Virus record (IMG/VR): IMGVR_UViG_3300030106_004058
Coordinates: 1 to 46,811 of that record
Source of the DNA: a virus
DNA: 46,811 nucleotides
Direction: 5' to 3' (one strand)
The notes under the pieces were generated by a model. It saw only the letters and a list, made by a program, of their open reading frames with translations. It had not been told where the DNA came from and made no database searches. The position numbers and the translations under genes are program-made. Numbering within the stretch: the stretch's first letter is position 1; each line of letters starts with the position of its first letter. Positions 1 to 46,811 of the stretch are shown in pieces.

Positions 1-240
1 TGTACTTAAAGCTGCCACTATACTTGATTGCACAAAATTTCTCATTTGGTTACCTGAATTAGTTGCAGAAGCTGCTCCTACTGAAGCATGCGTCAATGTA
101 ATTGTATTGCCTGCACCATAAGTAATAACAGTAGTAGTGTCTGCTGCACCTCCTGCACCTACTTCAACTAATTTTACATCAGTTGCTGGAACTAATTGGT
201 TTCCTTCGTCAGTAACAGGAATGTTTAAAAATTTTTCCAT
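1..240 (-). CDS. Structural-module protein, C-terminus cut by window edge
   Basis: An open frame starts at ATG 240 (MEKFLNIPVTDEG) and is still open at base 1, so 80 codons are visible and the C-terminus lies outside the window. The visible part is rich in Gly, Ala and Thr, with no membrane segment or cysteines, in a beta-rich style common in phage head proteins. It is the second gene after the major capsid gene in the direction of transcription, so a head decoration or completion role is possible. I do not recognise the family. The start is supported by a TATCTTTG promoter motif 40 nt upstream. Confidence 0.7.
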   Translation of the reverse strand, partial: MEKFLNIPVTDEGNQLVPATDVKLVEVGAGGAADTTTVITYGAGNTITLTHASVGAASATNSGNQMRNFVQSSIVAALST

Positions 241-279
241 AATAATAATAATTTATAGGTTTAATAAATAAATATGATG

Positions 280-287
280 CAAAGATA
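280..287 (-). promoter_or_regulatory. Late promoter -7 motif (TATCTTTG)
   Basis: CAAAGATA on the plus strand reads TATCTTTG on the minus strand and matches the Bacteroidetes -7 consensus TAnnTTTG. It lies in the 61-nt gap before the gene starting at 240. No -33 TTG is visible upstream. Confidence 0.5.
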
Positions 288-301
288 CTAAATTAAATCT
301 G

Positions 302-1054
302 TTACGATTTAAGCATTTTTAATAAAGCTTTATAAACATCTACTCCATCGTCACTTTTTAAGAAAGAACCTACCACATGATAATAGTCTTCATTAAAAGG
401 AACTGATAACATTTTCTTTTTGTTACCTGGAATATTATAATAAACATCTTTATTATTATTTTTCAACATCAACAACTTGTTTTCAAAAAATCTTCTTACT
501 TCATCTTCAAACTCCATTTCAGGGTCGCTTACTACTTCCATAAAAGTATGAGGATCTTTTTTAGCATAAATTAAAATATCTCTTTTTAATTCTGCTGTAC
601 TCATTTTAGCTGCAGACCTTCCAATTAATATACGACTTACTGCTAATAACTTATCTAAAGATAATTCTTGAGCCACAATTAAAGCTTGTACTTCTGCTTG
701 TAAAATTTCTACTTCTTCTTGAGCGTCTTTTTCATTATTCACTTCTTCAAATACCATGTCTTTATGAGGATGGTAATATAAAAATTCTTGTAAAACCTGA
801 TTGTTTTTAGGTACATGAAGCATTCCGTCTTCAAAAATAATAGGTTCCATAATAGCATTACCATCTTGGTCTTCTACAAAAGGAGACTTTTGATTACGTG
901 CATAACGTAATTGTTTATTAGTTCCTGTTTCATCATCAAAATAAAGTAAAGGTGATCTTCGTGAATGATGCGAAGCTAACATATAAGTTAAAGGTGCTGC
1001 ATCTCTTTTAAGACGATATGTCTTAGCTGTGTAAATTTTTTTCTTTGTTTTCAT
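302..1054 (-). CDS. Hypothetical protein following the major capsid gene
   Basis: A 250-aa protein with a basic N-terminus (MKTKKKIYTAKTYRLKRD), a YYHPHKD motif near residue 93 and a long predicted helix at about 108-150. There is no signal peptide or membrane segment. Its place directly after the capsid gene suggests a virion or head-assembly role, but I do not recognise a named family. A strong terminator separates it from the capsid gene, so it depends on read-through or on the weak TAACTTTA motif at 1071-1078. Confidence 0.8.
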   Translation of the reverse strand: MKTKKKIYTAKTYRLKRDAAPLTYMLASHHSRRSPLLYFDDETGTNKQLRYARNQKSPFVEDQDGNAIMEPIIFEDGMLHVPKNNQVLQEFLYYHPHKDMVFEEVNNEKDAQEEVEILQAEVQALIVAQELSLDKLLAVSRILIGRSAAKMSTAELKRDILIYAKKDPHTFMEVVSDPEMEFEDEVRRFFENKLLMLKNNNKDVYYNIPGNKKKMLSVPFNEDYYHVVGSFLKSDDGVDVYKALLKMLKS

Positions 1055-1070
1055 TTTATTATAATTTAAT

Positions 1071-1078
1071 TAAAGTTA
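1071..1078 (-). promoter_or_regulatory. Weak late promoter-like motif (TAACTTTA)
   Basis: This minus-strand octamer matches the late motif TA[A/T]CTTTG at 7 of 8 positions and lies 17 nt before the start at 1054. It sits just beyond the terminator stem of the capsid gene, where a new promoter would be expected. Weak on sequence alone. Confidence 0.25.
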
Positions 1079-1108
1079 AAAAAAAGGGGAGGAGGTTAGT
1101 CCTCCCCT
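1078..1108 (-). terminator. Strong intrinsic terminator after the major capsid gene
   Basis: A perfect 9-bp GC-rich stem (AGGGGAGGA at 1085-1093 with TCCTCCCCT at 1100-1108) has a 6-nt loop. Read on the minus strand it is followed by eight T. It lies 15 nt past the capsid stop codon. Confidence 0.9.
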
Positions 1109-1122
1109 CTTAAAGTCAGTGA

Positions 1123-2577
1123 TTAAGCATTCTGGAATAAGAAGAAGTTGTTTGCACCTAAAGTACATACACATCTCTCACTCAAGAAGTTAACCGTCAT
1201 TGCATCTAAAGAAGATGTTCTTGCTCCACCAGCAGAACCAGTGATCCAAGTTTTATATCTTCTATCTTCAGTTTCAGACGCTCTGTATCTCACATGTAAG
1301 AAAGGTCTCTTAGCATTCTTACCTAAGATTTGGTCATAAACTGTAGTTGAACCAGCAGGAACTAAAAGTCCGTTGATTGCACCAGCAGTTAAACCTCCTC
1401 TCATAGTAGGATCGTTAAGATATTTCCAGTCAGATTTATAGAAGTCATAACCTCTTCTAAATCCTGTGAAACCTAAGTTAAGAGCCATATCCTCATCATT
1501 ATCAAATAGACCGTATGAAGTACCACCCGCTCCGTAAGAGTTTTGAGCAGCTAACATATCGTCAATATCAAATGAGAATTGTCTGTTAACAAAAAGAACA
1601 TTTTCTTCAATAGAACCTTGCTTATCCAATCTTTGGATAACAGCATCAAAGTCTGCTAATGCCGCTGGGTTACCACCACCATAAACATTACCTCTTTCTC
1701 CTACTACGTAGAAAATACCCTCAGAACCTTTGTTACCTGGGCTTGTAGATGTTAAAGTAATTGCAGATACACCAGAACCAGCGTCAGCAGGAACTGCTTC
1801 TATCATTGCTGTTTCAAGATAATCTTCAAATCTTAATCTTGTATCATGCTCTGATTTCAAATACCATAAGTATCCGTCAGCACCATTTTCTGATGTAACT
1901 TCTACCCATCCTATCTGAGCCATGTCAGAACCAGAAACTTCATAAGTATCCTTAATAATGATTGGTGAATTATCAAAAATGAAGTCGTCAGACTCTAAAG
2001 AGTTTGCCATTCCTTCACTTCCTTTTGCAAATTCAGAACCATAAATAAAGATTGTACAATCTACACCAGCTGCCACTGCTTGGCCTGTTCCTTCATAATA
2101 CGCTACTGTAATTTGAGGAGGAACGTTTGTGTAGTTAACAGCTGTAATAACTGCTTTGTTAGTCAAGTTAGATCCAGCCGTATTGTCTGAAATCATAATT
2201 GTTTGACCAACTCTTAAAGCTATACTTCCTTGTCCTGCAGTAGTAGTACCGCCTGGAATAGTAGGCGTAAGATCATCCTTGATGTCCCATGTAGCCGTGT
2301 TAGCTCCTGCGACTCCTGCAGAATCACATGATGTATATTTAATATGTAACCTTCCTTGTTCAGCCCATTTTATCATGTCTGAGTTAGAAGGCATTTCAGC
2401 ACCTACCATTCTTAAGAATGATGATACTGTTCTATTACCATATCTTTCAAATTCTTTTTCATAAGTATCAGGAAGATACTGATTTAAGAAATCGAAATTG
2501 GTAATATAGTTTTGGGGCATTGCTACTCTTTCCGCTGATGGGATTAAGTCAAAGCCCGGTGTTGCGTTTACTGCCAT
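1123..2577 (-). CDS. Major capsid protein (HK97-fold candidate)
   Basis: A 484-aa protein starting MAVNATPGFDLIPSAERV, followed by a helical N-terminal region (FDFLNQYLPDTYEKEFERYG) and long beta-rich stretches. It is assigned from position and size: it follows portal and a scaffold-like protein in the standard packaging order, has a typical capsid length for crAss-like and related phages, and is followed immediately by the strongest terminator in the window, as expected for a very abundant product. Residues around 95-180 form a Gly/Thr/Val-rich beta section that could be an inserted domain. There is no long N-terminal delta domain, consistent with a separate scaffold. The assignment is by context plus resemblance, not by a diagnostic motif. 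Confidence 0.85.
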   Translation of the reverse strand: MAVNATPGFDLIPSAERVAMPQNYITNFDFLNQYLPDTYEKEFERYGNRTVSSFLRMVGAEMPSNSDMIKWAEQGRLHIKYTSCDSAGVAGANTATWDIKDDLTPTIPGGTTTAGQGSIALRVGQTIMISDNTAGSNLTNKAVITAVNYTNVPPQITVAYYEGTGQAVAAGVDCTIFIYGSEFAKGSEGMANSLESDDFIFDNSPIIIKDTYEVSGSDMAQIGWVEVTSENGADGYLWYLKSEHDTRLRFEDYLETAMIEAVPADAGSGVSAITLTSTSPGNKGSEGIFYVVGERGNVYGGGNPAALADFDAVIQRLDKQGSIEENVLFVNRQFSFDIDDMLAAQNSYGAGGTSYGLFDNDEDMALNLGFTGFRRGYDFYKSDWKYLNDPTMRGGLTAGAINGLLVPAGSTTVYDQILGKNAKRPFLHVRYRASETEDRRYKTWITGSAGGARTSSLDAMTVNFLSERCVCTLGANNFFLFQNA

Positions 2578-2602
2578 AATTTCTAAATTTTTTAATTAAT
2601 GT

Positions 2603-3769
2603 TTAACTTTTTTTAATACTCTTAATTCGGAGTCCTCTTCCACTCGATGTATCTCCAACTGAACGAATTTTTAATCCATTCTTACTGAAGGTTTGAGGTG
2701 TTTTACGAACCATGTCAATGTTTTTTGATTTTTTACTTACATCGTCAATAGCTTCCGCTTTACCTTGCTCATAAAAAAATCTGGCAAACTTTTCAGGATT
2801 AGAAGCAATTGCTATTGCTCTATGGTATCCTTTAGCATCTTTCATCATACCTGTTTCTCCATCCATAAAAGGAGAGATAAAATTAGTATAATCCGACTGT
2901 TTGTTTTTCAACTCAGTCGTATCACCAGGTTTATAAGTGTAAGACTTGTCATTAACAGAAATTTCAAAACCTTTGAAATCCTGACTGAAAACTTCATTTG
3001 TTTTCTGTGTAAACCAGTCATACCTTTTTTTACGAGCTTCCTCTTGAGTTTTGGATTCTTCCATGTAACTCTTATAGCGTTTAAATTCTTCGTCTTGCTC
3101 TTTAGAACTAACTCCCGGGCTTGACTCAAGTGGTAGTTTGTATTGTTCTTTTTGCTCCTCAAAAAACTTTCTCGCTTTTGAAAGTTCTCTTTTTTTGGCT
3201 AACTTCTTTTTCTTTACAACTTTTTCTTCATCTAACTCCGAATCAAAACCAAATTTATCATCAATTAAGTCTTGAATATCAATCTCATCTAATCCTTCTT
3301 CTATAGCTGCATAATAATCAGTCAGCACTTTTTCGTCATCAAGTTTGGTGTAGTCTTGCTGTAACTTAGCAAAATCACCTAACCCACGACCCGTTTCTTT
3401 TTTATATTTAAAGAACGCTGAAACATCTTCGGGTAAATCTTCATTAGCTTTTTGTTGAGCAAATAAATCATCTACCGATGATATTTCTTTATTGTATCTA
3501 TTCTTAATATATTCAAGAATATCTTTATCTTCCAATGCCTGTTCTTTTACAGGTGCTTCTTCTTTCTTTTGTTCTTCTTGTTGTTTAGGTTCTTCTACAT
3601 TTTTAACTGTAGTGTCCTCTACTTTTTCTATTTTTTCTACTGGATTTTCTTCAGTTTTTAAATTTTCTTCATGTTTATCCAGTAACTCTTTTTCTATTTC
3701 TTGTGTTGATTTAGTTTCAGCTTCACCAACTAATTTTACCGTTAATTTAGGTTTTTCGTTATTTTCCAT
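2603..3769 (-). CDS. Scaffolding-like protein, highly charged and coiled-coil
   Basis: A 388-aa protein between portal and capsid, the usual place for a capsid scaffold. Residues 1-110 are low-complexity and rich in Glu and Lys. The middle (about 160-250) is predicted helical and coiled-coil, and the C-terminus (about 345-388) is basic, ending in IKSIKKS. An acidic helical body with a basic C-terminal tail is typical of phage scaffolds, whose tail contacts the capsid protein. The call rests on composition and position; a head-internal protein is the alternative. A late promoter motif lies 22 nt before the start. Confidence 0.65.
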   Translation of the reverse strand: MENNEKPKLTVKLVGEAETKSTQEIEKELLDKHEENLKTEENPVEKIEKVEDTTVKNVEEPKQQEEQKKEEAPVKEQALEDKDILEYIKNRYNKEISSVDDLFAQQKANEDLPEDVSAFFKYKKETGRGLGDFAKLQQDYTKLDDEKVLTDYYAAIEEGLDEIDIQDLIDDKFGFDSELDEEKVVKKKKLAKKRELSKARKFFEEQKEQYKLPLESSPGVSSKEQDEEFKRYKSYMEESKTQEEARKKRYDWFTQKTNEVFSQDFKGFEISVNDKSYTYKPGDTTELKNKQSDYTNFISPFMDGETGMMKDAKGYHRAIAIASNPEKFARFFYEQGKAEAIDDVSKKSKNIDMVRKTPQTFSKNGLKIRSVGDTSSGRGLRIKSIKKS

Positions 3770-3790
3770 TTTATTTAATTTAAGTTTTTA

Positions 3791-3798
3791 CAAAGTTA
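3791..3798 (-). promoter_or_regulatory. Late promoter -7 motif (TAACTTTG)
   Basis: CAAAGTTA on the plus strand reads TAACTTTG on the minus strand. It is in the 58-nt gap between portal and the scaffold-like gene, 22 nt before the start at 3769, and suggests that scaffold and capsid can be transcribed separately from portal. Confidence 0.5.
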
Positions 3799-3800
3799 AT

Positions 3801-3820
3801 ATTTATTTATTTATTTATTT
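3801..3820. repeat. TTTA tetranucleotide microsatellite
   Basis: Four consecutive TTTA units (3802-3817) lie directly upstream of the TAACTTTG motif in the portal-scaffold gap. Slippage here would change the promoter's upstream sequence. It may simply reflect local AT richness. Confidence 0.6.
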
Positions 3821-3827
3821 TAGCTAA

Positions 3828-6263
3828 TTATCTTGGGTCAAACTCTGCTAAATCAAAACCATCTAAACTATCTTCATTAGACTCAAAATTTTGAGCAGGT
3901 AAATTTCTTTTACGTTGTTCAATCATTTTAGATTGTTGAGTGTTAGCTTCCGCTATTCTTTGAGATTTACCTTCTTCTCTCATTTTTTCTCTTTCATCCA
4001 TTTGAGATTGTTCCATCCCTTTTAACTGCATTTGATAACTAAACTCTAATCCCATTAACTGCTCTTTTAATGCCGCTTCATTTTTCATTTTTTCTATAGC
4101 CATAGCAGTTTCTGCTTGAGCCACCTGCATTTTAGATTGCGTTTCAGCTTGCATTTTTTGCATAGCAGCTTGAGCAGCCGCTTGTTGAGACTGCATATTA
4201 GTTTGAGCAACCATCTGTTGTTTTTGCATTTCTTGTTGTTGTTTTTGCTCTGCTAATTGTTTACGTTTAACTTTCAACAACTGATTAGCCATTTTTATAT
4301 TTTTCATTTCTCTAATATCTATAGCGTCTTCTAAATTAATATCCTGCTTAGATAAAGCCATTTGAATGTTTGCTTCTAATTGAGCTTTTTGTTCTTCATC
4401 CGGACTCATTTCTATAAAAATACCAAAATCATAAATATATAAATTACGTATTTGTTCTAAAATATTAAGATTATACTTACCTATCTGCATAGCAAACTCA
4501 TCTTTAAAATCTGCATATTCTAAAACATCAGCACAACGTAATGATAAAGCTTCAGCTAAAGTTCTTGTAATAAATAAACTTCCTTGTAAAATATGACGAG
4601 TAGCTGTATTAGAATTTAAAGCTGCAAGTTTTTGAACTCCAACTAAAGAATTAGGATCAGGTGTTGATCCGTCTCTTGCCTCATTTAATCCTGTGACAGA
4701 CCTAATCATATTTAAATAATGATTGTAATTACTAATTAACATTTGCATTTTCCCTCCTCCACTATTAGAAGTTAATTGGGAAATAGGAACTTTAGCATTA
4801 TTAAATTCACCATCTTGAGTATAACTTCTACCTATAACACTACCGGTTTGAAAATATAAACGTAAAGCGTCTTCGGGGTTATAAGCGTTACCTGTTCCTA
4901 AGTCTACCTCATTTAATCCATCTGCATCTATAAAAACTCCATCAGGAACCATTCGAGCAATAACTTGTTGTATTTTTAAATGAGTAATTTGAATTAAATC
5001 TGCAAAAGGAACCATCCTTCTTACTAAAGATTCTACTACTCCTTTATACATACGAGGAGCACAAGCCACGTAGTTAGACATAGCATATTGACTTGCTGAA
5101 TTGGGACGCACCATGTTTTTCATCATGTCCCATTTAATTATAATATTAGTACCCATTACCATTACCCCCTCATACCACACATCTATTCTTTTTTCTATTT
5201 TTTCAAACTTACCTTCGTCCATCATTTCTTGAGGCGGATTAAACTGATCATCTTTTTCTACAGTTTTAAAACTACCATCAGCCATTTCTTTTTTCTTGTA
5301 AACAAAACTATTAGTGGTTTTATAGTTAAAATATAACAAAGTACAAGTATCTCTATAAAACATACTGTTCTCATACATTTGAGCAACATTATAATAATCA
5401 TACCAAGCTTGACTGTATTTAGATATTTCTTCTAAATCTTTTTGAGTTAAGTCAGGGTTAATTTTTAAAACTTCTCCAATCGGAATAGTTTTAAGTTCTC
5501 CCCAATAAAAACAATCTTTAAAATAAGGGTCTTCCGTATAACTATATACTACATGAGCTGGATCTACATATTCAACTCTAACTCCATCTCCTTCTTGAAA
5601 AGTGTGTTTACACATTCCTATACCTATTGTAGCAATATCATAATCAACTCTTTTTCGTGTATCATTATAATGGTTTTCTTCTAACATAGTATTAATAGCT
5701 ACTTCATTGGCTATTTCTACGGCTGGCTTATAATTCATTTGCATATACAACTCCATCTCTGTATCGTTTTCAGGAAGTTGTTCTGGATTTACTTCAAAAA
5801 CATTTACTTCAAAATCTTTTTCAATTTGTTGGAATAATCCTTTAGCCAACATATTTCTTTCTACCATTGACTGGAAGTTACTTCTTTTTTCCGCAGACAA
5901 TGCATCTTGAGCATAACATTTAACATCAAACAATCTATCTGACATTCCGTTAACCACTATGTCTACAAACTTAGGTATAATAGGAACCGGAGTCCAATCT
6001 AAATTTAAATAAGATAAATCTCCATCAACAGCTAATTCATTTTTATATTTAGCTACTGATTGTTCACCTCTTGCGTAAAGACGTAATTTGTGAAATTCTA
6101 AGAATTGATTATAAAAACGGCATGACAAACCGTCTCTTCTAAACCACTCGTATTGTATCGCCTGACCTACCTGTAACCCAAATTCTTTTGTGGCCTTCTG
6201 TGAATCAGACACAAATTGATCTGGAAAGGCTGCAGATTGTATATCTATCTGGATTCCTTTCAT
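3828..6263 (-). CDS. Portal protein
   Basis: An 811-aa protein overlapping the terminase stop by 4 nt (ATGA). The core (about 1-640) carries a VNGMSDRLF segment near residue 105 and a conserved-looking stretch (GLNEARDGSTPDPNS) near residue 525, which I associate with crAss-like portals. Residues about 640-780 form a long Gln/Met/Ala/Lys-rich helix, consistent with an extended portal barrel or crown. Position directly after the large terminase supports the call. The protein forms the dodecameric DNA channel at the capsid vertex. The tail ends in an acidic stretch (DGFDLAEFDPR). Confidence 0.88.
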   Translation of the reverse strand: MKGIQIDIQSAAFPDQFVSDSQKATKEFGLQVGQAIQYEWFRRDGLSCRFYNQFLEFHKLRLYARGEQSVAKYKNELAVDGDLSYLNLDWTPVPIIPKFVDIVVNGMSDRLFDVKCYAQDALSAEKRSNFQSMVERNMLAKGLFQQIEKDFEVNVFEVNPEQLPENDTEMELYMQMNYKPAVEIANEVAINTMLEENHYNDTRKRVDYDIATIGIGMCKHTFQEGDGVRVEYVDPAHVVYSYTEDPYFKDCFYWGELKTIPIGEVLKINPDLTQKDLEEISKYSQAWYDYYNVAQMYENSMFYRDTCTLLYFNYKTTNSFVYKKKEMADGSFKTVEKDDQFNPPQEMMDEGKFEKIEKRIDVWYEGVMVMGTNIIIKWDMMKNMVRPNSASQYAMSNYVACAPRMYKGVVESLVRRMVPFADLIQITHLKIQQVIARMVPDGVFIDADGLNEVDLGTGNAYNPEDALRLYFQTGSVIGRSYTQDGEFNNAKVPISQLTSNSGGGKMQMLISNYNHYLNMIRSVTGLNEARDGSTPDPNSLVGVQKLAALNSNTATRHILQGSLFITRTLAEALSLRCADVLEYADFKDEFAMQIGKYNLNILEQIRNLYIYDFGIFIEMSPDEEQKAQLEANIQMALSKQDINLEDAIDIREMKNIKMANQLLKVKRKQLAEQKQQQEMQKQQMVAQTNMQSQQAAAQAAMQKMQAETQSKMQVAQAETAMAIEKMKNEAALKEQLMGLEFSYQMQLKGMEQSQMDEREKMREEGKSQRIAEANTQQSKMIEQRKRNLPAQNFESNEDSLDGFDLAEFDPR

Positions 6264-8506
6264 CTAATTATTTGACTTATAGTACTACTATTATTATACT
6301 TTGCAAAGTTAATACTTATTTTTGATTTTTGTTTAGACGGGGTATATAAGTGTTTTTGATTAGCCATAATAGCTAAACCACTACTTATAGACGCATCATA
6401 TTTTGTTCTATTAGTGATATCAAACCGAGCCCAGTCTTCTAATGTTCTACCAAAATACATGGTACCCATTTCTTCAGAATCCCTAAAATCTCCATTCAAA
6501 TCTATGCCTACGTATTTTTCAATATAAGACTCTATTGCTGCTGCATGAGATTGTTTAACATCCTCCGAAGTATTCGGAATACCTCCTAATTCTTTTTCTG
6601 TTTTAGATAATTTATTATATCTTTTATCTGGTCTATTTAAAGAGTAACCTCTATAACCTCTATTTTTAAAATGGTATAATAAACGAGGTTTATTATTTTC
6701 CGCTAAGATAGGCATACCATAAAAAATACACGCCATTAAAACTTCTTCAAAAAATATTTCTGCTGTTTGAGGACGAGCAATATATTCTAAAAAAAACTCA
6801 TTACTTGGAGCTTCGTCCATGTTAAATTTAGTTAATCCGTGCAAAGAACCATTAGAACCCTTACCTACTACTACTCCAGATATATCATAAGAGTCACATC
6901 CAAAAGAGCCTAAATGTTCGTTGCCTGGATAATTTCTTCCATTTCTTTGCTCTATACGGTTTTGTAAATGAGCAGGAGGTGTCCAGCTAACTAAAAATCT
7001 TCCCCTTTTATCAGGACTCCAAACAACCTTAGAATCTTTTACTCCATCTTTCCAATAAAAAGAACCTCTGGTTAAATGATGAGCCAGAATTAAAGAATCG
7101 TTATAATCAATCTGTTGATAGATTTTAGTTAAATTAAATATAGACTGTTTACTTTCGTCTCTAAACGCATGGGATTCACTACGAGGAAATTGACGATAAA
7201 ACTCATTTAAAGCGTCAGGGTCATGAGCTAAAGAAGTTACTTCGTTTTCCCAATAATCTAAAGCCCCTATTTTTATATCTTCTCCGTCTACTCCTATAAT
7301 AGGTTTATCTGGAGTTTTAAAAACTGGCATACCGTATCTATCAATATATCCTTCAAAATTCCATTCCATAGGAACAAATAAACAGTAAAGTCCACTTTTA
7401 GTTTGACCATTGGCATTTCTATTCGAAGGCATAGAATCATAAAACAATGCTTTAAAATTATTACCTCCTTTATCTAAAGCATTTGATGTAGACCCCATCA
7501 TACACTTTCCTATAATTTTACTACCTAATCTTAAACACGTTTTAGTTACCCTCCAGTTGTTTAAAATGTTATCAGGTTTCTCCCACTTACCACTTTCATC
7601 ATGAAGTAAAAGCTGAAGTTTCTCTCCATCATAACTATTATCTCCTGTGTTTTTCCAGTCAATAGTGGTATCTAAACCTTCTAATTCTTCATCCGCTAAA
7701 GTGTTCATGTTTTTCTTGGTAATCTTAGAAGCCGGAACCCTATAAGCTAATTCTGTTTTAGGCTTATCCATACCATCTTGAATAGGTTTAAAAAAGAAGG
7801 GATAGTTGTTAGATATAGGAACTACTTTGTCAGTAAACATTTTTTTAGCATCCGATCCTGTTTTAGATAAGATACCTATTCTTGCGTCTTTAGTTATAGT
7901 AGCTTTATTAACTCCTTCACACGAACTCATAAAAGAAAAACCTGAACGTCTTATTTTTAAGTAACACATTCCAAAACTTCTTTTATCTGCTTTGCATGCT
8001 TCCCAGAAAATATAAAATATTCTATTAGCTTCTCTAAAATCAGGATGTCCTACATCAATTTTAGTCCATTGTAAATACATATAATGCGTTCCAGTTATAT
8101 AGGTAGGTGTCCCATTATTCATAAACCATACTCCTTGTTCTCTACGGTCAAACTCTTTTTCAATATAATCTACCCATTTGCTTTTAAAGTCTTCTGGGGT
8201 ATCATGCCATTGGAAAATAGATTTTATTCTTTTTAAAGGTTTAGGTAATAAAGTGGGTTGCCAATATTGTTCTTCTTTTTTAGTAGACAATTTAATAATA
8301 TCTTTGCTTTGAGCAGGTAACCCTATTCTTAATCCATTCACTTCATACACTTCTCCCAAAGTACCGTCTCGAGAAATAATAACTATATCATATTTTTCAT
8401 TATACCCATACTGCCAAGTATGTGCTCTGTTTTTATTACTAAGCACATTTTTAGGTATAATGTTTTTTATAACCTTGTATAAACTATTTTGATCTTGATT
8501 CTGCAA
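6260..8506 (-). CDS. Terminase large subunit (packaging ATPase-nuclease)
   Basis: A 748-aa terminase. The Walker A position is occupied by RRSGFS (186-191), the RRxGxS form without the usual P-loop lysine. Walker B is LLLHDESGKW (299-308, with D303 and E304), followed by a coupling-like MMGST (336-340). FYRQFPRSESHAF (436-448) matches the conserved linker between ATPase and nuclease. The nuclease begins with FGCDSYDISG (D538 as the first acidic residue) and continues through an SHAAAIESYIE segment near the C-terminus. It cuts concatemeric DNA and drives it through the portal encoded next door. The gene overlaps the candidate small subunit by 23 nt and portal by 4 nt. Confidence 0.92.
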   Translation of the reverse strand: MQNQDQNSLYKVIKNIIPKNVLSNKNRAHTWQYGYNEKYDIVIISRDGTLGEVYEVNGLRIGLPAQSKDIIKLSTKKEEQYWQPTLLPKPLKRIKSIFQWHDTPEDFKSKWVDYIEKEFDRREQGVWFMNNGTPTYITGTHYMYLQWTKIDVGHPDFREANRIFYIFWEACKADKRSFGMCYLKIRRSGFSFMSSCEGVNKATITKDARIGILSKTGSDAKKMFTDKVVPISNNYPFFFKPIQDGMDKPKTELAYRVPASKITKKNMNTLADEELEGLDTTIDWKNTGDNSYDGEKLQLLLHDESGKWEKPDNILNNWRVTKTCLRLGSKIIGKCMMGSTSNALDKGGNNFKALFYDSMPSNRNANGQTKSGLYCLFVPMEWNFEGYIDRYGMPVFKTPDKPIIGVDGEDIKIGALDYWENEVTSLAHDPDALNEFYRQFPRSESHAFRDESKQSIFNLTKIYQQIDYNDSLILAHHLTRGSFYWKDGVKDSKVVWSPDKRGRFLVSWTPPAHLQNRIEQRNGRNYPGNEHLGSFGCDSYDISGVVVGKGSNGSLHGLTKFNMDEAPSNEFFLEYIARPQTAEIFFEEVLMACIFYGMPILAENNKPRLLYHFKNRGYRGYSLNRPDKRYNKLSKTEKELGGIPNTSEDVKQSHAAAIESYIEKYVGIDLNGDFRDSEEMGTMYFGRTLEDWARFDITNRTKYDASISSGLAIMANQKHLYTPSKQKSKISINFAKYNNSSTISQIIR
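6304..6311 (-). promoter_or_regulatory. Late promoter -7 motif inside the end of the terminase gene
   Basis: CAAAGTTA reads TAACTTTG on the minus strand, 41 nt before the portal start. Unlike the other copies it lies inside a coding region, so chance is more likely here. Confidence 0.3.
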
Positions 8507-8762
8507 ATCCTTTAGGTGTATTACTTTTCTTTTCTTTAACGGTTCCTTCTAATAAATTTTTTTCTTCCTCTATACGTTTTAATATTTCAAAAGCATCCAT
8601 GATACATAATTTTTTAGTAGCAGCTGCGTTTTTTAATCTGTCGGCTGCTAACTCATCATCTTTATCATACTTAATAATATCTTCTTTTGCAACTTTTATT
8701 AATTGTTTTACTGCTTTTTCTCCAGCTGCGATAATTTGTTCTTTTATTTCTTTGCTATTCAT
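8484..8762 (-). CDS. Candidate terminase small subunit
   Basis: A 92-aa helical protein directly upstream of and overlapping the large terminase gene. It has a helical core (ADRLKNAAATKKLCIMDAF, about 40-58) and a charged Lys/Ser-rich tail. Small terminase subunits are small, helical, DNA-binding and encoded at exactly this place, but I see no diagnostic helix-turn-helix. The call is contextual. Confidence 0.45.
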   Translation of the reverse strand: MNSKEIKEQIIAAGEKAVKQLIKVAKEDIIKYDKDDELAADRLKNAAATKKLCIMDAFEILKRIEEEKNLLEGTVKEKKSNTPKGFAESRSK

Positions 8763-8952
8763 CTTTCTTTTTTTCTTTAGCAGCTTCTACTTTATCTAAT
8801 GCTTTTTTATATCCTGGCATTACTTTTAATATTTCTGCTACATTTATTAAAAGTTTTCTGGTTTGTTGTTCTTCTAAAATTAATCGTTGTAAATTTTGCG
8901 TTATTAAATCTACTTTAACTTTTAATTTAGCTATATTTTTTTGTACTCCCAT
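8755..8952 (-). CDS. Small coiled-coil protein in packaging operon
   Basis: A 65-aa protein, almost entirely predicted coiled coil (residues 5-45, heptad-like Leu/Ile spacing), ending in a Lys-rich tail. It overlaps the small-terminase candidate by 8 nt, which suggests translational coupling. It could be a partner of that protein; I do not recognise the family. Confidence 0.65.
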   Translation of the reverse strand: MGVQKNIAKLKVKVDLITQNLQRLILEEQQTRKLLINVAEILKVMPGYKKALDKVEAAKEKKKDE

Positions 8953-8960
8953 AATTAAAT

Positions 8961-9533
8961 TTATTTATATTTATAAAACATGACAAACACTTGTCTACCT
9001 TTTTTCCATGACTTGTTAGGATATTTACTGTGAAAATAAGAAGAAGGATAAGATACTAATCTGTTTTGTTCATACCCTACTACTGAGCTGAGTCTCCACA
9101 TATCTAAGTTTTCTGCGTCTACCTGTATCATTTCATTATACTTTTCATCGCTAATATCTTGAGGTAAAGTTTTACCATACACCTCGTGCTCCCATAAAGC
9201 TGTTCCATGTAAGTCTTCTTTATATCGAGGTGACATATATAAAACTAAAGCTCGGTCAGGTTTTTGTCCTTTAATGTTTAAATCAGAATGAATACGCCAA
9301 GTAGTATCTAATTCATTAGTAGAAACCCTAAAAAAACTTAAAATGTTTTCTATTTCTTGATGTTCAATAGTAATTAATTTATTTATTATATATTTATTAA
9401 AAACTTCAGGAGAAGATTTAATATAAAAATTTTTTCCTCCCGACTCTACTTTTTCAAAATCCCCTTTATTCAAATAATTACAAGCTTGTAAAAAAATATC
9501 TTTATCAACAAAATTATCTATTATATATATCAT
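8961..9533 (-). CDS. 2-oxoglutarate/Fe(II)-dependent oxygenase
   Basis: A 190-aa protein with the jelly-roll dioxygenase signature. The iron ligands are H82-S83-D84 and the distal H168 (in SSYFHSKYP), with R180 (GRQVFVMFY) placed to bind the 2-oxoglutarate carboxylate. The strands RALVLYMSP and the HGTALWEHE segment fit small phage 2OG oxygenases resembling DUF6445 and prolyl-hydroxylase-like enzymes. The expected reaction couples oxidative decarboxylation of 2-oxoglutarate to hydroxylation of a protein, sugar or base. The substrate is unknown. Its place in the packaging operon hints at modification of a structural protein or of the DNA. It overlaps the upstream gene by 4 nt. Confidence 0.8.
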   Translation of the reverse strand: MIYIIDNFVDKDIFLQACNYLNKGDFEKVESGGKNFYIKSSPEVFNKYIINKLITIEHQEIENILSFFRVSTNELDTTWRIHSDLNIKGQKPDRALVLYMSPRYKEDLHGTALWEHEVYGKTLPQDISDEKYNEMIQVDAENLDMWRLSSVVGYEQNRLVSYPSSYFHSKYPNKSWKKGRQVFVMFYKYK

Positions 9534-10090
9534 AATATTAAAGTTATATTTTCAGTGTACATACGATAAAGTTTTTCTCCATCAATATTAAATTCATATT
9601 CACTATCAGGTTGAAAAGAAACTTCATCTCCTTCTTTGACTCCTAATTTTAATAAATCTTCATTAATGTATTTCATAATACCTGTTAAAGGTTCTTCTCC
9701 ACTTTTTTTAATAAACGAATCTTTAGCTTTAATTGGTTTAACAAAACAATATTTACCATGAGCATGCCACCTACCATCTTGCTTGTACATAAAAAATTGA
9801 TAAGGATCTATAAAAAACAAATCATCTTTAAAAAAACTTCGTCCACTTTTTTCTCTTCCTTTCATATCAAAGTAAAACTTAAATACATTATGATGAACTA
9901 AAAGAGTATCTCCTTTTTTGATAGGACCAGTGTAGTTGATAGGAACTTCTTCAACAATAGCAAAACGATTAGAGGCGGTATGGTCTTCTTTAGAAACACT
10001 GGTGACAAAATCTATGTCTCCTATTTGTTTTATGTTATCGTACCGTCTTTCATTATATGCTTTAACAATAAAGTTAAATGGTGATTTCAT
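9530..10090 (-). CDS. Protein of two GroES-like halves (co-chaperonin-like)
   Basis: A 186-aa protein that reads as two tandem GroES-type beta barrels. The first half (about 5-105) has a loop rich in Ser, Asp and Thr (VTSVSKEDHTASN) followed by IKKGDTLLVHHNVFK. The second half (about 114-186) starts CFVKPIKAK and ends KEGDEVSF, a stretch of acidic and hydrophobic residues, then DGEKLYRMYTENITLIL, very like the GroES C-terminal pattern of GDxV then DGxxYxxxxExDIxxxx. It may cap a chaperonin, like T4 gp31, or be a structural protein that has borrowed the fold. A separate 85-aa groES lies next to groEL at 19675-19932, so this is a second, divergent member. The fold call is inference from pattern. 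Confidence 0.6.
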   Translation of the reverse strand: MKSPFNFIVKAYNERRYDNIKQIGDIDFVTSVSKEDHTASNRFAIVEEVPINYTGPIKKGDTLLVHHNVFKFYFDMKGREKSGRSFFKDDLFFIDPYQFFMYKQDGRWHAHGKYCFVKPIKAKDSFIKKSGEEPLTGIMKYINEDLLKLGVKEGDEVSFQPDSEYEFNIDGEKLYRMYTENITLIL

Positions 10091-10305
10091 TCAAAATTTA
10101 TATTATATTCTACTGAAACAGGTAAAGTTTTTCTAAACTCTTTCCATAAAAAAACCTCATCATTTTTTTGTACCCATATTTTATAAGAATCCACATCCTC
10201 TTGAATAAGATGAATGTTATATGAACCACCTAAAACTTCTTGAGATACTATGTAGTGCATTCCTGACTTGTAGTCAGCACCAATTGAGATTTTTCTAATG
10301 TCCAT
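10087..10305 (-). CDS. Small conserved phage protein
   Basis: A 72-aa protein (MDIRKISIGADYKSGMHYIV) of mixed alpha/beta character with no membrane segment. I remember similar small proteins in marine Bacteroidetes phages, but no function is known to me. It overlaps the tandem GroES-like gene by 4 nt (ATGA) and so heads the packaging operon. Confidence 0.7.
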   Translation of the reverse strand: MDIRKISIGADYKSGMHYIVSQEVLGGSYNIHLIQEDVDSYKIWVQKNDEVFLWKEFRKTLPVSVEYNINFE

Positions 10306-10326
10306 TTCATTTTAATTAAATTAATA

Positions 10327-12228
10327 TTAAGTTGTATGTACAAAACGTAAATACATAGTTGCCTGCATATCTATACTGGCTATAGTTCCTGCACTTTGAA
10401 CAGTTAAAAAATAACCCTCCCCAGCTGCTAAAACCTCTGCTCCTGTGGTTGCAATAGTCGGAGCCCCACAACAGTTTATACTTGTTTCGTCTGTTATTTC
10501 TAAAGTACACTCATAAGCTTTAACATAAGAAGTGCCTCCTGTACATATAGATGTTTTCCATAAATTAAAAGTAAAAGTGCCTCCAGTGTCTACCATCATC
10601 ATAAGCGTACCAGCACATAATTTCATATTAGGATAAGAAGCAGTACAGACAGAACCGTATCCTGGATTACCCACCACAATACCTGCAGTATGAATATCAT
10701 TAGTAACCCCTGCTGGAGTAGTTTGTGGAGAAGCTGCTAAACCTGCTGGGTCTATAGCTTGATGTGTTCCATTAAAAGCTGCTCCCCAACTTGCAGAATT
10801 ATGAGTGTAATAATACATATAATTGCCAGCGGTAACTGAAGCTTTGTTTAAATTTACATCTACCCTCACAGTTTCTGTAGGAAGACCTGAAGAAGTAGGT
10901 GTAACCCATGTTCCGTCTCCTCTTAAAAAAGTAGATGCTGTCCCGCCTGCTGGCACATGACCAATGTTAGTTGTTCCTGCATAAGCATTAGAAGTAGCGA
11001 CCACTGCTCCTGTGGTAGGAGTTATTGTTAAAGGTGTTCCTGTAGAAGTACCAGGTGCTCCTGCTGAAACAGAAGTTACTGCTGATGTTGGTGTTTGCCA
11101 TGTTCCATCTCCTCGTAAAAAAGTTGAAGCTGTTCCACCCGAAGGAACAACCCCCAGGTTTGCACCTCCATCATAAATATGTTGTGTAACTAATACTGAT
11201 CCAGTAATAGGAGAAATGGTAAGAGGATTACCTGTTGAAGTAGTAGCAGCCACTTGAGTTACTGAAGTAACCCCTAATGTAGATAAAGCTACCCACTCTA
11301 CACCTGTGTTTGTAGATTTTAAAACATAATCTACTACACCAGTACTGGCACCATCCCATAAACTTCCTGTTAACGCTACACCTGCTGTAGTAGATGAAGT
11401 TCCGTTAGCACTAAATGTATTTGTTCCTAACCAAGCATTATCTGCTGATGATGAAATAGTAGCCGTGGTATCAAAAGTAGTAGTACTTGGTCCACTAAAA
11501 GCAATCCCTAAACCTGTTGCAGTATTTCCTGCTGTTAGAACTTGTTGTAGGGTTGGTACTGAAGCGGATGGAACTCCTGTTGACCACTCAACTCCGGTTC
11601 CCGCTGCATTAACTACCAATATCTGTCCTGCTGCTCCTGTTGCTCCACTATAATCATTTATCTTAGCTGTAGCTCCAAAGTTTAATTCTGATGTATTTCC
11701 TAAAAAAATATCTGAATTAGCACCCATTGTCAAGTTAGAGCCTGTACCACTAATAGTAGCTGCTGTTCCTCCACTTAAAGCTAAAACACTGGCTGCTCCT
11801 GTCATATTGATAGAGCCTGTAGTATCTATATTTAAAGTAGTACTATTACCTACTGTTAAAGTATCATTCAAATTACAACAAGTTACTGCTGCTGGCGTTT
11901 CCCAGGTAGCACATGCTCCATTACCTTGAGATGTTAAAACCTGTCCTACTGCACCAGCTGTACCGCCTGCGTAGTATTGACAAGCACTTATATATCCAGT
12001 ACCCGCTGCACCTAATACAGTAATATTACCTGTTAAAGTTATAGTCTGGGTAGCAGTGTTTCCTGTATCTAAAACAGATTGCAATCCTTGAAGAGCACCT
12101 CCTGATGTAATATCACTTACTAAAAAAGTAACGGTTCTATTCTCATTACTTACATCTGTTGCTATTAGTAAATCATCAGCAGCAGGTGTGACCGTAGGAT
12201 AGACCGAAGTGTTTTCAATTTTTGCCAT
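10327..12228 (-). CDS. Fibre-like protein with repeated GDGTW modules
   Basis: A 633-aa protein, low in charge and rich in Gly, Thr, Ser and Ala, as in phage fibres. The first 43 residues (MAKIENTSVYPTVTPAADD and on) match the N-terminus of the next upstream protein, so this is a shared anchoring module. Two clear 64-residue repeats contain GGTASTFLRGDGTW, and a third more degenerate unit precedes them. The C-terminal 190 residues are different and include several Cys (SINCCGAP near 590); they probably form the receptor-binding or trimer tip. Fibre versus head-fibre cannot be settled from sequence. Confidence 0.8.
   Translation of the reverse strand: MAKIENTSVYPTVTPAADDLLIATDVSNENRTVTFLVSDITSGGALQGLQSVLDTGNTATQTITLTGNITVLGAAGTGYISACQYYAGGTAGAVGQVLTSQGNGACATWETPAAVTCCNLNDTLTVGNSTTLNIDTTGSINMTGAASVLALSGGTAATISGTGSNLTMGANSDIFLGNTSELNFGATAKINDYSGATGAAGQILVVNAAGTGVEWSTGVPSASVPTLQQVLTAGNTATGLGIAFSGPSTTTFDTTATISSSADNAWLGTNTFSANGTSSTTAGVALTGSLWDGASTGVVDYVLKSTNTGVEWVALSTLGVTSVTQVAATTSTGNPLTISPITGSVLVTQHIYDGGANLGVVPSGGTASTFLRGDGTWQTPTSAVTSVSAGAPGTSTGTPLTITPTTGAVVATSNAYAGTTNIGHVPAGGTASTFLRGDGTWVTPTSSGLPTETVRVDVNLNKASVTAGNYMYYYTHNSASWGAAFNGTHQAIDPAGLAASPQTTPAGVTNDIHTAGIVVGNPGYGSVCTASYPNMKLCAGTLMMMVDTGGTFTFNLWKTSICTGGTSYVKAYECTLEITDETSINCCGAPTIATTGAEVLAAGEGYFLTVQSAGTIASIDMQATMYLRFVHTT
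10906..11140. repeat. In-frame repeats coding for fibre GDGTW units
   Basis: The segment starting CCATGTTCC at 10906 recurs at 11098, exactly 192 nt (64 codons) away, with high identity over about 40 nt. It encodes the GGTASTFLRGDGTW(V/Q)TPTS unit. Such copies allow the fibre to gain or lose units by recombination. Confidence 0.8.
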
Positions 12229-12231
12229 ATC

Positions 12232-12780
12232 TTAAAATGTTATTTCTCTATATTGTATATTAAAAGTTACTGTTCCGTCTCCTGCAGCTGGATCGTTAGC
12301 GTCATAATACCATATTAGTTTAGAGGTATTAGTAGCTGTTTGGTAAGCGGCTCCATTTCCCGTAGAAGGCTGTAAAAGATGTTGCGTAGAGGCTCCTACT
12401 CCGTTTAAATTAGGAACCGGAGCCCAAATACTACCTGCACTTACATAATCTATCCCAATGTAATTATTCCCTAAACCCGCCACCGTATATGCTATAGTTC
12501 CATAATTGTATCTTACCACAATAGATAAAGGAACTATAATTTTAGTTGAACTATTTAAAAGAGTCGCAGGAGAACTATTAAGAGATTGAATTTGAGCTGA
12601 AGATACTGTAACTACCGCTGTTATAATGTCTGAAGATAACGATCCACTGATGTAAGCTGACAAGTCAGAAACTTTAGTCGTTTTTGTTTTTTTACTATCA
12701 CTGGCATCTGTTAATATAAAATAATCATCCGCTTTAGGAGTGACATTAGGATAAACACCGGTATTACTTATTTTCGCCAT
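12232..12780 (-). CDS. Short fibre-like protein sharing the N-terminal module
   Basis: A 182-aa protein beginning MAKISNTGVYPNVTPKADD, clearly homologous to the start of the 633-aa fibre-like protein only 4 nt downstream. The remaining 140 residues are a different beta-rich, Thr/Ser/Ala-rich domain ending FNIQYREITF. The shared first 45 residues probably attach both proteins to the same structure. Confidence 0.75.
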   Translation of the reverse strand: MAKISNTGVYPNVTPKADDYFILTDASDSKKTKTTKVSDLSAYISGSLSSDIITAVVTVSSAQIQSLNSSPATLLNSSTKIIVPLSIVVRYNYGTIAYTVAGLGNNYIGIDYVSAGSIWAPVPNLNGVGASTQHLLQPSTGNGAAYQTATNTSKLIWYYDANDPAAGDGTVTFNIQYREITF

Positions 12781-13009
12781 CTTTTTCTTTAGGTTTTATT
12801 TCCCCTGTTTCTAAATTAATAACAGAGTCTTTTCCATAAGCCTCCATTAATTTTACTTCTAAATTCTGGAAATCTCTTTTTAAACTTTCTACTTTTAAAC
12901 ATAGTCCATGTTTTTGTAAAGTTAAATCTCCAAGTTGAGTTTTTGTTTTGTTAAACTCTTCATTTAAATGTTGAAGCTCTTTTAATTCTTCTTCTTTAAT
13001 TTTTTTCAT
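12764..13009 (-). CDS. Small coiled-coil protein
   Basis: An 81-aa protein, predicted coiled coil over residues 1-60 and charged at the C-terminus. It overlaps the short fibre-like gene by 17 nt and is the first gene of this transcription unit, with a late promoter motif 30 nt upstream. It may be a fibre chaperone or a spacer; the family is not recognised. Confidence 0.7.
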   Translation of the reverse strand: MKKIKEEELKELQHLNEEFNKTKTQLGDLTLQKHGLCLKVESLKRDFQNLEVKLMEAYGKDSVINLETGEIKPKEKDGENK

Positions 13010-13038
13010 TATATTATTATTTAAGTTAATTATTAATG

Positions 13039-13046
13039 CAAAGATA
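13039..13046 (-). promoter_or_regulatory. Late promoter -7 motif (TATCTTTG)
   Basis: CAAAGATA reads TATCTTTG on the minus strand, in the 58-nt gap before the gene starting at 13009. It would drive the fibre genes and possibly the packaging operon behind them. Confidence 0.55.
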
Positions 13047-13067
13047 AGAAAAGTTAAGGAATGTGTT

Positions 13068-13202
13068 TTACTTTCCTTGCCCTCTATATTTCTTAAAATA
13101 ATTCTTACTGGATTTCAACTTACTGCTTTTAGATTTAGCATGAATGCCTGGACGTTTTTTTGTAGAATTTCCACGAAAAGTAAATGCGGGTGCTTTAGCC
13201 AT
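13068..13202 (-). CDS. 44-aa basic protein (RPGIHAKSK/YRGQGK type)
   Basis: A 44-codon reading frame starts at 13202 (MAKAPAFTFRGNSTKKRPG) and ends KKYRGQGK. About a third of residues are Lys or Arg. I remember near-identical tiny proteins in other Bacteroidetes phages, which together with the dense packing makes it a real gene. Function is unknown; nucleic-acid binding is possible from charge alone. It overlaps the 3TM holin gene by 8 nt. Confidence 0.7.
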   Translation of the reverse strand: MAKAPAFTFRGNSTKKRPGIHAKSKSSKLKSSKNYFKKYRGQGK

Positions 13203-13593
13203 TGTTTTTTATTTTTTCAAATGATCTTCCCCCAAAATAAGATCCAATCACGGTTATTAAAACTAATTGTAAAAGTTCAGTCCATTTTTCTTCTACTTGA
13301 AATTTTAACGCTCCTGCGTCAATAAAAATTAAAAGCATAGTGCATACAACTAAAAATATTAACACCATAGGTCTTACATTTTTACTTAACCAAGAATCGC
13401 TGGCCATATCACTCTTCCACCTTTCTGTAACATTTTTTTGTATTTCTGCTTCGGCTGCTATAAAGATTTTTTCCATCTCCATTTCAAACTCTGCTTTTTC
13501 GTCTTTAGTTCTTATAAACCTATCAGCGATTCCAGCTACCTTGTCAGCAACTGTAGTTGCTCCTGTTCCAAATATTTTATTTAATATACTCAT
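13195..13593 (-). CDS. Holin of the three-membrane-segment type
   Basis: A 132-aa protein. An amphipathic, charged N-terminal half (about 1-65) is followed by the family-typical SWLSKNVRP motif and two strong hydrophobic stretches (about 73-92 and 105-120), ending in a charged tail. This matches the 'holin of 3TMs' family known from phages and gene-transfer agents. It would form the inner-membrane lesion that lets the endolysin reach the peptidoglycan. It lies among other membrane genes and about 1 kb from the M15 peptidase. Confidence 0.75.
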   Translation of the reverse strand: MSILNKIFGTGATTVADKVAGIADRFIRTKDEKAEFEMEMEKIFIAAEAEIQKNVTERWKSDMASDSWLSKNVRPMVLIFLVVCTMLLIFIDAGALKFQVEEKWTELLQLVLITVIGSYFGGRSFEKIKNNG

Positions 13594-13799
13594 AATTGTT
13601 TTTTTATAAATTCTAATATAATGTCTATCTTCTTTTTTATTTCCTCCATGTTCTCTGCATTTTTTTCATGATGCTTAGAGAAAGTGTTTTTTACTTCGTG
13701 CACACTAAAAAAGAAAAATCGATATAAAGCATATACCGCTCCTATTAGTAACACTAATGGTAGTCCATATCCTTCTATAAGTTGTAATATTTCTTCCAT
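13590..13799 (-). CDS. Single-span membrane protein in lysis region
   Basis: A 69-aa protein with one hydrophobic segment (LPLVLLIGAVYALYRFFFF, residues 13-31) and a charged C-terminal helix (about 35-69). It overlaps the holin by 4 nt and the next gene by 1 nt. It could be an antiholin, a second holin or a spanin-like accessory; the position is the only evidence. Confidence 0.65.
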   Translation of the reverse strand: MEEILQLIEGYGLPLVLLIGAVYALYRFFFFSVHEVKNTFSKHHEKNAENMEEIKKKIDIILEFIKKQL

Positions 13800-14089
13800 T
13801 AATATTTTCCTCTTCTGTTTTTAGGACTTGATTTAGTTGAACCTCCCTTACCAGCCCATAATTTTTTACATGACCAGTAACGAGCTGTTAATTTAGATTT
13901 AGCCGTTCCACATTTATGTCTGGCTTTAAAAGATTTTCGAGCAGCAGCTGAATAGTTATGACCATAACCTGTAGCACCAAAATGAATAAGCTTTTCTTTA
14001 CCTCCTTCACAAGCTTTAACCATTCTCTTTTTACCCGGTCTATCTGACCGCATAACAACGTTACATTTCATTTTGCTTTTATTAGCCAC
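13799..14089 (-). CDS. 96-aa basic Cys-containing conserved phage protein
   Basis: A 96-aa protein with conserved-looking motifs: KACEGGKEKLIHFG (26-39), AARKSFKARHKCGTAKSK (49-66) and ARYWSCKKLWAGKGGSTK (69-86). I associate this pattern with a domain of unknown function common in marine phages (DUF5754-like; name from memory). Four Cys and several His could bind metal. Role unknown; strongly positive. Confidence 0.75.
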   Translation of the reverse strand: MANKSKMKCNVVMRSDRPGKKRMVKACEGGKEKLIHFGATGYGHNYSAAARKSFKARHKCGTAKSKLTARYWSCKKLWAGKGGSTKSSPKNRRGKY

Positions 14090-14321
14090 GTACTTTTGCT
14101 TTTTTAGTGTTCATTACAAATTGTTTTCTTCCTCCTGATCTTTTTTTCTTTTTAGCTGTAGCGGCTCTTTCCGCTTTACTTAATGATTTAGCTTTAGATA
14201 ATGGTAAACAACGAGATGGATTTTTTTTAGCCTTACTTGTACCACAAGCACCTAATATAGATCCATCAGTTCCTATACGAACCCACTTTTCATCTCTCCA
14301 TTTTTTTAAAGCTCCCGCCAT
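14082..14321 (-). CDS. 79-aa basic protein (DUF5872-like)
   Basis: A 79-aa protein starting MAGALKKWRDEKWVRIGTDG, with CGTSKAKKNPSRCLP and a Lys-rich C-terminus. The opening pattern and paired Cys resemble DUF5872 proteins found in marine phages and large DNA viruses (family name from memory). It overlaps its upstream neighbour by 1 nt and its downstream neighbour by 8 nt. Function unknown. Confidence 0.7.
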   Translation of the reverse strand: MAGALKKWRDEKWVRIGTDGSILGACGTSKAKKNPSRCLPLSKAKSLSKAERAATAKKKKRSGGRKQFVMNTKKAKVRG

Positions 14322-14452
14322 TACTTTTTCTTTTTAGGTTTAGGCTTCATTGATTTAATCATCTTTTCAATTTTCGCTGCTTGTTGAGCATGCATTTTTG
14401 AAGCACCTTTAAGTTGTTTTACAACTTCTTTCATTTTTTTTATTTGATTCAT
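14321..14452 (-). CDS. 43-aa Lys-rich helical protein
   Basis: A short frame from ATG 14452 (MNQIKKMKEVVKQLKGASK) ends in KPKPKKKK. It is a predicted amphipathic helix with a basic tail. Its stop and the next start overlap (TAATG), and both neighbours are genes, which supports translation. Not a recognised family. Confidence 0.6.
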   Translation of the reverse strand: MNQIKKMKEVVKQLKGASKMHAQQAAKIEKMIKSMKPKPKKKK

Positions 14453-14607
14453 TTCTTTTTGTTTTTAGCGTAGTTAGGGTCTTTACAATATTTAGAAGCA
14501 CCCATAGCGGCATAAGCTGACCACTTACCATAAGTTCTCATAGCCCAGTCTTTACCAGCTTTACAGATTTTATTTCCCTTATCTTTAGTTCTTCCTTTCT
14601 TTGCCAT
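14449..14607 (-). CDS. 52-aa basic protein (KGRTK family)
   Basis: The start is taken at ATG 14607, 2 nt after the peptidase stop; a longer frame from 14697 would run back into the peptidase gene. The protein begins MAKKGRTKDKGNKICKAGKD and contains two Cys. Its MAxKGRTK opening is shared with the 68-aa protein at 17065-17271, so the two may be paralogues or share a targeting motif. Confidence 0.7.
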   Translation of the reverse strand: MAKKGRTKDKGNKICKAGKDWAMRTYGKWSAYAAMGASKYCKDPNYAKNKKK

Positions 14608-14608
14608 A

Positions 14609-14974
14609 TTAATATAACCAAATTGAGTCAGCTTTATCAGGGTCGTTGTCCACATGTATGAAGGATTTTGCAATCCCCAGTCTGGTGAACCCAACATTAA
14701 TCAAAGCTCTAACTATTATACTTCTTTTTACTGAATCTGCACACACAATATCTGCAGCACACCCTTTTAGATGTGAACTATTTTTTGAGGCTTTATATCC
14801 TCTTTTTAATAAATCTTTATTATAAGCCTCAGTACGAAATCCTGAAGATATTTTAAATACTACGCCAGCTTCTTCTCGAGCAAAATCTAAAGCTTCGAGA
14901 AAATCTTTTTTCATGTTTTTTCCCGAACCTGGTTTGTCAGGCGAATCAAACTCGGATAACTTAAAATATTTCAT
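14609..14974 (-). CDS. Endolysin: M15-type D-Ala peptidase
   Basis: A 121-aa single-domain zinc peptidase. SSGFRTEAYN (43-52) is the substrate-binding motif. SSHLKGCAAD (66-75) gives zinc ligands H68 and D75, and FIHVDND (106-112) supplies H107, followed by D109. This is the peptidase M15_3 type that cleaves D-Ala-containing peptide cross-links of peptidoglycan. There is no signal peptide, so it needs a holin. Its start overlaps the stop of the 52-aa membrane protein (ATGA), forming a holin-endolysin pair. Confidence 0.88.
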   Translation of the reverse strand: MKYFKLSEFDSPDKPGSGKNMKKDFLEALDFAREEAGVVFKISSGFRTEAYNKDLLKRGYKASKNSSHLKGCAADIVCADSVKRSIIVRALINVGFTRLGIAKSFIHVDNDPDKADSIWLY

Positions 14975-15129
14975 TTCTTAAGACCTTTAGCAAACTTATA
15001 AACCGTAAAGCCTATTGCTAAAATTAAAGAAATAAATTGTAAAATTTCATTACACTGTGTAAGCGTTAATCCTAAAGCTCCGCCATTAGCAGCTAAAACT
15101 TCAACTGTATCTTTCATTGCTGGTTTCAT
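14971..15129 (-). CDS. 52-aa holin-like membrane protein
   Basis: A frame from ATG 15129 (MKPAMKDTVEVLAANGGALG) has one hydrophobic segment (ILQFISLILAIGFTVY, about 28-43) and a Lys-rich end. The TGA overlaps the peptidase ATG, so translation is probably coupled. Size, topology and position fit a small holin or pinholin. A late promoter motif lies 70 nt upstream. Confidence 0.7.
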   Translation of the reverse strand: MKPAMKDTVEVLAANGGALGLTLTQCNEILQFISLILAIGFTVYKFAKGLKK

Positions 15130-15198
15130 GTTTGGGTTTTTTATAAATATAAGTATATACTCCTCCCCAAGTTGTATTTGTGTTCCAATTCATAATTG

Positions 15199-15206
15199 CA
15201 AAGTTA
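15199..15206 (-). promoter_or_regulatory. Late promoter -7 motif (TAACTTTG)
   Basis: CAAAGTTA reads TAACTTTG on the minus strand, in the 85-nt gap before the holin-like gene at 15129. It would drive the holin-endolysin genes and the basic proteins that follow. Confidence 0.5.
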
Positions 15207-15214
15207 ATAAAATT

Positions 15215-15448
15215 TTATTCTTCGTTCCAAGACTCTTTGTGAGTTTCAGTTAAGGCCTCCTCATGATTTAAAATAGGTAGGTCATTATCTGAAATATATG
15301 TTGGAATACTACCACCCACCCAATGCACAATAGCTGAATCCCCACTATTATCTAATCGTGTGGTAGTAATACTATTTTCTAATACTTGAGAAAAGTTTAA
15401 GTTTTTTAAATCATCAGTAGGTAATATGCAATAGTATAAGCTTCTCAT
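15215..15448 (-). CDS. Small protein downstream of LamG protein
   Basis: A 77-aa acidic protein (MRSLYYCILPTDDLKNLNF), predicted alpha/beta, with no membrane segment. It begins 4 nt after the LamG gene and is probably co-translated with it; it could be an assembly partner. The family is not recognised. Confidence 0.65.
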   Translation of the reverse strand: MRSLYYCILPTDDLKNLNFSQVLENSITTTRLDNSGDSAIVHWVGGSIPTYISDNDLPILNHEEALTETHKESWNEE

Positions 15449-15451
15449 AGT

Positions 15452-16228
15452 TTATAAAGGTGTGTCTGTAGATACATTAGTAGCATCCATATTATCTGGA
15501 GTAAGGTTAATAGTAGGTGCGATGGTTCCTAAATCTGGCATAGGATTAACATAAGTTCCTGAAGGGTTCCAACATCTCCACCAGTTTTGTAAACTACCTG
15601 CAAAAGAAAAAGCACTTACATCATTATAACATTCTCCTGCTGTATTATTATATAACTGAGCAATTTCAACTTGCGACAAAGCTTGTTGCCAAATAGCTAT
15701 TTCCGTCATCTTGCCGTCAAAATATTGTCCTCCAGCTTGCCTCCCTACATAAAAAGTACCTGCGGAATCAAAAGTAATAGTATTAGCAGCGATAGACTTA
15801 GCGTTAGGATTAGCTGCATTTTCATAAAAAGTAGCATTACCAGAACGATCTACTGAATAAGCATAATGAACCCAGGTATCAGCCGCTAAAGTGTAACCTG
15901 AGCCATCGTTCCAAAAACCTGTTCCTGTACTAATCCATGTTAAACTTCCTGTTGCACTTAAATATAAAGCCCATACTGTACTACCTGCTTGAGCAGTTAG
16001 GATTCTTTGATTAGCTCCCGAGGCTGGATTAGGACTTTTCATCCACCATGTAATTGTAAAATTACCAGTACCTCCAGCTCCTAATAAAGGTTTTCCCGCT
16101 GCATAAATTAAAGATTCTGCAACTCCATCAAATAAACATGAATAAGTAGTTTTGCAAGCTGGACCTGCTGGAGTATGAGGCTCCGTAAAAACTTGACCCG
16201 CTATACCTGATCCAATCCCTGTCGGCAT
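15452..16228 (-). CDS. LamG/concanavalin-like lectin-fold virion protein
   Basis: A 258-aa protein with a LamG (laminin G type 3) jelly roll at about 28-220. The signature strands are FTITWWMKSP, a DTWVHYAYSVDRSGNATFYEN section, FYVGRQAGGQYFDGKMTEIAIWQQALS and IAQLYNNTAGECYND. The order W-H-Y-D, then FDGKxxEIAIW, is typical of the family. Such domains in phage virions bind carbohydrate, so attachment to surface glycans is the likely role. The first 25 residues are low-complexity and may anchor the protein. Confidence 0.75.
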   Translation of the reverse strand: MPTGIGSGIAGQVFTEPHTPAGPACKTTYSCLFDGVAESLIYAAGKPLLGAGGTGNFTITWWMKSPNPASGANQRILTAQAGSTVWALYLSATGSLTWISTGTGFWNDGSGYTLAADTWVHYAYSVDRSGNATFYENAANPNAKSIAANTITFDSAGTFYVGRQAGGQYFDGKMTEIAIWQQALSQVEIAQLYNNTAGECYNDVSAFSFAGSLQNWWRCWNPSGTYVNPMPDLGTIAPTINLTPDNMDATNVSTDTPL

Positions 16229-16229
16229 C

Positions 16230-16724
16230 TTACCAAAGAGCTATTAAGTTAGTCGGAGTGTCTGCTGTAGATACACCTGTAACTAAGGTTGGCATAAATG
16301 AACCAGCTGGTATAGCTGTGAATTTTTGTGTAGTAGTTGGTGCATGCATGTTACCAGTGTCAGCTGACATATAAACTGTAATGTCTTGAGCTGTTCCACT
16401 ATATAAAGTACATGCTTGTGTAGCGTAAGCATAAATTACGTATGAATCAGTAGCACCCCCCGCAGAAGAAGGAGATAATGATAAGTTTAAATTATCTGTA
16501 ACTGCATCTACATAATATGCTATACCTGCTGTAGTATTATATACGATGGCTTTACCCGGTTCAATTCCTAATGTAGTAAATGTTGTACCTACATCTGTTA
16601 ATGTTCCAGCCACTGAAAAATCTGCTATTCCAGAAAACATTTCTGTTGCTGGGTCTGGGATAAGCACTGTGGTGCTTGGTATAACTGCTAATGATCTACT
16701 GACCTGTAACCTTTGATATGCCAT
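16230..16724 (-). CDS. Virion protein, decoration-like
   Basis: A 164-aa protein starting MAYQRLQVSRSLAVIPSTTV, Thr/Ala/Ser-rich, beta-rich and nearly free of Lys. Similar openings occur in proteins of marine phages that I remember as structural. It ends 1 nt before the LamG start and the two probably act together. Capsid decoration is a guess. Confidence 0.65.
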   Translation of the reverse strand: MAYQRLQVSRSLAVIPSTTVLIPDPATEMFSGIADFSVAGTLTDVGTTFTTLGIEPGKAIVYNTTAGIAYYVDAVTDNLNLSLSPSSAGGATDSYVIYAYATQACTLYSGTAQDITVYMSADTGNMHAPTTTQKFTAIPAGSFMPTLVTGVSTADTPTNLIALW

Positions 16725-16735
16725 AGTTTTATTTT

Positions 16736-16915
16736 TTATTTATTGTAAGGAAACACTCTATTTAATGCGTCCCTACGTTTATTACATCCGCAGTCTCTAT
16801 TAGTAGCTTTAGCTACTTTATCAACTACTTTTTTTATTCCTGTAGCTTTAGTGAACTTTTCAATAGTATCACCCAAGCCTCTTGATTTTAATTCACTTAC
16901 TTTTGTTCGTTTCAT
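16736..16915 (-). CDS. 59-aa basic protein with Cys-Gly-Cys motif
   Basis: A frame from ATG 16915 begins MKRTKVSELKSRGLGDTIEK and ends RDCGCNKRRDALNRVFPYNK. The CGC pair in a basic context suggests metal or nucleic-acid binding. I remember closely similar proteins in other flavobacterial phages. Function is not known. Confidence 0.7.
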   Translation of the reverse strand: MKRTKVSELKSRGLGDTIEKFTKATGIKKVVDKVAKATNRDCGCNKRRDALNRVFPYNK

Positions 16916-16921
16916 ATAAAA

Positions 16922-17062
16922 TTACTTTTTACATTTACAAACCTTATAAGCACATGTTGATACATTAAACATAAGTTTACTCATCAACCAATTCCATGTA
17001 CATTTAACTGTACAAGTTAAAGCAACTAATTTGTTGCCTAACCATATTAAAGCTTTTCCCAT
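16922..17062 (-). CDS. 46-aa Cys-rich basic protein
   Basis: A frame from ATG 17062 (MGKALIWLGNKLVALTCTVK) has five Cys, ending KVCKCKK, and a moderately hydrophobic N-terminal half with three Trp. It could be a small membrane-active or metal-binding peptide. It lies 2 nt after its upstream neighbour. Confidence 0.55.
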   Translation of the reverse strand: MGKALIWLGNKLVALTCTVKCTWNWLMSKLMFNVSTCAYKVCKCKK

Positions 17063-17064
17063 AA

Positions 17065-17271
17065 TTATTTTCTTTTACATCCAAAGTTGTTAGCATAGTT
17101 TGCCATCTTTACTACTTTTTCAGAATACTTTTTAGTATTCTTCATTACCGCAGAAGCAGCACTACACGCATCTTTGAATCCATTATTTTTAGCCCACTTC
17201 GTAAAAGCTCCCTGACGAGATTCTTTTATTTCTGGAAAGGCTCCTTTTTTAGTTCTTCCTTTAGCAGCCAT
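17065..17271 (-). CDS. 68-aa basic protein (KGRTK family)
   Basis: The protein begins MAAKGRTKKGAFPEIKESRQ, has a helical middle and ends in NNFGCKRK, with two Cys. Its N-terminal MAxKGRTK matches the 52-aa protein at 14449-14607. It overlaps the upstream gene by 1 nt. Function unknown. Confidence 0.7.
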   Translation of the reverse strand: MAAKGRTKKGAFPEIKESRQGAFTKWAKNNGFKDACSAASAVMKNTKKYSEKVVKMANYANNFGCKRK

Positions 17272-17480
17272 TACTTTCTAATCGCAGCACTAATGTGCTT
17301 TTTAACATTGTTGATTTTTTCGTAAGACATGTTGTGGTCTCCACCATAAGCGTGTCCGTATATTTTTTTAGACATTGCTTTAGACTCGTCTCTTCTATCT
17401 TTTAAAGATTGTTTGTGGTGCCCTCTGTGCTTTCCACCTAAAGACTCATCAAGTCTTGCGTTATAGCCTTGCTTTTTCAT
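17271..17480 (-). CDS. 69-aa basic, His-rich protein
   Basis: The protein begins MKKQGYNARLDESLGGKHRG and is followed by HHKQSLKDRRDESKAMSKK, a pattern I remember from small proteins of marine phages. It is rich in Lys, His and Arg. It is first in its unit, 38 nt after a TATCTTTG motif. Function unknown. Confidence 0.7.
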   Translation of the reverse strand: MKKQGYNARLDESLGGKHRGHHKQSLKDRRDESKAMSKKIYGHAYGGDHNMSYEKINNVKKHISAAIRK

Positions 17481-17517
17481 AATAATTATTTTTTAAAATT
17501 TATACTAAATATTTCTA

Positions 17518-17525
17518 CAAAGATA
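17518..17525 (-). promoter_or_regulatory. Late promoter -7 motif (TATCTTTG)
   Basis: CAAAGATA reads TATCTTTG on the minus strand in the 56-nt gap before the gene starting at 17480. Confidence 0.55.
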
Positions 17526-17536
17526 ATATATTATTT

Positions 17537-17671
17537 TTAATCCTTTGTAGAGGTCTTTTCTTTTAACTTCTTTTGTTTGTCTTGAAATTTTTTAATTTGT
17601 TCTGCAGACATGTTACGAGTATAATCGTAATAATGTTTACTTCTTTTTATCTTACCATTTTTTTCGACCAT
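17537..17671 (-). CDS. 44-aa Lys-rich protein
   Basis: A frame from ATG 17671 (MVEKNGKIKRSKHYYDYTRN) continues as an amphipathic Lys/Gln/Glu helix. The start lies inside the end of the 215-aa gene (25-nt overlap, different frame). The size and composition match the neighbours. Confidence 0.55.
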   Translation of the reverse strand: MVEKNGKIKRSKHYYDYTRNMSAEQIKKFQDKQKKLKEKTSTKD

Positions 17672-18294
17672 TTTCCACTATGTCTTTTCGCCCACGAGTC
17701 TGGAGATGCTGCTCTTCGTTTGCGATTTAATTGTTTTTTACTTCTGCTTATTTTTTTTGTTGTTGCCTTAGAAGCATCATCCATCTTTCTATCTAACAAT
17801 TTTTGTCTTTTGTCAGAAAGTTTTTTAATAGCTTGTTTTCTTTTACTTAGTCTTTCAGTGGCTCTTTTTTTCTTCTCACCATACTTAACAAAAGACTTAG
17901 TACGTTTATCTGTATGCTTTTTTATTTTTTTAGTTACTTTAGCTTTCTTTTGCTCAGGTGTTTTGCCTTTAACTTTTTTCTTTAAAGTTTTACTTCCTGC
18001 TTTTATAGTTTTTTTAACGAGCTTATCCGCTCTCTTTGTTTGTTTTTTAAGAGACCTGTTTACGGTTTTGCTAACTTTTTTCTTTGTTTTTTCTTTTGCT
18101 TTTTCTTTTTTGTCAGCCAGCTTTTTCTTTTTATCCTTTAAAGCTTTTTTAGCTGCGGCTTCTTTAGCTTTTTGTTTTGCTTCAGCTTTTTCTTTTTTAG
18201 CTTTTTCTTTACGTGCAGCTACAGGGTCCATTTGAGATCTATGCTCATAACGAACCTGCTGTCCTCTTGCTAATCCTGTTTTACCGTTTGCCAT
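17647..18294 (-). CDS. 215-aa extremely Lys-rich, histone-like protein
   Basis: About 45% of residues are Lys or Arg and much of the rest is Ala, Thr and Ser, with stretches such as AKKEKAEAKQKAKEAAAKK (about 31-49) and KKKVKGKTPEQKKAKVTKK (about 104-122). The composition resembles histone H1 tails or bacterial Hc1-like proteins, so binding or condensing the packaged genome is the simplest idea. This is inference from composition only; no folded domain is evident. The C-terminal part is richer in Arg, Ser and Trp. Confidence 0.75.
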   Translation of the reverse strand: MANGKTGLARGQQVRYEHRSQMDPVAARKEKAKKEKAEAKQKAKEAAAKKALKDKKKKLADKKEKAKEKTKKKVSKTVNRSLKKQTKRADKLVKKTIKAGSKTLKKKVKGKTPEQKKAKVTKKIKKHTDKRTKSFVKYGEKKKRATERLSKRKQAIKKLSDKRQKLLDRKMDDASKATTKKISRSKKQLNRKRRAASPDSWAKRHSGKWSKKMVR

Positions 18295-18296
18295 AT

Positions 18297-18482
18297 TTAT
18301 GTTTTTAAATGGTCTGTTCTTGTTACACGTTTACGCTCTCTGTTTTTCTTTTCTTCCTTTCTCATACCTGAGTTCTTTATCCCTCCGGTTATAATGTTTT
18401 GAAGTTTTTTAACATAGTCTGCATCAGACTTTGAGCTACTTCTTAACTTATCATTTGCTGCTTTCATTTTACCCTTAGCCAT
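18297..18482 (-). CDS. 61-aa basic protein with GGIKNSGMRK motif
   Basis: The protein begins MAKGKMKAANDKLRSSSKSD. Its second half carries GGIKNSGMRKEEKKNRE, matching GGIKNSGMRKSAKKKRE at the C-terminus of the 114-aa protein encoded immediately upstream. A shared short module suggests a common binding or processing signal. Confidence 0.7.
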   Translation of the reverse strand: MAKGKMKAANDKLRSSSKSDADYVKKLQNIITGGIKNSGMRKEEKKNRERKRVTRTDHLKT

Positions 18483-18484
18483 AA

Positions 18485-18829
18485 CTATCTACGTGCTTCT
18501 CTTAGGGCTTCTCTTTTTTTCTTAGCAGATTTTCTCATGCCAGAGTTTTTTATACCTCCTGCTATCATAGATCTTACTGGCGACTTAGGTGCTTGTGCAA
18601 TCGGAGCCATACCTTTAATCTTTCCTGTTTTCTTAGAAGTTTTAAGTACTTTTTTAGATAGTTTTTTCCTATCTTTCAGATTTGAACTTTTCAACTCTTT
18701 TCTGGATAATTTTTTTAACCTTTTTATATTTTTTGCGGTAGGTTTTATTTTTCCTGTACCATCGGGAGAAAGTTTTGCACCTTTCTTAGAATCTTTAATA
18801 ATTTTTTTAGATAGCTTTTTATCTGGCAT
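18485..18829 (-). CDS. 114-aa basic protein with C-terminal GGIKNSGMRK motif
   Basis: Residues 1-75 are a Lys-rich array of LSKK/LSRK-like units with frequent Ser. Residues 76-90 are AQAPKSPVRSM, and the last 25 residues carry the GGIKNSGMRK module shared with the neighbouring 61-aa protein. No Cys is present. Nucleic-acid binding is plausible from charge. Confidence 0.7.
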   Translation of the reverse strand: MPDKKLSKKIIKDSKKGAKLSPDGTGKIKPTAKNIKRLKKLSRKELKSSNLKDRKKLSKKVLKTSKKTGKIKGMAPIAQAPKSPVRSMIAGGIKNSGMRKSAKKKREALREARR

Positions 18830-18845
18830 GGTTTTATTTTTTATA

Positions 18846-19016
18846 TTAATAAGAAGATTTCATTTTCTTTTCCATGCCGTAGCCTGGATTGTTTTTTATT
18901 TTACCTCCCATTGTTTTTGCAAACTCTGAGGCTTGAGCTTTACCCATAGCGTTGTAAGGGAAAGTTCTTTTTTTCATTTTTCCTGTGTCTCCACATTTGT
19001 AAGTTACTGTTGGCAT
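18846..19016 (-). CDS. 56-aa conserved basic protein (FPYNAMGKAQA type)
   Basis: A frame from ATG 19016 reads MPTVTYKCGDTGKMKKRTFP, then YNAMGKAQASEFAKTMGGK. It is a compact pattern that I remember from small proteins in many phages. Its single Cys lies at residue 8. Function unknown. Confidence 0.7.
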   Translation of the reverse strand: MPTVTYKCGDTGKMKKRTFPYNAMGKAQASEFAKTMGGKIKNNPGYGMEKKMKSSY

Positions 19017-19034
19017 AATTTTAATTTTTATATC

Positions 19035-19184
19035 TTAATATCTTCCTGGGTTATAGCAACCTTTTGCTTTAGTGCATCTTCGCTTTTTTCTTTGTCTCCT
19101 GGCTTTTCTTCTTCTTTGTCTTTTATATTTATCTCCAGGCATGTCGAAGGCAGATTCAGCTAAAGGGGCAGCGAGGTTTCTCAT
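19035..19184 (-). CDS. 49-aa Arg-rich protein, first gene of basic cluster
   Basis: A frame from ATG 19184 (MRNLAAPLAESAFDMPGDKY) continues with a run of Arg/Lys/Gln (RQRRRKARRQRKKRR) and ends CTKAKGCYNPGRY. Among the basic cluster it is Arg- rather than Lys-rich, as in protamines. It lies directly behind the best-formed minus-strand promoter of the cluster. Confidence 0.65.
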   Translation of the reverse strand: MRNLAAPLAESAFDMPGDKYKRQRRRKARRQRKKRRCTKAKGCYNPGRY

Positions 19185-19201
19185 AGGTTGTTATTTTTTT
19201 T

Positions 19202-19209
19202 TATTTTTG
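19202..19209 (+). promoter_or_regulatory. Possible plus-strand -7 element (TATTTTTG)
   Basis: TATTTTTG fits TAnnTTTG and lies 27 nt before the regulator start at 19236. The -33 side is poor, and the surrounding T-rich tract makes a chance match easy. Confidence 0.3.
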
Positions 19210-19214
19210 TTTTA

Positions 19215-19243
19215 CAAAGATACAAATTTAATTTAATGACAAA
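19215..19243 (-). promoter_or_regulatory. Promoter of basic-protein cluster (TTTG-N17-TATCTTTG)
   Basis: On the minus strand a TTTG (19243-19240) is followed after 17 nt by TATCTTTG (19222-19215), a complete Bacteroidetes-type promoter. The start codon at 19184 is 31 nt from the -7 element. It overlaps the start codon region of the divergent regulator gene. Confidence 0.6.
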
Positions 19244-19709
19244 TATAGTACGCAAAAACTACGATAGAGTTCAACCCTCACACGACTACATGAAGTATTG
19301 GCGGGTGATAAGGTATTGGGCTAAAGCCAAATACAAAATCGGAACTCCCGATATAGATATGCTGTTTTTCTTATACAGCGAACATATCTTTAACAAAACA
19401 AAGTTTAAAGAATTTGAAGAGTGTATGTCTTGGGATGAACCCAGGTTTCATAGACTTCTGAAAGAAGGGTGGATACATGTTTGGCGTAAGCGTCAAGGTA
19501 AAGAAACCACTCTTTATGAATTGTCTTATCAGGGTAAACGCCTGGTTAACACCTTATACAAGAAACTTAATGGCGAAGAGATAGGAGAATCTCCAGCTTA
19601 CAATCCTTTATTTAGACACGATGCTTCTTATATGGATAAGATATATAGAAATATGATTATAGAGATGAATCAGTTTATAAGACAACAACGACATCTCTCT
19701 CAAGGATAA
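19236..19709 (+). CDS. Winged-helix DNA-binding regulator candidate
   Basis: The start is taken at ATG 19236 (MTNIVRKNYDRVQPSHDYMK), giving 157 aa; an upstream ATG at 19188 would add a hydrophobic stretch lying over the divergent promoters. The core looks like a MarR-type winged helix: helices IDMLFFLYSEHIF and FHRLLKEGWIHVW, then a beta wing (RKRQGKETTLYELSYQGKRL). The C-terminal 50 residues are helical. It is the only plus-strand gene in the left half, divergent from the late basic-protein operon, so it could switch late genes. It converges on groES with a 35-nt overlap. Confidence 0.7.
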   Translation: MTNIVRKNYDRVQPSHDYMKYWRVIRYWAKAKYKIGTPDIDMLFFLYSEHIFNKTKFKEFEECMSWDEPRFHRLLKEGWIHVWRKRQGKETTLYELSYQGKRLVNTLYKKLNGEEIGESPAYNPLFRHDASYMDKIYRNMIIEMNQFIRQQRHLSQG

Positions 19710-19932
19710 CAGTATAAATCTTATCATTGATAAACATCTCATGACCTGCTGCCTTGTCGTAGTATATCATATCTCCTTCTTCTATATTCGAAGTTTCTGT
19801 TCCCGGCTTAATTACTTTACCTTTCTTATATCTAAAGTTATTAGCATCTTCTTGAGATAATAATAATCCTGATTGAGTTTTTAACTCTTCCTTTACAGTT
19901 TGTATTACAATGTATTTTCCTATTGGCTTCAT
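19675..19932 (-). CDS. groES: Phage co-chaperonin GroES
   Basis: An 85-aa GroES. It starts KPIGKYIVIQTV, has a mobile loop containing SGLLLSQE (equivalent to the GroES GIVL contact), GKVIKPGTE, the roof-region EEGDMIYYDKAAG, and ends YTVILERDVVVVL. It is shorter than host GroES (about 95-97 aa). Its start overlaps the groEL stop (ATGA), so the order is groEL then groES, reversed from the usual bacterial operon. The product caps the phage or host chaperonin to fold phage proteins. Confidence 0.9.
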   Translation of the reverse strand: MKPIGKYIVIQTVKEELKTQSGLLLSQEDANNFRYKKGKVIKPGTETSNIEEGDMIYYDKAAGHEMFINDKIYTVILERDVVVVL

Positions 19933-21518
19933 GCTCTGGCGTGTGTTACAATAGCGTTAGTGCTTAAGATGGTAGTGGCCACACTGGTAGCGTTTATTAA
20001 TGCATTCTTGGTTACCTTCAGTGGATCTATTACCCCCATCTTAAACATATCTCCATACTTTTCATTTTTTACATCAAACCCATTAGTATCATCTATTAAA
20101 TCCAAAATCATAATATCTGCGGGACTTTTCCCAGCGTTAATTAAAATTTGATTTAAAGGAGCTTTTAAAGTGTGGTTTAATATTTGGTCAGCTGCTTCCT
20201 CATCCATATTATCATAATCTGTTTTTACTACAGGAGCTAATCTCCATAGAGCTAACCCACCTCCTGGTAGAATCCCTTCCTGTAGAGCAGAACGAACTGC
20301 ACATACCGAGTCATCGACTCGGTCAAATTTTTCTTTCTGTTCAATGTCAGAGTTACCTCCTACATATATACACCCTATCCCTCCTGCTAAAGAAGCTATA
20401 CGTGTATTGATAAAATCTCTGTCTGCTTTTTTATTAGTACGAGCTTGTTGTTCTTTTAACTCAGCTACCCTTCCTACCATTTCTCCACTCATAGCTTGAC
20501 CTGTAATAAGTACTGAAGAGTCTTGACCCACTACAATTTTTTTAGCATGACCTAAGTCTTTAGGTAATACTAAAGATAAATCATCTCCCGTCTTCTCTGA
20601 AAAGTAAGTAGCTCCTACCGCTAAAGCAATATCCTGCATTAACTCATGTTGTTTGTATCCGAAGTTAGGAGGAAGGATATTACAAAACTTTAATCCATTA
20701 CGAGCTACATTAGCGGCTAAGGTATTAACCATATTAGTACTACAGTGACCAATGATTAATAGTTTGTCTCCTTTATTAATAATTTCTTTTAATACATTCT
20801 CTATTTGTAAGATATTGTTAATCTCAGCATCACATACTAAAATCTTTACATCCTCCATAATACACTCATCTTTACGATGGTCATTAACAAACAACTGCGA
20901 AGTCCAACCTCTATCTATCTTAATACCATTAGTAACCTCAGCGTATGTTTCAGAAGTTTGAGATTTCTCAACTGTAACAATTCCATCTAAACCTACCTCT
21001 TTATAAGCCTCAGCTATAATCTTACCTAACTCCTTATCATTATTAGCAGAGATAGTAGCTACATCTAAAAGTTTCTTGTTATTAATCTTACGAGCATTTT
21101 TTTCTAAAGTACTTACAATAGCATCTACCTTAGCTCTTACAAACTTAATAACCTCAGTAGAGTTATGCTCAGGAGTTAAATATTGTAAGCCCGCTTTTAC
21201 TAAAGCCTCAGTCAACACAATAGCTGTAGTAGTTCCATCACCAGCTACAGAGGCTGTCTTGTTAGCCGCTTCCTTCATCATCATCACAGCTAAGTTTTCT
21301 ACAGGATCATAAAGGTCTATAGATTTAGCTACAGTAACTCCATCCTTGGTAACTGTAATTCCGTGAGTGTGGTGAGGTGATTCGATTAATACTGTTTTTC
21401 CTCTGGGACCCAGAGTACTCTTAACTGCTTTGGAGATAGCCGTAATACCGTTGATTAACTTTTGACGACCATCATTATCAAAACATAAGTCTTTTGAAAT
21501 GTATCCTTGTTCTGCCAT
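19929..21518 (-). CDS. groEL: Phage chaperonin GroEL
   Basis: A 529-aa complete chaperonin. Landmarks are STLGPRGKTVLIE (nucleotide-binding loop), TKDGVTVAKSIDL, VAGDGTTTAIVLTEAL (ATPase motif with the catalytic-type Asp), a full apical domain with GGNSDIEQKEKFDRVDDS, and QEGILPGGGLALW. The C-terminus ends THARA and lacks the Gly-Gly-Met repeats of bacterial GroEL, which line the cavity floor. A phage-owned chaperonin would fold a protein, such as the capsid or the giant virion protein, that host GroEL handles poorly. It has its own promoter and adjoins repeat locus 1. Confidence 0.95.
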   Translation of the reverse strand: MAEQGYISKDLCFDNDGRQKLINGITAISKAVKSTLGPRGKTVLIESPHHTHGITVTKDGVTVAKSIDLYDPVENLAVMMMKEAANKTASVAGDGTTTAIVLTEALVKAGLQYLTPEHNSTEVIKFVRAKVDAIVSTLEKNARKINNKKLLDVATISANNDKELGKIIAEAYKEVGLDGIVTVEKSQTSETYAEVTNGIKIDRGWTSQLFVNDHRKDECIMEDVKILVCDAEINNILQIENVLKEIINKGDKLLIIGHCSTNMVNTLAANVARNGLKFCNILPPNFGYKQHELMQDIALAVGATYFSEKTGDDLSLVLPKDLGHAKKIVVGQDSSVLITGQAMSGEMVGRVAELKEQQARTNKKADRDFINTRIASLAGGIGCIYVGGNSDIEQKEKFDRVDDSVCAVRSALQEGILPGGGLALWRLAPVVKTDYDNMDEEAADQILNHTLKAPLNQILINAGKSPADIMILDLIDDTNGFDVKNEKYGDMFKMGVIDPLKVTKNALINATSVATTILSTNAIVTHARA

Positions 21519-21544
21519 AATATATATTAAATTAAATTATGACA

Positions 21545-21571
21545 CAAATATAATAATTTTTTTGAATACAA
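21545..21571 (-). promoter_or_regulatory. groEL promoter (TTG-N16-TATATTTG)
   Basis: On the minus strand a TTG (21571-21569) is followed after 16 nt by a perfect TATATTTG (21552-21545), 27 nt before the groEL start. It abuts the repeat unit at 21575-21594, so a protein bound there could control this promoter. Confidence 0.6.
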
Positions 21572-21574
21572 CTA

Positions 21575-21767
21575 ATGTCGAGATGTCAACGATTTAAAGA
21601 TTCTATATATATATATATTTTCTCTTATATATAATATTTTATTACTATAAAAAATAGACTATTCTTTGACACCTTGACATCAGAGTATATTAAAAGATTG
21701 AAAATCAGTAAGTTAGAGTGATGTCAACAAAAAATATATTGACATCTTGATGTCGGTTTATGACATC
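21575..21767. repeat. Repeat locus 1: inverted TTGACATC units
   Basis: ATGTCGAGATGTCAACGATT (21575-21594) and TTCTTTGACACCTTGACAT (21662-21680) face each other across an AT-rich centre. GATGTCAA (21720-21727) and TTGACATC (21739-21746) form a further inverted pair with an 11-nt spacer, and GATGTC (749-754 of this kilobase) with GACATC (762-767) forms another. The same arrangement occurs at 32024-32195. Likely protein-binding sites, either operators or origin iterons. Confidence 0.8.
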
Positions 21768-21773
21768 TTATAT

Positions 21774-21808
21774 AAAAAAAGAGGCAGACTATAAAGTCTA
21801 ACCTCTTT
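21774..21808 (-). terminator. Intrinsic terminator for the gene at 21860-22069
   Basis: AAAGAGG (21778-21784) pairs with CCTCTTT (21802-21808), enclosing AGACT-ATAA-AGTCT (21786-21799). Read on the minus strand, the stem is followed by seven T. It isolates repeat locus 1 from the upstream transcription unit. Confidence 0.8.
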
Positions 21809-21859
21809 CACAACTAATCAAAACAGAACAAAATTGGGAAGTTGATTATCTTGTGGGAA

Positions 21860-22069
21860 TTAAAAATAAAGTTCGTTGAACTTCTTTCTATTTTCAGCTA
21901 CCTGAATACCTTCAGCTATTTGATTTATTTTTCTGTCGTTTTCTACAGCTCTTTTAATACGAGCCGCTTTAGCGATTCCACTTTCAGAAGGATAACGATC
22001 ATTTACTAATCTTCCCTTCTCTACTCGTAAACCGTCCATGTCCATTAATGTTTTAAATGTTCTATGCAT
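21860..22069 (-). CDS. Small basic hypothetical protein
   Basis: A 69-aa protein (MHRTFKTLMDMDGLRVEKGR), predicted helical and rich in Arg, Lys and Glu. It stands alone between a TACCTTTG motif 24 nt upstream and a terminator 50 nt downstream, so it is a self-contained gene. The family is not recognised. Confidence 0.65.
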   Translation of the reverse strand: MHRTFKTLMDMDGLRVEKGRLVNDRYPSESGIAKAARIKRAVENDRKINQIAEGIQVAENRKKFNELYF

Positions 22070-22092
22070 AAGTCTATTGTTTTCGTTTTTTA

Positions 22093-22100
22093 CAAAGGTA
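22093..22100 (-). promoter_or_regulatory. Promoter -7 motif (TACCTTTG)
   Basis: CAAAGGTA reads TACCTTTG on the minus strand, 24 nt before the start at 22069. No -33 TTG is visible. Confidence 0.45.
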
Positions 22101-22302
22101 ATAAAAATATATTAGATGTCTGGGGGTTGAGGGTTATATATGACCATACAGCGACAGGTCGGCAAACGAAAATGATTTTTTTTTCATAGGGGGGGTTATG
22201 ATTTAAAAAAACTTTGTTGACTTTTTTAGCTTTTTTTTGGTGGGAGTGGTGGCATGGTGGCGTGGTGTGGTGGGTGGTGGCTCTTGTTCCTTTGTCGGCT
22301 TT

Positions 22303-22354
22303 CCCTTTGTCCCTTGTTCCCTTTGTCCCTTGTTCCCTGTTCCCCTTTCCCCCC
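22303..22354 (-). repeat. Tandem 16-mer with seven C-runs (minus-strand G4 potential)
   Basis: CCCTTTGTCCCTTGTT occurs twice in perfect tandem (22303-22318 and 22319-22334). Together with the following runs there are seven runs of three to six C (303-305, 311-313, 319-321, 327-329, 335-337, 342-345, 349-354 within 22 kb), spaced 3-5 nt. The minus strand therefore fits the G3+ N1-7 quadruplex pattern several times over. Confidence 0.75.
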
Positions 22355-22395
22355 ATTATATAATATAATGTGTTCCCCCTTTCCCCTATTTAATA

Positions 22396-22432
22396 CCTCT
22401 TTAAACTTTGTTTACATACAAAGAGAAAGAGG
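22396..22432. other. Hairpin in the gene-free island
   Basis: CCTCTTT (22396-22402) pairs with AAAGAGG (22426-22432), and CTTTGT (22406-22411) with ACAAAG (22418-22423), leaving a 6-nt loop and a 3x2 internal loop. No T-run follows on either strand, so it is not a simple terminator; it could be a single-strand origin or a protein site. Confidence 0.55.
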
Positions 22433-22565
22433 TTAAACCCCCACCGAACCCCCCAAAACACAAACAAAACACAAAAAAAGGATCTTTTTTTTACGTTTAT
22501 AACTTGTTGATATTCAGTAAGTTAAAAATTATTTTACATTGTGAAAAGAAATAATTTAAAAAAAG

Positions 22566-22598
22566 TTTGTTTTATTAAATATTTTTATACTATATTTG
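22566..22598 (+). promoter_or_regulatory. Early promoter 1 (TTTG-N21-TATATTTG)
   Basis: TTTG (22566-22569), a 21-nt spacer and a perfect TATATTTG (22591-22598) precede the first early gene. The start-site region TTGTACAATAATTAAA (22596-22611) is identical to that of early promoter 2. Confidence 0.8.
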
Positions 22599-22636
22599 TA
22601 CAATAATTAAACATTTATTAATTAAAATTAAAACAA

Positions 22637-22819
22637 ATGAAAAAATACACTATCGCAAAAAAAGATTTAAAAATGAATAAAAATTGGTTGTATGCTTTAT
22701 CAATAGAGGGAAGAAAAGAATTTGAAAAAGGCAGTAAAGAAATAAAAACTTTGATATTAATGCAATTGGTACAAAATGGTAATATTTCAATGAATAACCT
22801 TTTACAAATAATAAAATAA
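22637..22819 (+). CDS. Small early protein, first gene of rightward block
   Basis: A 60-aa basic helical protein (MKKYTIAKKDLKMNKNWLYA) directly behind early promoter 1. Its leader (ATTAATTAAAATTAAAACAA) is repeated almost exactly before the next gene. First-expressed small phage proteins often redirect the host, but nothing specific is visible. Confidence 0.7.
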   Translation: MKKYTIAKKDLKMNKNWLYALSIEGRKEFEKGSKEIKTLILMQLVQNGNISMNNLLQIIK

Positions 22820-22847
22820 AAACAATTATTAATTAAAATTAAAACAA

Positions 22848-23336
22848 ATGAACACAATTAAAAAGAGGGTTAAAACCTTATTAAGCAAAAAAGAACAAGA
22901 AAAATATTTAGATTTACAATGGAAAAATTCGGTATTAATTTTTAAATGGGGGCGTAGTGGTTCTCATAAATGCACACTATATAATAAAAATGATGAAAAA
23001 CTCGGTTCGGCTGGTGGTGGTGGATATGATAAAAAAGGCGTTGCGTTTGCTCAATTTATAATGACTTATTTTACAAAAGAGTTAAAAAAGTTAAATTCTA
23101 AAGAGTTTTACGGCTTAACACATTACAACCCAAAAACCCATAAAAACCAATTAAAAAGCAGTAAAAATACAAATACTCGGCTTGATGGAGCTTGTGGTTT
23201 TGATTGTATGGTTAAAGTATTAAATAAAATTGGGTTTCAATTAGAATTTATAAAGGAGGGGAAATGGGATATAATATACAAATTAAACCCCCTACCAAAA
23301 AACCATCATTCACGAACAAAATATATATATAACTAA
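22848..23336 (+). CDS. Early protein of unknown function
   Basis: A 162-aa basic protein with a glycine-rich AGGGGYDKKG motif (about 54-63), an FYGLTHYNPKTH segment and LDGACGFDCMVKVL (about 112-125), which carries two Cys. It has no membrane segment. The Gly-rich and Cys motifs look conserved, but I cannot place the family. Confidence 0.75.
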   Translation: MNTIKKRVKTLLSKKEQEKYLDLQWKNSVLIFKWGRSGSHKCTLYNKNDEKLGSAGGGGYDKKGVAFAQFIMTYFTKELKKLNSKEFYGLTHYNPKTHKNQLKSSKNTNTRLDGACGFDCMVKVLNKIGFQLEFIKEGKWDIIYKLNPLPKNHHSRTKYIYN

Positions 23337-23366
23337 AGTTATACTGAGGAGCATTTAATATGCGAA

Positions 23367-23420
23367 ACAAAAGGGGGTGTAAAGACACAAACCACGTTGG
23401 TAGATGATTACCCCTTTTGT
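23367..23420 (+). ncRNA. Branched RNA element 1 (candidate)
   Basis: A perfect 10-bp stem, ACAAAAGGGG (23367-23376) with CCCCTTTTGT (23411-23420), encloses two 4-bp hairpins, GTGT-AAAG-ACAC (23377-23388) and ACCA-CGT-TGGT (23391-23401). The three-way fold lies between two early genes, ending 21 nt before the next ATG. A processing site, attenuator or small RNA are possible. There is no T-run, so it is not a standard terminator. Confidence 0.5.
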
Positions 23421-23441
23421 ATATAACAAAAATTAAATAAA

Positions 23442-23570
23442 ATGAAATATACATTAAAATTTTTACAATTCTATAAAGAATTTTTTGAGGAAGAGGGGGA
23501 TAAATGGAGTTTACAAGAGGTAAAACAAAAACTTATGGAGGATAATATAAAAGAATATCAACTTAATTAA
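23442..23570 (+). CDS. 42-aa acidic early protein
   Basis: A frame of 42 aa (MKYTLKFLQFYKEFFEEEGD) with leader AAATTAAATAAAATG like its neighbours. It is short and helical. The start is fixed by the leader; function unknown. Confidence 0.6.
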   Translation: MKYTLKFLQFYKEFFEEEGDKWSLQEVKQKLMEDNIKEYQLN

Positions 23571-23581
23571 AATAAAACAAA

Positions 23582-23830
23582 ATGAAAAATTTAGTATCAA
23601 TAGAAAAAAAGAATTTTATAAAAAAAGAATATGTAGAAAATTTAGATTACACATCTGCATATGATTTAGTTATGGAATTATTAGACAATTCATATTGTGA
23701 ACAAGGAGACATAAAAGAAATGATTGAAATATGTGCTTATTGTTTTCCAAACTTTTATAAATGTTGTAAATATATGTTACAAGATGATGTGAAAGAAGCT
23801 CATAATGATTGGATAGAAAACAACTGCTAA
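23582..23830 (+). CDS. Small acidic early protein
   Basis: An 82-aa protein (MKNLVSIEKKNFIKKEYVEN), predicted helical, with five Cys, including CAYCF and KCCKY spacing in the second half. It could bind metal. Not a recognised family. Confidence 0.7.
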   Translation: MKNLVSIEKKNFIKKEYVENLDYTSAYDLVMELLDNSYCEQGDIKEMIEICAYCFPNFYKCCKYMLQDDVKEAHNDWIENNC

Positions 23831-23860
23831 AAACAAATTAATAATTAAAAACAAAACAAA

Positions 23861-23995
23861 ATGGAAAAATGGTTAAAATCCGACAATGTAGTAAAATTAG
23901 ATAATAATAAATACATTGAACAAACTACACAATGGAAAAAAGAATTTACATTGAAAGAATTAAAAGCATATTATAAAAAAGAATTTATTAACTAA
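23861..23995 (+). CDS. 44-aa early protein
   Basis: A short frame (MEKWLKSDNVVKLDNNKYIE) behind the leader AAAACAAAACAAAATG, which is shared with the next gene. Charged, helical in its second half. Function unknown. Confidence 0.6.
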   Translation: MEKWLKSDNVVKLDNNKYIEQTTQWKKEFTLKELKAYYKKEFIN

Positions 23996-24013
23996 AATTA
24001 AAAACAAAACAAA

Positions 24014-24271
24014 ATGGATTTACAAAATTTTATTAAATCAAAAAAACAAATGTCAGTTAAAGAATTTAACAAAAAAAGCATTGAATATTTTGATGAAGAA
24101 ACAACAAAAGATTGTGGGATTGACTATGTGTTAGTTTATGATAAATATTATTATATATTGAAACATAATGACAATGACTATTCTTTGCAAATTGGGAGAG
24201 ATGATTTTGTCAATAAAGATTTGCATATTTTAGAAAAAAAGTTATTTAACTACATAAATGAATATTGTTAA
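24014..24271 (+). CDS. Small early protein
   Basis: An 85-aa protein (MDLQNFIKSKKQMSVKEFNK) with a Tyr-rich middle (DYVLVYDKYYYILKHND) that looks like beta strands. No membrane segment. The family is not recognised. Confidence 0.7.
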   Translation: MDLQNFIKSKKQMSVKEFNKKSIEYFDEETTKDCGIDYVLVYDKYYYILKHNDNDYSLQIGRDDFVNKDLHILEKKLFNYINEYC

Positions 24272-24289
24272 TAATTTAAACAAAACAAA

Positions 24290-24502
24290 ATGAAAACAAA
24301 AAACAATTTAACAGCAATTTTAATCGTATGGAGTTTATTAATGTTATTCTTAACATCTTGCTCAAGTAGTAAACTAACTATACAACAACAAAAGGATTTA
24401 TTGAAGATTGACAAAGAAATGAGTAAACTATGGAATGAATATGAATTTAAAGTAGATAGTTTATTCATTGAAAAAGAAAAAATTAAAAACTTAAACAAAT
24501 AA
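24290..24502 (+). CDS. Small phage lipoprotein
   Basis: A 70-aa protein with a lipoprotein signal peptide: basic start (MKTKNN), hydrophobic core (LTAILIVWSLLMLFL) and lipobox LTSC with C24. Mature residues 24-70 are a charged coiled-coil-like helix. It would be lipidated and held in the inner or outer membrane with the helix in the periplasm. Small early lipoproteins in other phages (for example T5 Llp) block superinfection by masking the receptor, so exclusion is a reasonable hypothesis. Rz1-type spanin is the alternative, but the gene is in the early block, far from the lysis genes. Confidence 0.75.
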   Translation: MKTKNNLTAILIVWSLLMLFLTSCSSSKLTIQQQKDLLKIDKEMSKLWNEYEFKVDSLFIEKEKIKNLNK

Positions 24503-24506
24503 AATT

Positions 24507-24689
24507 ATGGGAAATATGAGTTATTGCAGATTTGAGAATACTGCACGAGATTTAGAGGATTGCGTAGAAGCAATAGATAATAAAGAAACAAACGATTTAT
24601 CGGATTATGAAGTAAGAGGATTAGAAAAGATCCTACGATATGCTAAATATATCGTAGAGTTAGAAGATGAGATATTAAAAGATTATTAA
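24507..24689 (+). CDS. Conserved MSYCRFENT-type small protein
   Basis: A 60-aa protein (MGNMSYCRFENTARDLEDCV) followed by an acidic helical section. The MSYCRFxNT opening with DLxDC is one I remember as widespread in phages and bacteria. Function is not known to me. Leader AAATAAAATTATG. Confidence 0.75.
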   Translation: MGNMSYCRFENTARDLEDCVEAIDNKETNDLSDYEVRGLEKILRYAKYIVELEDEILKDY

Positions 24690-24708
24690 TTATTAAATAA
24701 ATAAAATT

Positions 24709-25173
24709 ATGGAAACAAAAACTTATGTATGGAAAACTTATTATGATGTGTGTGCTTATATGCAAGATGAGATTGACTTTTTTAAAGAAAACAAACAAGA
24801 ATTTCTTGTTATTATATTAGAAGATGAAGAAAGGGAAGTTAAAAGCGTAACAGATAAAGAGATAGAAGATTATTTTGAAAATGATTATTATATAGGGGAA
24901 AGGCATTGGGAAGATTTTCAATATATGTTAGAAGAAGAATTTACTCAACATATAGGTAAAGATGTGTATGTAGAGGGAATAAATATGGGATGGAGAAATT
25001 TAAGTGGAAAGAAAACTTTTACTATCAATGAAACTATTGATATATTTAGAGAGATTGCTCCTGAATGTGATCTGACTTATAAAATAAAAAAGGTAAAAGA
25101 AAAAGAATATGAAGTGAGAATAAGCCACCACGATAGCCCAATGGGAGAATATTATAACATTAAAATTAAATAA
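24709..25173 (+). CDS. Acidic early protein
   Basis: A 154-aa strongly acidic protein with a YVEGINMGWRNLSGKKTF section (about 86-103) and a C-terminal beta-rich SHHDSPMGEYY motif. It may be a small alpha/beta protein with DNA-mimic-like charge, but no family is recognised. Confidence 0.75.
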   Translation: METKTYVWKTYYDVCAYMQDEIDFFKENKQEFLVIILEDEEREVKSVTDKEIEDYFENDYYIGERHWEDFQYMLEEEFTQHIGKDVYVEGINMGWRNLSGKKTFTINETIDIFREIAPECDLTYKIKKVKEKEYEVRISHHDSPMGEYYNIKIK

Positions 25174-25175
25174 AA

Positions 25176-25385
25176 ATGAAAAAGTATTGGATTGAAAAAG
25201 TAGAATATCCTTATGGAAAGGATGGGTTTGCCGACTGCATACCCCATAAGAGTTATACTAATAAAAAGGTTGCGTTAAAAGATTTTGAAACTTTAGTAAA
25301 AAATAATTCTAATAATGATACACTAATTAGTTTATATGAATTAGATATTGCTAATGATGTTGATAATTTAATTAAACAAAAATAA
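25176..25385 (+). CDS. Small early protein
   Basis: A 69-aa protein (MKKYWIEKVEYPYGKDGFAD) beginning 2 nt after the previous stop. Beta-rich start followed by a helical section. Unknown family. Confidence 0.65.
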   Translation: MKKYWIEKVEYPYGKDGFADCIPHKSYTNKKVALKDFETLVKNNSNNDTLISLYELDIANDVDNLIKQK

Positions 25386-25408
25386 ATAGACAATTAAAAT
25401 TAAATAAA

Positions 25409-25564
25409 ATGGAAAAAGATATATTAGAAAGATTAATAATTCTTTTGGATGATATAGAAGAAACAACAGATATAAGTTGTATGATAAATTCAAAAGATTT
25501 ATTATTTGAATTAAAAGATGTGTATAACGAATTAAAAGAAAAAAAACTAACTAAAACTAAATAA
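25409..25564 (+). CDS. 51-aa acidic helical early protein
   Basis: A short frame (MEKDILERLIILLDDIEETT) with the full leader AATTAAAATTAAATAAAATG. Helical, one Cys. Function unknown. Confidence 0.6.
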   Translation: MEKDILERLIILLDDIEETTDISCMINSKDLLFELKDVYNELKEKKLTKTK

Positions 25565-25616
25565 ATTGGATTAGATATAGATGATAATTTTGAAGTAACA
25601 ATTAAAAAATAAAATT

Positions 25617-25913
25617 ATGAGAAAAATTACAAACGATAGCATAAATGCTTTTATGAATGCTAAAAAATTCAATAGACAAAACATGAATGTAGAAGTATTA
25701 CCCAACGTAACTATATTAAAGTTACACGGAAATATAATAGCATACCGATACAATGATCCTAAAAGAACATTAAGCATAACAAATGCAGGTTGGTTCAGTA
25801 ATACAACAAAAGAAAGATTAAACGCCTTACCTAATGTACATATAACACAAAAAAAATGGGTATGGTATTTAAACGGAAAAGAATGGAATGGAGAATTAAT
25901 AGATATTAACTAA
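25617..25913 (+). CDS. Conserved 98-aa phage protein (AGWFSNTTKERLN type)
   Basis: A basic protein with RKITNDSINAFMNAKKFNRQN at the start (about 2-22), ILKLHGNIIAYR and AGWFSNTTKERLNALP (57-72), ending WYLNGKEWNG. I remember this pattern as widely conserved in phages of many hosts, as an early protein of unknown function. Compact, no membrane segment. Confidence 0.8.
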   Translation: MRKITNDSINAFMNAKKFNRQNMNVEVLPNVTILKLHGNIIAYRYNDPKRTLSITNAGWFSNTTKERLNALPNVHITQKKWVWYLNGKEWNGELIDIN

Positions 25914-25926
25914 AATTAAATACAAA

Positions 25927-26082
25927 ATGGAAAAAATTAAAATTATGGACAAAGAAAGATTATTTAATTTTCTAAAAGATGATTTAGGAAAGTTAGAACA
26001 AGATATTAAAGAAAACAATAAAGAAAAGATTGAACAATTTTTCTCTTATTGGAAGCAACATATTAACGATTTAAATAAATAA
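25927..26082 (+). CDS. 51-aa early protein
   Basis: A short frame (MEKIKIMDKERLFNFLKDDL), fully helical, ending 1 nt before the next start. ATG 25945 (MDKERL) is an in-frame alternative. Unknown function. Confidence 0.6.
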   Translation: MEKIKIMDKERLFNFLKDDLGKLEQDIKENNKEKIEQFFSYWKQHINDLNK

Positions 26083-26083
26083 A

Positions 26084-26287
26084 ATGAAAAACTTAAATGA
26101 AATTAAAAAACAAGTAGAAAAAGATCTTGACTGGACAAGAAAAGACAAAAAAGATTGGAAGAAGTTTAAGCAAAAACTACCCCAAATAATAATTGAAGCT
26201 ATTATTTTTGGAGTATTTGCGAGTATATTTTTAGGAGGAATAGCTTTTATTATAATAAAATTCCTTGAAGTAATATACAATTTGTAA
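26084..26287 (+). CDS. Small early membrane protein
   Basis: A 67-aa protein with a highly charged N-terminal half (Lys/Asp-rich, about 1-30) and one long hydrophobic segment (about 33-62, including IIFGVFASIFLGGIAFIII). The topology is probably N-in with a single span. It is an early gene, so host takeover or exclusion at the membrane is more likely than lysis. Confidence 0.7.
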   Translation: MKNLNEIKKQVEKDLDWTRKDKKDWKKFKQKLPQIIIEAIIFGVFASIFLGGIAFIIIKFLEVIYNL

Positions 26288-26305
26288 AAAAAATTAAACA
26301 TTTAC

Positions 26306-26336
26306 TTGACTTGTATTAAACTATTTTGTAATATTG
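26306..26336 (+). promoter_or_regulatory. Early promoter 2 (TTG-N20-TAATATTG)
   Basis: TTG (26306-26308), a 20-nt spacer and TAATATTG (26329-26336; one mismatch to TAnnTTTG) lie in the gap before 26361. The start-site sequence TTGTACAATAATTAAA (26334-26349) is identical to early promoter 1. Confidence 0.7.
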
Positions 26337-26360
26337 TACAATAATTAAAATTAAATAGAT

Positions 26361-26507
26361 ATGACACATTTTGAATTTACGACAATATGCTTACAACATT
26401 TAGTAACCCCAATGTTAGTATGGGAGTTAGAAGAAACAAAAGAATTAATTAAGAAAGATAAATTGAATAAAGAAACACTAACTAAAATAATAATAAATAA
26501 CTTTTAA
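26361..26507 (+). CDS. 48-aa early protein
   Basis: A short frame (MTHFEFTTICLQHLVTPMLV) directly behind early promoter 2. The first half is moderately hydrophobic, the second half charged and helical. Unknown function. Confidence 0.55.
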   Translation: MTHFEFTTICLQHLVTPMLVWELEETKELIKKDKLNKETLTKIIINNF

Positions 26508-26511
26508 AATT

Positions 26512-26754
26512 ATGACTAAACAACAATATGAAAACCTATTAAGGTTTTTAGCCGAAGAGTATGCACATTTTAAATATCAAGATGATGCTGTTGAATGGAA
26601 TGAAACCGAACAAAAACACGTGTTCAGAAGAGAAGTAAATTCTTGGATCAATTATGAAATTGAAAATTTAAGAATGACTTTTGAGATGTATAATTGTAAA
26701 CCTAAAAAAGAAAATATAATAAAGAGAATTATTAACAAACTTAAAATTAAATAA
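26512..26754 (+). CDS. Small early protein
   Basis: An 80-aa protein (MTKQQYENLLRFLAEEYAHF), helical, with a basic C-terminal tail (IIKRIINKLKIK). Unknown family; dense packing and leader AAAATTATG support it. Confidence 0.65.
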   Translation: MTKQQYENLLRFLAEEYAHFKYQDDAVEWNETEQKHVFRREVNSWINYEIENLRMTFEMYNCKPKKENIIKRIINKLKIK

Positions 26755-26756
26755 AA

Positions 26757-27332
26757 ATGCCTAATCATGTATATACGAGGATTACTATTTCTGATCCTAC
26801 TAAAAAGCAAAAAGAAATACTAAAGAAAATTGAGAAAGCAGAAGGATTATGTAGATACTACAAACCTATGCCTAAAGAATTAGAGGGGACAACATCTCCA
26901 TCCGATAAACCAAATTGGTATGATTGGTGTTTAGAAAATTGGGGAACAAAATGGGGGTGTTATGATTTTGAGATGGATGATGATGTAATATCATTTACAT
27001 CTGCTTGGAGTCCAATAGGAGAAAATATAATTCAAATGTTTGCTAAAGATTTTCCATCTTTTACCTACTCATGGGAAGAAGAACAAGGTTATGGATCAGA
27101 AATGGATTACGAGGGTGGAGAATGTATTATACAATCAGATTATGATTGTCCTCAATGGGAAGAGATTGAAGAGGTAGAAACTAAAGACAATATATGCTAC
27201 ACTATAACTAAACTACTTTATGAACATCCTAATTATCATGATGGAGTGGGTTATTATGCCGATTGGAGTAACGATTTTTTAGGAAAAACATTAGAGGAAG
27301 CAAAGAATAACCTATTAAAAGAAAGTATATAA
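26757..27332 (+). CDS. YubB/Api92-like ferredoxin-fold protein
   Basis: A 191-aa acidic protein starting MPNHVYTRITISDPTKKQKE, with WCLENWGTKWGCYDFEMDDD (about 61-80) and a later FTSAWSPIGENII segment. These are the hallmarks of the DUF1281/Api92-like proteins (YubB ferredoxin-like domain) carried by plasmids and phages. The role is unknown; it is probably not an iron-sulfur protein despite the fold name. It overlaps the next gene by 1 nt. Confidence 0.75.
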   Translation: MPNHVYTRITISDPTKKQKEILKKIEKAEGLCRYYKPMPKELEGTTSPSDKPNWYDWCLENWGTKWGCYDFEMDDDVISFTSAWSPIGENIIQMFAKDFPSFTYSWEEEQGYGSEMDYEGGECIIQSDYDCPQWEEIEEVETKDNICYTITKLLYEHPNYHDGVGYYADWSNDFLGKTLEEAKNNLLKESI

Positions 27333-27559
27333 TGAATTATGATGACTGGAAATTAGCGACTCCTGATTATAGCGATATGGTAAGTTCTTGTTGTGGAGAT
27401 GAGATTGAAGAAATAGAAGATGAAAATTGTGAGGAAAGAATAGTATGTATAGCTTGTGGAGATTATTGTGAGATAATTGAAGACTATGAATACGAAGCGA
27501 TCCAAAGAGAAAACTATGAAGAGGAGAGAGCAGAAGCTAAAAGGAAATATAATGAATAA
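27332..27559 (+). CDS. Small acidic zinc-ribbon protein
   Basis: A 75-aa protein with two Cys clusters, SSCCGDEI (19-20 region) and CIACGDYC (about 38-45), the arrangement of a small zinc ribbon, followed by a highly charged helix. Such proteins bind nucleic acid or protein partners; here the target is unknown. Translationally coupled to the preceding gene. Confidence 0.7.
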   Translation: MNYDDWKLATPDYSDMVSSCCGDEIEEIEDENCEERIVCIACGDYCEIIEDYEYEAIQRENYEEERAEAKRKYNE

Positions 27560-27560
27560 T

Positions 27561-27674
27561 AAATAAGGTGTGTACTGGTTGAGGTTAATGGCAGTAATCA
27601 GATATATCGCCCTCAAGCACACTTAATAAGAGATAAAATCATTTGCGATACCAAACTCTTGCCTTATTTTTTTT
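27561..27674 (+). ncRNA. Branched RNA element 2 with T-run (candidate)
   Basis: AAATAAGG (27561-27568) pairs with CCTTATTT (27662-27669) as an outer stem. Inside are GTGTG/CACAC plus TTGAGG/CCTCAA (27568-27622) and AAGAG/CTCTT with ATC/GAT (27628-27660). A run of eight T ends the element (27667-27674). It fills the space between two early genes. It could be a small RNA with its own terminator, or an attenuator. It does not have tRNA landmarks. Confidence 0.5.
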
Positions 27675-27695
27675 AATAACTAAAAACAAAATAAA

Positions 27696-27872
27696 ATGGA
27701 AAAAGAAAAATTAGAAGATAAAATAGAAAACTATATGAAATGGTATAGAGAGGATTGTTGCGATCCTTACGGAGAAATGGAGTGGTTAATTAAAACACTA
27801 CTGGAAACCGAATATAAAAAGGATATGATGGATATATTAAACGATACCTATGAGTTATATAAAAACAATTAA
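27696..27872 (+). CDS. 58-aa acidic early protein
   Basis: A short frame (MEKEKLEDKIENYMKWYRED) with a CC pair at about 22-23; helical. Leader AAAACAAAATAAAATG. Unknown function. Confidence 0.6.
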   Translation: MEKEKLEDKIENYMKWYREDCCDPYGEMEWLIKTLLETEYKKDMMDILNDTYELYKNN

Positions 27873-27883
27873 AATTAAATAAA

Positions 27884-28180
27884 ATGAAAGTAAAAATAAT
27901 ACAAAGAAGCGTTTATCATAAGATAGCAGAAGTAGAAATAGAGCTACCAAAAGAAATTACTGATATTAAAATAAATAAATGTTATAATACCTATGGAGAA
28001 TTTGATATACAACAATATCTCATTGACAATGAGAATTTATATGTAGATAAGATAGATGAGAAAATATCAAAAGCAGAATATGAATTTGGTTTTGGATTAG
28101 GAGATGGTATGGATGAAATGGATCAAGAAAGTGAATGGAGATATGAATGTGAACAATTAGAAATAGGAGGACATTTATAA
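27884..28180 (+). CDS. 98-aa acidic early protein
   Basis: The protein starts MKVKIIQRSVYHKIAEVEIE, a beta-rich opening, and carries FGFGLGDGMDEMDQESEW near 72-89. The opening resembles small phage proteins often found near methyltransferase genes, but I do not know a function. Confidence 0.65.
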   Translation: MKVKIIQRSVYHKIAEVEIELPKEITDIKINKCYNTYGEFDIQQYLIDNENLYVDKIDEKISKAEYEFGFGLGDGMDEMDQESEWRYECEQLEIGGHL

Positions 28181-28191
28181 AAATTAAAATT

Positions 28192-28392
28192 ATGAAAGAA
28201 ATACATAAATTGATTTTAAAAGAAAAACAAAAACAATATCCTAATAAGGAATATATACAATGGTTGCAACAATTAAGTGATGAGAATTTAACTGAACATT
28301 TTTTAGAAGAAGTAAAAGAAAAAATGTTTTTAAAAAAACTACATCAAGAAAACACAATAACTATGGATGAATACTTAAGAGGAAAAGGATGA
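28192..28392 (+). CDS. 66-aa early protein
   Basis: A helical, charged protein (MKEIHKLILKEKQKQYPNKE) that overlaps the methyltransferase start by 4 nt (ATGA), so it is probably co-translated with it. Unknown family. Confidence 0.65.
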   Translation: MKEIHKLILKEKQKQYPNKEYIQWLQQLSDENLTEHFLEEVKEKMFLKKLHQENTITMDEYLRGKG

Positions 28393-29033
28393 AAGTATTA
28401 GAATTATTTGCAGGATCACGAAGTATAGGGAAAATTTGCGACCATCAAAACTTAATGGTAAATTCGTATGATAACCAAAGTTTTCCTAATATAGATTACG
28501 TGGAAGATATATTTGATTTTGATTACAAAAACAAATTTATTCCTGATATGATTTGGGCATCCCCTCCATGTACTGGATTTAGTGTTGCTTGTATAGGTAG
28601 GAATTGGGTAAAGGGAGAAGTTTTTACCCCTAAAACTGATTCAGCAAAGTTAGGAATACGGATTATGGAAAAGACATTAGAAATTATAAAAAACTATTTA
28701 AGTGTTAACCCTAACCTTATATGGTATATAGAAAACCCAAGAGGTAAAATGAGGAAAGCTCCACATTGGGATAAAATGGATTGTGTTAGACATACTTTAA
28801 CTTATTGCCAATATGGAGATACAAGAATGAAACCAACGGATATATGGACAAATGATTACGATTGGAAGCCAAAACCTATGTGTAAAAATGGAGATCCTTG
28901 TCATATATCAGCACCTCGAGGAAGTCAAACAGGAACACAAGGGATGAAAGGAAATTATGAGAGAAGTAAAATACCTCAACAACTATGCGAGGAAGTAATA
29001 AAAAATGTATTAATTAAATATAAAAAATTATGA
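28389..29033 (+). CDS. Minimal cytosine-C5 DNA methyltransferase
   Basis: A 214-aa protein with the C5-methyltransferase motifs in order. Motif I is LELFAGSRSIGK (4-15, SAM binding). Motif IV is ASPPC (57-61, catalytic C61). Motif VI is ENPRG (115-119, ENP in place of ENV). A motif VIII-like QYGDTRMKPTDIWTN follows (141-155). It is about 100 aa shorter than bacterial Dcm-type enzymes and has almost no room for a target-recognition domain. This short type is common in phages and may protect DNA from host restriction. A base-modifying variant acting on nucleotides cannot be excluded. Confidence 0.85.
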   Translation: MKVLELFAGSRSIGKICDHQNLMVNSYDNQSFPNIDYVEDIFDFDYKNKFIPDMIWASPPCTGFSVACIGRNWVKGEVFTPKTDSAKLGIRIMEKTLEIIKNYLSVNPNLIWYIENPRGKMRKAPHWDKMDCVRHTLTYCQYGDTRMKPTDIWTNDYDWKPKPMCKNGDPCHISAPRGSQTGTQGMKGNYERSKIPQQLCEEVIKNVLIKYKKL

Positions 29034-29251
29034 AAGAAACAATAGAAGTACCAGTATATTGGTATGAAGATGAAAACGGATACAAGACAATAGACTTTGA
29101 AGAAATGCGAAGTGTATTTGAATATGAATTAAAATATTTATATCTGGGAACTAAAAAAGGAAAGAATGAACAATTTAAAAAAATATATAAGCAATGGAAA
29201 AAGAGACAACTAAAACAGCAGACCTTATTAAAGAAGTCGCAAGAGAAGTAG
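29030..29251 (+). CDS. 73-aa small protein
   Basis: A protein starting MKETIEVPVYWYEDENGYKT, with a basic Lys/Gln-rich C-terminus. It overlaps the methyltransferase by 4 nt and the next gene by 58 nt. The unusually long second overlap suggests the C-terminal part may be less constrained. Unknown function. Confidence 0.6.
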   Translation: MKETIEVPVYWYEDENGYKTIDFEEMRSVFEYELKYLYLGTKKGKNEQFKKIYKQWKKRQLKQQTLLKKSQEK

Positions 29252-29481
29252 TAATGTTATTATTGGAAAAGAATAAAGCGTATGGAGATACAGCGAATGA
29301 TCCTCCTAAAATCTTTTCCAAACTATCAGCTAAAGAGGGAATACTGGCGAGGATTGATGACAAGTTAAGTAGAATAAAAGTAATGGGACTTAACGATAAA
29401 ACCGAAGATACTATGCTTGATTTGATTGGATACCTTATATTGTATAGAGTACAATGTAAAAAAGAAATAAAAAAAAGTTAA
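29194..29481 (+). CDS. MazG-like/DUF1599-type nucleotide pyrophosphohydrolase
   Basis: A 95-aa helical protein containing KNKAYGDTANDP (28-39), ILARIDDKLSRI (about 50-61) and EDTMLDLIGYLILYR (about 71-85). The order KxxxYG, then DKxxRI, then DxxxDxxGY is that of small all-alpha NTP pyrophosphatases of the MazG/DUF1599 group; the acidic residues would bind Mg2+. It likely trims or cleans the nucleotide pool during infection, next to a DNA methyltransferase. Confidence 0.75.
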   Translation: MEKETTKTADLIKEVAREVVMLLLEKNKAYGDTANDPPKIFSKLSAKEGILARIDDKLSRIKVMGLNDKTEDTMLDLIGYLILYRVQCKKEIKKS

Positions 29482-29488
29482 ACATTTA

Positions 29489-29519
29489 TTGTTAAAGTAA
29501 TGAGAATTTATTACTTTAG
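29489..29519 (+). promoter_or_regulatory. Early promoter 3 (TTG-N20-TACTTTAG)
   Basis: TTG (29489-29491), a 20-nt spacer and TACTTTAG (29512-29519; one mismatch to TAnnTTTG) precede the DnaA-like gene. The sequence TTAAACATTTA upstream of TTG also occurs at the same place in early promoter 2. It should drive the recombination operon down to the terminator at 31988. Confidence 0.65.
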
Positions 29520-29549
29520 CACATTAAATTAAATAAAATAAAATATACT

Positions 29550-29846
29550 ATGAAAAGAGAAATTTTTATTGCCTATGCAAAGGCAGTAGCAGAACAATTT
29601 CACCTAACTTTAGAGCAGATGTTTGATAAAACAAAGAAAAGGGAATGTGTAGATGCTCGACAGATCCTTTATTATTTATGTATGGAAAGACCTATTCGTA
29701 TATCTTATATACAAAGATTTATGGAAGAGCAAGGTCATTCAGTTAGTCATTCTACTATTATACATGGATATAAACAAGCTAAAAAACTAATTGATAACGA
29801 CAAGGATTATCAAGGCATTCTTAATTATGCAGAAAAAAATCTATAA
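29550..29846 (+). CDS. DnaA domain-IV-like DNA-binding protein
   Basis: A 98-aa protein that looks like a free-standing DnaA C-terminal domain. The helix with VDARQILYYLC (34-44) matches the DnaA ARQIAMYL pattern, and VSHSTIIHGY (65-74) matches the signature DHTTVxHA. The AAA+ part is absent. It would bind a specific DNA sequence, either as a replication initiator or as a repressor. First gene of the recombination operon, with a second DnaA-IV-like protein at 36553-37071. Confidence 0.75.
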   Translation: MKREIFIAYAKAVAEQFHLTLEQMFDKTKKRECVDARQILYYLCMERPIRISYIQRFMEEQGHSVSHSTIIHGYKQAKKLIDNDKDYQGILNYAEKNL

Positions 29847-30256
29847 TGTACACTTTGGAAGAAGTATTTATACAAGCTACTTTAGATAGAGGATCAATTA
29901 AATCTCCTTTAGTCAATGGGCAAAGTATTATTAATTATGGATTAAAAATAAAAAAGTTTCCATCAGGTATTGAGATATTAAATTGCAATAGAGGGGGAGA
30001 TTATTTTAAGGAGTTAAGTGAAAAAGAATATAAGTTAGTGTTAGCTTATGGTTGGAAAGAAGGAGCTACCAGAGTAGCTATGTCAAATTGTGAAATTAAA
30101 TTAGATTTAATAGAACAAAAGATGAGGGAAGAAATTAACACAAGAAAGAATGACAAGTACATTCAGCATTTAAAAATGCGAAGAGAAAAAATTTTAAATA
30201 AATATACTAATCTAAAACAGAAATTAAATTATGGAAAAAAAGAGAAACATTTTTAA
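29846..30256 (+). CDS. Hypothetical protein in recombination operon
   Basis: A 136-aa protein (MYTLEEVFIQATLDRGSIKS) with a beta-rich first half (INYGLKIKKFPSGIEILN, GGDYFKELSEKEY) and a basic coiled-coil second half. It overlaps the DnaA-like gene by 1 nt and the annealing protein by 26 nt. Unknown, but probably linked to replication or recombination by position. Confidence 0.7.
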   Translation: MYTLEEVFIQATLDRGSIKSPLVNGQSIINYGLKIKKFPSGIEILNCNRGGDYFKELSEKEYKLVLAYGWKEGATRVAMSNCEIKLDLIEQKMREEINTRKNDKYIQHLKMRREKILNKYTNLKQKLNYGKKEKHF

Positions 30257-30839
30257 ACAACTATCAGCAATATCAATCAAAGACAAGACAGATAAAAAAG
30301 GTAAGTTTGATTACTTATCTTGGGCTACAGCCTGGAGCATATTAAAAGCAGAATATCCTTATGCTCAACGAAAAGTATATGAGTGTCAAGAAACTGGATT
30401 AAACTTTTTTACTGATGGTAAGACAGCTTATGTAAAAGTAGGTATAACTATATATGAGATGGAACATATTGATTACCTACCAGTTATGGATTATAGAAAC
30501 AACTCTATTCCTATAGAGAAAGTAACATCAATGGATGTTAACACAGCCATACAAAGATCAACAGCTAAAGCTATTGCAATGCATGGTTTAGGTTTAAGTT
30601 TGTGGATAGGAGAAGATATAACAGAGGTTGTAAGACAACCAGTAGCAGTTAGTAAAAATCCAGTACCTAAAAAACCAACAACTATAGAATTAAATATAGG
30701 AGATGAGAATTGGGTTAAAGTATTAAAGTATATAGCTCAAAACAAAGAGTTAGGTTTACCAAAGATTATAAAAAATCTTGAAACTAAATACAATATAAAA
30801 GCGGTTGTAAAAAAGGAGCTATCTAAACATATTAAATAA
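30231..30839 (+). CDS. Single-strand annealing protein (Sak3/DUF1071 type)
   Basis: A 202-aa protein. The N-terminal two thirds carry the Sak3 (DUF1071) pattern: FDYLSWATAWSILKAEYPYA (26-45), VKVGITIYEMEHIDYLPVMD (68-87), MDVNTAIQRSTAKAIAMHGLGLS (101-123) and LWIGED. These proteins anneal complementary single strands in phage recombination. Residues about 130-202 are a linker and a small helical domain that may bind the exonuclease or SSB. It overlaps the RecE-like gene by 1 nt, so annealing protein and exonuclease are made together. Confidence 0.82.
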   Translation: MEKKRNIFKQLSAISIKDKTDKKGKFDYLSWATAWSILKAEYPYAQRKVYECQETGLNFFTDGKTAYVKVGITIYEMEHIDYLPVMDYRNNSIPIEKVTSMDVNTAIQRSTAKAIAMHGLGLSLWIGEDITEVVRQPVAVSKNPVPKKPTTIELNIGDENWVKVLKYIAQNKELGLPKIIKNLETKYNIKAVVKKELSKHIK

Positions 30840-31576
30840 TGGATAAAGATTTAAAGTTATTAAAAGAAGATCTTCATTATTACGGGAAGTTTGGTAAGCA
30901 GTTTTTATCTAACTCGGATATCATTACTTTACTAACTGAACCTAAAAACTTTGGTAAAGAGAAAGAGATGACTAAAGCTATGCTAATAGGAAGATATTTT
31001 CATACAGCTATGTTAGAACCTGAAAAGGTAGATAGTGTAGAGTATTGGGTAATAGATGCTTCAAGTAGAAATACTAAAAAGTATAAAGAAGAATTACTAC
31101 ATTATAAAAGACCTTTAATGATGTTAGCTAAAGAGAAAGAAGAAATCAATAAAGCTATTAGTACAATGAAAACTAATTTAGAATTTCACGATGCTATTTA
31201 TGATGAAGATAATGAGTTTGAAGTACCAGCTATACATGAGTTAATGGGATTAAAATGGAAAGGGAAAGCAGATATAGTAGGGAAAGATATGATTATAGAT
31301 CTTAAAACTACATCTAACATTAAGGACTTTAAATATAGTGCGAGAAAATATAATTATGATAGTCAAGCATATTTATATCAACAATTTTTTGATAAGCCGT
31401 TGGTGTTTTATGTGGTGGATAAATTAAGTTTAGAATTAGGGGTGTTTTATCCCTCTACAAAATTTTTAGATAATGGTAAAGAAAAAGTTGAAAGAGCAGT
31501 TGAGGTGTACAATAAGTTTTTTAGCGAGGATGCTGAAGAAAATATTGAAACTTACATCATCAAAGAAACTCTATAA
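30839..31576 (+). CDS. RecE/YqaJ-like PD-(D/E)XK exonuclease
   Basis: A 245-aa nuclease. The landmarks are LIGRYFHTAMLEPE (49-62), KGKADIV (141-147, D145), IIDLKTT (152-158, D154 and K156) and YDSQAYLYQ (173-181, Q176). This is the core of RecE/YqaJ-type double-strand exonucleases, which resect one strand to give the substrate for the annealing protein encoded just before. Together they form a Red-like recombination pair. The next 120 nt hold a possible short frame, described separately. Confidence 0.85.
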   Translation: MDKDLKLLKEDLHYYGKFGKQFLSNSDIITLLTEPKNFGKEKEMTKAMLIGRYFHTAMLEPEKVDSVEYWVIDASSRNTKKYKEELLHYKRPLMMLAKEKEEINKAISTMKTNLEFHDAIYDEDNEFEVPAIHELMGLKWKGKADIVGKDMIIDLKTTSNIKDFKYSARKYNYDSQAYLYQQFFDKPLVFYVVDKLSLELGVFYPSTKFLDNGKEKVERAVEVYNKFFSEDAEENIETYIIKETL

Positions 31577-31592
31577 AAGAAAAAATAGTGTT

Positions 31593-31697
31593 GTGTGGTT
31601 GCAAGTTCCAACCAACTACTCATCACGAGCTGAACGTGACCAGGTCATGGAAGCTACAATGGACTTGTTGGAGCAAATAATTTATAATAATAAATAA
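31593..31697 (+). CDS. Possible 34-aa gene with GTG start
   Basis: The 123 nt between exonuclease and SSB-like genes contain a protein-like frame (WLQVPTNYSSRAERDQVMEA, then a helix to IIYNNK) ending 2 nt before the next ATG. No ATG near its beginning is free of the exonuclease gene; GTG 31593 is the best start. It could also be a +1-frame extension of the exonuclease. Tentative. Confidence 0.35.
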   Translation: MWLQVPTNYSSRAERDQVMEATMDLLEQIIYNNK

Positions 31698-31699
31698 TC

Positions 31700-31966
31700 A
31701 TGGCAGAAGAAAAAATTTATGTCGGAAGTGGGGTTTCTAAATTTGATGGAAACCTAATCTCATGTAGCGTTTGTTTAACTGATTTACCTCAAGAACACAT
31801 GTTCGAATATAATGGTAAGAAGTATATCAAACTTAACGTGAATGCAAAAAGGGATGGAGCAGATGAGTATGGTAAAACGCATTACGTTGCGGTTGATACC
31901 TACAAACCTGAACCAAAAAAAGAAGAACCAACTCCTGATAAAGTGGAGGAAGATCTTCCTTTCTAA
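31700..31966 (+). CDS. SSB-like single-strand DNA-binding protein
   Basis: An 88-aa protein. The first 70 residues look like a small beta-rich domain (ISCSVCLTDLPQEHMFEYNG, KYIKLNVNAKRDG, THYVAVD). Residues 70-88 are a Pro/Glu linker ending EEDLPF, the acidic-aromatic tip typical of SSB proteins that recruits partner enzymes. It is last in the operon of annealing protein and exonuclease, with a terminator 22 nt downstream. Smaller than host SSB; the CSVC pair could bind zinc. Confidence 0.7.
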   Translation: MAEEKIYVGSGVSKFDGNLISCSVCLTDLPQEHMFEYNGKKYIKLNVNAKRDGADEYGKTHYVAVDTYKPEPKKEEPTPDKVEEDLPF

Positions 31967-31987
31967 ACATTACTTTAGTTGAAAGGG

Positions 31988-32014
31988 TAGGGGGTTTATT
32001 CCCCCTATTTTTTT
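31988..32014 (+). terminator. Intrinsic terminator of the recombination operon
   Basis: TAGGGGG (31988-31994) pairs with CCCCCTA (32001-32007) around a 6-nt loop, followed by seven T. It ends the operon that begins at early promoter 3 and separates it from repeat locus 2. Confidence 0.9.
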
Positions 32015-32023
32015 CCTTTAGTG

Positions 32024-32195
32024 GTGTCAAGGTGTCAACGATTGGGTAATTTTATACTACCTATTGTTGTTATATATAATTATTTTTTATTTCTTTATAT
32101 TTTATATATATTCTTTGACATCTTGACATTAAAAAAAGAAATATAAGAAGTAAATAAGTAAAATATAATACTAATCGTTGACATCAAGTTGACAT
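32024..32195. repeat. Repeat locus 2: inverted TTGACATC units
   Basis: GTGTCAAGGTGTCAACGATT (32024-32043) and TTCTTTGACATCTTGACAT (32111-32129) match the two main units of repeat locus 1 at 17 of 20 and 18 of 19 positions, in the same order and orientation. AATCGTTGACATC (32173-32185) is the inverse of GGTGTCAACGATT (32031-32043) at 12 of 13 positions, and TTGACAT recurs at 32189-32195. The arms enclose a very AT-rich centre. It lies directly before the primase-helicase gene. Confidence 0.85.
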
Positions 32196-32213
32196 TTAAC
32201 AACATCAGAACAA

Positions 32214-34625
32214 ATGGAAATAACAATATTTAAAGACATAAAGGACACGGCCCAACCTTTTTACAGAGATGTAGGTATAATAATAGAAAGAATAAAAGAG
32301 GGAGCATCACAAGAAGTAGTACGAGCAATAAGATCAGAAAAAGATAAAGAAAAAAGAAATCAATTAAAGCAGTCATTACCAGCAATTTGTTTTAGTGGTA
32401 AATTTACAAAAAGAAACGATGCATCTATTACGCAACATAGTGGTTTGATTTGTTTAGATTTTGATGGGTATGAAAGTGATAAACTTTTATTAGAAGAAAA
32501 AGAAAAACTAACTAAAGATAGATATGTTTATTCAGTTTTCATTTCACCAAGTGGATTAGGTTTAAAAGTTTTAATTAAGATACCATCAGAGGTAGATACT
32601 CATAAACAATTTTTTAATTCTCTTCAACATCATTTTGATTCTCCATACTTTGATGAGACGTGTAAAAATGTATCAAGGGTTTGTTACGAAAGTTATGATC
32701 CTTTAATTTTTATTAATGAGCAGTCAAGTGTATTTAATCAAATTACAGAACAAGAATATCAAGAAGTAGTAAAACATAAAGATGTCCAAACAATACCTAT
32801 TACTGATGAAAATAAAATTGTAGAAATTTTAATGAAGTGGTGGGAAAGAAAGTATGGACTTAATAGTGGAGAAAGAAACAACAATGTATATATATTAGCA
32901 TCGGCCTTTAATGATTTTGGAGTTAATAAAACTTTAGCAGAGTATGTGATGACTAATTTTGGGAGTAGAGATTTTTCTCAAAGTGAAATAAAAAGAACTA
33001 TTCATTCAGCTTATAAACAAGTCCAAAATTTTGGAACTAAGTATTATGAGGATGAAGAAAAGGTTAATGATGTAAAGTCTAAACTACGTAAAGGTGTATC
33101 AAAAGGGGAAATAAAAGCCCAAATAGAAGAAGAATCGGATATAGAAGATAGTGTACTGGATAATGTTATTAGAAGATTAGAAGAGGAACAAGACAAACAA
33201 AAGTTCTGGAGTAAATCAGAGAAGGGTGTAGTTAAAATCATTCATATATCTTTTAAAAAGTTTTTAGAAGAGAATGGGTTTTATAAATTTAATCCTGAAG
33301 GTAGTAAGAATTATGTCTTCGTAAAGGTTACTAACAATTTAATAGACCATACTTCAGAAAAAGAAATAAAAGATTTTGTTTTAAGTTATTTATTAGAGAT
33401 AGATGATATTTCTGTATATAATTATTTTGCAGAATGTACTCGTTATTTTAGAGAGGAGTTTCTTACTTTACTTTCATCTATTAATGTTTACTTTATTGCA
33501 GACAGCAAGGATAGTGCTTACTTATATTATAAAAATTGTGCAGTAAAAATAACTAAAGATGAGATTACCCCTATTGATTATTTAGATTTAGGAGGATACG
33601 TATGGAAGGATCATGTCATTGATAGAGTGTTTGATTTATGTCAAGTAACTAATTGTGATTATAAAACTTTTATAAATAATATTAGTGGAGGTACAGATAA
33701 AAGAGTAAGATCAATGGAATCTACTATAGGTTATTTATTGCATGGTTGGAAAAATTTATCTTATTGTCCAGCTACTATTTTAAATGATGAATTAATATCA
33801 GATAATCCTGAAGGAGGAACAGGTAAAGGGTTGTTTATGAATGGTATATCTCACATGAAAAAATTAGTTGTTATAGATGGTAAGTCTTTTAACTTTGAAA
33901 AATCATTTGCTTATCAGTTAGTATCAGCAGATACACAAATACTTTGCTTTGATGATGTTAAAAAACATTTTGATTTTGAAAGATTGTTCAGTGTGGTAAC
34001 TGAAGGGTTAACTCTTGAAAAGAAAAATAAAGATGCAATTAAAATACCATTTAGTAAATCTCCAAAGGTAGCCATCACTACTAACTATGCTATTAAAGGG
34101 AAAGGGTCGTCATTTGAAAGAAGAAAGTGGGAATTAGAGTTGAGTCAATTTTATACCAAAGAGTTTACACCACTGGTAGAGTTTGGTAAACTTATGTTTG
34201 GAGAGTGGGATGATAATGACTGGTGTCAATTTGACAACTACATGATCACGTGCCTACAATTATACTTAGATAAAGGATTAATTAAAAGTGATTTTGTTAA
34301 TTTAAAAACAAGACAATTCTCAGCAGAAACCTGTCATGAGTTTATAGAATGGTGTGGGGTCATTGATGGAAAGAAACATCAGAAGTTAATTACTAACACA
34401 AAAATATACAAGCACGATTTGTATGTAGATTTTACGGATGAACATCCTGATTATGCACCCAAAGCTAAGATGGCATTAAGTAGAAATCGTTTTGGTAAAT
34501 GGTTAGTTTCTTATTCTCAGTTTAAATATGAATGTGATCCTTTACAAGGTAGAGACAAGATAGGTAGATGGATAGAGTTTGTTAATAAATCTTATTATGA
34601 CAAACAAGAATCATTAGAGTTATGA
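32214..34625 (+). CDS. Primase-helicase (VirE-N domain plus SF3 helicase)
   Basis: An 803-aa protein. Residues about 1-180 resemble the VirE N-terminal/BT4734-like primase domain: AICFSGKFTKRND, GLICLDFDGY, ISPSGLGLKVLIKI and NVSRVCYESYDP. Residues about 200-285 form a helical linker. The C-terminal helicase has Walker A PEGGTGKG (near 534), Walker B ILCFDDVKK (near 576) and motif C KVAITTNYA (near 617), the SF3 layout. It would open and prime the phage origin. SF3 proteins often act at an origin beside their own gene, and repeat locus 2 lies just upstream. It overlaps the next helicase gene by 4 nt. Confidence 0.85.
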   Translation: MEITIFKDIKDTAQPFYRDVGIIIERIKEGASQEVVRAIRSEKDKEKRNQLKQSLPAICFSGKFTKRNDASITQHSGLICLDFDGYESDKLLLEEKEKLTKDRYVYSVFISPSGLGLKVLIKIPSEVDTHKQFFNSLQHHFDSPYFDETCKNVSRVCYESYDPLIFINEQSSVFNQITEQEYQEVVKHKDVQTIPITDENKIVEILMKWWERKYGLNSGERNNNVYILASAFNDFGVNKTLAEYVMTNFGSRDFSQSEIKRTIHSAYKQVQNFGTKYYEDEEKVNDVKSKLRKGVSKGEIKAQIEEESDIEDSVLDNVIRRLEEEQDKQKFWSKSEKGVVKIIHISFKKFLEENGFYKFNPEGSKNYVFVKVTNNLIDHTSEKEIKDFVLSYLLEIDDISVYNYFAECTRYFREEFLTLLSSINVYFIADSKDSAYLYYKNCAVKITKDEITPIDYLDLGGYVWKDHVIDRVFDLCQVTNCDYKTFINNISGGTDKRVRSMESTIGYLLHGWKNLSYCPATILNDELISDNPEGGTGKGLFMNGISHMKKLVVIDGKSFNFEKSFAYQLVSADTQILCFDDVKKHFDFERLFSVVTEGLTLEKKNKDAIKIPFSKSPKVAITTNYAIKGKGSSFERRKWELELSQFYTKEFTPLVEFGKLMFGEWDDNDWCQFDNYMITCLQLYLDKGLIKSDFVNLKTRQFSAETCHEFIEWCGVIDGKKHQKLITNTKIYKHDLYVDFTDEHPDYAPKAKMALSRNRFGKWLVSYSQFKYECDPLQGRDKIGRWIEFVNKSYYDKQESLEL

Positions 34626-35854
34626 TAAAGTTTAGAGATTATCAAAGTGATATTATTAATAAAGGTGTTAATATTATCAAGCATCATAGGTTTTTATATT
34701 TAGCTATGGAAGTGAGAACGGGAAAAACTTTAACAGCTTTAGGTATATGTAATGAGTTAGATATAAACAACGTCTTGTTTGTAACTAAGAAAAAAGCTAT
34801 ACCCAGTATTGAAAAAGATTATGAGTTGTACCAACCTAAGTATAAAATGCAAACCATTAATTATGAATCATTACATAAAATAAATCCTAATGGTTGGGAT
34901 GTAATTATTTGTGATGAAGCTCATGGTATGGGTGCGTTTCCTAAACCAAATGGTAGAGCTAAAAAAATTAAACAATTAGTTTTTAAAAACAACCCCTATG
35001 TTATTTTACTTAGTGGGACTCCAACTCCTGAAGCCTATTCACAAATGTATCATCAGGTTTATTTTATTCCTAATAATCCTTTTAGAATGTTTAGAAACTT
35101 TTATCAGTTCGCTAATCAATATGTTAGTGTGGTTAAGAAAAAGATTGGAGGATTATATATTAATGATTATTCTAAGGGGAATAAAAAAATACTTAAAGAT
35201 ATGAGTCCTTTTACTATTAGTTTTAGCCAAAAGGAAGCAGGTTTTGTGGTACATACTAACGAACAAATCTTAGAGGTAGATATGGAAAAAGAAACATACC
35301 AGCTTATAGCTAAACTAAAAAAAGATTTAGTAATAGAGGGTAAAGAAGAAGTTATTTTAGCTGACACGGCTGTCAAGTTGATGACTAAAGTTCATCAGTT
35401 ATGTAGCGGAACTATTAAGTTTGAGAGTGGAAACTCTATGGTGTTAGATTTAAGTAAAGCCTTGTATATTAAAAATAAATTTAAAGGTCTTAAAATAGGA
35501 ATCTTTTATAAATTTAAAGAAGAACTTAATGCTTTGAAAGCAGTTTTTAAAGATAATTTATGCGTAGATTTAGAAGAGTTTAATACCACGAACAAACACA
35601 TAGCCTTACAGATTGTAAGTGGAAGAGAAGGAATAAGTTTGCGTAAGGCTCATGCCTTAGTTTATTATAATATAGATTTTTCAGCTACAAGTTATTGGCA
35701 ATCAAGAGATAGGATGACTACTAAAGATAGATTAAAGAATGAAGTCTATTGGATATTTAGTAATAAAGGAATAGAAAAAGAAATATATAAAGCTGTAGTA
35801 AAGAAAAAAGATTATACCCTCGCCCATTTTAAACGAGATTTATTAACTTTGTAA
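34622..35854 (+). CDS. SNF2-like superfamily 2 helicase
   Basis: A 410-aa helicase with Walker A VRTGKT (31-36), Walker B DEAH (98-101), motif III SGTP (121-124), motif V GREGISLRKAHALVYYN (about 338-354) and motif VI YWQSRDRM (about 361-368). The RDYQ Q-motif is at 5-8. It is compact for SNF2 proteins and resembles helicases in many phage replication modules. It probably remodels or unwinds forks or recombination intermediates. Overlap by 4 nt with the primase and 1 nt with the next gene points to one translation-coupled unit. Confidence 0.87.
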   Translation: MIKFRDYQSDIINKGVNIIKHHRFLYLAMEVRTGKTLTALGICNELDINNVLFVTKKKAIPSIEKDYELYQPKYKMQTINYESLHKINPNGWDVIICDEAHGMGAFPKPNGRAKKIKQLVFKNNPYVILLSGTPTPEAYSQMYHQVYFIPNNPFRMFRNFYQFANQYVSVVKKKIGGLYINDYSKGNKKILKDMSPFTISFSQKEAGFVVHTNEQILEVDMEKETYQLIAKLKKDLVIEGKEEVILADTAVKLMTKVHQLCSGTIKFESGNSMVLDLSKALYIKNKFKGLKIGIFYKFKEELNALKAVFKDNLCVDLEEFNTTNKHIALQIVSGREGISLRKAHALVYYNIDFSATSYWQSRDRMTTKDRLKNEVYWIFSNKGIEKEIYKAVVKKKDYTLAHFKRDLLTL

Positions 35855-36063
35855 TGAAGAGGTTTATTAAGTTTACTTTAATTTGGATCAGTCAAAACTT
35901 AGCAATTCCTTTTTGGGTGGTAGGACATATCCATCTTTCTATACATAGCTTTCACGATGTGGTGGAACTGGTGTCCTCTATTGGAATGAACCTGATTGTA
36001 GCTGTAGGTTTTTACTTAGACTTTAAAAATGACCGAACAACAAATACAAAAAAAAAGAATTAA
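35854..36063 (+). CDS. Small membrane protein in replication operon
   Basis: A 69-aa protein with two hydrophobic stretches (FTLIWISQNLAIPFWVVGHI, about 7-26, and VVELVSSIGMNLIVAVGFYL, about 36-55) and a basic tail. It is coupled to the helicase (1-nt overlap) and the nuclease (35-nt overlap). It might tether replication to the membrane, but this is only suggested by position. Confidence 0.65.
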   Translation: MKRFIKFTLIWISQNLAIPFWVVGHIHLSIHSFHDVVELVSSIGMNLIVAVGFYLDFKNDRTTNTKKKN

Positions 36064-36271
36064 ACAATTAGAAAGCGAAGGTTATTATGTTATAAAATTA
36101 ATTAAGACTAATAAGAATGGCATCCCTGATGTGATTGCTATTCCTCCTGGAGCTGATGTTTTGTTTTCCGAAATAAAAACAGCGAAAGGTAAGCTTTCTA
36201 AAATACAAGAATATAGATTAAAAGAATTAAAGAATCATGGAGTTAGAACCGAAGTATACAAAGGTGAGTAA
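36029..36271 (+). CDS. VRR-NUC domain nuclease
   Basis: An 80-aa stand-alone VRR-NUC domain (PD-(D/E)XK fold). GIPDVIAI (31-38) gives the catalytic D34, SEIKTAKGKLS (47-57) gives E48 and K50, and Q60 follows. Free VRR-NUC proteins are common in phages and may resolve branched DNA as dimers. It fits a role in clearing replication or recombination intermediates next to the SNF2 helicase. Confidence 0.85.
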   Translation: MTEQQIQKKRIKQLESEGYYVIKLIKTNKNGIPDVIAIPPGADVLFSEIKTAKGKLSKIQEYRLKELKNHGVRTEVYKGE

Positions 36272-36584
36272 ATATCTTTTAGAGGATGATTTTATAGCAA
36301 GTTTAGAAGAATTAGATGTTAGAACGGCTATAAAAATTGCCGCTTATATTGAACGTAATCGCACCTCAATACCTGTTAACGATTTAACTTCTACTATCTT
36401 AGGAGGTTTAATAGAAACACCTAACGAATTACCTATTACTTTTGCTATTGAAATAATACATACTAAAAATTCTAATGTTATCTTAAGTGATGTAAAACTT
36501 ATTACCATAGATGACTATTTAGATCTTTATAATTTAAATTTAATTTTAAAAAATGATGAACACAGAAAAAGTAAAAGCAGTTAA
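36237..36584 (+). CDS. Hypothetical protein in replication operon
   Basis: A 115-aa acidic protein. The ATG at 36237 gives a 35-nt overlap with the nuclease gene; GTG 36264 (codon 10) would reduce this to 8 nt and is an alternative start. The middle (VRTAIKIAAYIERNR) is helical and the C-terminus basic. The family is not recognised. Confidence 0.65.
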   Translation: MELEPKYTKVSKYLLEDDFIASLEELDVRTAIKIAAYIERNRTSIPVNDLTSTILGGLIETPNELPITFAIEIIHTKNSNVILSDVKLITIDDYLDLYNLNLILKNDEHRKSKSS

Positions 36585-37071
36585 GAGTATAGTTAACTCT
36601 TACTTAGGTGTAAATGTAGATAAGAAAAATAGAAAAGAAAGAACTATTCAAGGAAGAGCTATTTGTTATAAAATTTTAAGAGATGAATGTGGATTAACTT
36701 TAAGTTTTATTGGTAAAAACTTTAATAAAAATCATGCCACTATATTACATGCTTTAAGAGAGTTCCCTTATATGTTAAAGTTTAATAAAAAATTAGAAAA
36801 AGATTTCATTAATATTTTAGATTTATGGACTCAAGAAGCTGATGAATATGTAGAATTAAATCCTCTACAATTAAAAAAAGAGCTTCAAAATTTGCGTGAA
36901 CAAAATAAAATGTTAAATTTGTCAGTAATTAATGTTCAAGAAGAGTTGGTTACTCAACATAAACTCTTAAAAAAATACGGATCGTTAATCAATATGATAG
37001 ATGGAAGGGTGCCTGAAGAAAGATTCAAAGAAATAGAACATAAATTAAACCACTTTATTAATGGCTTATAA
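36553..37071 (+). CDS. DnaA domain-IV-like protein with coiled-coil tail
   Basis: A 172-aa protein. Residues about 10-70 match DnaA domain IV: GRAICYKILRDECGLTLSFI (34-53), then GKNFNKNHATILHAL (54-68), equivalent to the DnaA GRxFGxRDHTTVLHA signature. Residues about 100-150 form a coiled coil that could dimerise it. The AAA+ domain is missing. Dimeric binding to inverted sites would suit the repeat loci at 21.6 and 32.1 kb. ATG 36556 is an equally good start. Confidence 0.75.
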   Translation: MMNTEKVKAVKSIVNSYLGVNVDKKNRKERTIQGRAICYKILRDECGLTLSFIGKNFNKNHATILHALREFPYMLKFNKKLEKDFINILDLWTQEADEYVELNPLQLKKELQNLREQNKMLNLSVINVQEELVTQHKLLKKYGSLINMIDGRVPEERFKEIEHKLNHFINGL

Positions 37072-37091
37072 AACAAGAATCAACTGAACAA

Positions 37092-37283
37092 ATGAAAGGA
37101 GTATCTCAGGACGATGTTACTACAATTCAACACATTAACCATGTGAGTAATACCGTGCATGACTTCGCAGATGATTTATATGAGCACTTAATGGACAGAG
37201 AAAACGACCAAGCTAAACAAAAAGCTCAAGAGCTAATGAAAGTATTAGCTGACCTAATTCAATCTTTATCCGATGATTTATAA
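37092..37283 (+). CDS. 63-aa acidic helical protein
   Basis: A protein (MKGVSQDDVTTIQHINHVSN) consisting of two predicted helices, rich in Asp, Gln and His. Last gene before the antisense tRNA. Function unknown. Confidence 0.65.
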   Translation: MKGVSQDDVTTIQHINHVSNTVHDFADDLYEHLMDRENDQAKQKAQELMKVLADLIQSLSDDL

Positions 37284-37286
37284 AAG

Positions 37287-37360
37287 TGATTCCGATAGGA
37301 CTCGAACCTATAACCTACAGCTTAGAAGGCTGTTGCTCTATCCAGTTGAGCTACGGAACC
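37287..37360 (-). tRNA. tRNA-Arg (anticodon UCU)
   Basis: A full cloverleaf reads on the minus strand: acceptor GGTTCCG with CGGAATC, D-arm GCTC/GAGC, anticodon stem ACAGC/GCTGT around loop CTTCTAA (anticodon TCT), T-arm ATAGG-TTCGAGT-CCTAT and discriminator A. CCA is not encoded. It decodes AGA, the preferred Arg codon of this AT-rich genome. It is antisense to the surrounding early genes. Confidence 0.93.
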
Positions 37361-37433
37361 AAGAAAAAAGTAAAGATAAAAATAATAAACCAACTGACCA
37401 TACAAATGTGGTAGTGGTCTGGCCTTAAAATAA
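37361..37433. other. Gap between tRNA and HNH gene, with a weak hairpin
   Basis: CCA (37390-37392) and GACCA (37396-37400) can pair with TGGTCTGG (37415-37422), leaving a 3-nt bulge and a 14-nt loop. It may be a processing signal or nothing. No promoter is obvious on either strand. Confidence 0.3.
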
Positions 37434-37778
37434 ATGGCATACAAAAGTAAAAAAGATCAAGCTGCAGCCAGTAAGAGACATTACCATGCCAACAAAGAAA
37501 AAATAAAAGCACGTGCCAGAGCCAGAAACAAAAAACAAACTGCGGTAAACAGAGCTTACGTTAATAAAATAAAACAACAATCTAAGTGCATAGATTGTGG
37601 AGAGACAAACCCTTTGGTTTTAGACTTTGACCATGTGCACGGCAGAAAAAAAGAATGTATTTCAAATATGGTAAGATCAGCTTATTCTTTAAAAACAATT
37701 AAGAGAGAGATAGAAAAGTGTGAGATAAGATGTTCTAATTGTCATCGTATAGCTACTTATAAAAGAAATTATGAATAA
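37434..37778 (+). CDS. HNH endonuclease
   Basis: A 114-aa protein. A Lys/Arg-rich N-terminus (1-50) is followed by CIDCGETNPLVLDFDHVHGR (52-71), with the first HNH His at H67 in DFDHVHG, and CEIRCSNCHRIATYKR (96-111). Two CxxC pairs bind structural zinc. It is free-standing, beside an antisense tRNA, and may be a homing-type selfish element or a packaging-linked nuclease. It overlaps the next gene by 8 nt. Confidence 0.8.
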   Translation: MAYKSKKDQAAASKRHYHANKEKIKARARARNKKQTAVNRAYVNKIKQQSKCIDCGETNPLVLDFDHVHGRKKECISNMVRSAYSLKTIKREIEKCEIRCSNCHRIATYKRNYE

Positions 37779-38097
37779 ACAAATAGCTATAGAATTAAAA
37801 GAGTTTAGTAAGATGATTGCTAAAAGGTTTTCATATAAAGATAGAGAAGGAAACTTTAATAAAGAAACCTTTGAAGTAGATGAAGTAATACCTACATCAG
37901 ACCATACAGCAATAATTAATTTTAAAAAAAGTAGTGGAAAAATTGGAGTAGCTTTTTGTTATTATATCAACAAAGGGAAGTCTAAAGGATGGAAGTATTT
38001 TTTCCCTACGGATTCACATATCAATGGCTTTCAGTCATTTATCTATTATAAATTAGAAGCTGAAAGAAAAAATTATAATAAAAATTTTAAAAAATAA
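37771..38097 (+). CDS. Hypothetical protein at end of rightward block
   Basis: A 108-aa basic protein (MNKQIAIELKEFSKMIAKRF), beta-rich in the middle (AIINFKKSSGKIGVAFCYYI) and ending in a Lys/Asn-rich helix. It converges on a minus-strand gene, overlapping it by 11 nt. The family is not recognised. Confidence 0.7.
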   Translation: MNKQIAIELKEFSKMIAKRFSYKDREGNFNKETFEVDEVIPTSDHTAIINFKKSSGKIGVAFCYYINKGKSKGWKYFFPTDSHINGFQSFIYYKLEAERKNYNKNFKK

Positions 38098-38323
38098 TTT
38101 TACGAAAGTCAGTAATTTTTTGACACTTCTCATACTCTTCTAAATCAATATAATAATCTAATAAAATATCAAACACTGTAGGGTCTATATCTTTTAAAGG
38201 AATAGTAGGATCATATAATAAATTAACTCCTTCATTAGAGTCCATCAAAGTATGAATGGTTTCGTTTCCTAATAAAACTTCATAAGTTTGCTCAATACAA
38301 ATGTCTTCGTTAAATTTATTCAT
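38087..38323 (-). CDS. Small acidic protein after the giant gene
   Basis: A 78-aa acidic protein (MNKFNEDICIEQTYEVLLGN), predicted helical in the second half. It follows the giant gene's stop region on the same strand after 24 nt and converges on the early block. Unknown family. Confidence 0.6.
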   Translation of the reverse strand: MNKFNEDICIEQTYEVLLGNETIHTLMDSNEGVNLLYDPTIPLKDIDPTVFDILLDYYIDLEEYEKCQKITDFRKIIF

Positions 38324-38347
38324 TATAGATGTTTTAAATATTTATTA

Positions 38348-41300
38348 TTATTCTCCATACATATCTTCTAACATTTTCTTACGAGCCGCCTCTTTTTCTT
38401 TTTTCATTTCATCTTCTATTTTTTTAAATTCTAAATATGAAGGATCTTTTTTGTAAGCATTTTCTGCTTCGTATAAGTCGGGAAAATATTCTTTCTTTTC
38501 ACTTTCTCTTAATTTAAAAGGCTTAGGTTTCTTTTCTTCTTTACCTTCAATAACATAATCCGAGTAGTTAAACATTCTTAATAACACTTCTCTTGGGTCA
38601 CCTCCTTCATCAATTATTTTTTTCATATTCTTACCCATTCTATCTAATGTTTTTAAAGGGAATCCTGCTACTGGAGTAGGAGCTCCTACCAATTTAGTTA
38701 AAGGTAGCATAGCATAACTCATTTGAACCCAAGCCTCTTTAGCTTTCTCTTCATCTTTTAATGTAGTAGCGTCTTCATAATGATCCAACACCTCAACTAC
38801 TACATCTAATAAAGGAAGGTTTTGAGCACTTTCCTTCCAGTATGGTTTATCAGAAAACAAATTAGCTACTATTTCCAAAGCATCTCCTAATAAAAATATA
38901 GAATTAAACACACTTAACAGAGCAGCTCTTGCTTGGTCTTTAGTATCTTCTTCATCCCACTTATCTCCTCCCGGTAAAGGAAATCCTGATGTGGCCCATT
39001 GAAAAATCATAGGTAAAGCAAACTGATACATAGCTAAAACTTTTAAGTTTTTTCCTAACGTTCCTTTTCCTGCACTTAAATCCCGAGCTGATATTTTTCT
39101 ACCTATTTGTCTATAGGCATTAAAAATTTGTCTTAAGTAAGCTTTAGGAGCAGACTGAAACATATTAAAGGGCTGCATCCACCCACCCATGTTTTGATAA
39201 TAATCTTTATCTTGTTTATTAGCAGATTGCTGTACTTCGTTTGTTTGTTCTTCAAACCTTATAATGGCTTTTTTCTGAGCTTCTTTTTCACTCATTCCTT
39301 CTTTCATATATTTATTTTTAAGGAACACATAATTAGGAACACCTCCAAAATAAATAGCTCCTTTATCCCCCAGCTTAATAAGAGACATTAAACCTTTAAT
39401 AGTTTTACTACCTTTGTCACCCGGAGTATATTCTTCCATTCCTTTTTCTCCATAAGCCTCAATAGTTTTACTAATATTATCCCAATATCTATATTTAATT
39501 TCCACAGAGTTTTCGGATATTTCTTTTACGGCTTGAGCCCATTGTTTAGGATTGGCGGCCAAGGTAGCAAAAGTTTTAATCCAGTTTCTGGTCCCAATAT
39601 AAGAACTATAAGCAGGAAAAGAAGTCAACTGTTTAAGAAATACTGTTAACCCAAGTCCTAATTTTTGGACTATATAAACTGTATTTATATTATTAACTAA
39701 AGAAACCATCTTATCGCTTTGTCCTAATTTACCCCTGGAAGCAACAGCTTTTAAGGCTAACTCTACCGTGTCATAAAAATCCTTTCCATATATAGACTCA
39801 ATTGTTTCAGCAATTAAAGGGTTTTTAAAAACTTTCTTTATTTCATTTATATTGTCTGCATAAGCATGAAAATGTTCCATGTCTTTTATGTACGCATTTA
39901 AAGCCATAAAAGCATCCACAGGCATAATAGCTTTTCTATTATTAGTAGCTATTTTAGTAGAATTACCTATTACATTTTGAAGCATTTGACTGTTGCCGGT
40001 TTCCGCAAACAAAGATAAAGGGTCATATTGTTCCATTTCTACTTTATCTCCTTTCGTTAATTCCCTAAATGTTTTTCCAGAATAATTATCTCGCTGTGGT
40101 AAATCCGTATTATAAATCTTTTTATAAACCTTGTTGTATTTCTCATAAAGAGCAGGCATTAGTTCTTCCACTTGGTATTGCCCCAAGGCTAATAAGTCAG
40201 GATAAGTCTCTTCAAAATATTGATTAAGTCCTTTCATTATAACCTTGTATCTTTTACCTAAAGCTTTTTCAAATCCTAAATGAGTTTGAGGTTGTTGATA
40301 TTGGAAATAAAGATATTGCAGTTGTAGTGGAGTTAGTTTTCTAAATGGATAATTATCCTTTTGAACTTGCGATAAATTTTTTTCATTTTCTTTTGTAGGG
40401 TTTTTATCATATTTAGCCTGAGCTTTTTTAACGGCAGCTGGGTCTTTATAAAGTCTCCCGTTTTTAATATCATCTAATACTAATACTTTTCTGTATTTTC
40501 TTATTTTCTTTTTATAATCTTTTCCTAAAAACTCTTGAGTTTTTTCTATTATTAAAGCGTCCAAAGCCATAATACTTTCTTTATATACACGAGTAGATTC
40601 ATTTGTTTTTCTATAAATAAAGTCTTTTATATATCCATCAAACATATCTCCAGTCGCTTGATCTAAAGCCATACTTAAGGTGCTTAAAGAAGAACCTTTA
40701 TCCACAACAAAATCTTTCATAATAACTCCAATTTTAGAAAAATACTTTTTAACCTTAGCTTTTCCTTTTTGTAATGTACTTCTTCTGTTATCTCCAGCCT
40801 CAGATTCTTGTTGAGCCTTACGGCTTTCGTTTTCTTTTCGAACTTTAGCTTTTATTTTGTCATCACTTAAGTCTAAAAGTTTTTTATTACCAGTCAGAGC
40901 TTGGTAAAATTTATTAGTATTTTCTGAATATCTCTTAGACCTTTCCGCAGCAGCTTCTTTATAATTATTACGCCCTTGTAACACTAAAGCTTTTAAATTA
41001 TTATATACATCCGCTAATTGATCTGCTTTACGAGGGTTAGTGTCATCCATTAATTTAGAATTATTAATTCCTAAAGCCGCATTTAAAATTAATAATTGAG
41101 TTTCTTCCTCGGCTGTTAATTCTAATTTTTGATTAAGCTCTTCAATTTTTCTTATAATATCTTCTTGTTCTTTAACAATGTCATCTTTAATTTCAGCAGA
41201 CTTGTATAGCTTGTCTTTAATAGATTTTAAAATCTTATTAGTTTTACTATCTATTTTTACTCCTTTCTTTATTTTACCTATAGTAACTTCATACTCTTTA

Positions 41301-44300
41301 TTTAACAACTTATCTATAAGTCTATTCAAAATACTGACATTCTTCTTAGCTCCCATCTCTTCAATTTGTTTAACTAAGTTTTGCAAGTTTCCTTTCAGCC
41401 AAGCTGGCTCAGCTTCTTGAATGGTTCTTAATAATTGTCTTACCTCTGTTTTAGTGTACTCACCAGCAGGCAATATATCTCTAATGGTATTTTGTAATTG
41501 TCTTTTTATATAACGAATCTCTTTAGCTCCTCTAATTTTTTGACGAATAATTTTTTTAAGACCAGCGATACTTCTACTTACATCACGTACAGCCCCACCT
41601 CCTAAAGCTTCTTGCATTCCTGCTTGAAGTTGTTGTTGTAGGGTAGACATCATTTTAGGTTTTTTAGCTTTAGACTTAACTCCTTCTACTGCATCTTTAT
41701 AAGGTTTTTGTTCGGTCATAAACTCAATAGACTGGTTAATTAATTCTGTCACACTCAGTTGTTTACCCTTAGGTAAAGCTTGATTTTTTTCTAACAACTG
41801 ATTAAATTTATTAACAGTAGCTGTATAAAGTTTTAATCCTGCTTTCATACCTCCTGGTAAGTTTCCAAATACTGCAGGCATAGATTCAAACAAGTTGGCC
41901 TTTACCTCCATTAACTCATTTATCTCTTTAACCTTTAATCCTTTTTGATTTTTTAAAAAATATTTAATCTCCGTATCTTGAAACCCTGCAGCTCTGGCTA
42001 CTTGAATAATATCAATTGGGCTTTGAAATTTATTGAAAACTTTTTGATATCTTGGATTAAAAGTTTTAGGTGGAAATGGATTATATTTTACTCCGTTTCT
42101 GGTAAAATAATAACCACCATCTATTCCTCTTGCTTTCTTAACACCCAATCCTAATCTTCTGGCTGCTGAAGTAAAAGGACCTAAATTTATTTTACTTGAA
42201 GTGAAACCACTTTCATTCATATTATACATACGAGCTAAAGAAACAACACGTTCTTTAAGAGTTTTTTGCTCACGTGGTTTAGGAGCTTCTTTTTTAACGG
42301 TCTCAATATCTTTAAGAACAACACCCTTGCCTATAGTAGACAGCTTATCAATAGCTTGACGTTTGTTATCAAATATTTCTTCTGCACCTAAAAAGTCAAT
42401 TAATGCATCGTATGTTAAATCATCATTTAAGTAGTCGTAATTATAATCTTCAATTACATTACCTTTATAAACATCAGTTAATATATCAACTGCTGATGAA
42501 TAAGGGTTAGACTTTCTTATTGATTGAATAATACTTTTTAGTGCTTCCCTGCTGACCTCTTTCTCAAGTTGTTGTTCTCTCGCAGTACGCTCTTTAAGAG
42601 TTTTTTGCTCACGTTGTTTAGGAGCTTCTTTCTTTTTGGTTTCTTTTTTCTTTTTAGTTTCTTGCTTCTGTTCAGCTTTAACTTGTTTCTTAGTTTCTTT
42701 AATTACGCTAACATCTTCTTCTTGGATCTCTACTCCTGTGGTTACTTTAGTTGCTATAGTATTTAAAAGGTCTACTACATCTTGATCCGATTTAGTAAAT
42801 TCTGACACTTTAATACCTAAACCTTTTGCTATTCTATCTATCCATCTACGAATTAAACTTTTCTGCGGAGCTTTTAATTGAGTATATGATGATGATAGCT
42901 CTCCAATAATTTGAGACAGACGTTCTTCGTTTTGAATATTTTCTTCATAAGTTTCTACAAACTCTTCTACTCTTTGTTTTAACTCACTGTTTTTTGGTAA
43001 AGCTTTAGCAATAGACTGCATCATTCTTTTAGTTACAGCCTGAGCTTCTTTATCAGTGCTTAACTTACTGAGTAAAATAGAATGAAAAGCTTCATGAGCT
43101 ATAGTAGTATTAGTAGCTGTTTCTAAATTAATATGAATAGTATTGTCAAAAAATGTACCTCTGCCGTCTTTACCTGTAGCCTTTTGAAAATCAGTAGCAC
43201 TTTCATGCATAATAATTTTAACTTTAGGAGCAATTATTTTTAATGCTTTAGCGGTATTGTTAACTCTTCTTTTAATACTTTCTAATAAAGGATTAACCGT
43301 GATAGGTTTAGTTCCTTCATTTATAGAAACTGTTTCGCTTACCTTTTTTAATTGTTTTTTAGGTATCGGTTGAGGTTTCTGTTGTTGGTCTTGCTTTTGT
43401 TCTTGGATTAGTTGACCTATTTGTTCCGACCTTTCCTTTAAAGTTACTTTCTTTTTCTTTGTCTTTTTAGTATCGGTTTTGGTTTGGCCTTCTTGCGTAG
43501 TGGTAATATCCCCGGTGGTGTCTCCCTCTCCCACCTCTCGGCCATCTTGGGTTTGTATTTGTACATCCACTTTCTTTGTGCTTGACTCTTGAACGGCATC
43601 TTGTTTCTTTTTAGTTAATAATTCTTGTTTTCTTTTCGCTATTTGTTCTGAAGTAATTTTATTTACTTCTTCAGGGTTGTTTATATTTATCCCATCTTGT
43701 GCAAAAGAATCCATTACTTCTTTATCAGTAACAGTAATTTCTTCCTGGGTTTCTTTAAGGTTAGCTGATTCTTCTTGGTCTGTTCCTATCTTAGATAATT
43801 TGTCTTTGATAGTAGCCAGTATTTTTTCTTTAGTTTTATAAGTTCCTAAATCAGGGTCCATGCCTTCCATCTGATTTTCAATCTGATTTTTTAAGAACAC
43901 TAACCCTAATGCTTTTTTAGTTTGCGTAGGGTTTAAGTCAGTATCAGTAGAAATAGATTCTGCCGCTGAAGATAATACCTCAAAATCTAATAAAGCTTTT
44001 TGAGCTTCCTCTTTAGTTAATTCTTTATTGGCTACTTTTAAATCTAATTGAGTTTTATAAGCTTCAACCGTAGTCTTATCTTGTCTGATTTCATTAAACA
44101 AAGCTACCATATCATCTGATATTTCGTCAATCTCCCCTTTATTAAAAGCAGTTACTAATCCTCCTGGAGTTCCCATAACAATACCTCCTACTGCTTCTGC
44201 TAAAGCACCACGCACCACCTCTTCTTTAAATTCTTCAGACCACATCTCAGGAGTATTAAACATATCTTTCTCGTACATGTCATTCCAGATATTTTTAAAT

Positions 44301-46558
44301 CCTATTTCAGCTACTGTTTGCAATCCACCTGTTTCAGCTTCTACTATACCTGCTTTTACTATTCTACTTCCTCCTTTTACTACTTTACTATTATAAATAC
44401 CTTTAGCTAAATTACTTTGTATTACTTTATTTAATGTTTCTTTAAACATTTTAGGAGTAGCCCCTTTAGGTAACCTCTTAGTAACCTGAGTAATTAAACC
44501 TCCCATTAAAGTTTTGTTAGCTATAATACTTCTTAAACCATACGTTTCTAATACTGCAGTAGTTAAAGCTAAAGGAATAATTAAACCTTTCTTTTCTGTT
44601 TCAGTAACATATTTAAAGTCAGGATCATTTTCCATCTCCTGATATAAAGCATCACTTTGAAGTAAACTAAAACTTATAGTTTGAGCTACCGCTCCTTTGT
44701 TAGTGATATAGTTTTTAAACTTCTGCTGCATTCTTTTGACAAACTTAGTGTCAACTCCTTTAGGAACTTGTTTCTTTTTACCTAAAAACCCTACCAAGAT
44801 AGATGGTAAAGATTCCGATAACCCATAAATACCTTCTGCTATAATCCCTTTGGCTCCCGGTGCACTCCTTTGAGCTTCTATTCTTTCATCACTGACATCA
44901 CTAAACTTAATAAAGTCTAACAACTCTCTGACATCTTGTTTAAAAGGATTTTTGTTTTCTTTAACCTCTTGGTCTAAAACTAATCTTCTTATTCTTTCAC
45001 CTTTAGTTCTGTCTTTAACGTAGTCGGGAACATCTTCATAGGCTCCATTACCTAATAAACCTCCATTAGGATTCCATATTTTTGTCACTAACTTAGACCC
45101 TTCTTTATATACTTGCATTTTTGAAGGGTCATAACCATCAGCTATAAGTTGTTCTCTTATTTCTTTAGGATACCCCCCTGCAGTTATTTGTTCTTTTTCT
45201 CCTCCACTAAAATCAGTTTTCATTAGTTTCTCTAACCAACTATCAAATACTGCATCATCTTCAATATTATCTGGTATTTCGTATCCAAAATCTTTAGCAA
45301 TAGTTATATATCTTTCCTTTTTTTCGTCTTGCGTCATGCCAAAATCTTCGTCTATCTTTTGAGCTACCCCATAAAATATATCTATAGGTACTGCAAGTGC
45401 ACTGGCTAAAGGTTTAGTGATACCTGCTATAAGACTATTCCATACATTTTTAATGGATGTTTCTACTGCACCTCCTTCTGTTTCTTTCATTAAAATATAA
45501 TTACCTACAGCTCTGTCTACTTGTTGAGCATAAATTTGAAAGTCTTGAAAGTCATTTTCTAAATTCTTTTTAGTACCACTTAATGCATTGTTTTCTGCCA
45601 CAAGCTTGTCATACTCTGCTTTAAAGTTAGGACCTCTTTTTTCAATAGGAATATCTAACATCAAATCAATAGCTCCTTCAATTCTGTTTTTTTCTTTTAA
45701 GTAACTTTGATATCTTTTACCTAATGCTTCTGATTGATTTTTAATATCCGCAATTTCTTGATCTACTGCTTGACGACTAAAATATTTTTTACGACTAATA
45801 TCGTTGTCATAAGACAATTCATCCATGATAGGGTCTCGCCTACGATTAGATTTTAAAAACTCTGTTAATTTTAGTGCTTCGCTTTGGTCTCTTTTTCTTC
45901 TCCAGTTATCTAAGCTAATACGAATTGTTTCTCCATTATCCGCTTCTACTCTCATGTAATCGCCTACTCCTGTTTCTGAAAAAGTAAAACCATGGTCACC
46001 AAAATGATACTCCATACGAGGCACCACTTCAGACTCTTCTCTATCAATAAGGTCTGGGGTAATAAAAGCTAACGATCTTTCAAAAGAAGTAGCGTCTTTA
46101 TCATAAGTAACTTGGGTGTCAGAGTCTTGCTCACGAGGGTCGTAAGCAGCCAGCTCGGTAATAGTGGTTTCATCTTCTACTATCTCTTCAACTGGTTCTT
46201 CTTCCTGTCCTGTTGCAGGAGTTTCACCAGGTTCAAAAATAGAATCATCAGGTTTTATCTCTTGAATGGGAGGCAAAGAATCCGAAGAGCCAGTTTCTTC
46301 CTGAACTTCCTCGGTAACAGATACCGTAACGTCCTCTGGAGCAGTAGAATCGGTAAGATCTTTTTTTTTTAAACCTAAATTATTAGTCCATGTTTCTAAA
46401 TCTTTTTCCACATAACCCTTGTCAGTTAAATATTCATGCACATTAGCTTGCACCTCAGTGCTTCCTGAAAGATTAGAAACCCATGTTTTAAAGTCTGCAC
46501 TAACTAATCCTTTTTCAGTAAAGAGTTCCCAAATATTTTTTAAGGCTTCTTCATTCAT
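38348..46558 (-). CDS. Giant virion-associated protein with metallopeptidase motif
   Basis: A 2736-aa protein. Residues 1-66 hold two related units (WELFTEKGLVSADFKTWVSN and VHEYLTDKGYVEKDLETWTN). An acidic low-complexity stretch follows (about 70-140), then long helical regions. HEAFH at 1155-1159 inside TTIAHEAFHSILLSKL is an HExxH zinc-peptidase motif, preceded by strands typical of zincins. Lys/Glu/Gln linkers lie at about 1300-1440. A C-terminal section near 2300 (LKQLTSFPAYSSYIGTRNW) resembles 'large polyvalent protein' domains. Proteins of this size and mix are carried in the virion and injected with the DNA, where the peptidase could act on host or virion proteins. No polymerase DxDGD motif was seen. 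Confidence 0.8.
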   Translation of the reverse strand: MNEEALKNIWELFTEKGLVSADFKTWVSNLSGSTEVQANVHEYLTDKGYVEKDLETWTNNLGLKKKDLTDSTAPEDVTVSVTEEVQEETGSSDSLPPIQEIKPDDSIFEPGETPATGQEEEPVEEIVEDETTITELAAYDPREQDSDTQVTYDKDATSFERSLAFITPDLIDREESEVVPRMEYHFGDHGFTFSETGVGDYMRVEADNGETIRISLDNWRRKRDQSEALKLTEFLKSNRRRDPIMDELSYDNDISRKKYFSRQAVDQEIADIKNQSEALGKRYQSYLKEKNRIEGAIDLMLDIPIEKRGPNFKAEYDKLVAENNALSGTKKNLENDFQDFQIYAQQVDRAVGNYILMKETEGGAVETSIKNVWNSLIAGITKPLASALAVPIDIFYGVAQKIDEDFGMTQDEKKERYITIAKDFGYEIPDNIEDDAVFDSWLEKLMKTDFSGGEKEQITAGGYPKEIREQLIADGYDPSKMQVYKEGSKLVTKIWNPNGGLLGNGAYEDVPDYVKDRTKGERIRRLVLDQEVKENKNPFKQDVRELLDFIKFSDVSDERIEAQRSAPGAKGIIAEGIYGLSESLPSILVGFLGKKKQVPKGVDTKFVKRMQQKFKNYITNKGAVAQTISFSLLQSDALYQEMENDPDFKYVTETEKKGLIIPLALTTAVLETYGLRSIIANKTLMGGLITQVTKRLPKGATPKMFKETLNKVIQSNLAKGIYNSKVVKGGSRIVKAGIVEAETGGLQTVAEIGFKNIWNDMYEKDMFNTPEMWSEEFKEEVVRGALAEAVGGIVMGTPGGLVTAFNKGEIDEISDDMVALFNEIRQDKTTVEAYKTQLDLKVANKELTKEEAQKALLDFEVLSSAAESISTDTDLNPTQTKKALGLVFLKNQIENQMEGMDPDLGTYKTKEKILATIKDKLSKIGTDQEESANLKETQEEITVTDKEVMDSFAQDGININNPEEVNKITSEQIAKRKQELLTKKKQDAVQESSTKKVDVQIQTQDGREVGEGDTTGDITTTQEGQTKTDTKKTKKKKVTLKERSEQIGQLIQEQKQDQQQKPQPIPKKQLKKVSETVSINEGTKPITVNPLLESIKRRVNNTAKALKIIAPKVKIIMHESATDFQKATGKDGRGTFFDNTIHINLETATNTTIAHEAFHSILLSKLSTDKEAQAVTKRMMQSIAKALPKNSELKQRVEEFVETYEENIQNEERLSQIIGELSSSYTQLKAPQKSLIRRWIDRIAKGLGIKVSEFTKSDQDVVDLLNTIATKVTTGVEIQEEDVSVIKETKKQVKAEQKQETKKKKETKKKEAPKQREQKTLKERTAREQQLEKEVSREALKSIIQSIRKSNPYSSAVDILTDVYKGNVIEDYNYDYLNDDLTYDALIDFLGAEEIFDNKRQAIDKLSTIGKGVVLKDIETVKKEAPKPREQKTLKERVVSLARMYNMNESGFTSSKINLGPFTSAARRLGLGVKKARGIDGGYYFTRNGVKYNPFPPKTFNPRYQKVFNKFQSPIDIIQVARAAGFQDTEIKYFLKNQKGLKVKEINELMEVKANLFESMPAVFGNLPGGMKAGLKLYTATVNKFNQLLEKNQALPKGKQLSVTELINQSIEFMTEQKPYKDAVEGVKSKAKKPKMMSTLQQQLQAGMQEALGGGAVRDVSRSIAGLKKIIRQKIRGAKEIRYIKRQLQNTIRDILPAGEYTKTEVRQLLRTIQEAEPAWLKGNLQNLVKQIEEMGAKKNVSILNRLIDKLLNKEYEVTIGKIKKGVKIDSKTNKILKSIKDKLYKSAEIKDDIVKEQEDIIRKIEELNQKLELTAEEETQLLILNAALGINNSKLMDDTNPRKADQLADVYNNLKALVLQGRNNYKEAAAERSKRYSENTNKFYQALTGNKKLLDLSDDKIKAKVRKENESRKAQQESEAGDNRRSTLQKGKAKVKKYFSKIGVIMKDFVVDKGSSLSTLSMALDQATGDMFDGYIKDFIYRKTNESTRVYKESIMALDALIIEKTQEFLGKDYKKKIRKYRKVLVLDDIKNGRLYKDPAAVKKAQAKYDKNPTKENEKNLSQVQKDNYPFRKLTPLQLQYLYFQYQQPQTHLGFEKALGKRYKVIMKGLNQYFEETYPDLLALGQYQVEELMPALYEKYNKVYKKIYNTDLPQRDNYSGKTFRELTKGDKVEMEQYDPLSLFAETGNSQMLQNVIGNSTKIATNNRKAIMPVDAFMALNAYIKDMEHFHAYADNINEIKKVFKNPLIAETIESIYGKDFYDTVELALKAVASRGKLGQSDKMVSLVNNINTVYIVQKLGLGLTVFLKQLTSFPAYSSYIGTRNWIKTFATLAANPKQWAQAVKEISENSVEIKYRYWDNISKTIEAYGEKGMEEYTPGDKGSKTIKGLMSLIKLGDKGAIYFGGVPNYVFLKNKYMKEGMSEKEAQKKAIIRFEEQTNEVQQSANKQDKDYYQNMGGWMQPFNMFQSAPKAYLRQIFNAYRQIGRKISARDLSAGKGTLGKNLKVLAMYQFALPMIFQWATSGFPLPGGDKWDEEDTKDQARAALLSVFNSIFLLGDALEIVANLFSDKPYWKESAQNLPLLDVVVEVLDHYEDATTLKDEEKAKEAWVQMSYAMLPLTKLVGAPTPVAGFPLKTLDRMGKNMKKIIDEGGDPREVLLRMFNYSDYVIEGKEEKKPKPFKLRESEKKEYFPDLYEAENAYKKDPSYLEFKKIEDEMKKEKEAARKKMLEDMYGE
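42248..42634. repeat. In-frame direct repeat within the giant gene
   Basis: A 48-nt sequence at 42248-42295 recurs at 42587-42634, 339 nt (113 codons) away, with about four differences. Both copies encode KKEAPK(P/Q)REQKTLKER. The repeats bracket an 80-residue segment that could be lost or duplicated without breaking the frame. Confidence 0.85.
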
Positions 46559-46570
46559 TTTTTTTCGGTT

Positions 46571-46811
46571 TTAGGTTCCTGAGTCGTCACCGTAATTTTT
46601 ATCCTCTCCACCTCTCATTCCCTTTTTAGTTTTTCTATCATTTTCAGCTCTTATCTTGTTTACTGTCTCTTGTAACCATTGATAATATTCGTTAGATCCT
46701 TTTTTCAAGTTAAACTTTTTCGGATATTCCTTGCCATCTACAGTTAAAATTATTGTATTTTTATCAGTAAAGGCATCTCCTGATAGGAGACCTTTTTCAT
46801 CCTTCCATCTT
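46571..46811 (-). CDS. Protein cut by the right window edge (C-terminal part)
   Basis: An open frame enters from the right edge and stops at 46571, giving 79 visible residues, including LLSGDAFTDKNTIILTVDGK and a helical KGSNEYYQWLQETVNKIRAE, ending in an acidic tail. It lies 12 nt upstream of the giant gene on the same strand, so it is probably part of the same virion module. Confidence 0.7.
   Translation of the reverse strand, partial: RWKDEKGLLSGDAFTDKNTIILTVDGKEYPKKFNLKKGSNEYYQWLQETVNKIRAENDRKTKKGMRGGEDKNYGDDSGT

Follow-up and report, generated by a model that had tools for sequence, protein, structure and literature searches.

The DNA analysed here (the window) is the stretch from position 1 to position 46,811 of the 59,828-bp viral record IMGVR_UViG_3300030106_004058, and is 46,811 nucleotides long. 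It includes two copies of a composite element, which are direct repeats in the same genome orientation approximately 10.4 kb apart, one at groEL (locus 1) and the other at the gene for a primase-helicase (locus 2) (Table 1). The order within the element is tandem sites (block C), an AT-rich stretch, inverted tandem sites (block B), a spacer block and extra sites (block A), and every long unit is made up of two tandem half-sites that lie 8 bp apart. As both elements have the same orientation, groEL is on the C side of its copy and the primase-helicase gene is on the A side of the other. Two matching loci that share long units inverted relative to each other around an AT-rich centre, each flanked by a terminator, had been described in the original prediction, and all of these features were found; the centre is approximately 67 bp at both loci, and an intrinsic terminator lies beyond the units in both. 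The extra inverted pairs said to follow the units are present at locus 1, but those at locus 2 are direct repeats, and in relatives block A on the primase side consists of 2–3 direct copies such as AAATCAACATC.

Table 1. Position of genes, proteins and element blocks at and around the two loci
Feature	Position	Strand	Evidence or remark
groEL	19929..21518	-	PHROG 5725 chaperonin GroEL, E 4.5e-130
TATATTTG, Bacteroidota-type -7 box (TAnnTTTG) of groEL	21545..21552	-	34 bp before ATG
groEL element, block C, tandem half-sites; unit ATGTCGAGATGTCAACGATT (reverse complement AATCGTTGACATCTCGACAT)	21575..21594	-	Just upstream of groEL promoter; position kept in relatives
groEL element, AT-rich centre (possible site of DNA melting)	21595..21661	.	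Sequence
groEL element, block B; unit TTCTTTGACACCTTGACATC of two tandem half-sites, in the opposite orientation to C	21662..21681	+	
AATCAGTAAGTTA, IHF-like, between blocks B and A	21703..21715	+	Fits the consensus WATCARNNNNTTR of E. coli IHF
groEL element, block A, GATGTCAA / TTGACATC / TTGATGTC / ATGACATC, both orientations	21720..21767	.	
Intrinsic terminator of leftward operon upstream of groEL element	21774..21809	-	Sequence; same place in relatives
P1, 98 aa, DnaA domain-IV helix-turn-helix only; rival binder	29550..29846	+	PF08299, E 1.9e-10, above curated cut-off
Intrinsic terminator after preceding small gene, primase side	31989..32016	+	Sequence
Primase element, block C; unit of two tandem half-sites, reading GTGTCAAGGTGTCAACGATT on the + strand	32024..32043	-	Conserved in relatives
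Primase element, AT-rich centre (possible site of DNA melting)	32044..32110	.	Sequence
Primase element, block B; unit TTCTTTGACATCTTGACAT of two tandem half-sites	32111..32129	+	
Primase element, block A, two direct half-sites (TTGACATC, TTGACATT) 11 bp apart, at 32178–32185 and 32189–32196	32178..32196	+	Close to primase start, 17 bp before ATG
Primase-helicase, proposed iteron-binding initiator	32214..34625	+	BT4734-like_N, PriCT_1, DUF5906 (Pfam); predicted C-terminal winged helix
Region coding predicted winged helix, residues ~725–792	34386..34589	+	AF2; word-class residues
P2, 172 aa, DnaA domain-IV helix-turn-helix	36553..37071	+	PF08299, E 5.4e-8

The window contains six copies of TTGACATC (1.24 expected), a number reached in 0 of 100 shuffles, and all six copies in the whole record fall inside the two loci; scattering of the units elsewhere, named beforehand as a finding that would speak against the prediction, was not observed. 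In 40 shuffled genomes, the highest number of copies of any 8-mer that fell exclusively within two short windows was four, below the six found here. The architecture of the element is kept in approximately 80 related viral contigs, and both elements retain the same block order in relatives, which removes a lack of conservation at groEL and the primase as a further objection. The groEL-side element was present in all 33 genomes in which this region was readable, and the primase-side element is missing in one small clade (L074, L083, L087 and L088), of which L083 and L087 have only the groEL copy. Elemovirus has no element at groEL, though groEL and the primase N-domain are present, and its match ends ahead of the helicase/winged-helix part; lacking the element, it was dropped as an isolated model. 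The literature searched held no account of this element.

The site word varies by lineage (RTGTYRA, ATGACRA, ATGYTCA or ATTCCA), yet both loci of one genome nearly always carry the same word. Sharing of 7-mers between the loci was 15.4 within genomes and 4.3 between genomes, a difference seen in 0 of 20,000 permutations, and when clustered words were sought without bias in G000, G013, G002, G035 and MW202828, the word common to both loci was at or near the top. In the primase tree, the word classes arose repeatedly, ATTCCA twice, YTC twice and ACR at least twice. Hence, variation of the word among lineages, together with its agreement between the loci within a genome, implies one genome-specific DNA-binding protein for both loci, and the shared binding site originally proposed is well supported.

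In a close clade, the primase-helicase was the only one of eight universal proteins with residues that separate ACR from TYR words. It has eight such columns, three of them within 12 residues of the wing, and none of the other 4-genome subsets among 1001 gives more; wing residues 772, 780 and 783 vary with the site word. The remaining separating residues (28, 178, 207, 286 and 475) lie outside the winged helix and, hence, the primases of L011 and L020-23 may possibly share part of their ancestry, with which the tree is compatible. AF2 predicted a confident winged helix at the C-terminus (pLDDT approximately 91–96), though for the whole protein the mean pLDDT was 63 and the helicase part was unreliable. 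When the predicted winged helix was used in Foldseek, most of the top matches were winged-helix DNA-binding proteins, none significant alone, and they included the P4 origin-binding domain 1ka8 (E 1.1, 17 % identity, individually weak). The primase-helicase had no sequence match in PDB, and no solved Rep matched the predicted winged helix significantly. Distance-based (Mantel-type) tests were abandoned as a means of picking the binder, as P1, the exonuclease, Sak and orf136 correlated with the word about equally in one test or another and the primase-helicase was not singled out.

Whereas the sites, their architecture and conservation, the agreement of the word between loci and the winged-helix prediction come from the data, the identity of the binder, DNA melting, the start of replication and any looping or promoter effect at the elements are inferred; of the possibilities in the original prediction we favour paired origins. 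There is about an even chance that the two loci are a duplicated replicator of the SaPI/P4 type, with the primase-helicase as the most likely initiator and the groEL copy joined to the chaperonin promoter. The C-terminal winged helix of the primase-helicase would bind the tandem and inverted half-sites, so placing two helicase assemblies face to face across the AT-rich centre, which they would open before loading and priming synthesis, as has been proposed for SaPI/PICI Rep and P4 alpha. The second element, 10.4 kb away, might act as a partner site resembling P4 crr, with a role in pairing, looping or control of copy number, or as an alternative origin, and binding of the initiator at the groEL copy could couple chaperonin expression to replication. 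Against a duplicated replicator stand the clade without the primase-side element, the distance tests, and the separating residues outside the winged helix together with the individually weak fold matches. GC skew over the full genome gives no independent origin signal; it tracks gene direction alone and was rejected as an origin marker.

In SaPI/PICI, an AT-rich stretch lies between two groups of short iterons and the origin is found 3' of the helicase gene (PMC6092414), and the related Rep/Cch2 helicases bind iterons beside their own gene through a C-terminal domain (PMC7581432). Similarly, two iteron sets surround an AT-rich stretch at both loci here and in most relatives, and one element is directly before the gene of the putative initiator. 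The winged helix predicted with high confidence at the C-terminus of this helicase is a candidate DNA-binding domain. However, the element is upstream and not downstream of the helicase gene, it occurs twice, the other copy being at groEL, the N-domain of the primase-helicase is BT4734-like, and the genome is that of an approximately 60-kb tailed phage of Bacteroidota type and not of a satellite. In phage P4, the cis-acting sites ori1 and crr lie apart from each other but have their iterons in common, and both are recognised by the alpha protein, a primase-helicase with a C-terminal winged-helix origin-binding domain. The two separated elements found here also carry the same word, which would be the initiator site, and the primase-helicase is likewise predicted to end in a winged helix, though it has no significant sequence similarity to P4 alpha. 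Unlike ori1 and crr, the sites here are 10.4 kb apart, both are of the same composite type and one is joined to a chaperonin promoter, and the relatives with only the groEL copy argue against a universal need for both sites. In RepA-type iteron plasmids and among the lambda O iterons, direct repeats are spaced about one helical turn apart, and the direct repeats here have a similar spacing, accompany an AT-rich region and an IHF-like motif, and sit next to the gene of the putative initiator; the two inverted sets and two loci are a difference, and a RepA-type protein was not found in this phage.

If the loci do form a duplicated replicator, one of the SaPI/P4 kind would be present, in two copies, in a large group of tailed phages, and the link to groEL raises the question of whether a replication protein itself controls a phage chaperonin. 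We suggest only tentatively that a widespread group of approximately 60-kb chaperonin phages uses a duplicated SaPI/P4-like replicator, that through the copy built into the groEL promoter the initiator also controls the chaperonin, and that the site code has changed several times in evolution, on each occasion at both loci together. The dozens of natural word variants, together with the initiator sequences, make up a data set for the recognition code of a primase-helicase winged helix, and plasmids that replicate in flavobacteria could be built with the elements.

The main rival is that the elements are operators for a DnaA-domain-IV-like protein, with P1 (or P2) as a transcription factor that acts at both loci to switch groEL and the primase-helicase, the AT-rich centre being promoter DNA. 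We consider this unlikely, but paired operators, also raised in the original prediction, are kept as a reading beside origins since a Bacteroidota-type promoter lies next to the groEL copy. A TAnnTTTG box lies 24–42 bp before the groEL ATG in 32 of the 33 genomes, the distance of 14–23 bp between element and box in most genomes suits an operator, and with a terminator before each element, the gene that follows must have its promoter in that place. However, most genomes have no TAnnTTTG box upstream of the primase, inverted iteron sets around an AT-rich centre exceed the needs of an operator, and in L026 and G006/G040 an inserted gene cuts the element off from the key gene, with the element still there. 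P1 was found in nearly every contig reaching far enough, DnaA domain IV binds boxes of approximately 9 bp, a size that suits the sites, and word distance and P1 distance correlate (r 0.38). Yet no P2 was detected in the clade with the word ATTCCA (L061/65/71/76), neither P1 nor P2 has a residue that separates the word classes in the close clade, and L010 and L011 have different words despite an identical helix-turn-helix in P1 and a nearly identical one in P2. The recognition helix of P1 was thus rejected as the sole source of specificity. Both of the DnaA-IV-like proteins proposed as binders exist, but P2 was not detected in one clade and neither differs between word classes in the close clade; the primase-helicase fits better as the binder.

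P1, with or without P2, might instead be a DnaA-like initiator at the two origins that recruits a primase-helicase with no site specificity of its own. P1 carries the origin-binding domain of DnaA and sits in the replication block, and Elemovirus lacks both P1 and the element, but we regard this as distinctly improbable given that P1 has no AAA+ domain for melting DNA and does not vary with the word within the close clade. In addition, the distant phages BT-TP2 and MT835542 encode a relative of the helicase part, with iteron clusters of unrelated words 0.5–3 kb away, and neither P1 nor P2 was detected in them. An origin built on DnaA boxes was also rejected; no TTATNCACA boxes were visible by eye in either locus, the words are unlike TTATNCACA, and P1 and P2 show only domain IV, without domain III, though the sites are box-sized.

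That a host protein binds the sites, with the word following the host range of each lineage, is very unlikely; word changes do follow lineages, which may track hosts, and an IHF-like motif is present, but outside two phage loci beside phage genes the words are almost absent, and we know of no host regulator with such variable 7–9-bp words. Recombination sites bracketing the early block, by which the 10.4-kb segment would be exchanged, inverted or excised, can hardly be expected, since the two similar sequences that bracket the block have only short, divergent half-sites in common, with no exact crossover core, and differ strongly elsewhere, the centre included. In none of the genomes compared do the two copies differ in orientation, and no relative was seen with the block inverted or missing.

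The sequence between blocks B and A of the groEL element, AATCAGTAAGTTA, may bind IHF or HU. An IHF-like match was found in 24 of 33 groEL elements (2.8 expected), 21 of them on the same strand, and the core is weak at the primase elements (7 of 31). An inverted repeat of approximately 21 bp, TAACTA-N9-TAGTTA, lies between blocks B and A in many elements; it is only modestly above shuffles and was discarded as a fixed feature of this interval, the IHF-like core being the stronger signal at groEL.

All six copies of TTGACATC in the entire record lie within the two proposed repeat loci, the groEL locus holding four (21582-21746) and the primase locus two (32115-32185); 1.24 are expected in the window. 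Across 40 dinucleotide-shuffled genomes, the highest count of any 8-mer restricted to two 200-bp windows was four. Hence, the repeat loci are real and above chance, and random scattering of the units across the genome was not seen. Each long unit comprises two half-sites of 7-8 bp in tandem and, on the + strand, both loci have the order block C (tandem), an AT-rich stretch of 67 bp, block B (tandem, inverted relative to C), a spacer block and block A. The extra inverted pairs included in the original prediction for each locus are present at groEL, where the half-sites of block A are in both orientations, but not at the primase, where block A consists of two direct half-sites 11 bp apart.

Positions of the repeat elements and of the genes and leaders discussed
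Feature	Position	Strand	Basis
groEL element	21575-21767
69-aa protein	21860-22069
groEL	beyond block C of groEL element	-	sequence
AT-rich leaders	22608-27892
P1	29550-29846	+
orf136	29846-30256
primase element	32024-32196
primase-helicase	32214-34625, beyond block A of primase element	+	sequence
P2	36553-37071	+
2736-aa protein, late block	38348-46558

Scanning IMG/VR with the primase-helicase of the window yielded at least 80 loci of 70-89 % identity. The full virus record is 59,828 bp, of which the window covers 1-46811, and the closest annotated relative is a podovirus contig of 60,850 bp (MW202828.1), which has an 11.6-kb gene in the position of the gene for the 2736-aa protein; this protein has no convincing match in Pfam. 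As predicted, both elements are conserved in relatives. Reading by eye, the composite element was found 5' of groEL in each of the 33 genomes whose sequence extends far enough, and nearly all relatives have, on the primase side, a terminator, C, AT-rich DNA, B and A in that order, with one block missing in some and block A often abutting the start codon. The primase copy was not found in the clade L074/L083/L087/L088, two members of which retain the groEL copy (L083, genome G042; L087, genome G041, where all five ATGTCGYG copies are at groEL). A gene is inserted between an intact primase-side element and the primase-helicase in L026 (490-846), and G006 and G040 have one between the element and groEL; the element is thus a unit able to survive separation from its neighbour gene.

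The half-site sequence, or word, differs between lineages. It is RTGTYRA (TYR) in most relatives, ATGACRA (ACR) in L011, L020-23 and the L042/57/58 group, ATGYTCA (YTC) in L027, L030 and L032, and ATTCCA in L061/65/71/76 and L084, and on a primase tree built on residues 1-650 the ATTCCA and YTC words each have two origins. The two loci of one genome nearly always carry the same word. The groEL-side and primase-side sequences share a mean of 15.4 7-mers within genomes, a value reached in none of 20,000 permutations, versus 4.3 between genomes, and sharing fell to 2.4 when the primase-side sequence was reversed. The match of the word at two sites separated by 10 kb is most simply explained by a single protein encoded in the genome. 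A sequence-specific phage protein very probably acts at both loci.

Three proteins are candidates: the primase-helicase itself, P1 (98 aa) and P2 (172 aa), the latter two each with a DnaA domain-IV helix-turn-helix and without an AAA+ domain. Correlations of protein distance with word distance set no single candidate apart. The two DnaA-like proteins originally suspected are both present, but among 14 close relatives, with ACR words in L011, L020, L021 and L023 and TYR words in ten genomes, no residue separating the two classes was found in P1, P2, Sak, the exonuclease, the small gene before the primase, the helicase or orf136. Eight residues of the primase-helicase do separate them, three of which (772, 780 and 783) belong to the wing of the C-terminal domain, and none of the 1001 possible four-genome choices gave more separating columns than the true ACR set. 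Shared ancestry may contribute, as the primase tree does not settle L011 versus L020-23. Overall, we regard the case that the primase-helicase binds the sites as evenly balanced. The orf136 gene overlaps the end of P1 and is shared by 72 relatives; its product matches no known domain and may work with P1.

An AlphaFold2 model of the C-terminal 158 residues of the primase-helicase predicts a strand-helix-helix-strand-strand winged helix (pLDDT about 91-96 there); when the whole protein is modelled, the helicase part is of poor quality. Foldseek against the PDB returned mostly winged-helix DNA-binding proteins, and the domain of phage P4 that binds its origin (1ka8) was among them, but no hit reached a significant E-value; PDB sequence searches found nothing. 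Phage primases were the only significant matches among viral models.

In Elemovirus phages, which were isolated on Flavobacterium, groEL is present without an element beside it, the match to the primase-helicase covers only residues 1-284, and P1 was not detected. Distant relatives of the helicase part in Bacteroides phage BT-TP2 and fecal phage MT835542 have iteron clusters nearby (GTTACAA/GTTACGA, some 0.5 kb beyond the gene, and CCGTACAA, some 2.3 kb beyond the match, respectively) with unrelated words, and neither P1 nor P2 was detected in either phage. Polaribacter phage Leef_1 showed no such iteron cluster beside its primase. On balance, this comparison favours the helicase, rather than P1, as the iterons' partner.

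In phage P4, the alpha protein, a primase-helicase, binds the same repeats at two cis sites that lie apart, ori1 and crr. Two separated candidate cis sites with the same repeats are likewise present here, and the elements are best read as a putative duplicated replicator of the SaPI/P4 kind; membership of a class of known replicators is not claimed, and homology to solved initiators is not significant. A replication element seems a rather better candidate than a pure operator. The cumulative GC skew suggested as a check gave no independent origin signal: it has a local minimum at about 22 kb, at the groEL element, and a maximum at about 38 kb, but tracks gene orientation.

An effect of the groEL copy on the chaperonin promoter is also probable, since in most genomes only 14-23 bp separate block C from the promoter box. 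This box, TAnnTTTG, is the Bacteroidota-type -7 element. With both counts inflated by the kinship of the genomes, it lies 24-42 bp 5' of the groEL ATG in 32 of 33 genomes (mostly missing 5' of the primase), and 24 of 33 groEL elements, versus 2.8 expected, match the IHF consensus WATCARNNNNTTR in the interval from B to A (7 of 31 at the primase). The groEL matches are mostly on one strand at a near-constant position, and IHF or HU may bind there. Small early genes are directly preceded by an AT-rich leader resembling AATTAAAATTAAATAAAATG, in at least eight copies, and this leader looks like a repeatedly used translation-start context that lacks a Shine-Dalgarno motif. The 69-aa protein encoded just beyond the terminator of the groEL element is shared by many relatives and seems to exist in two forms that differ at the C-terminus.
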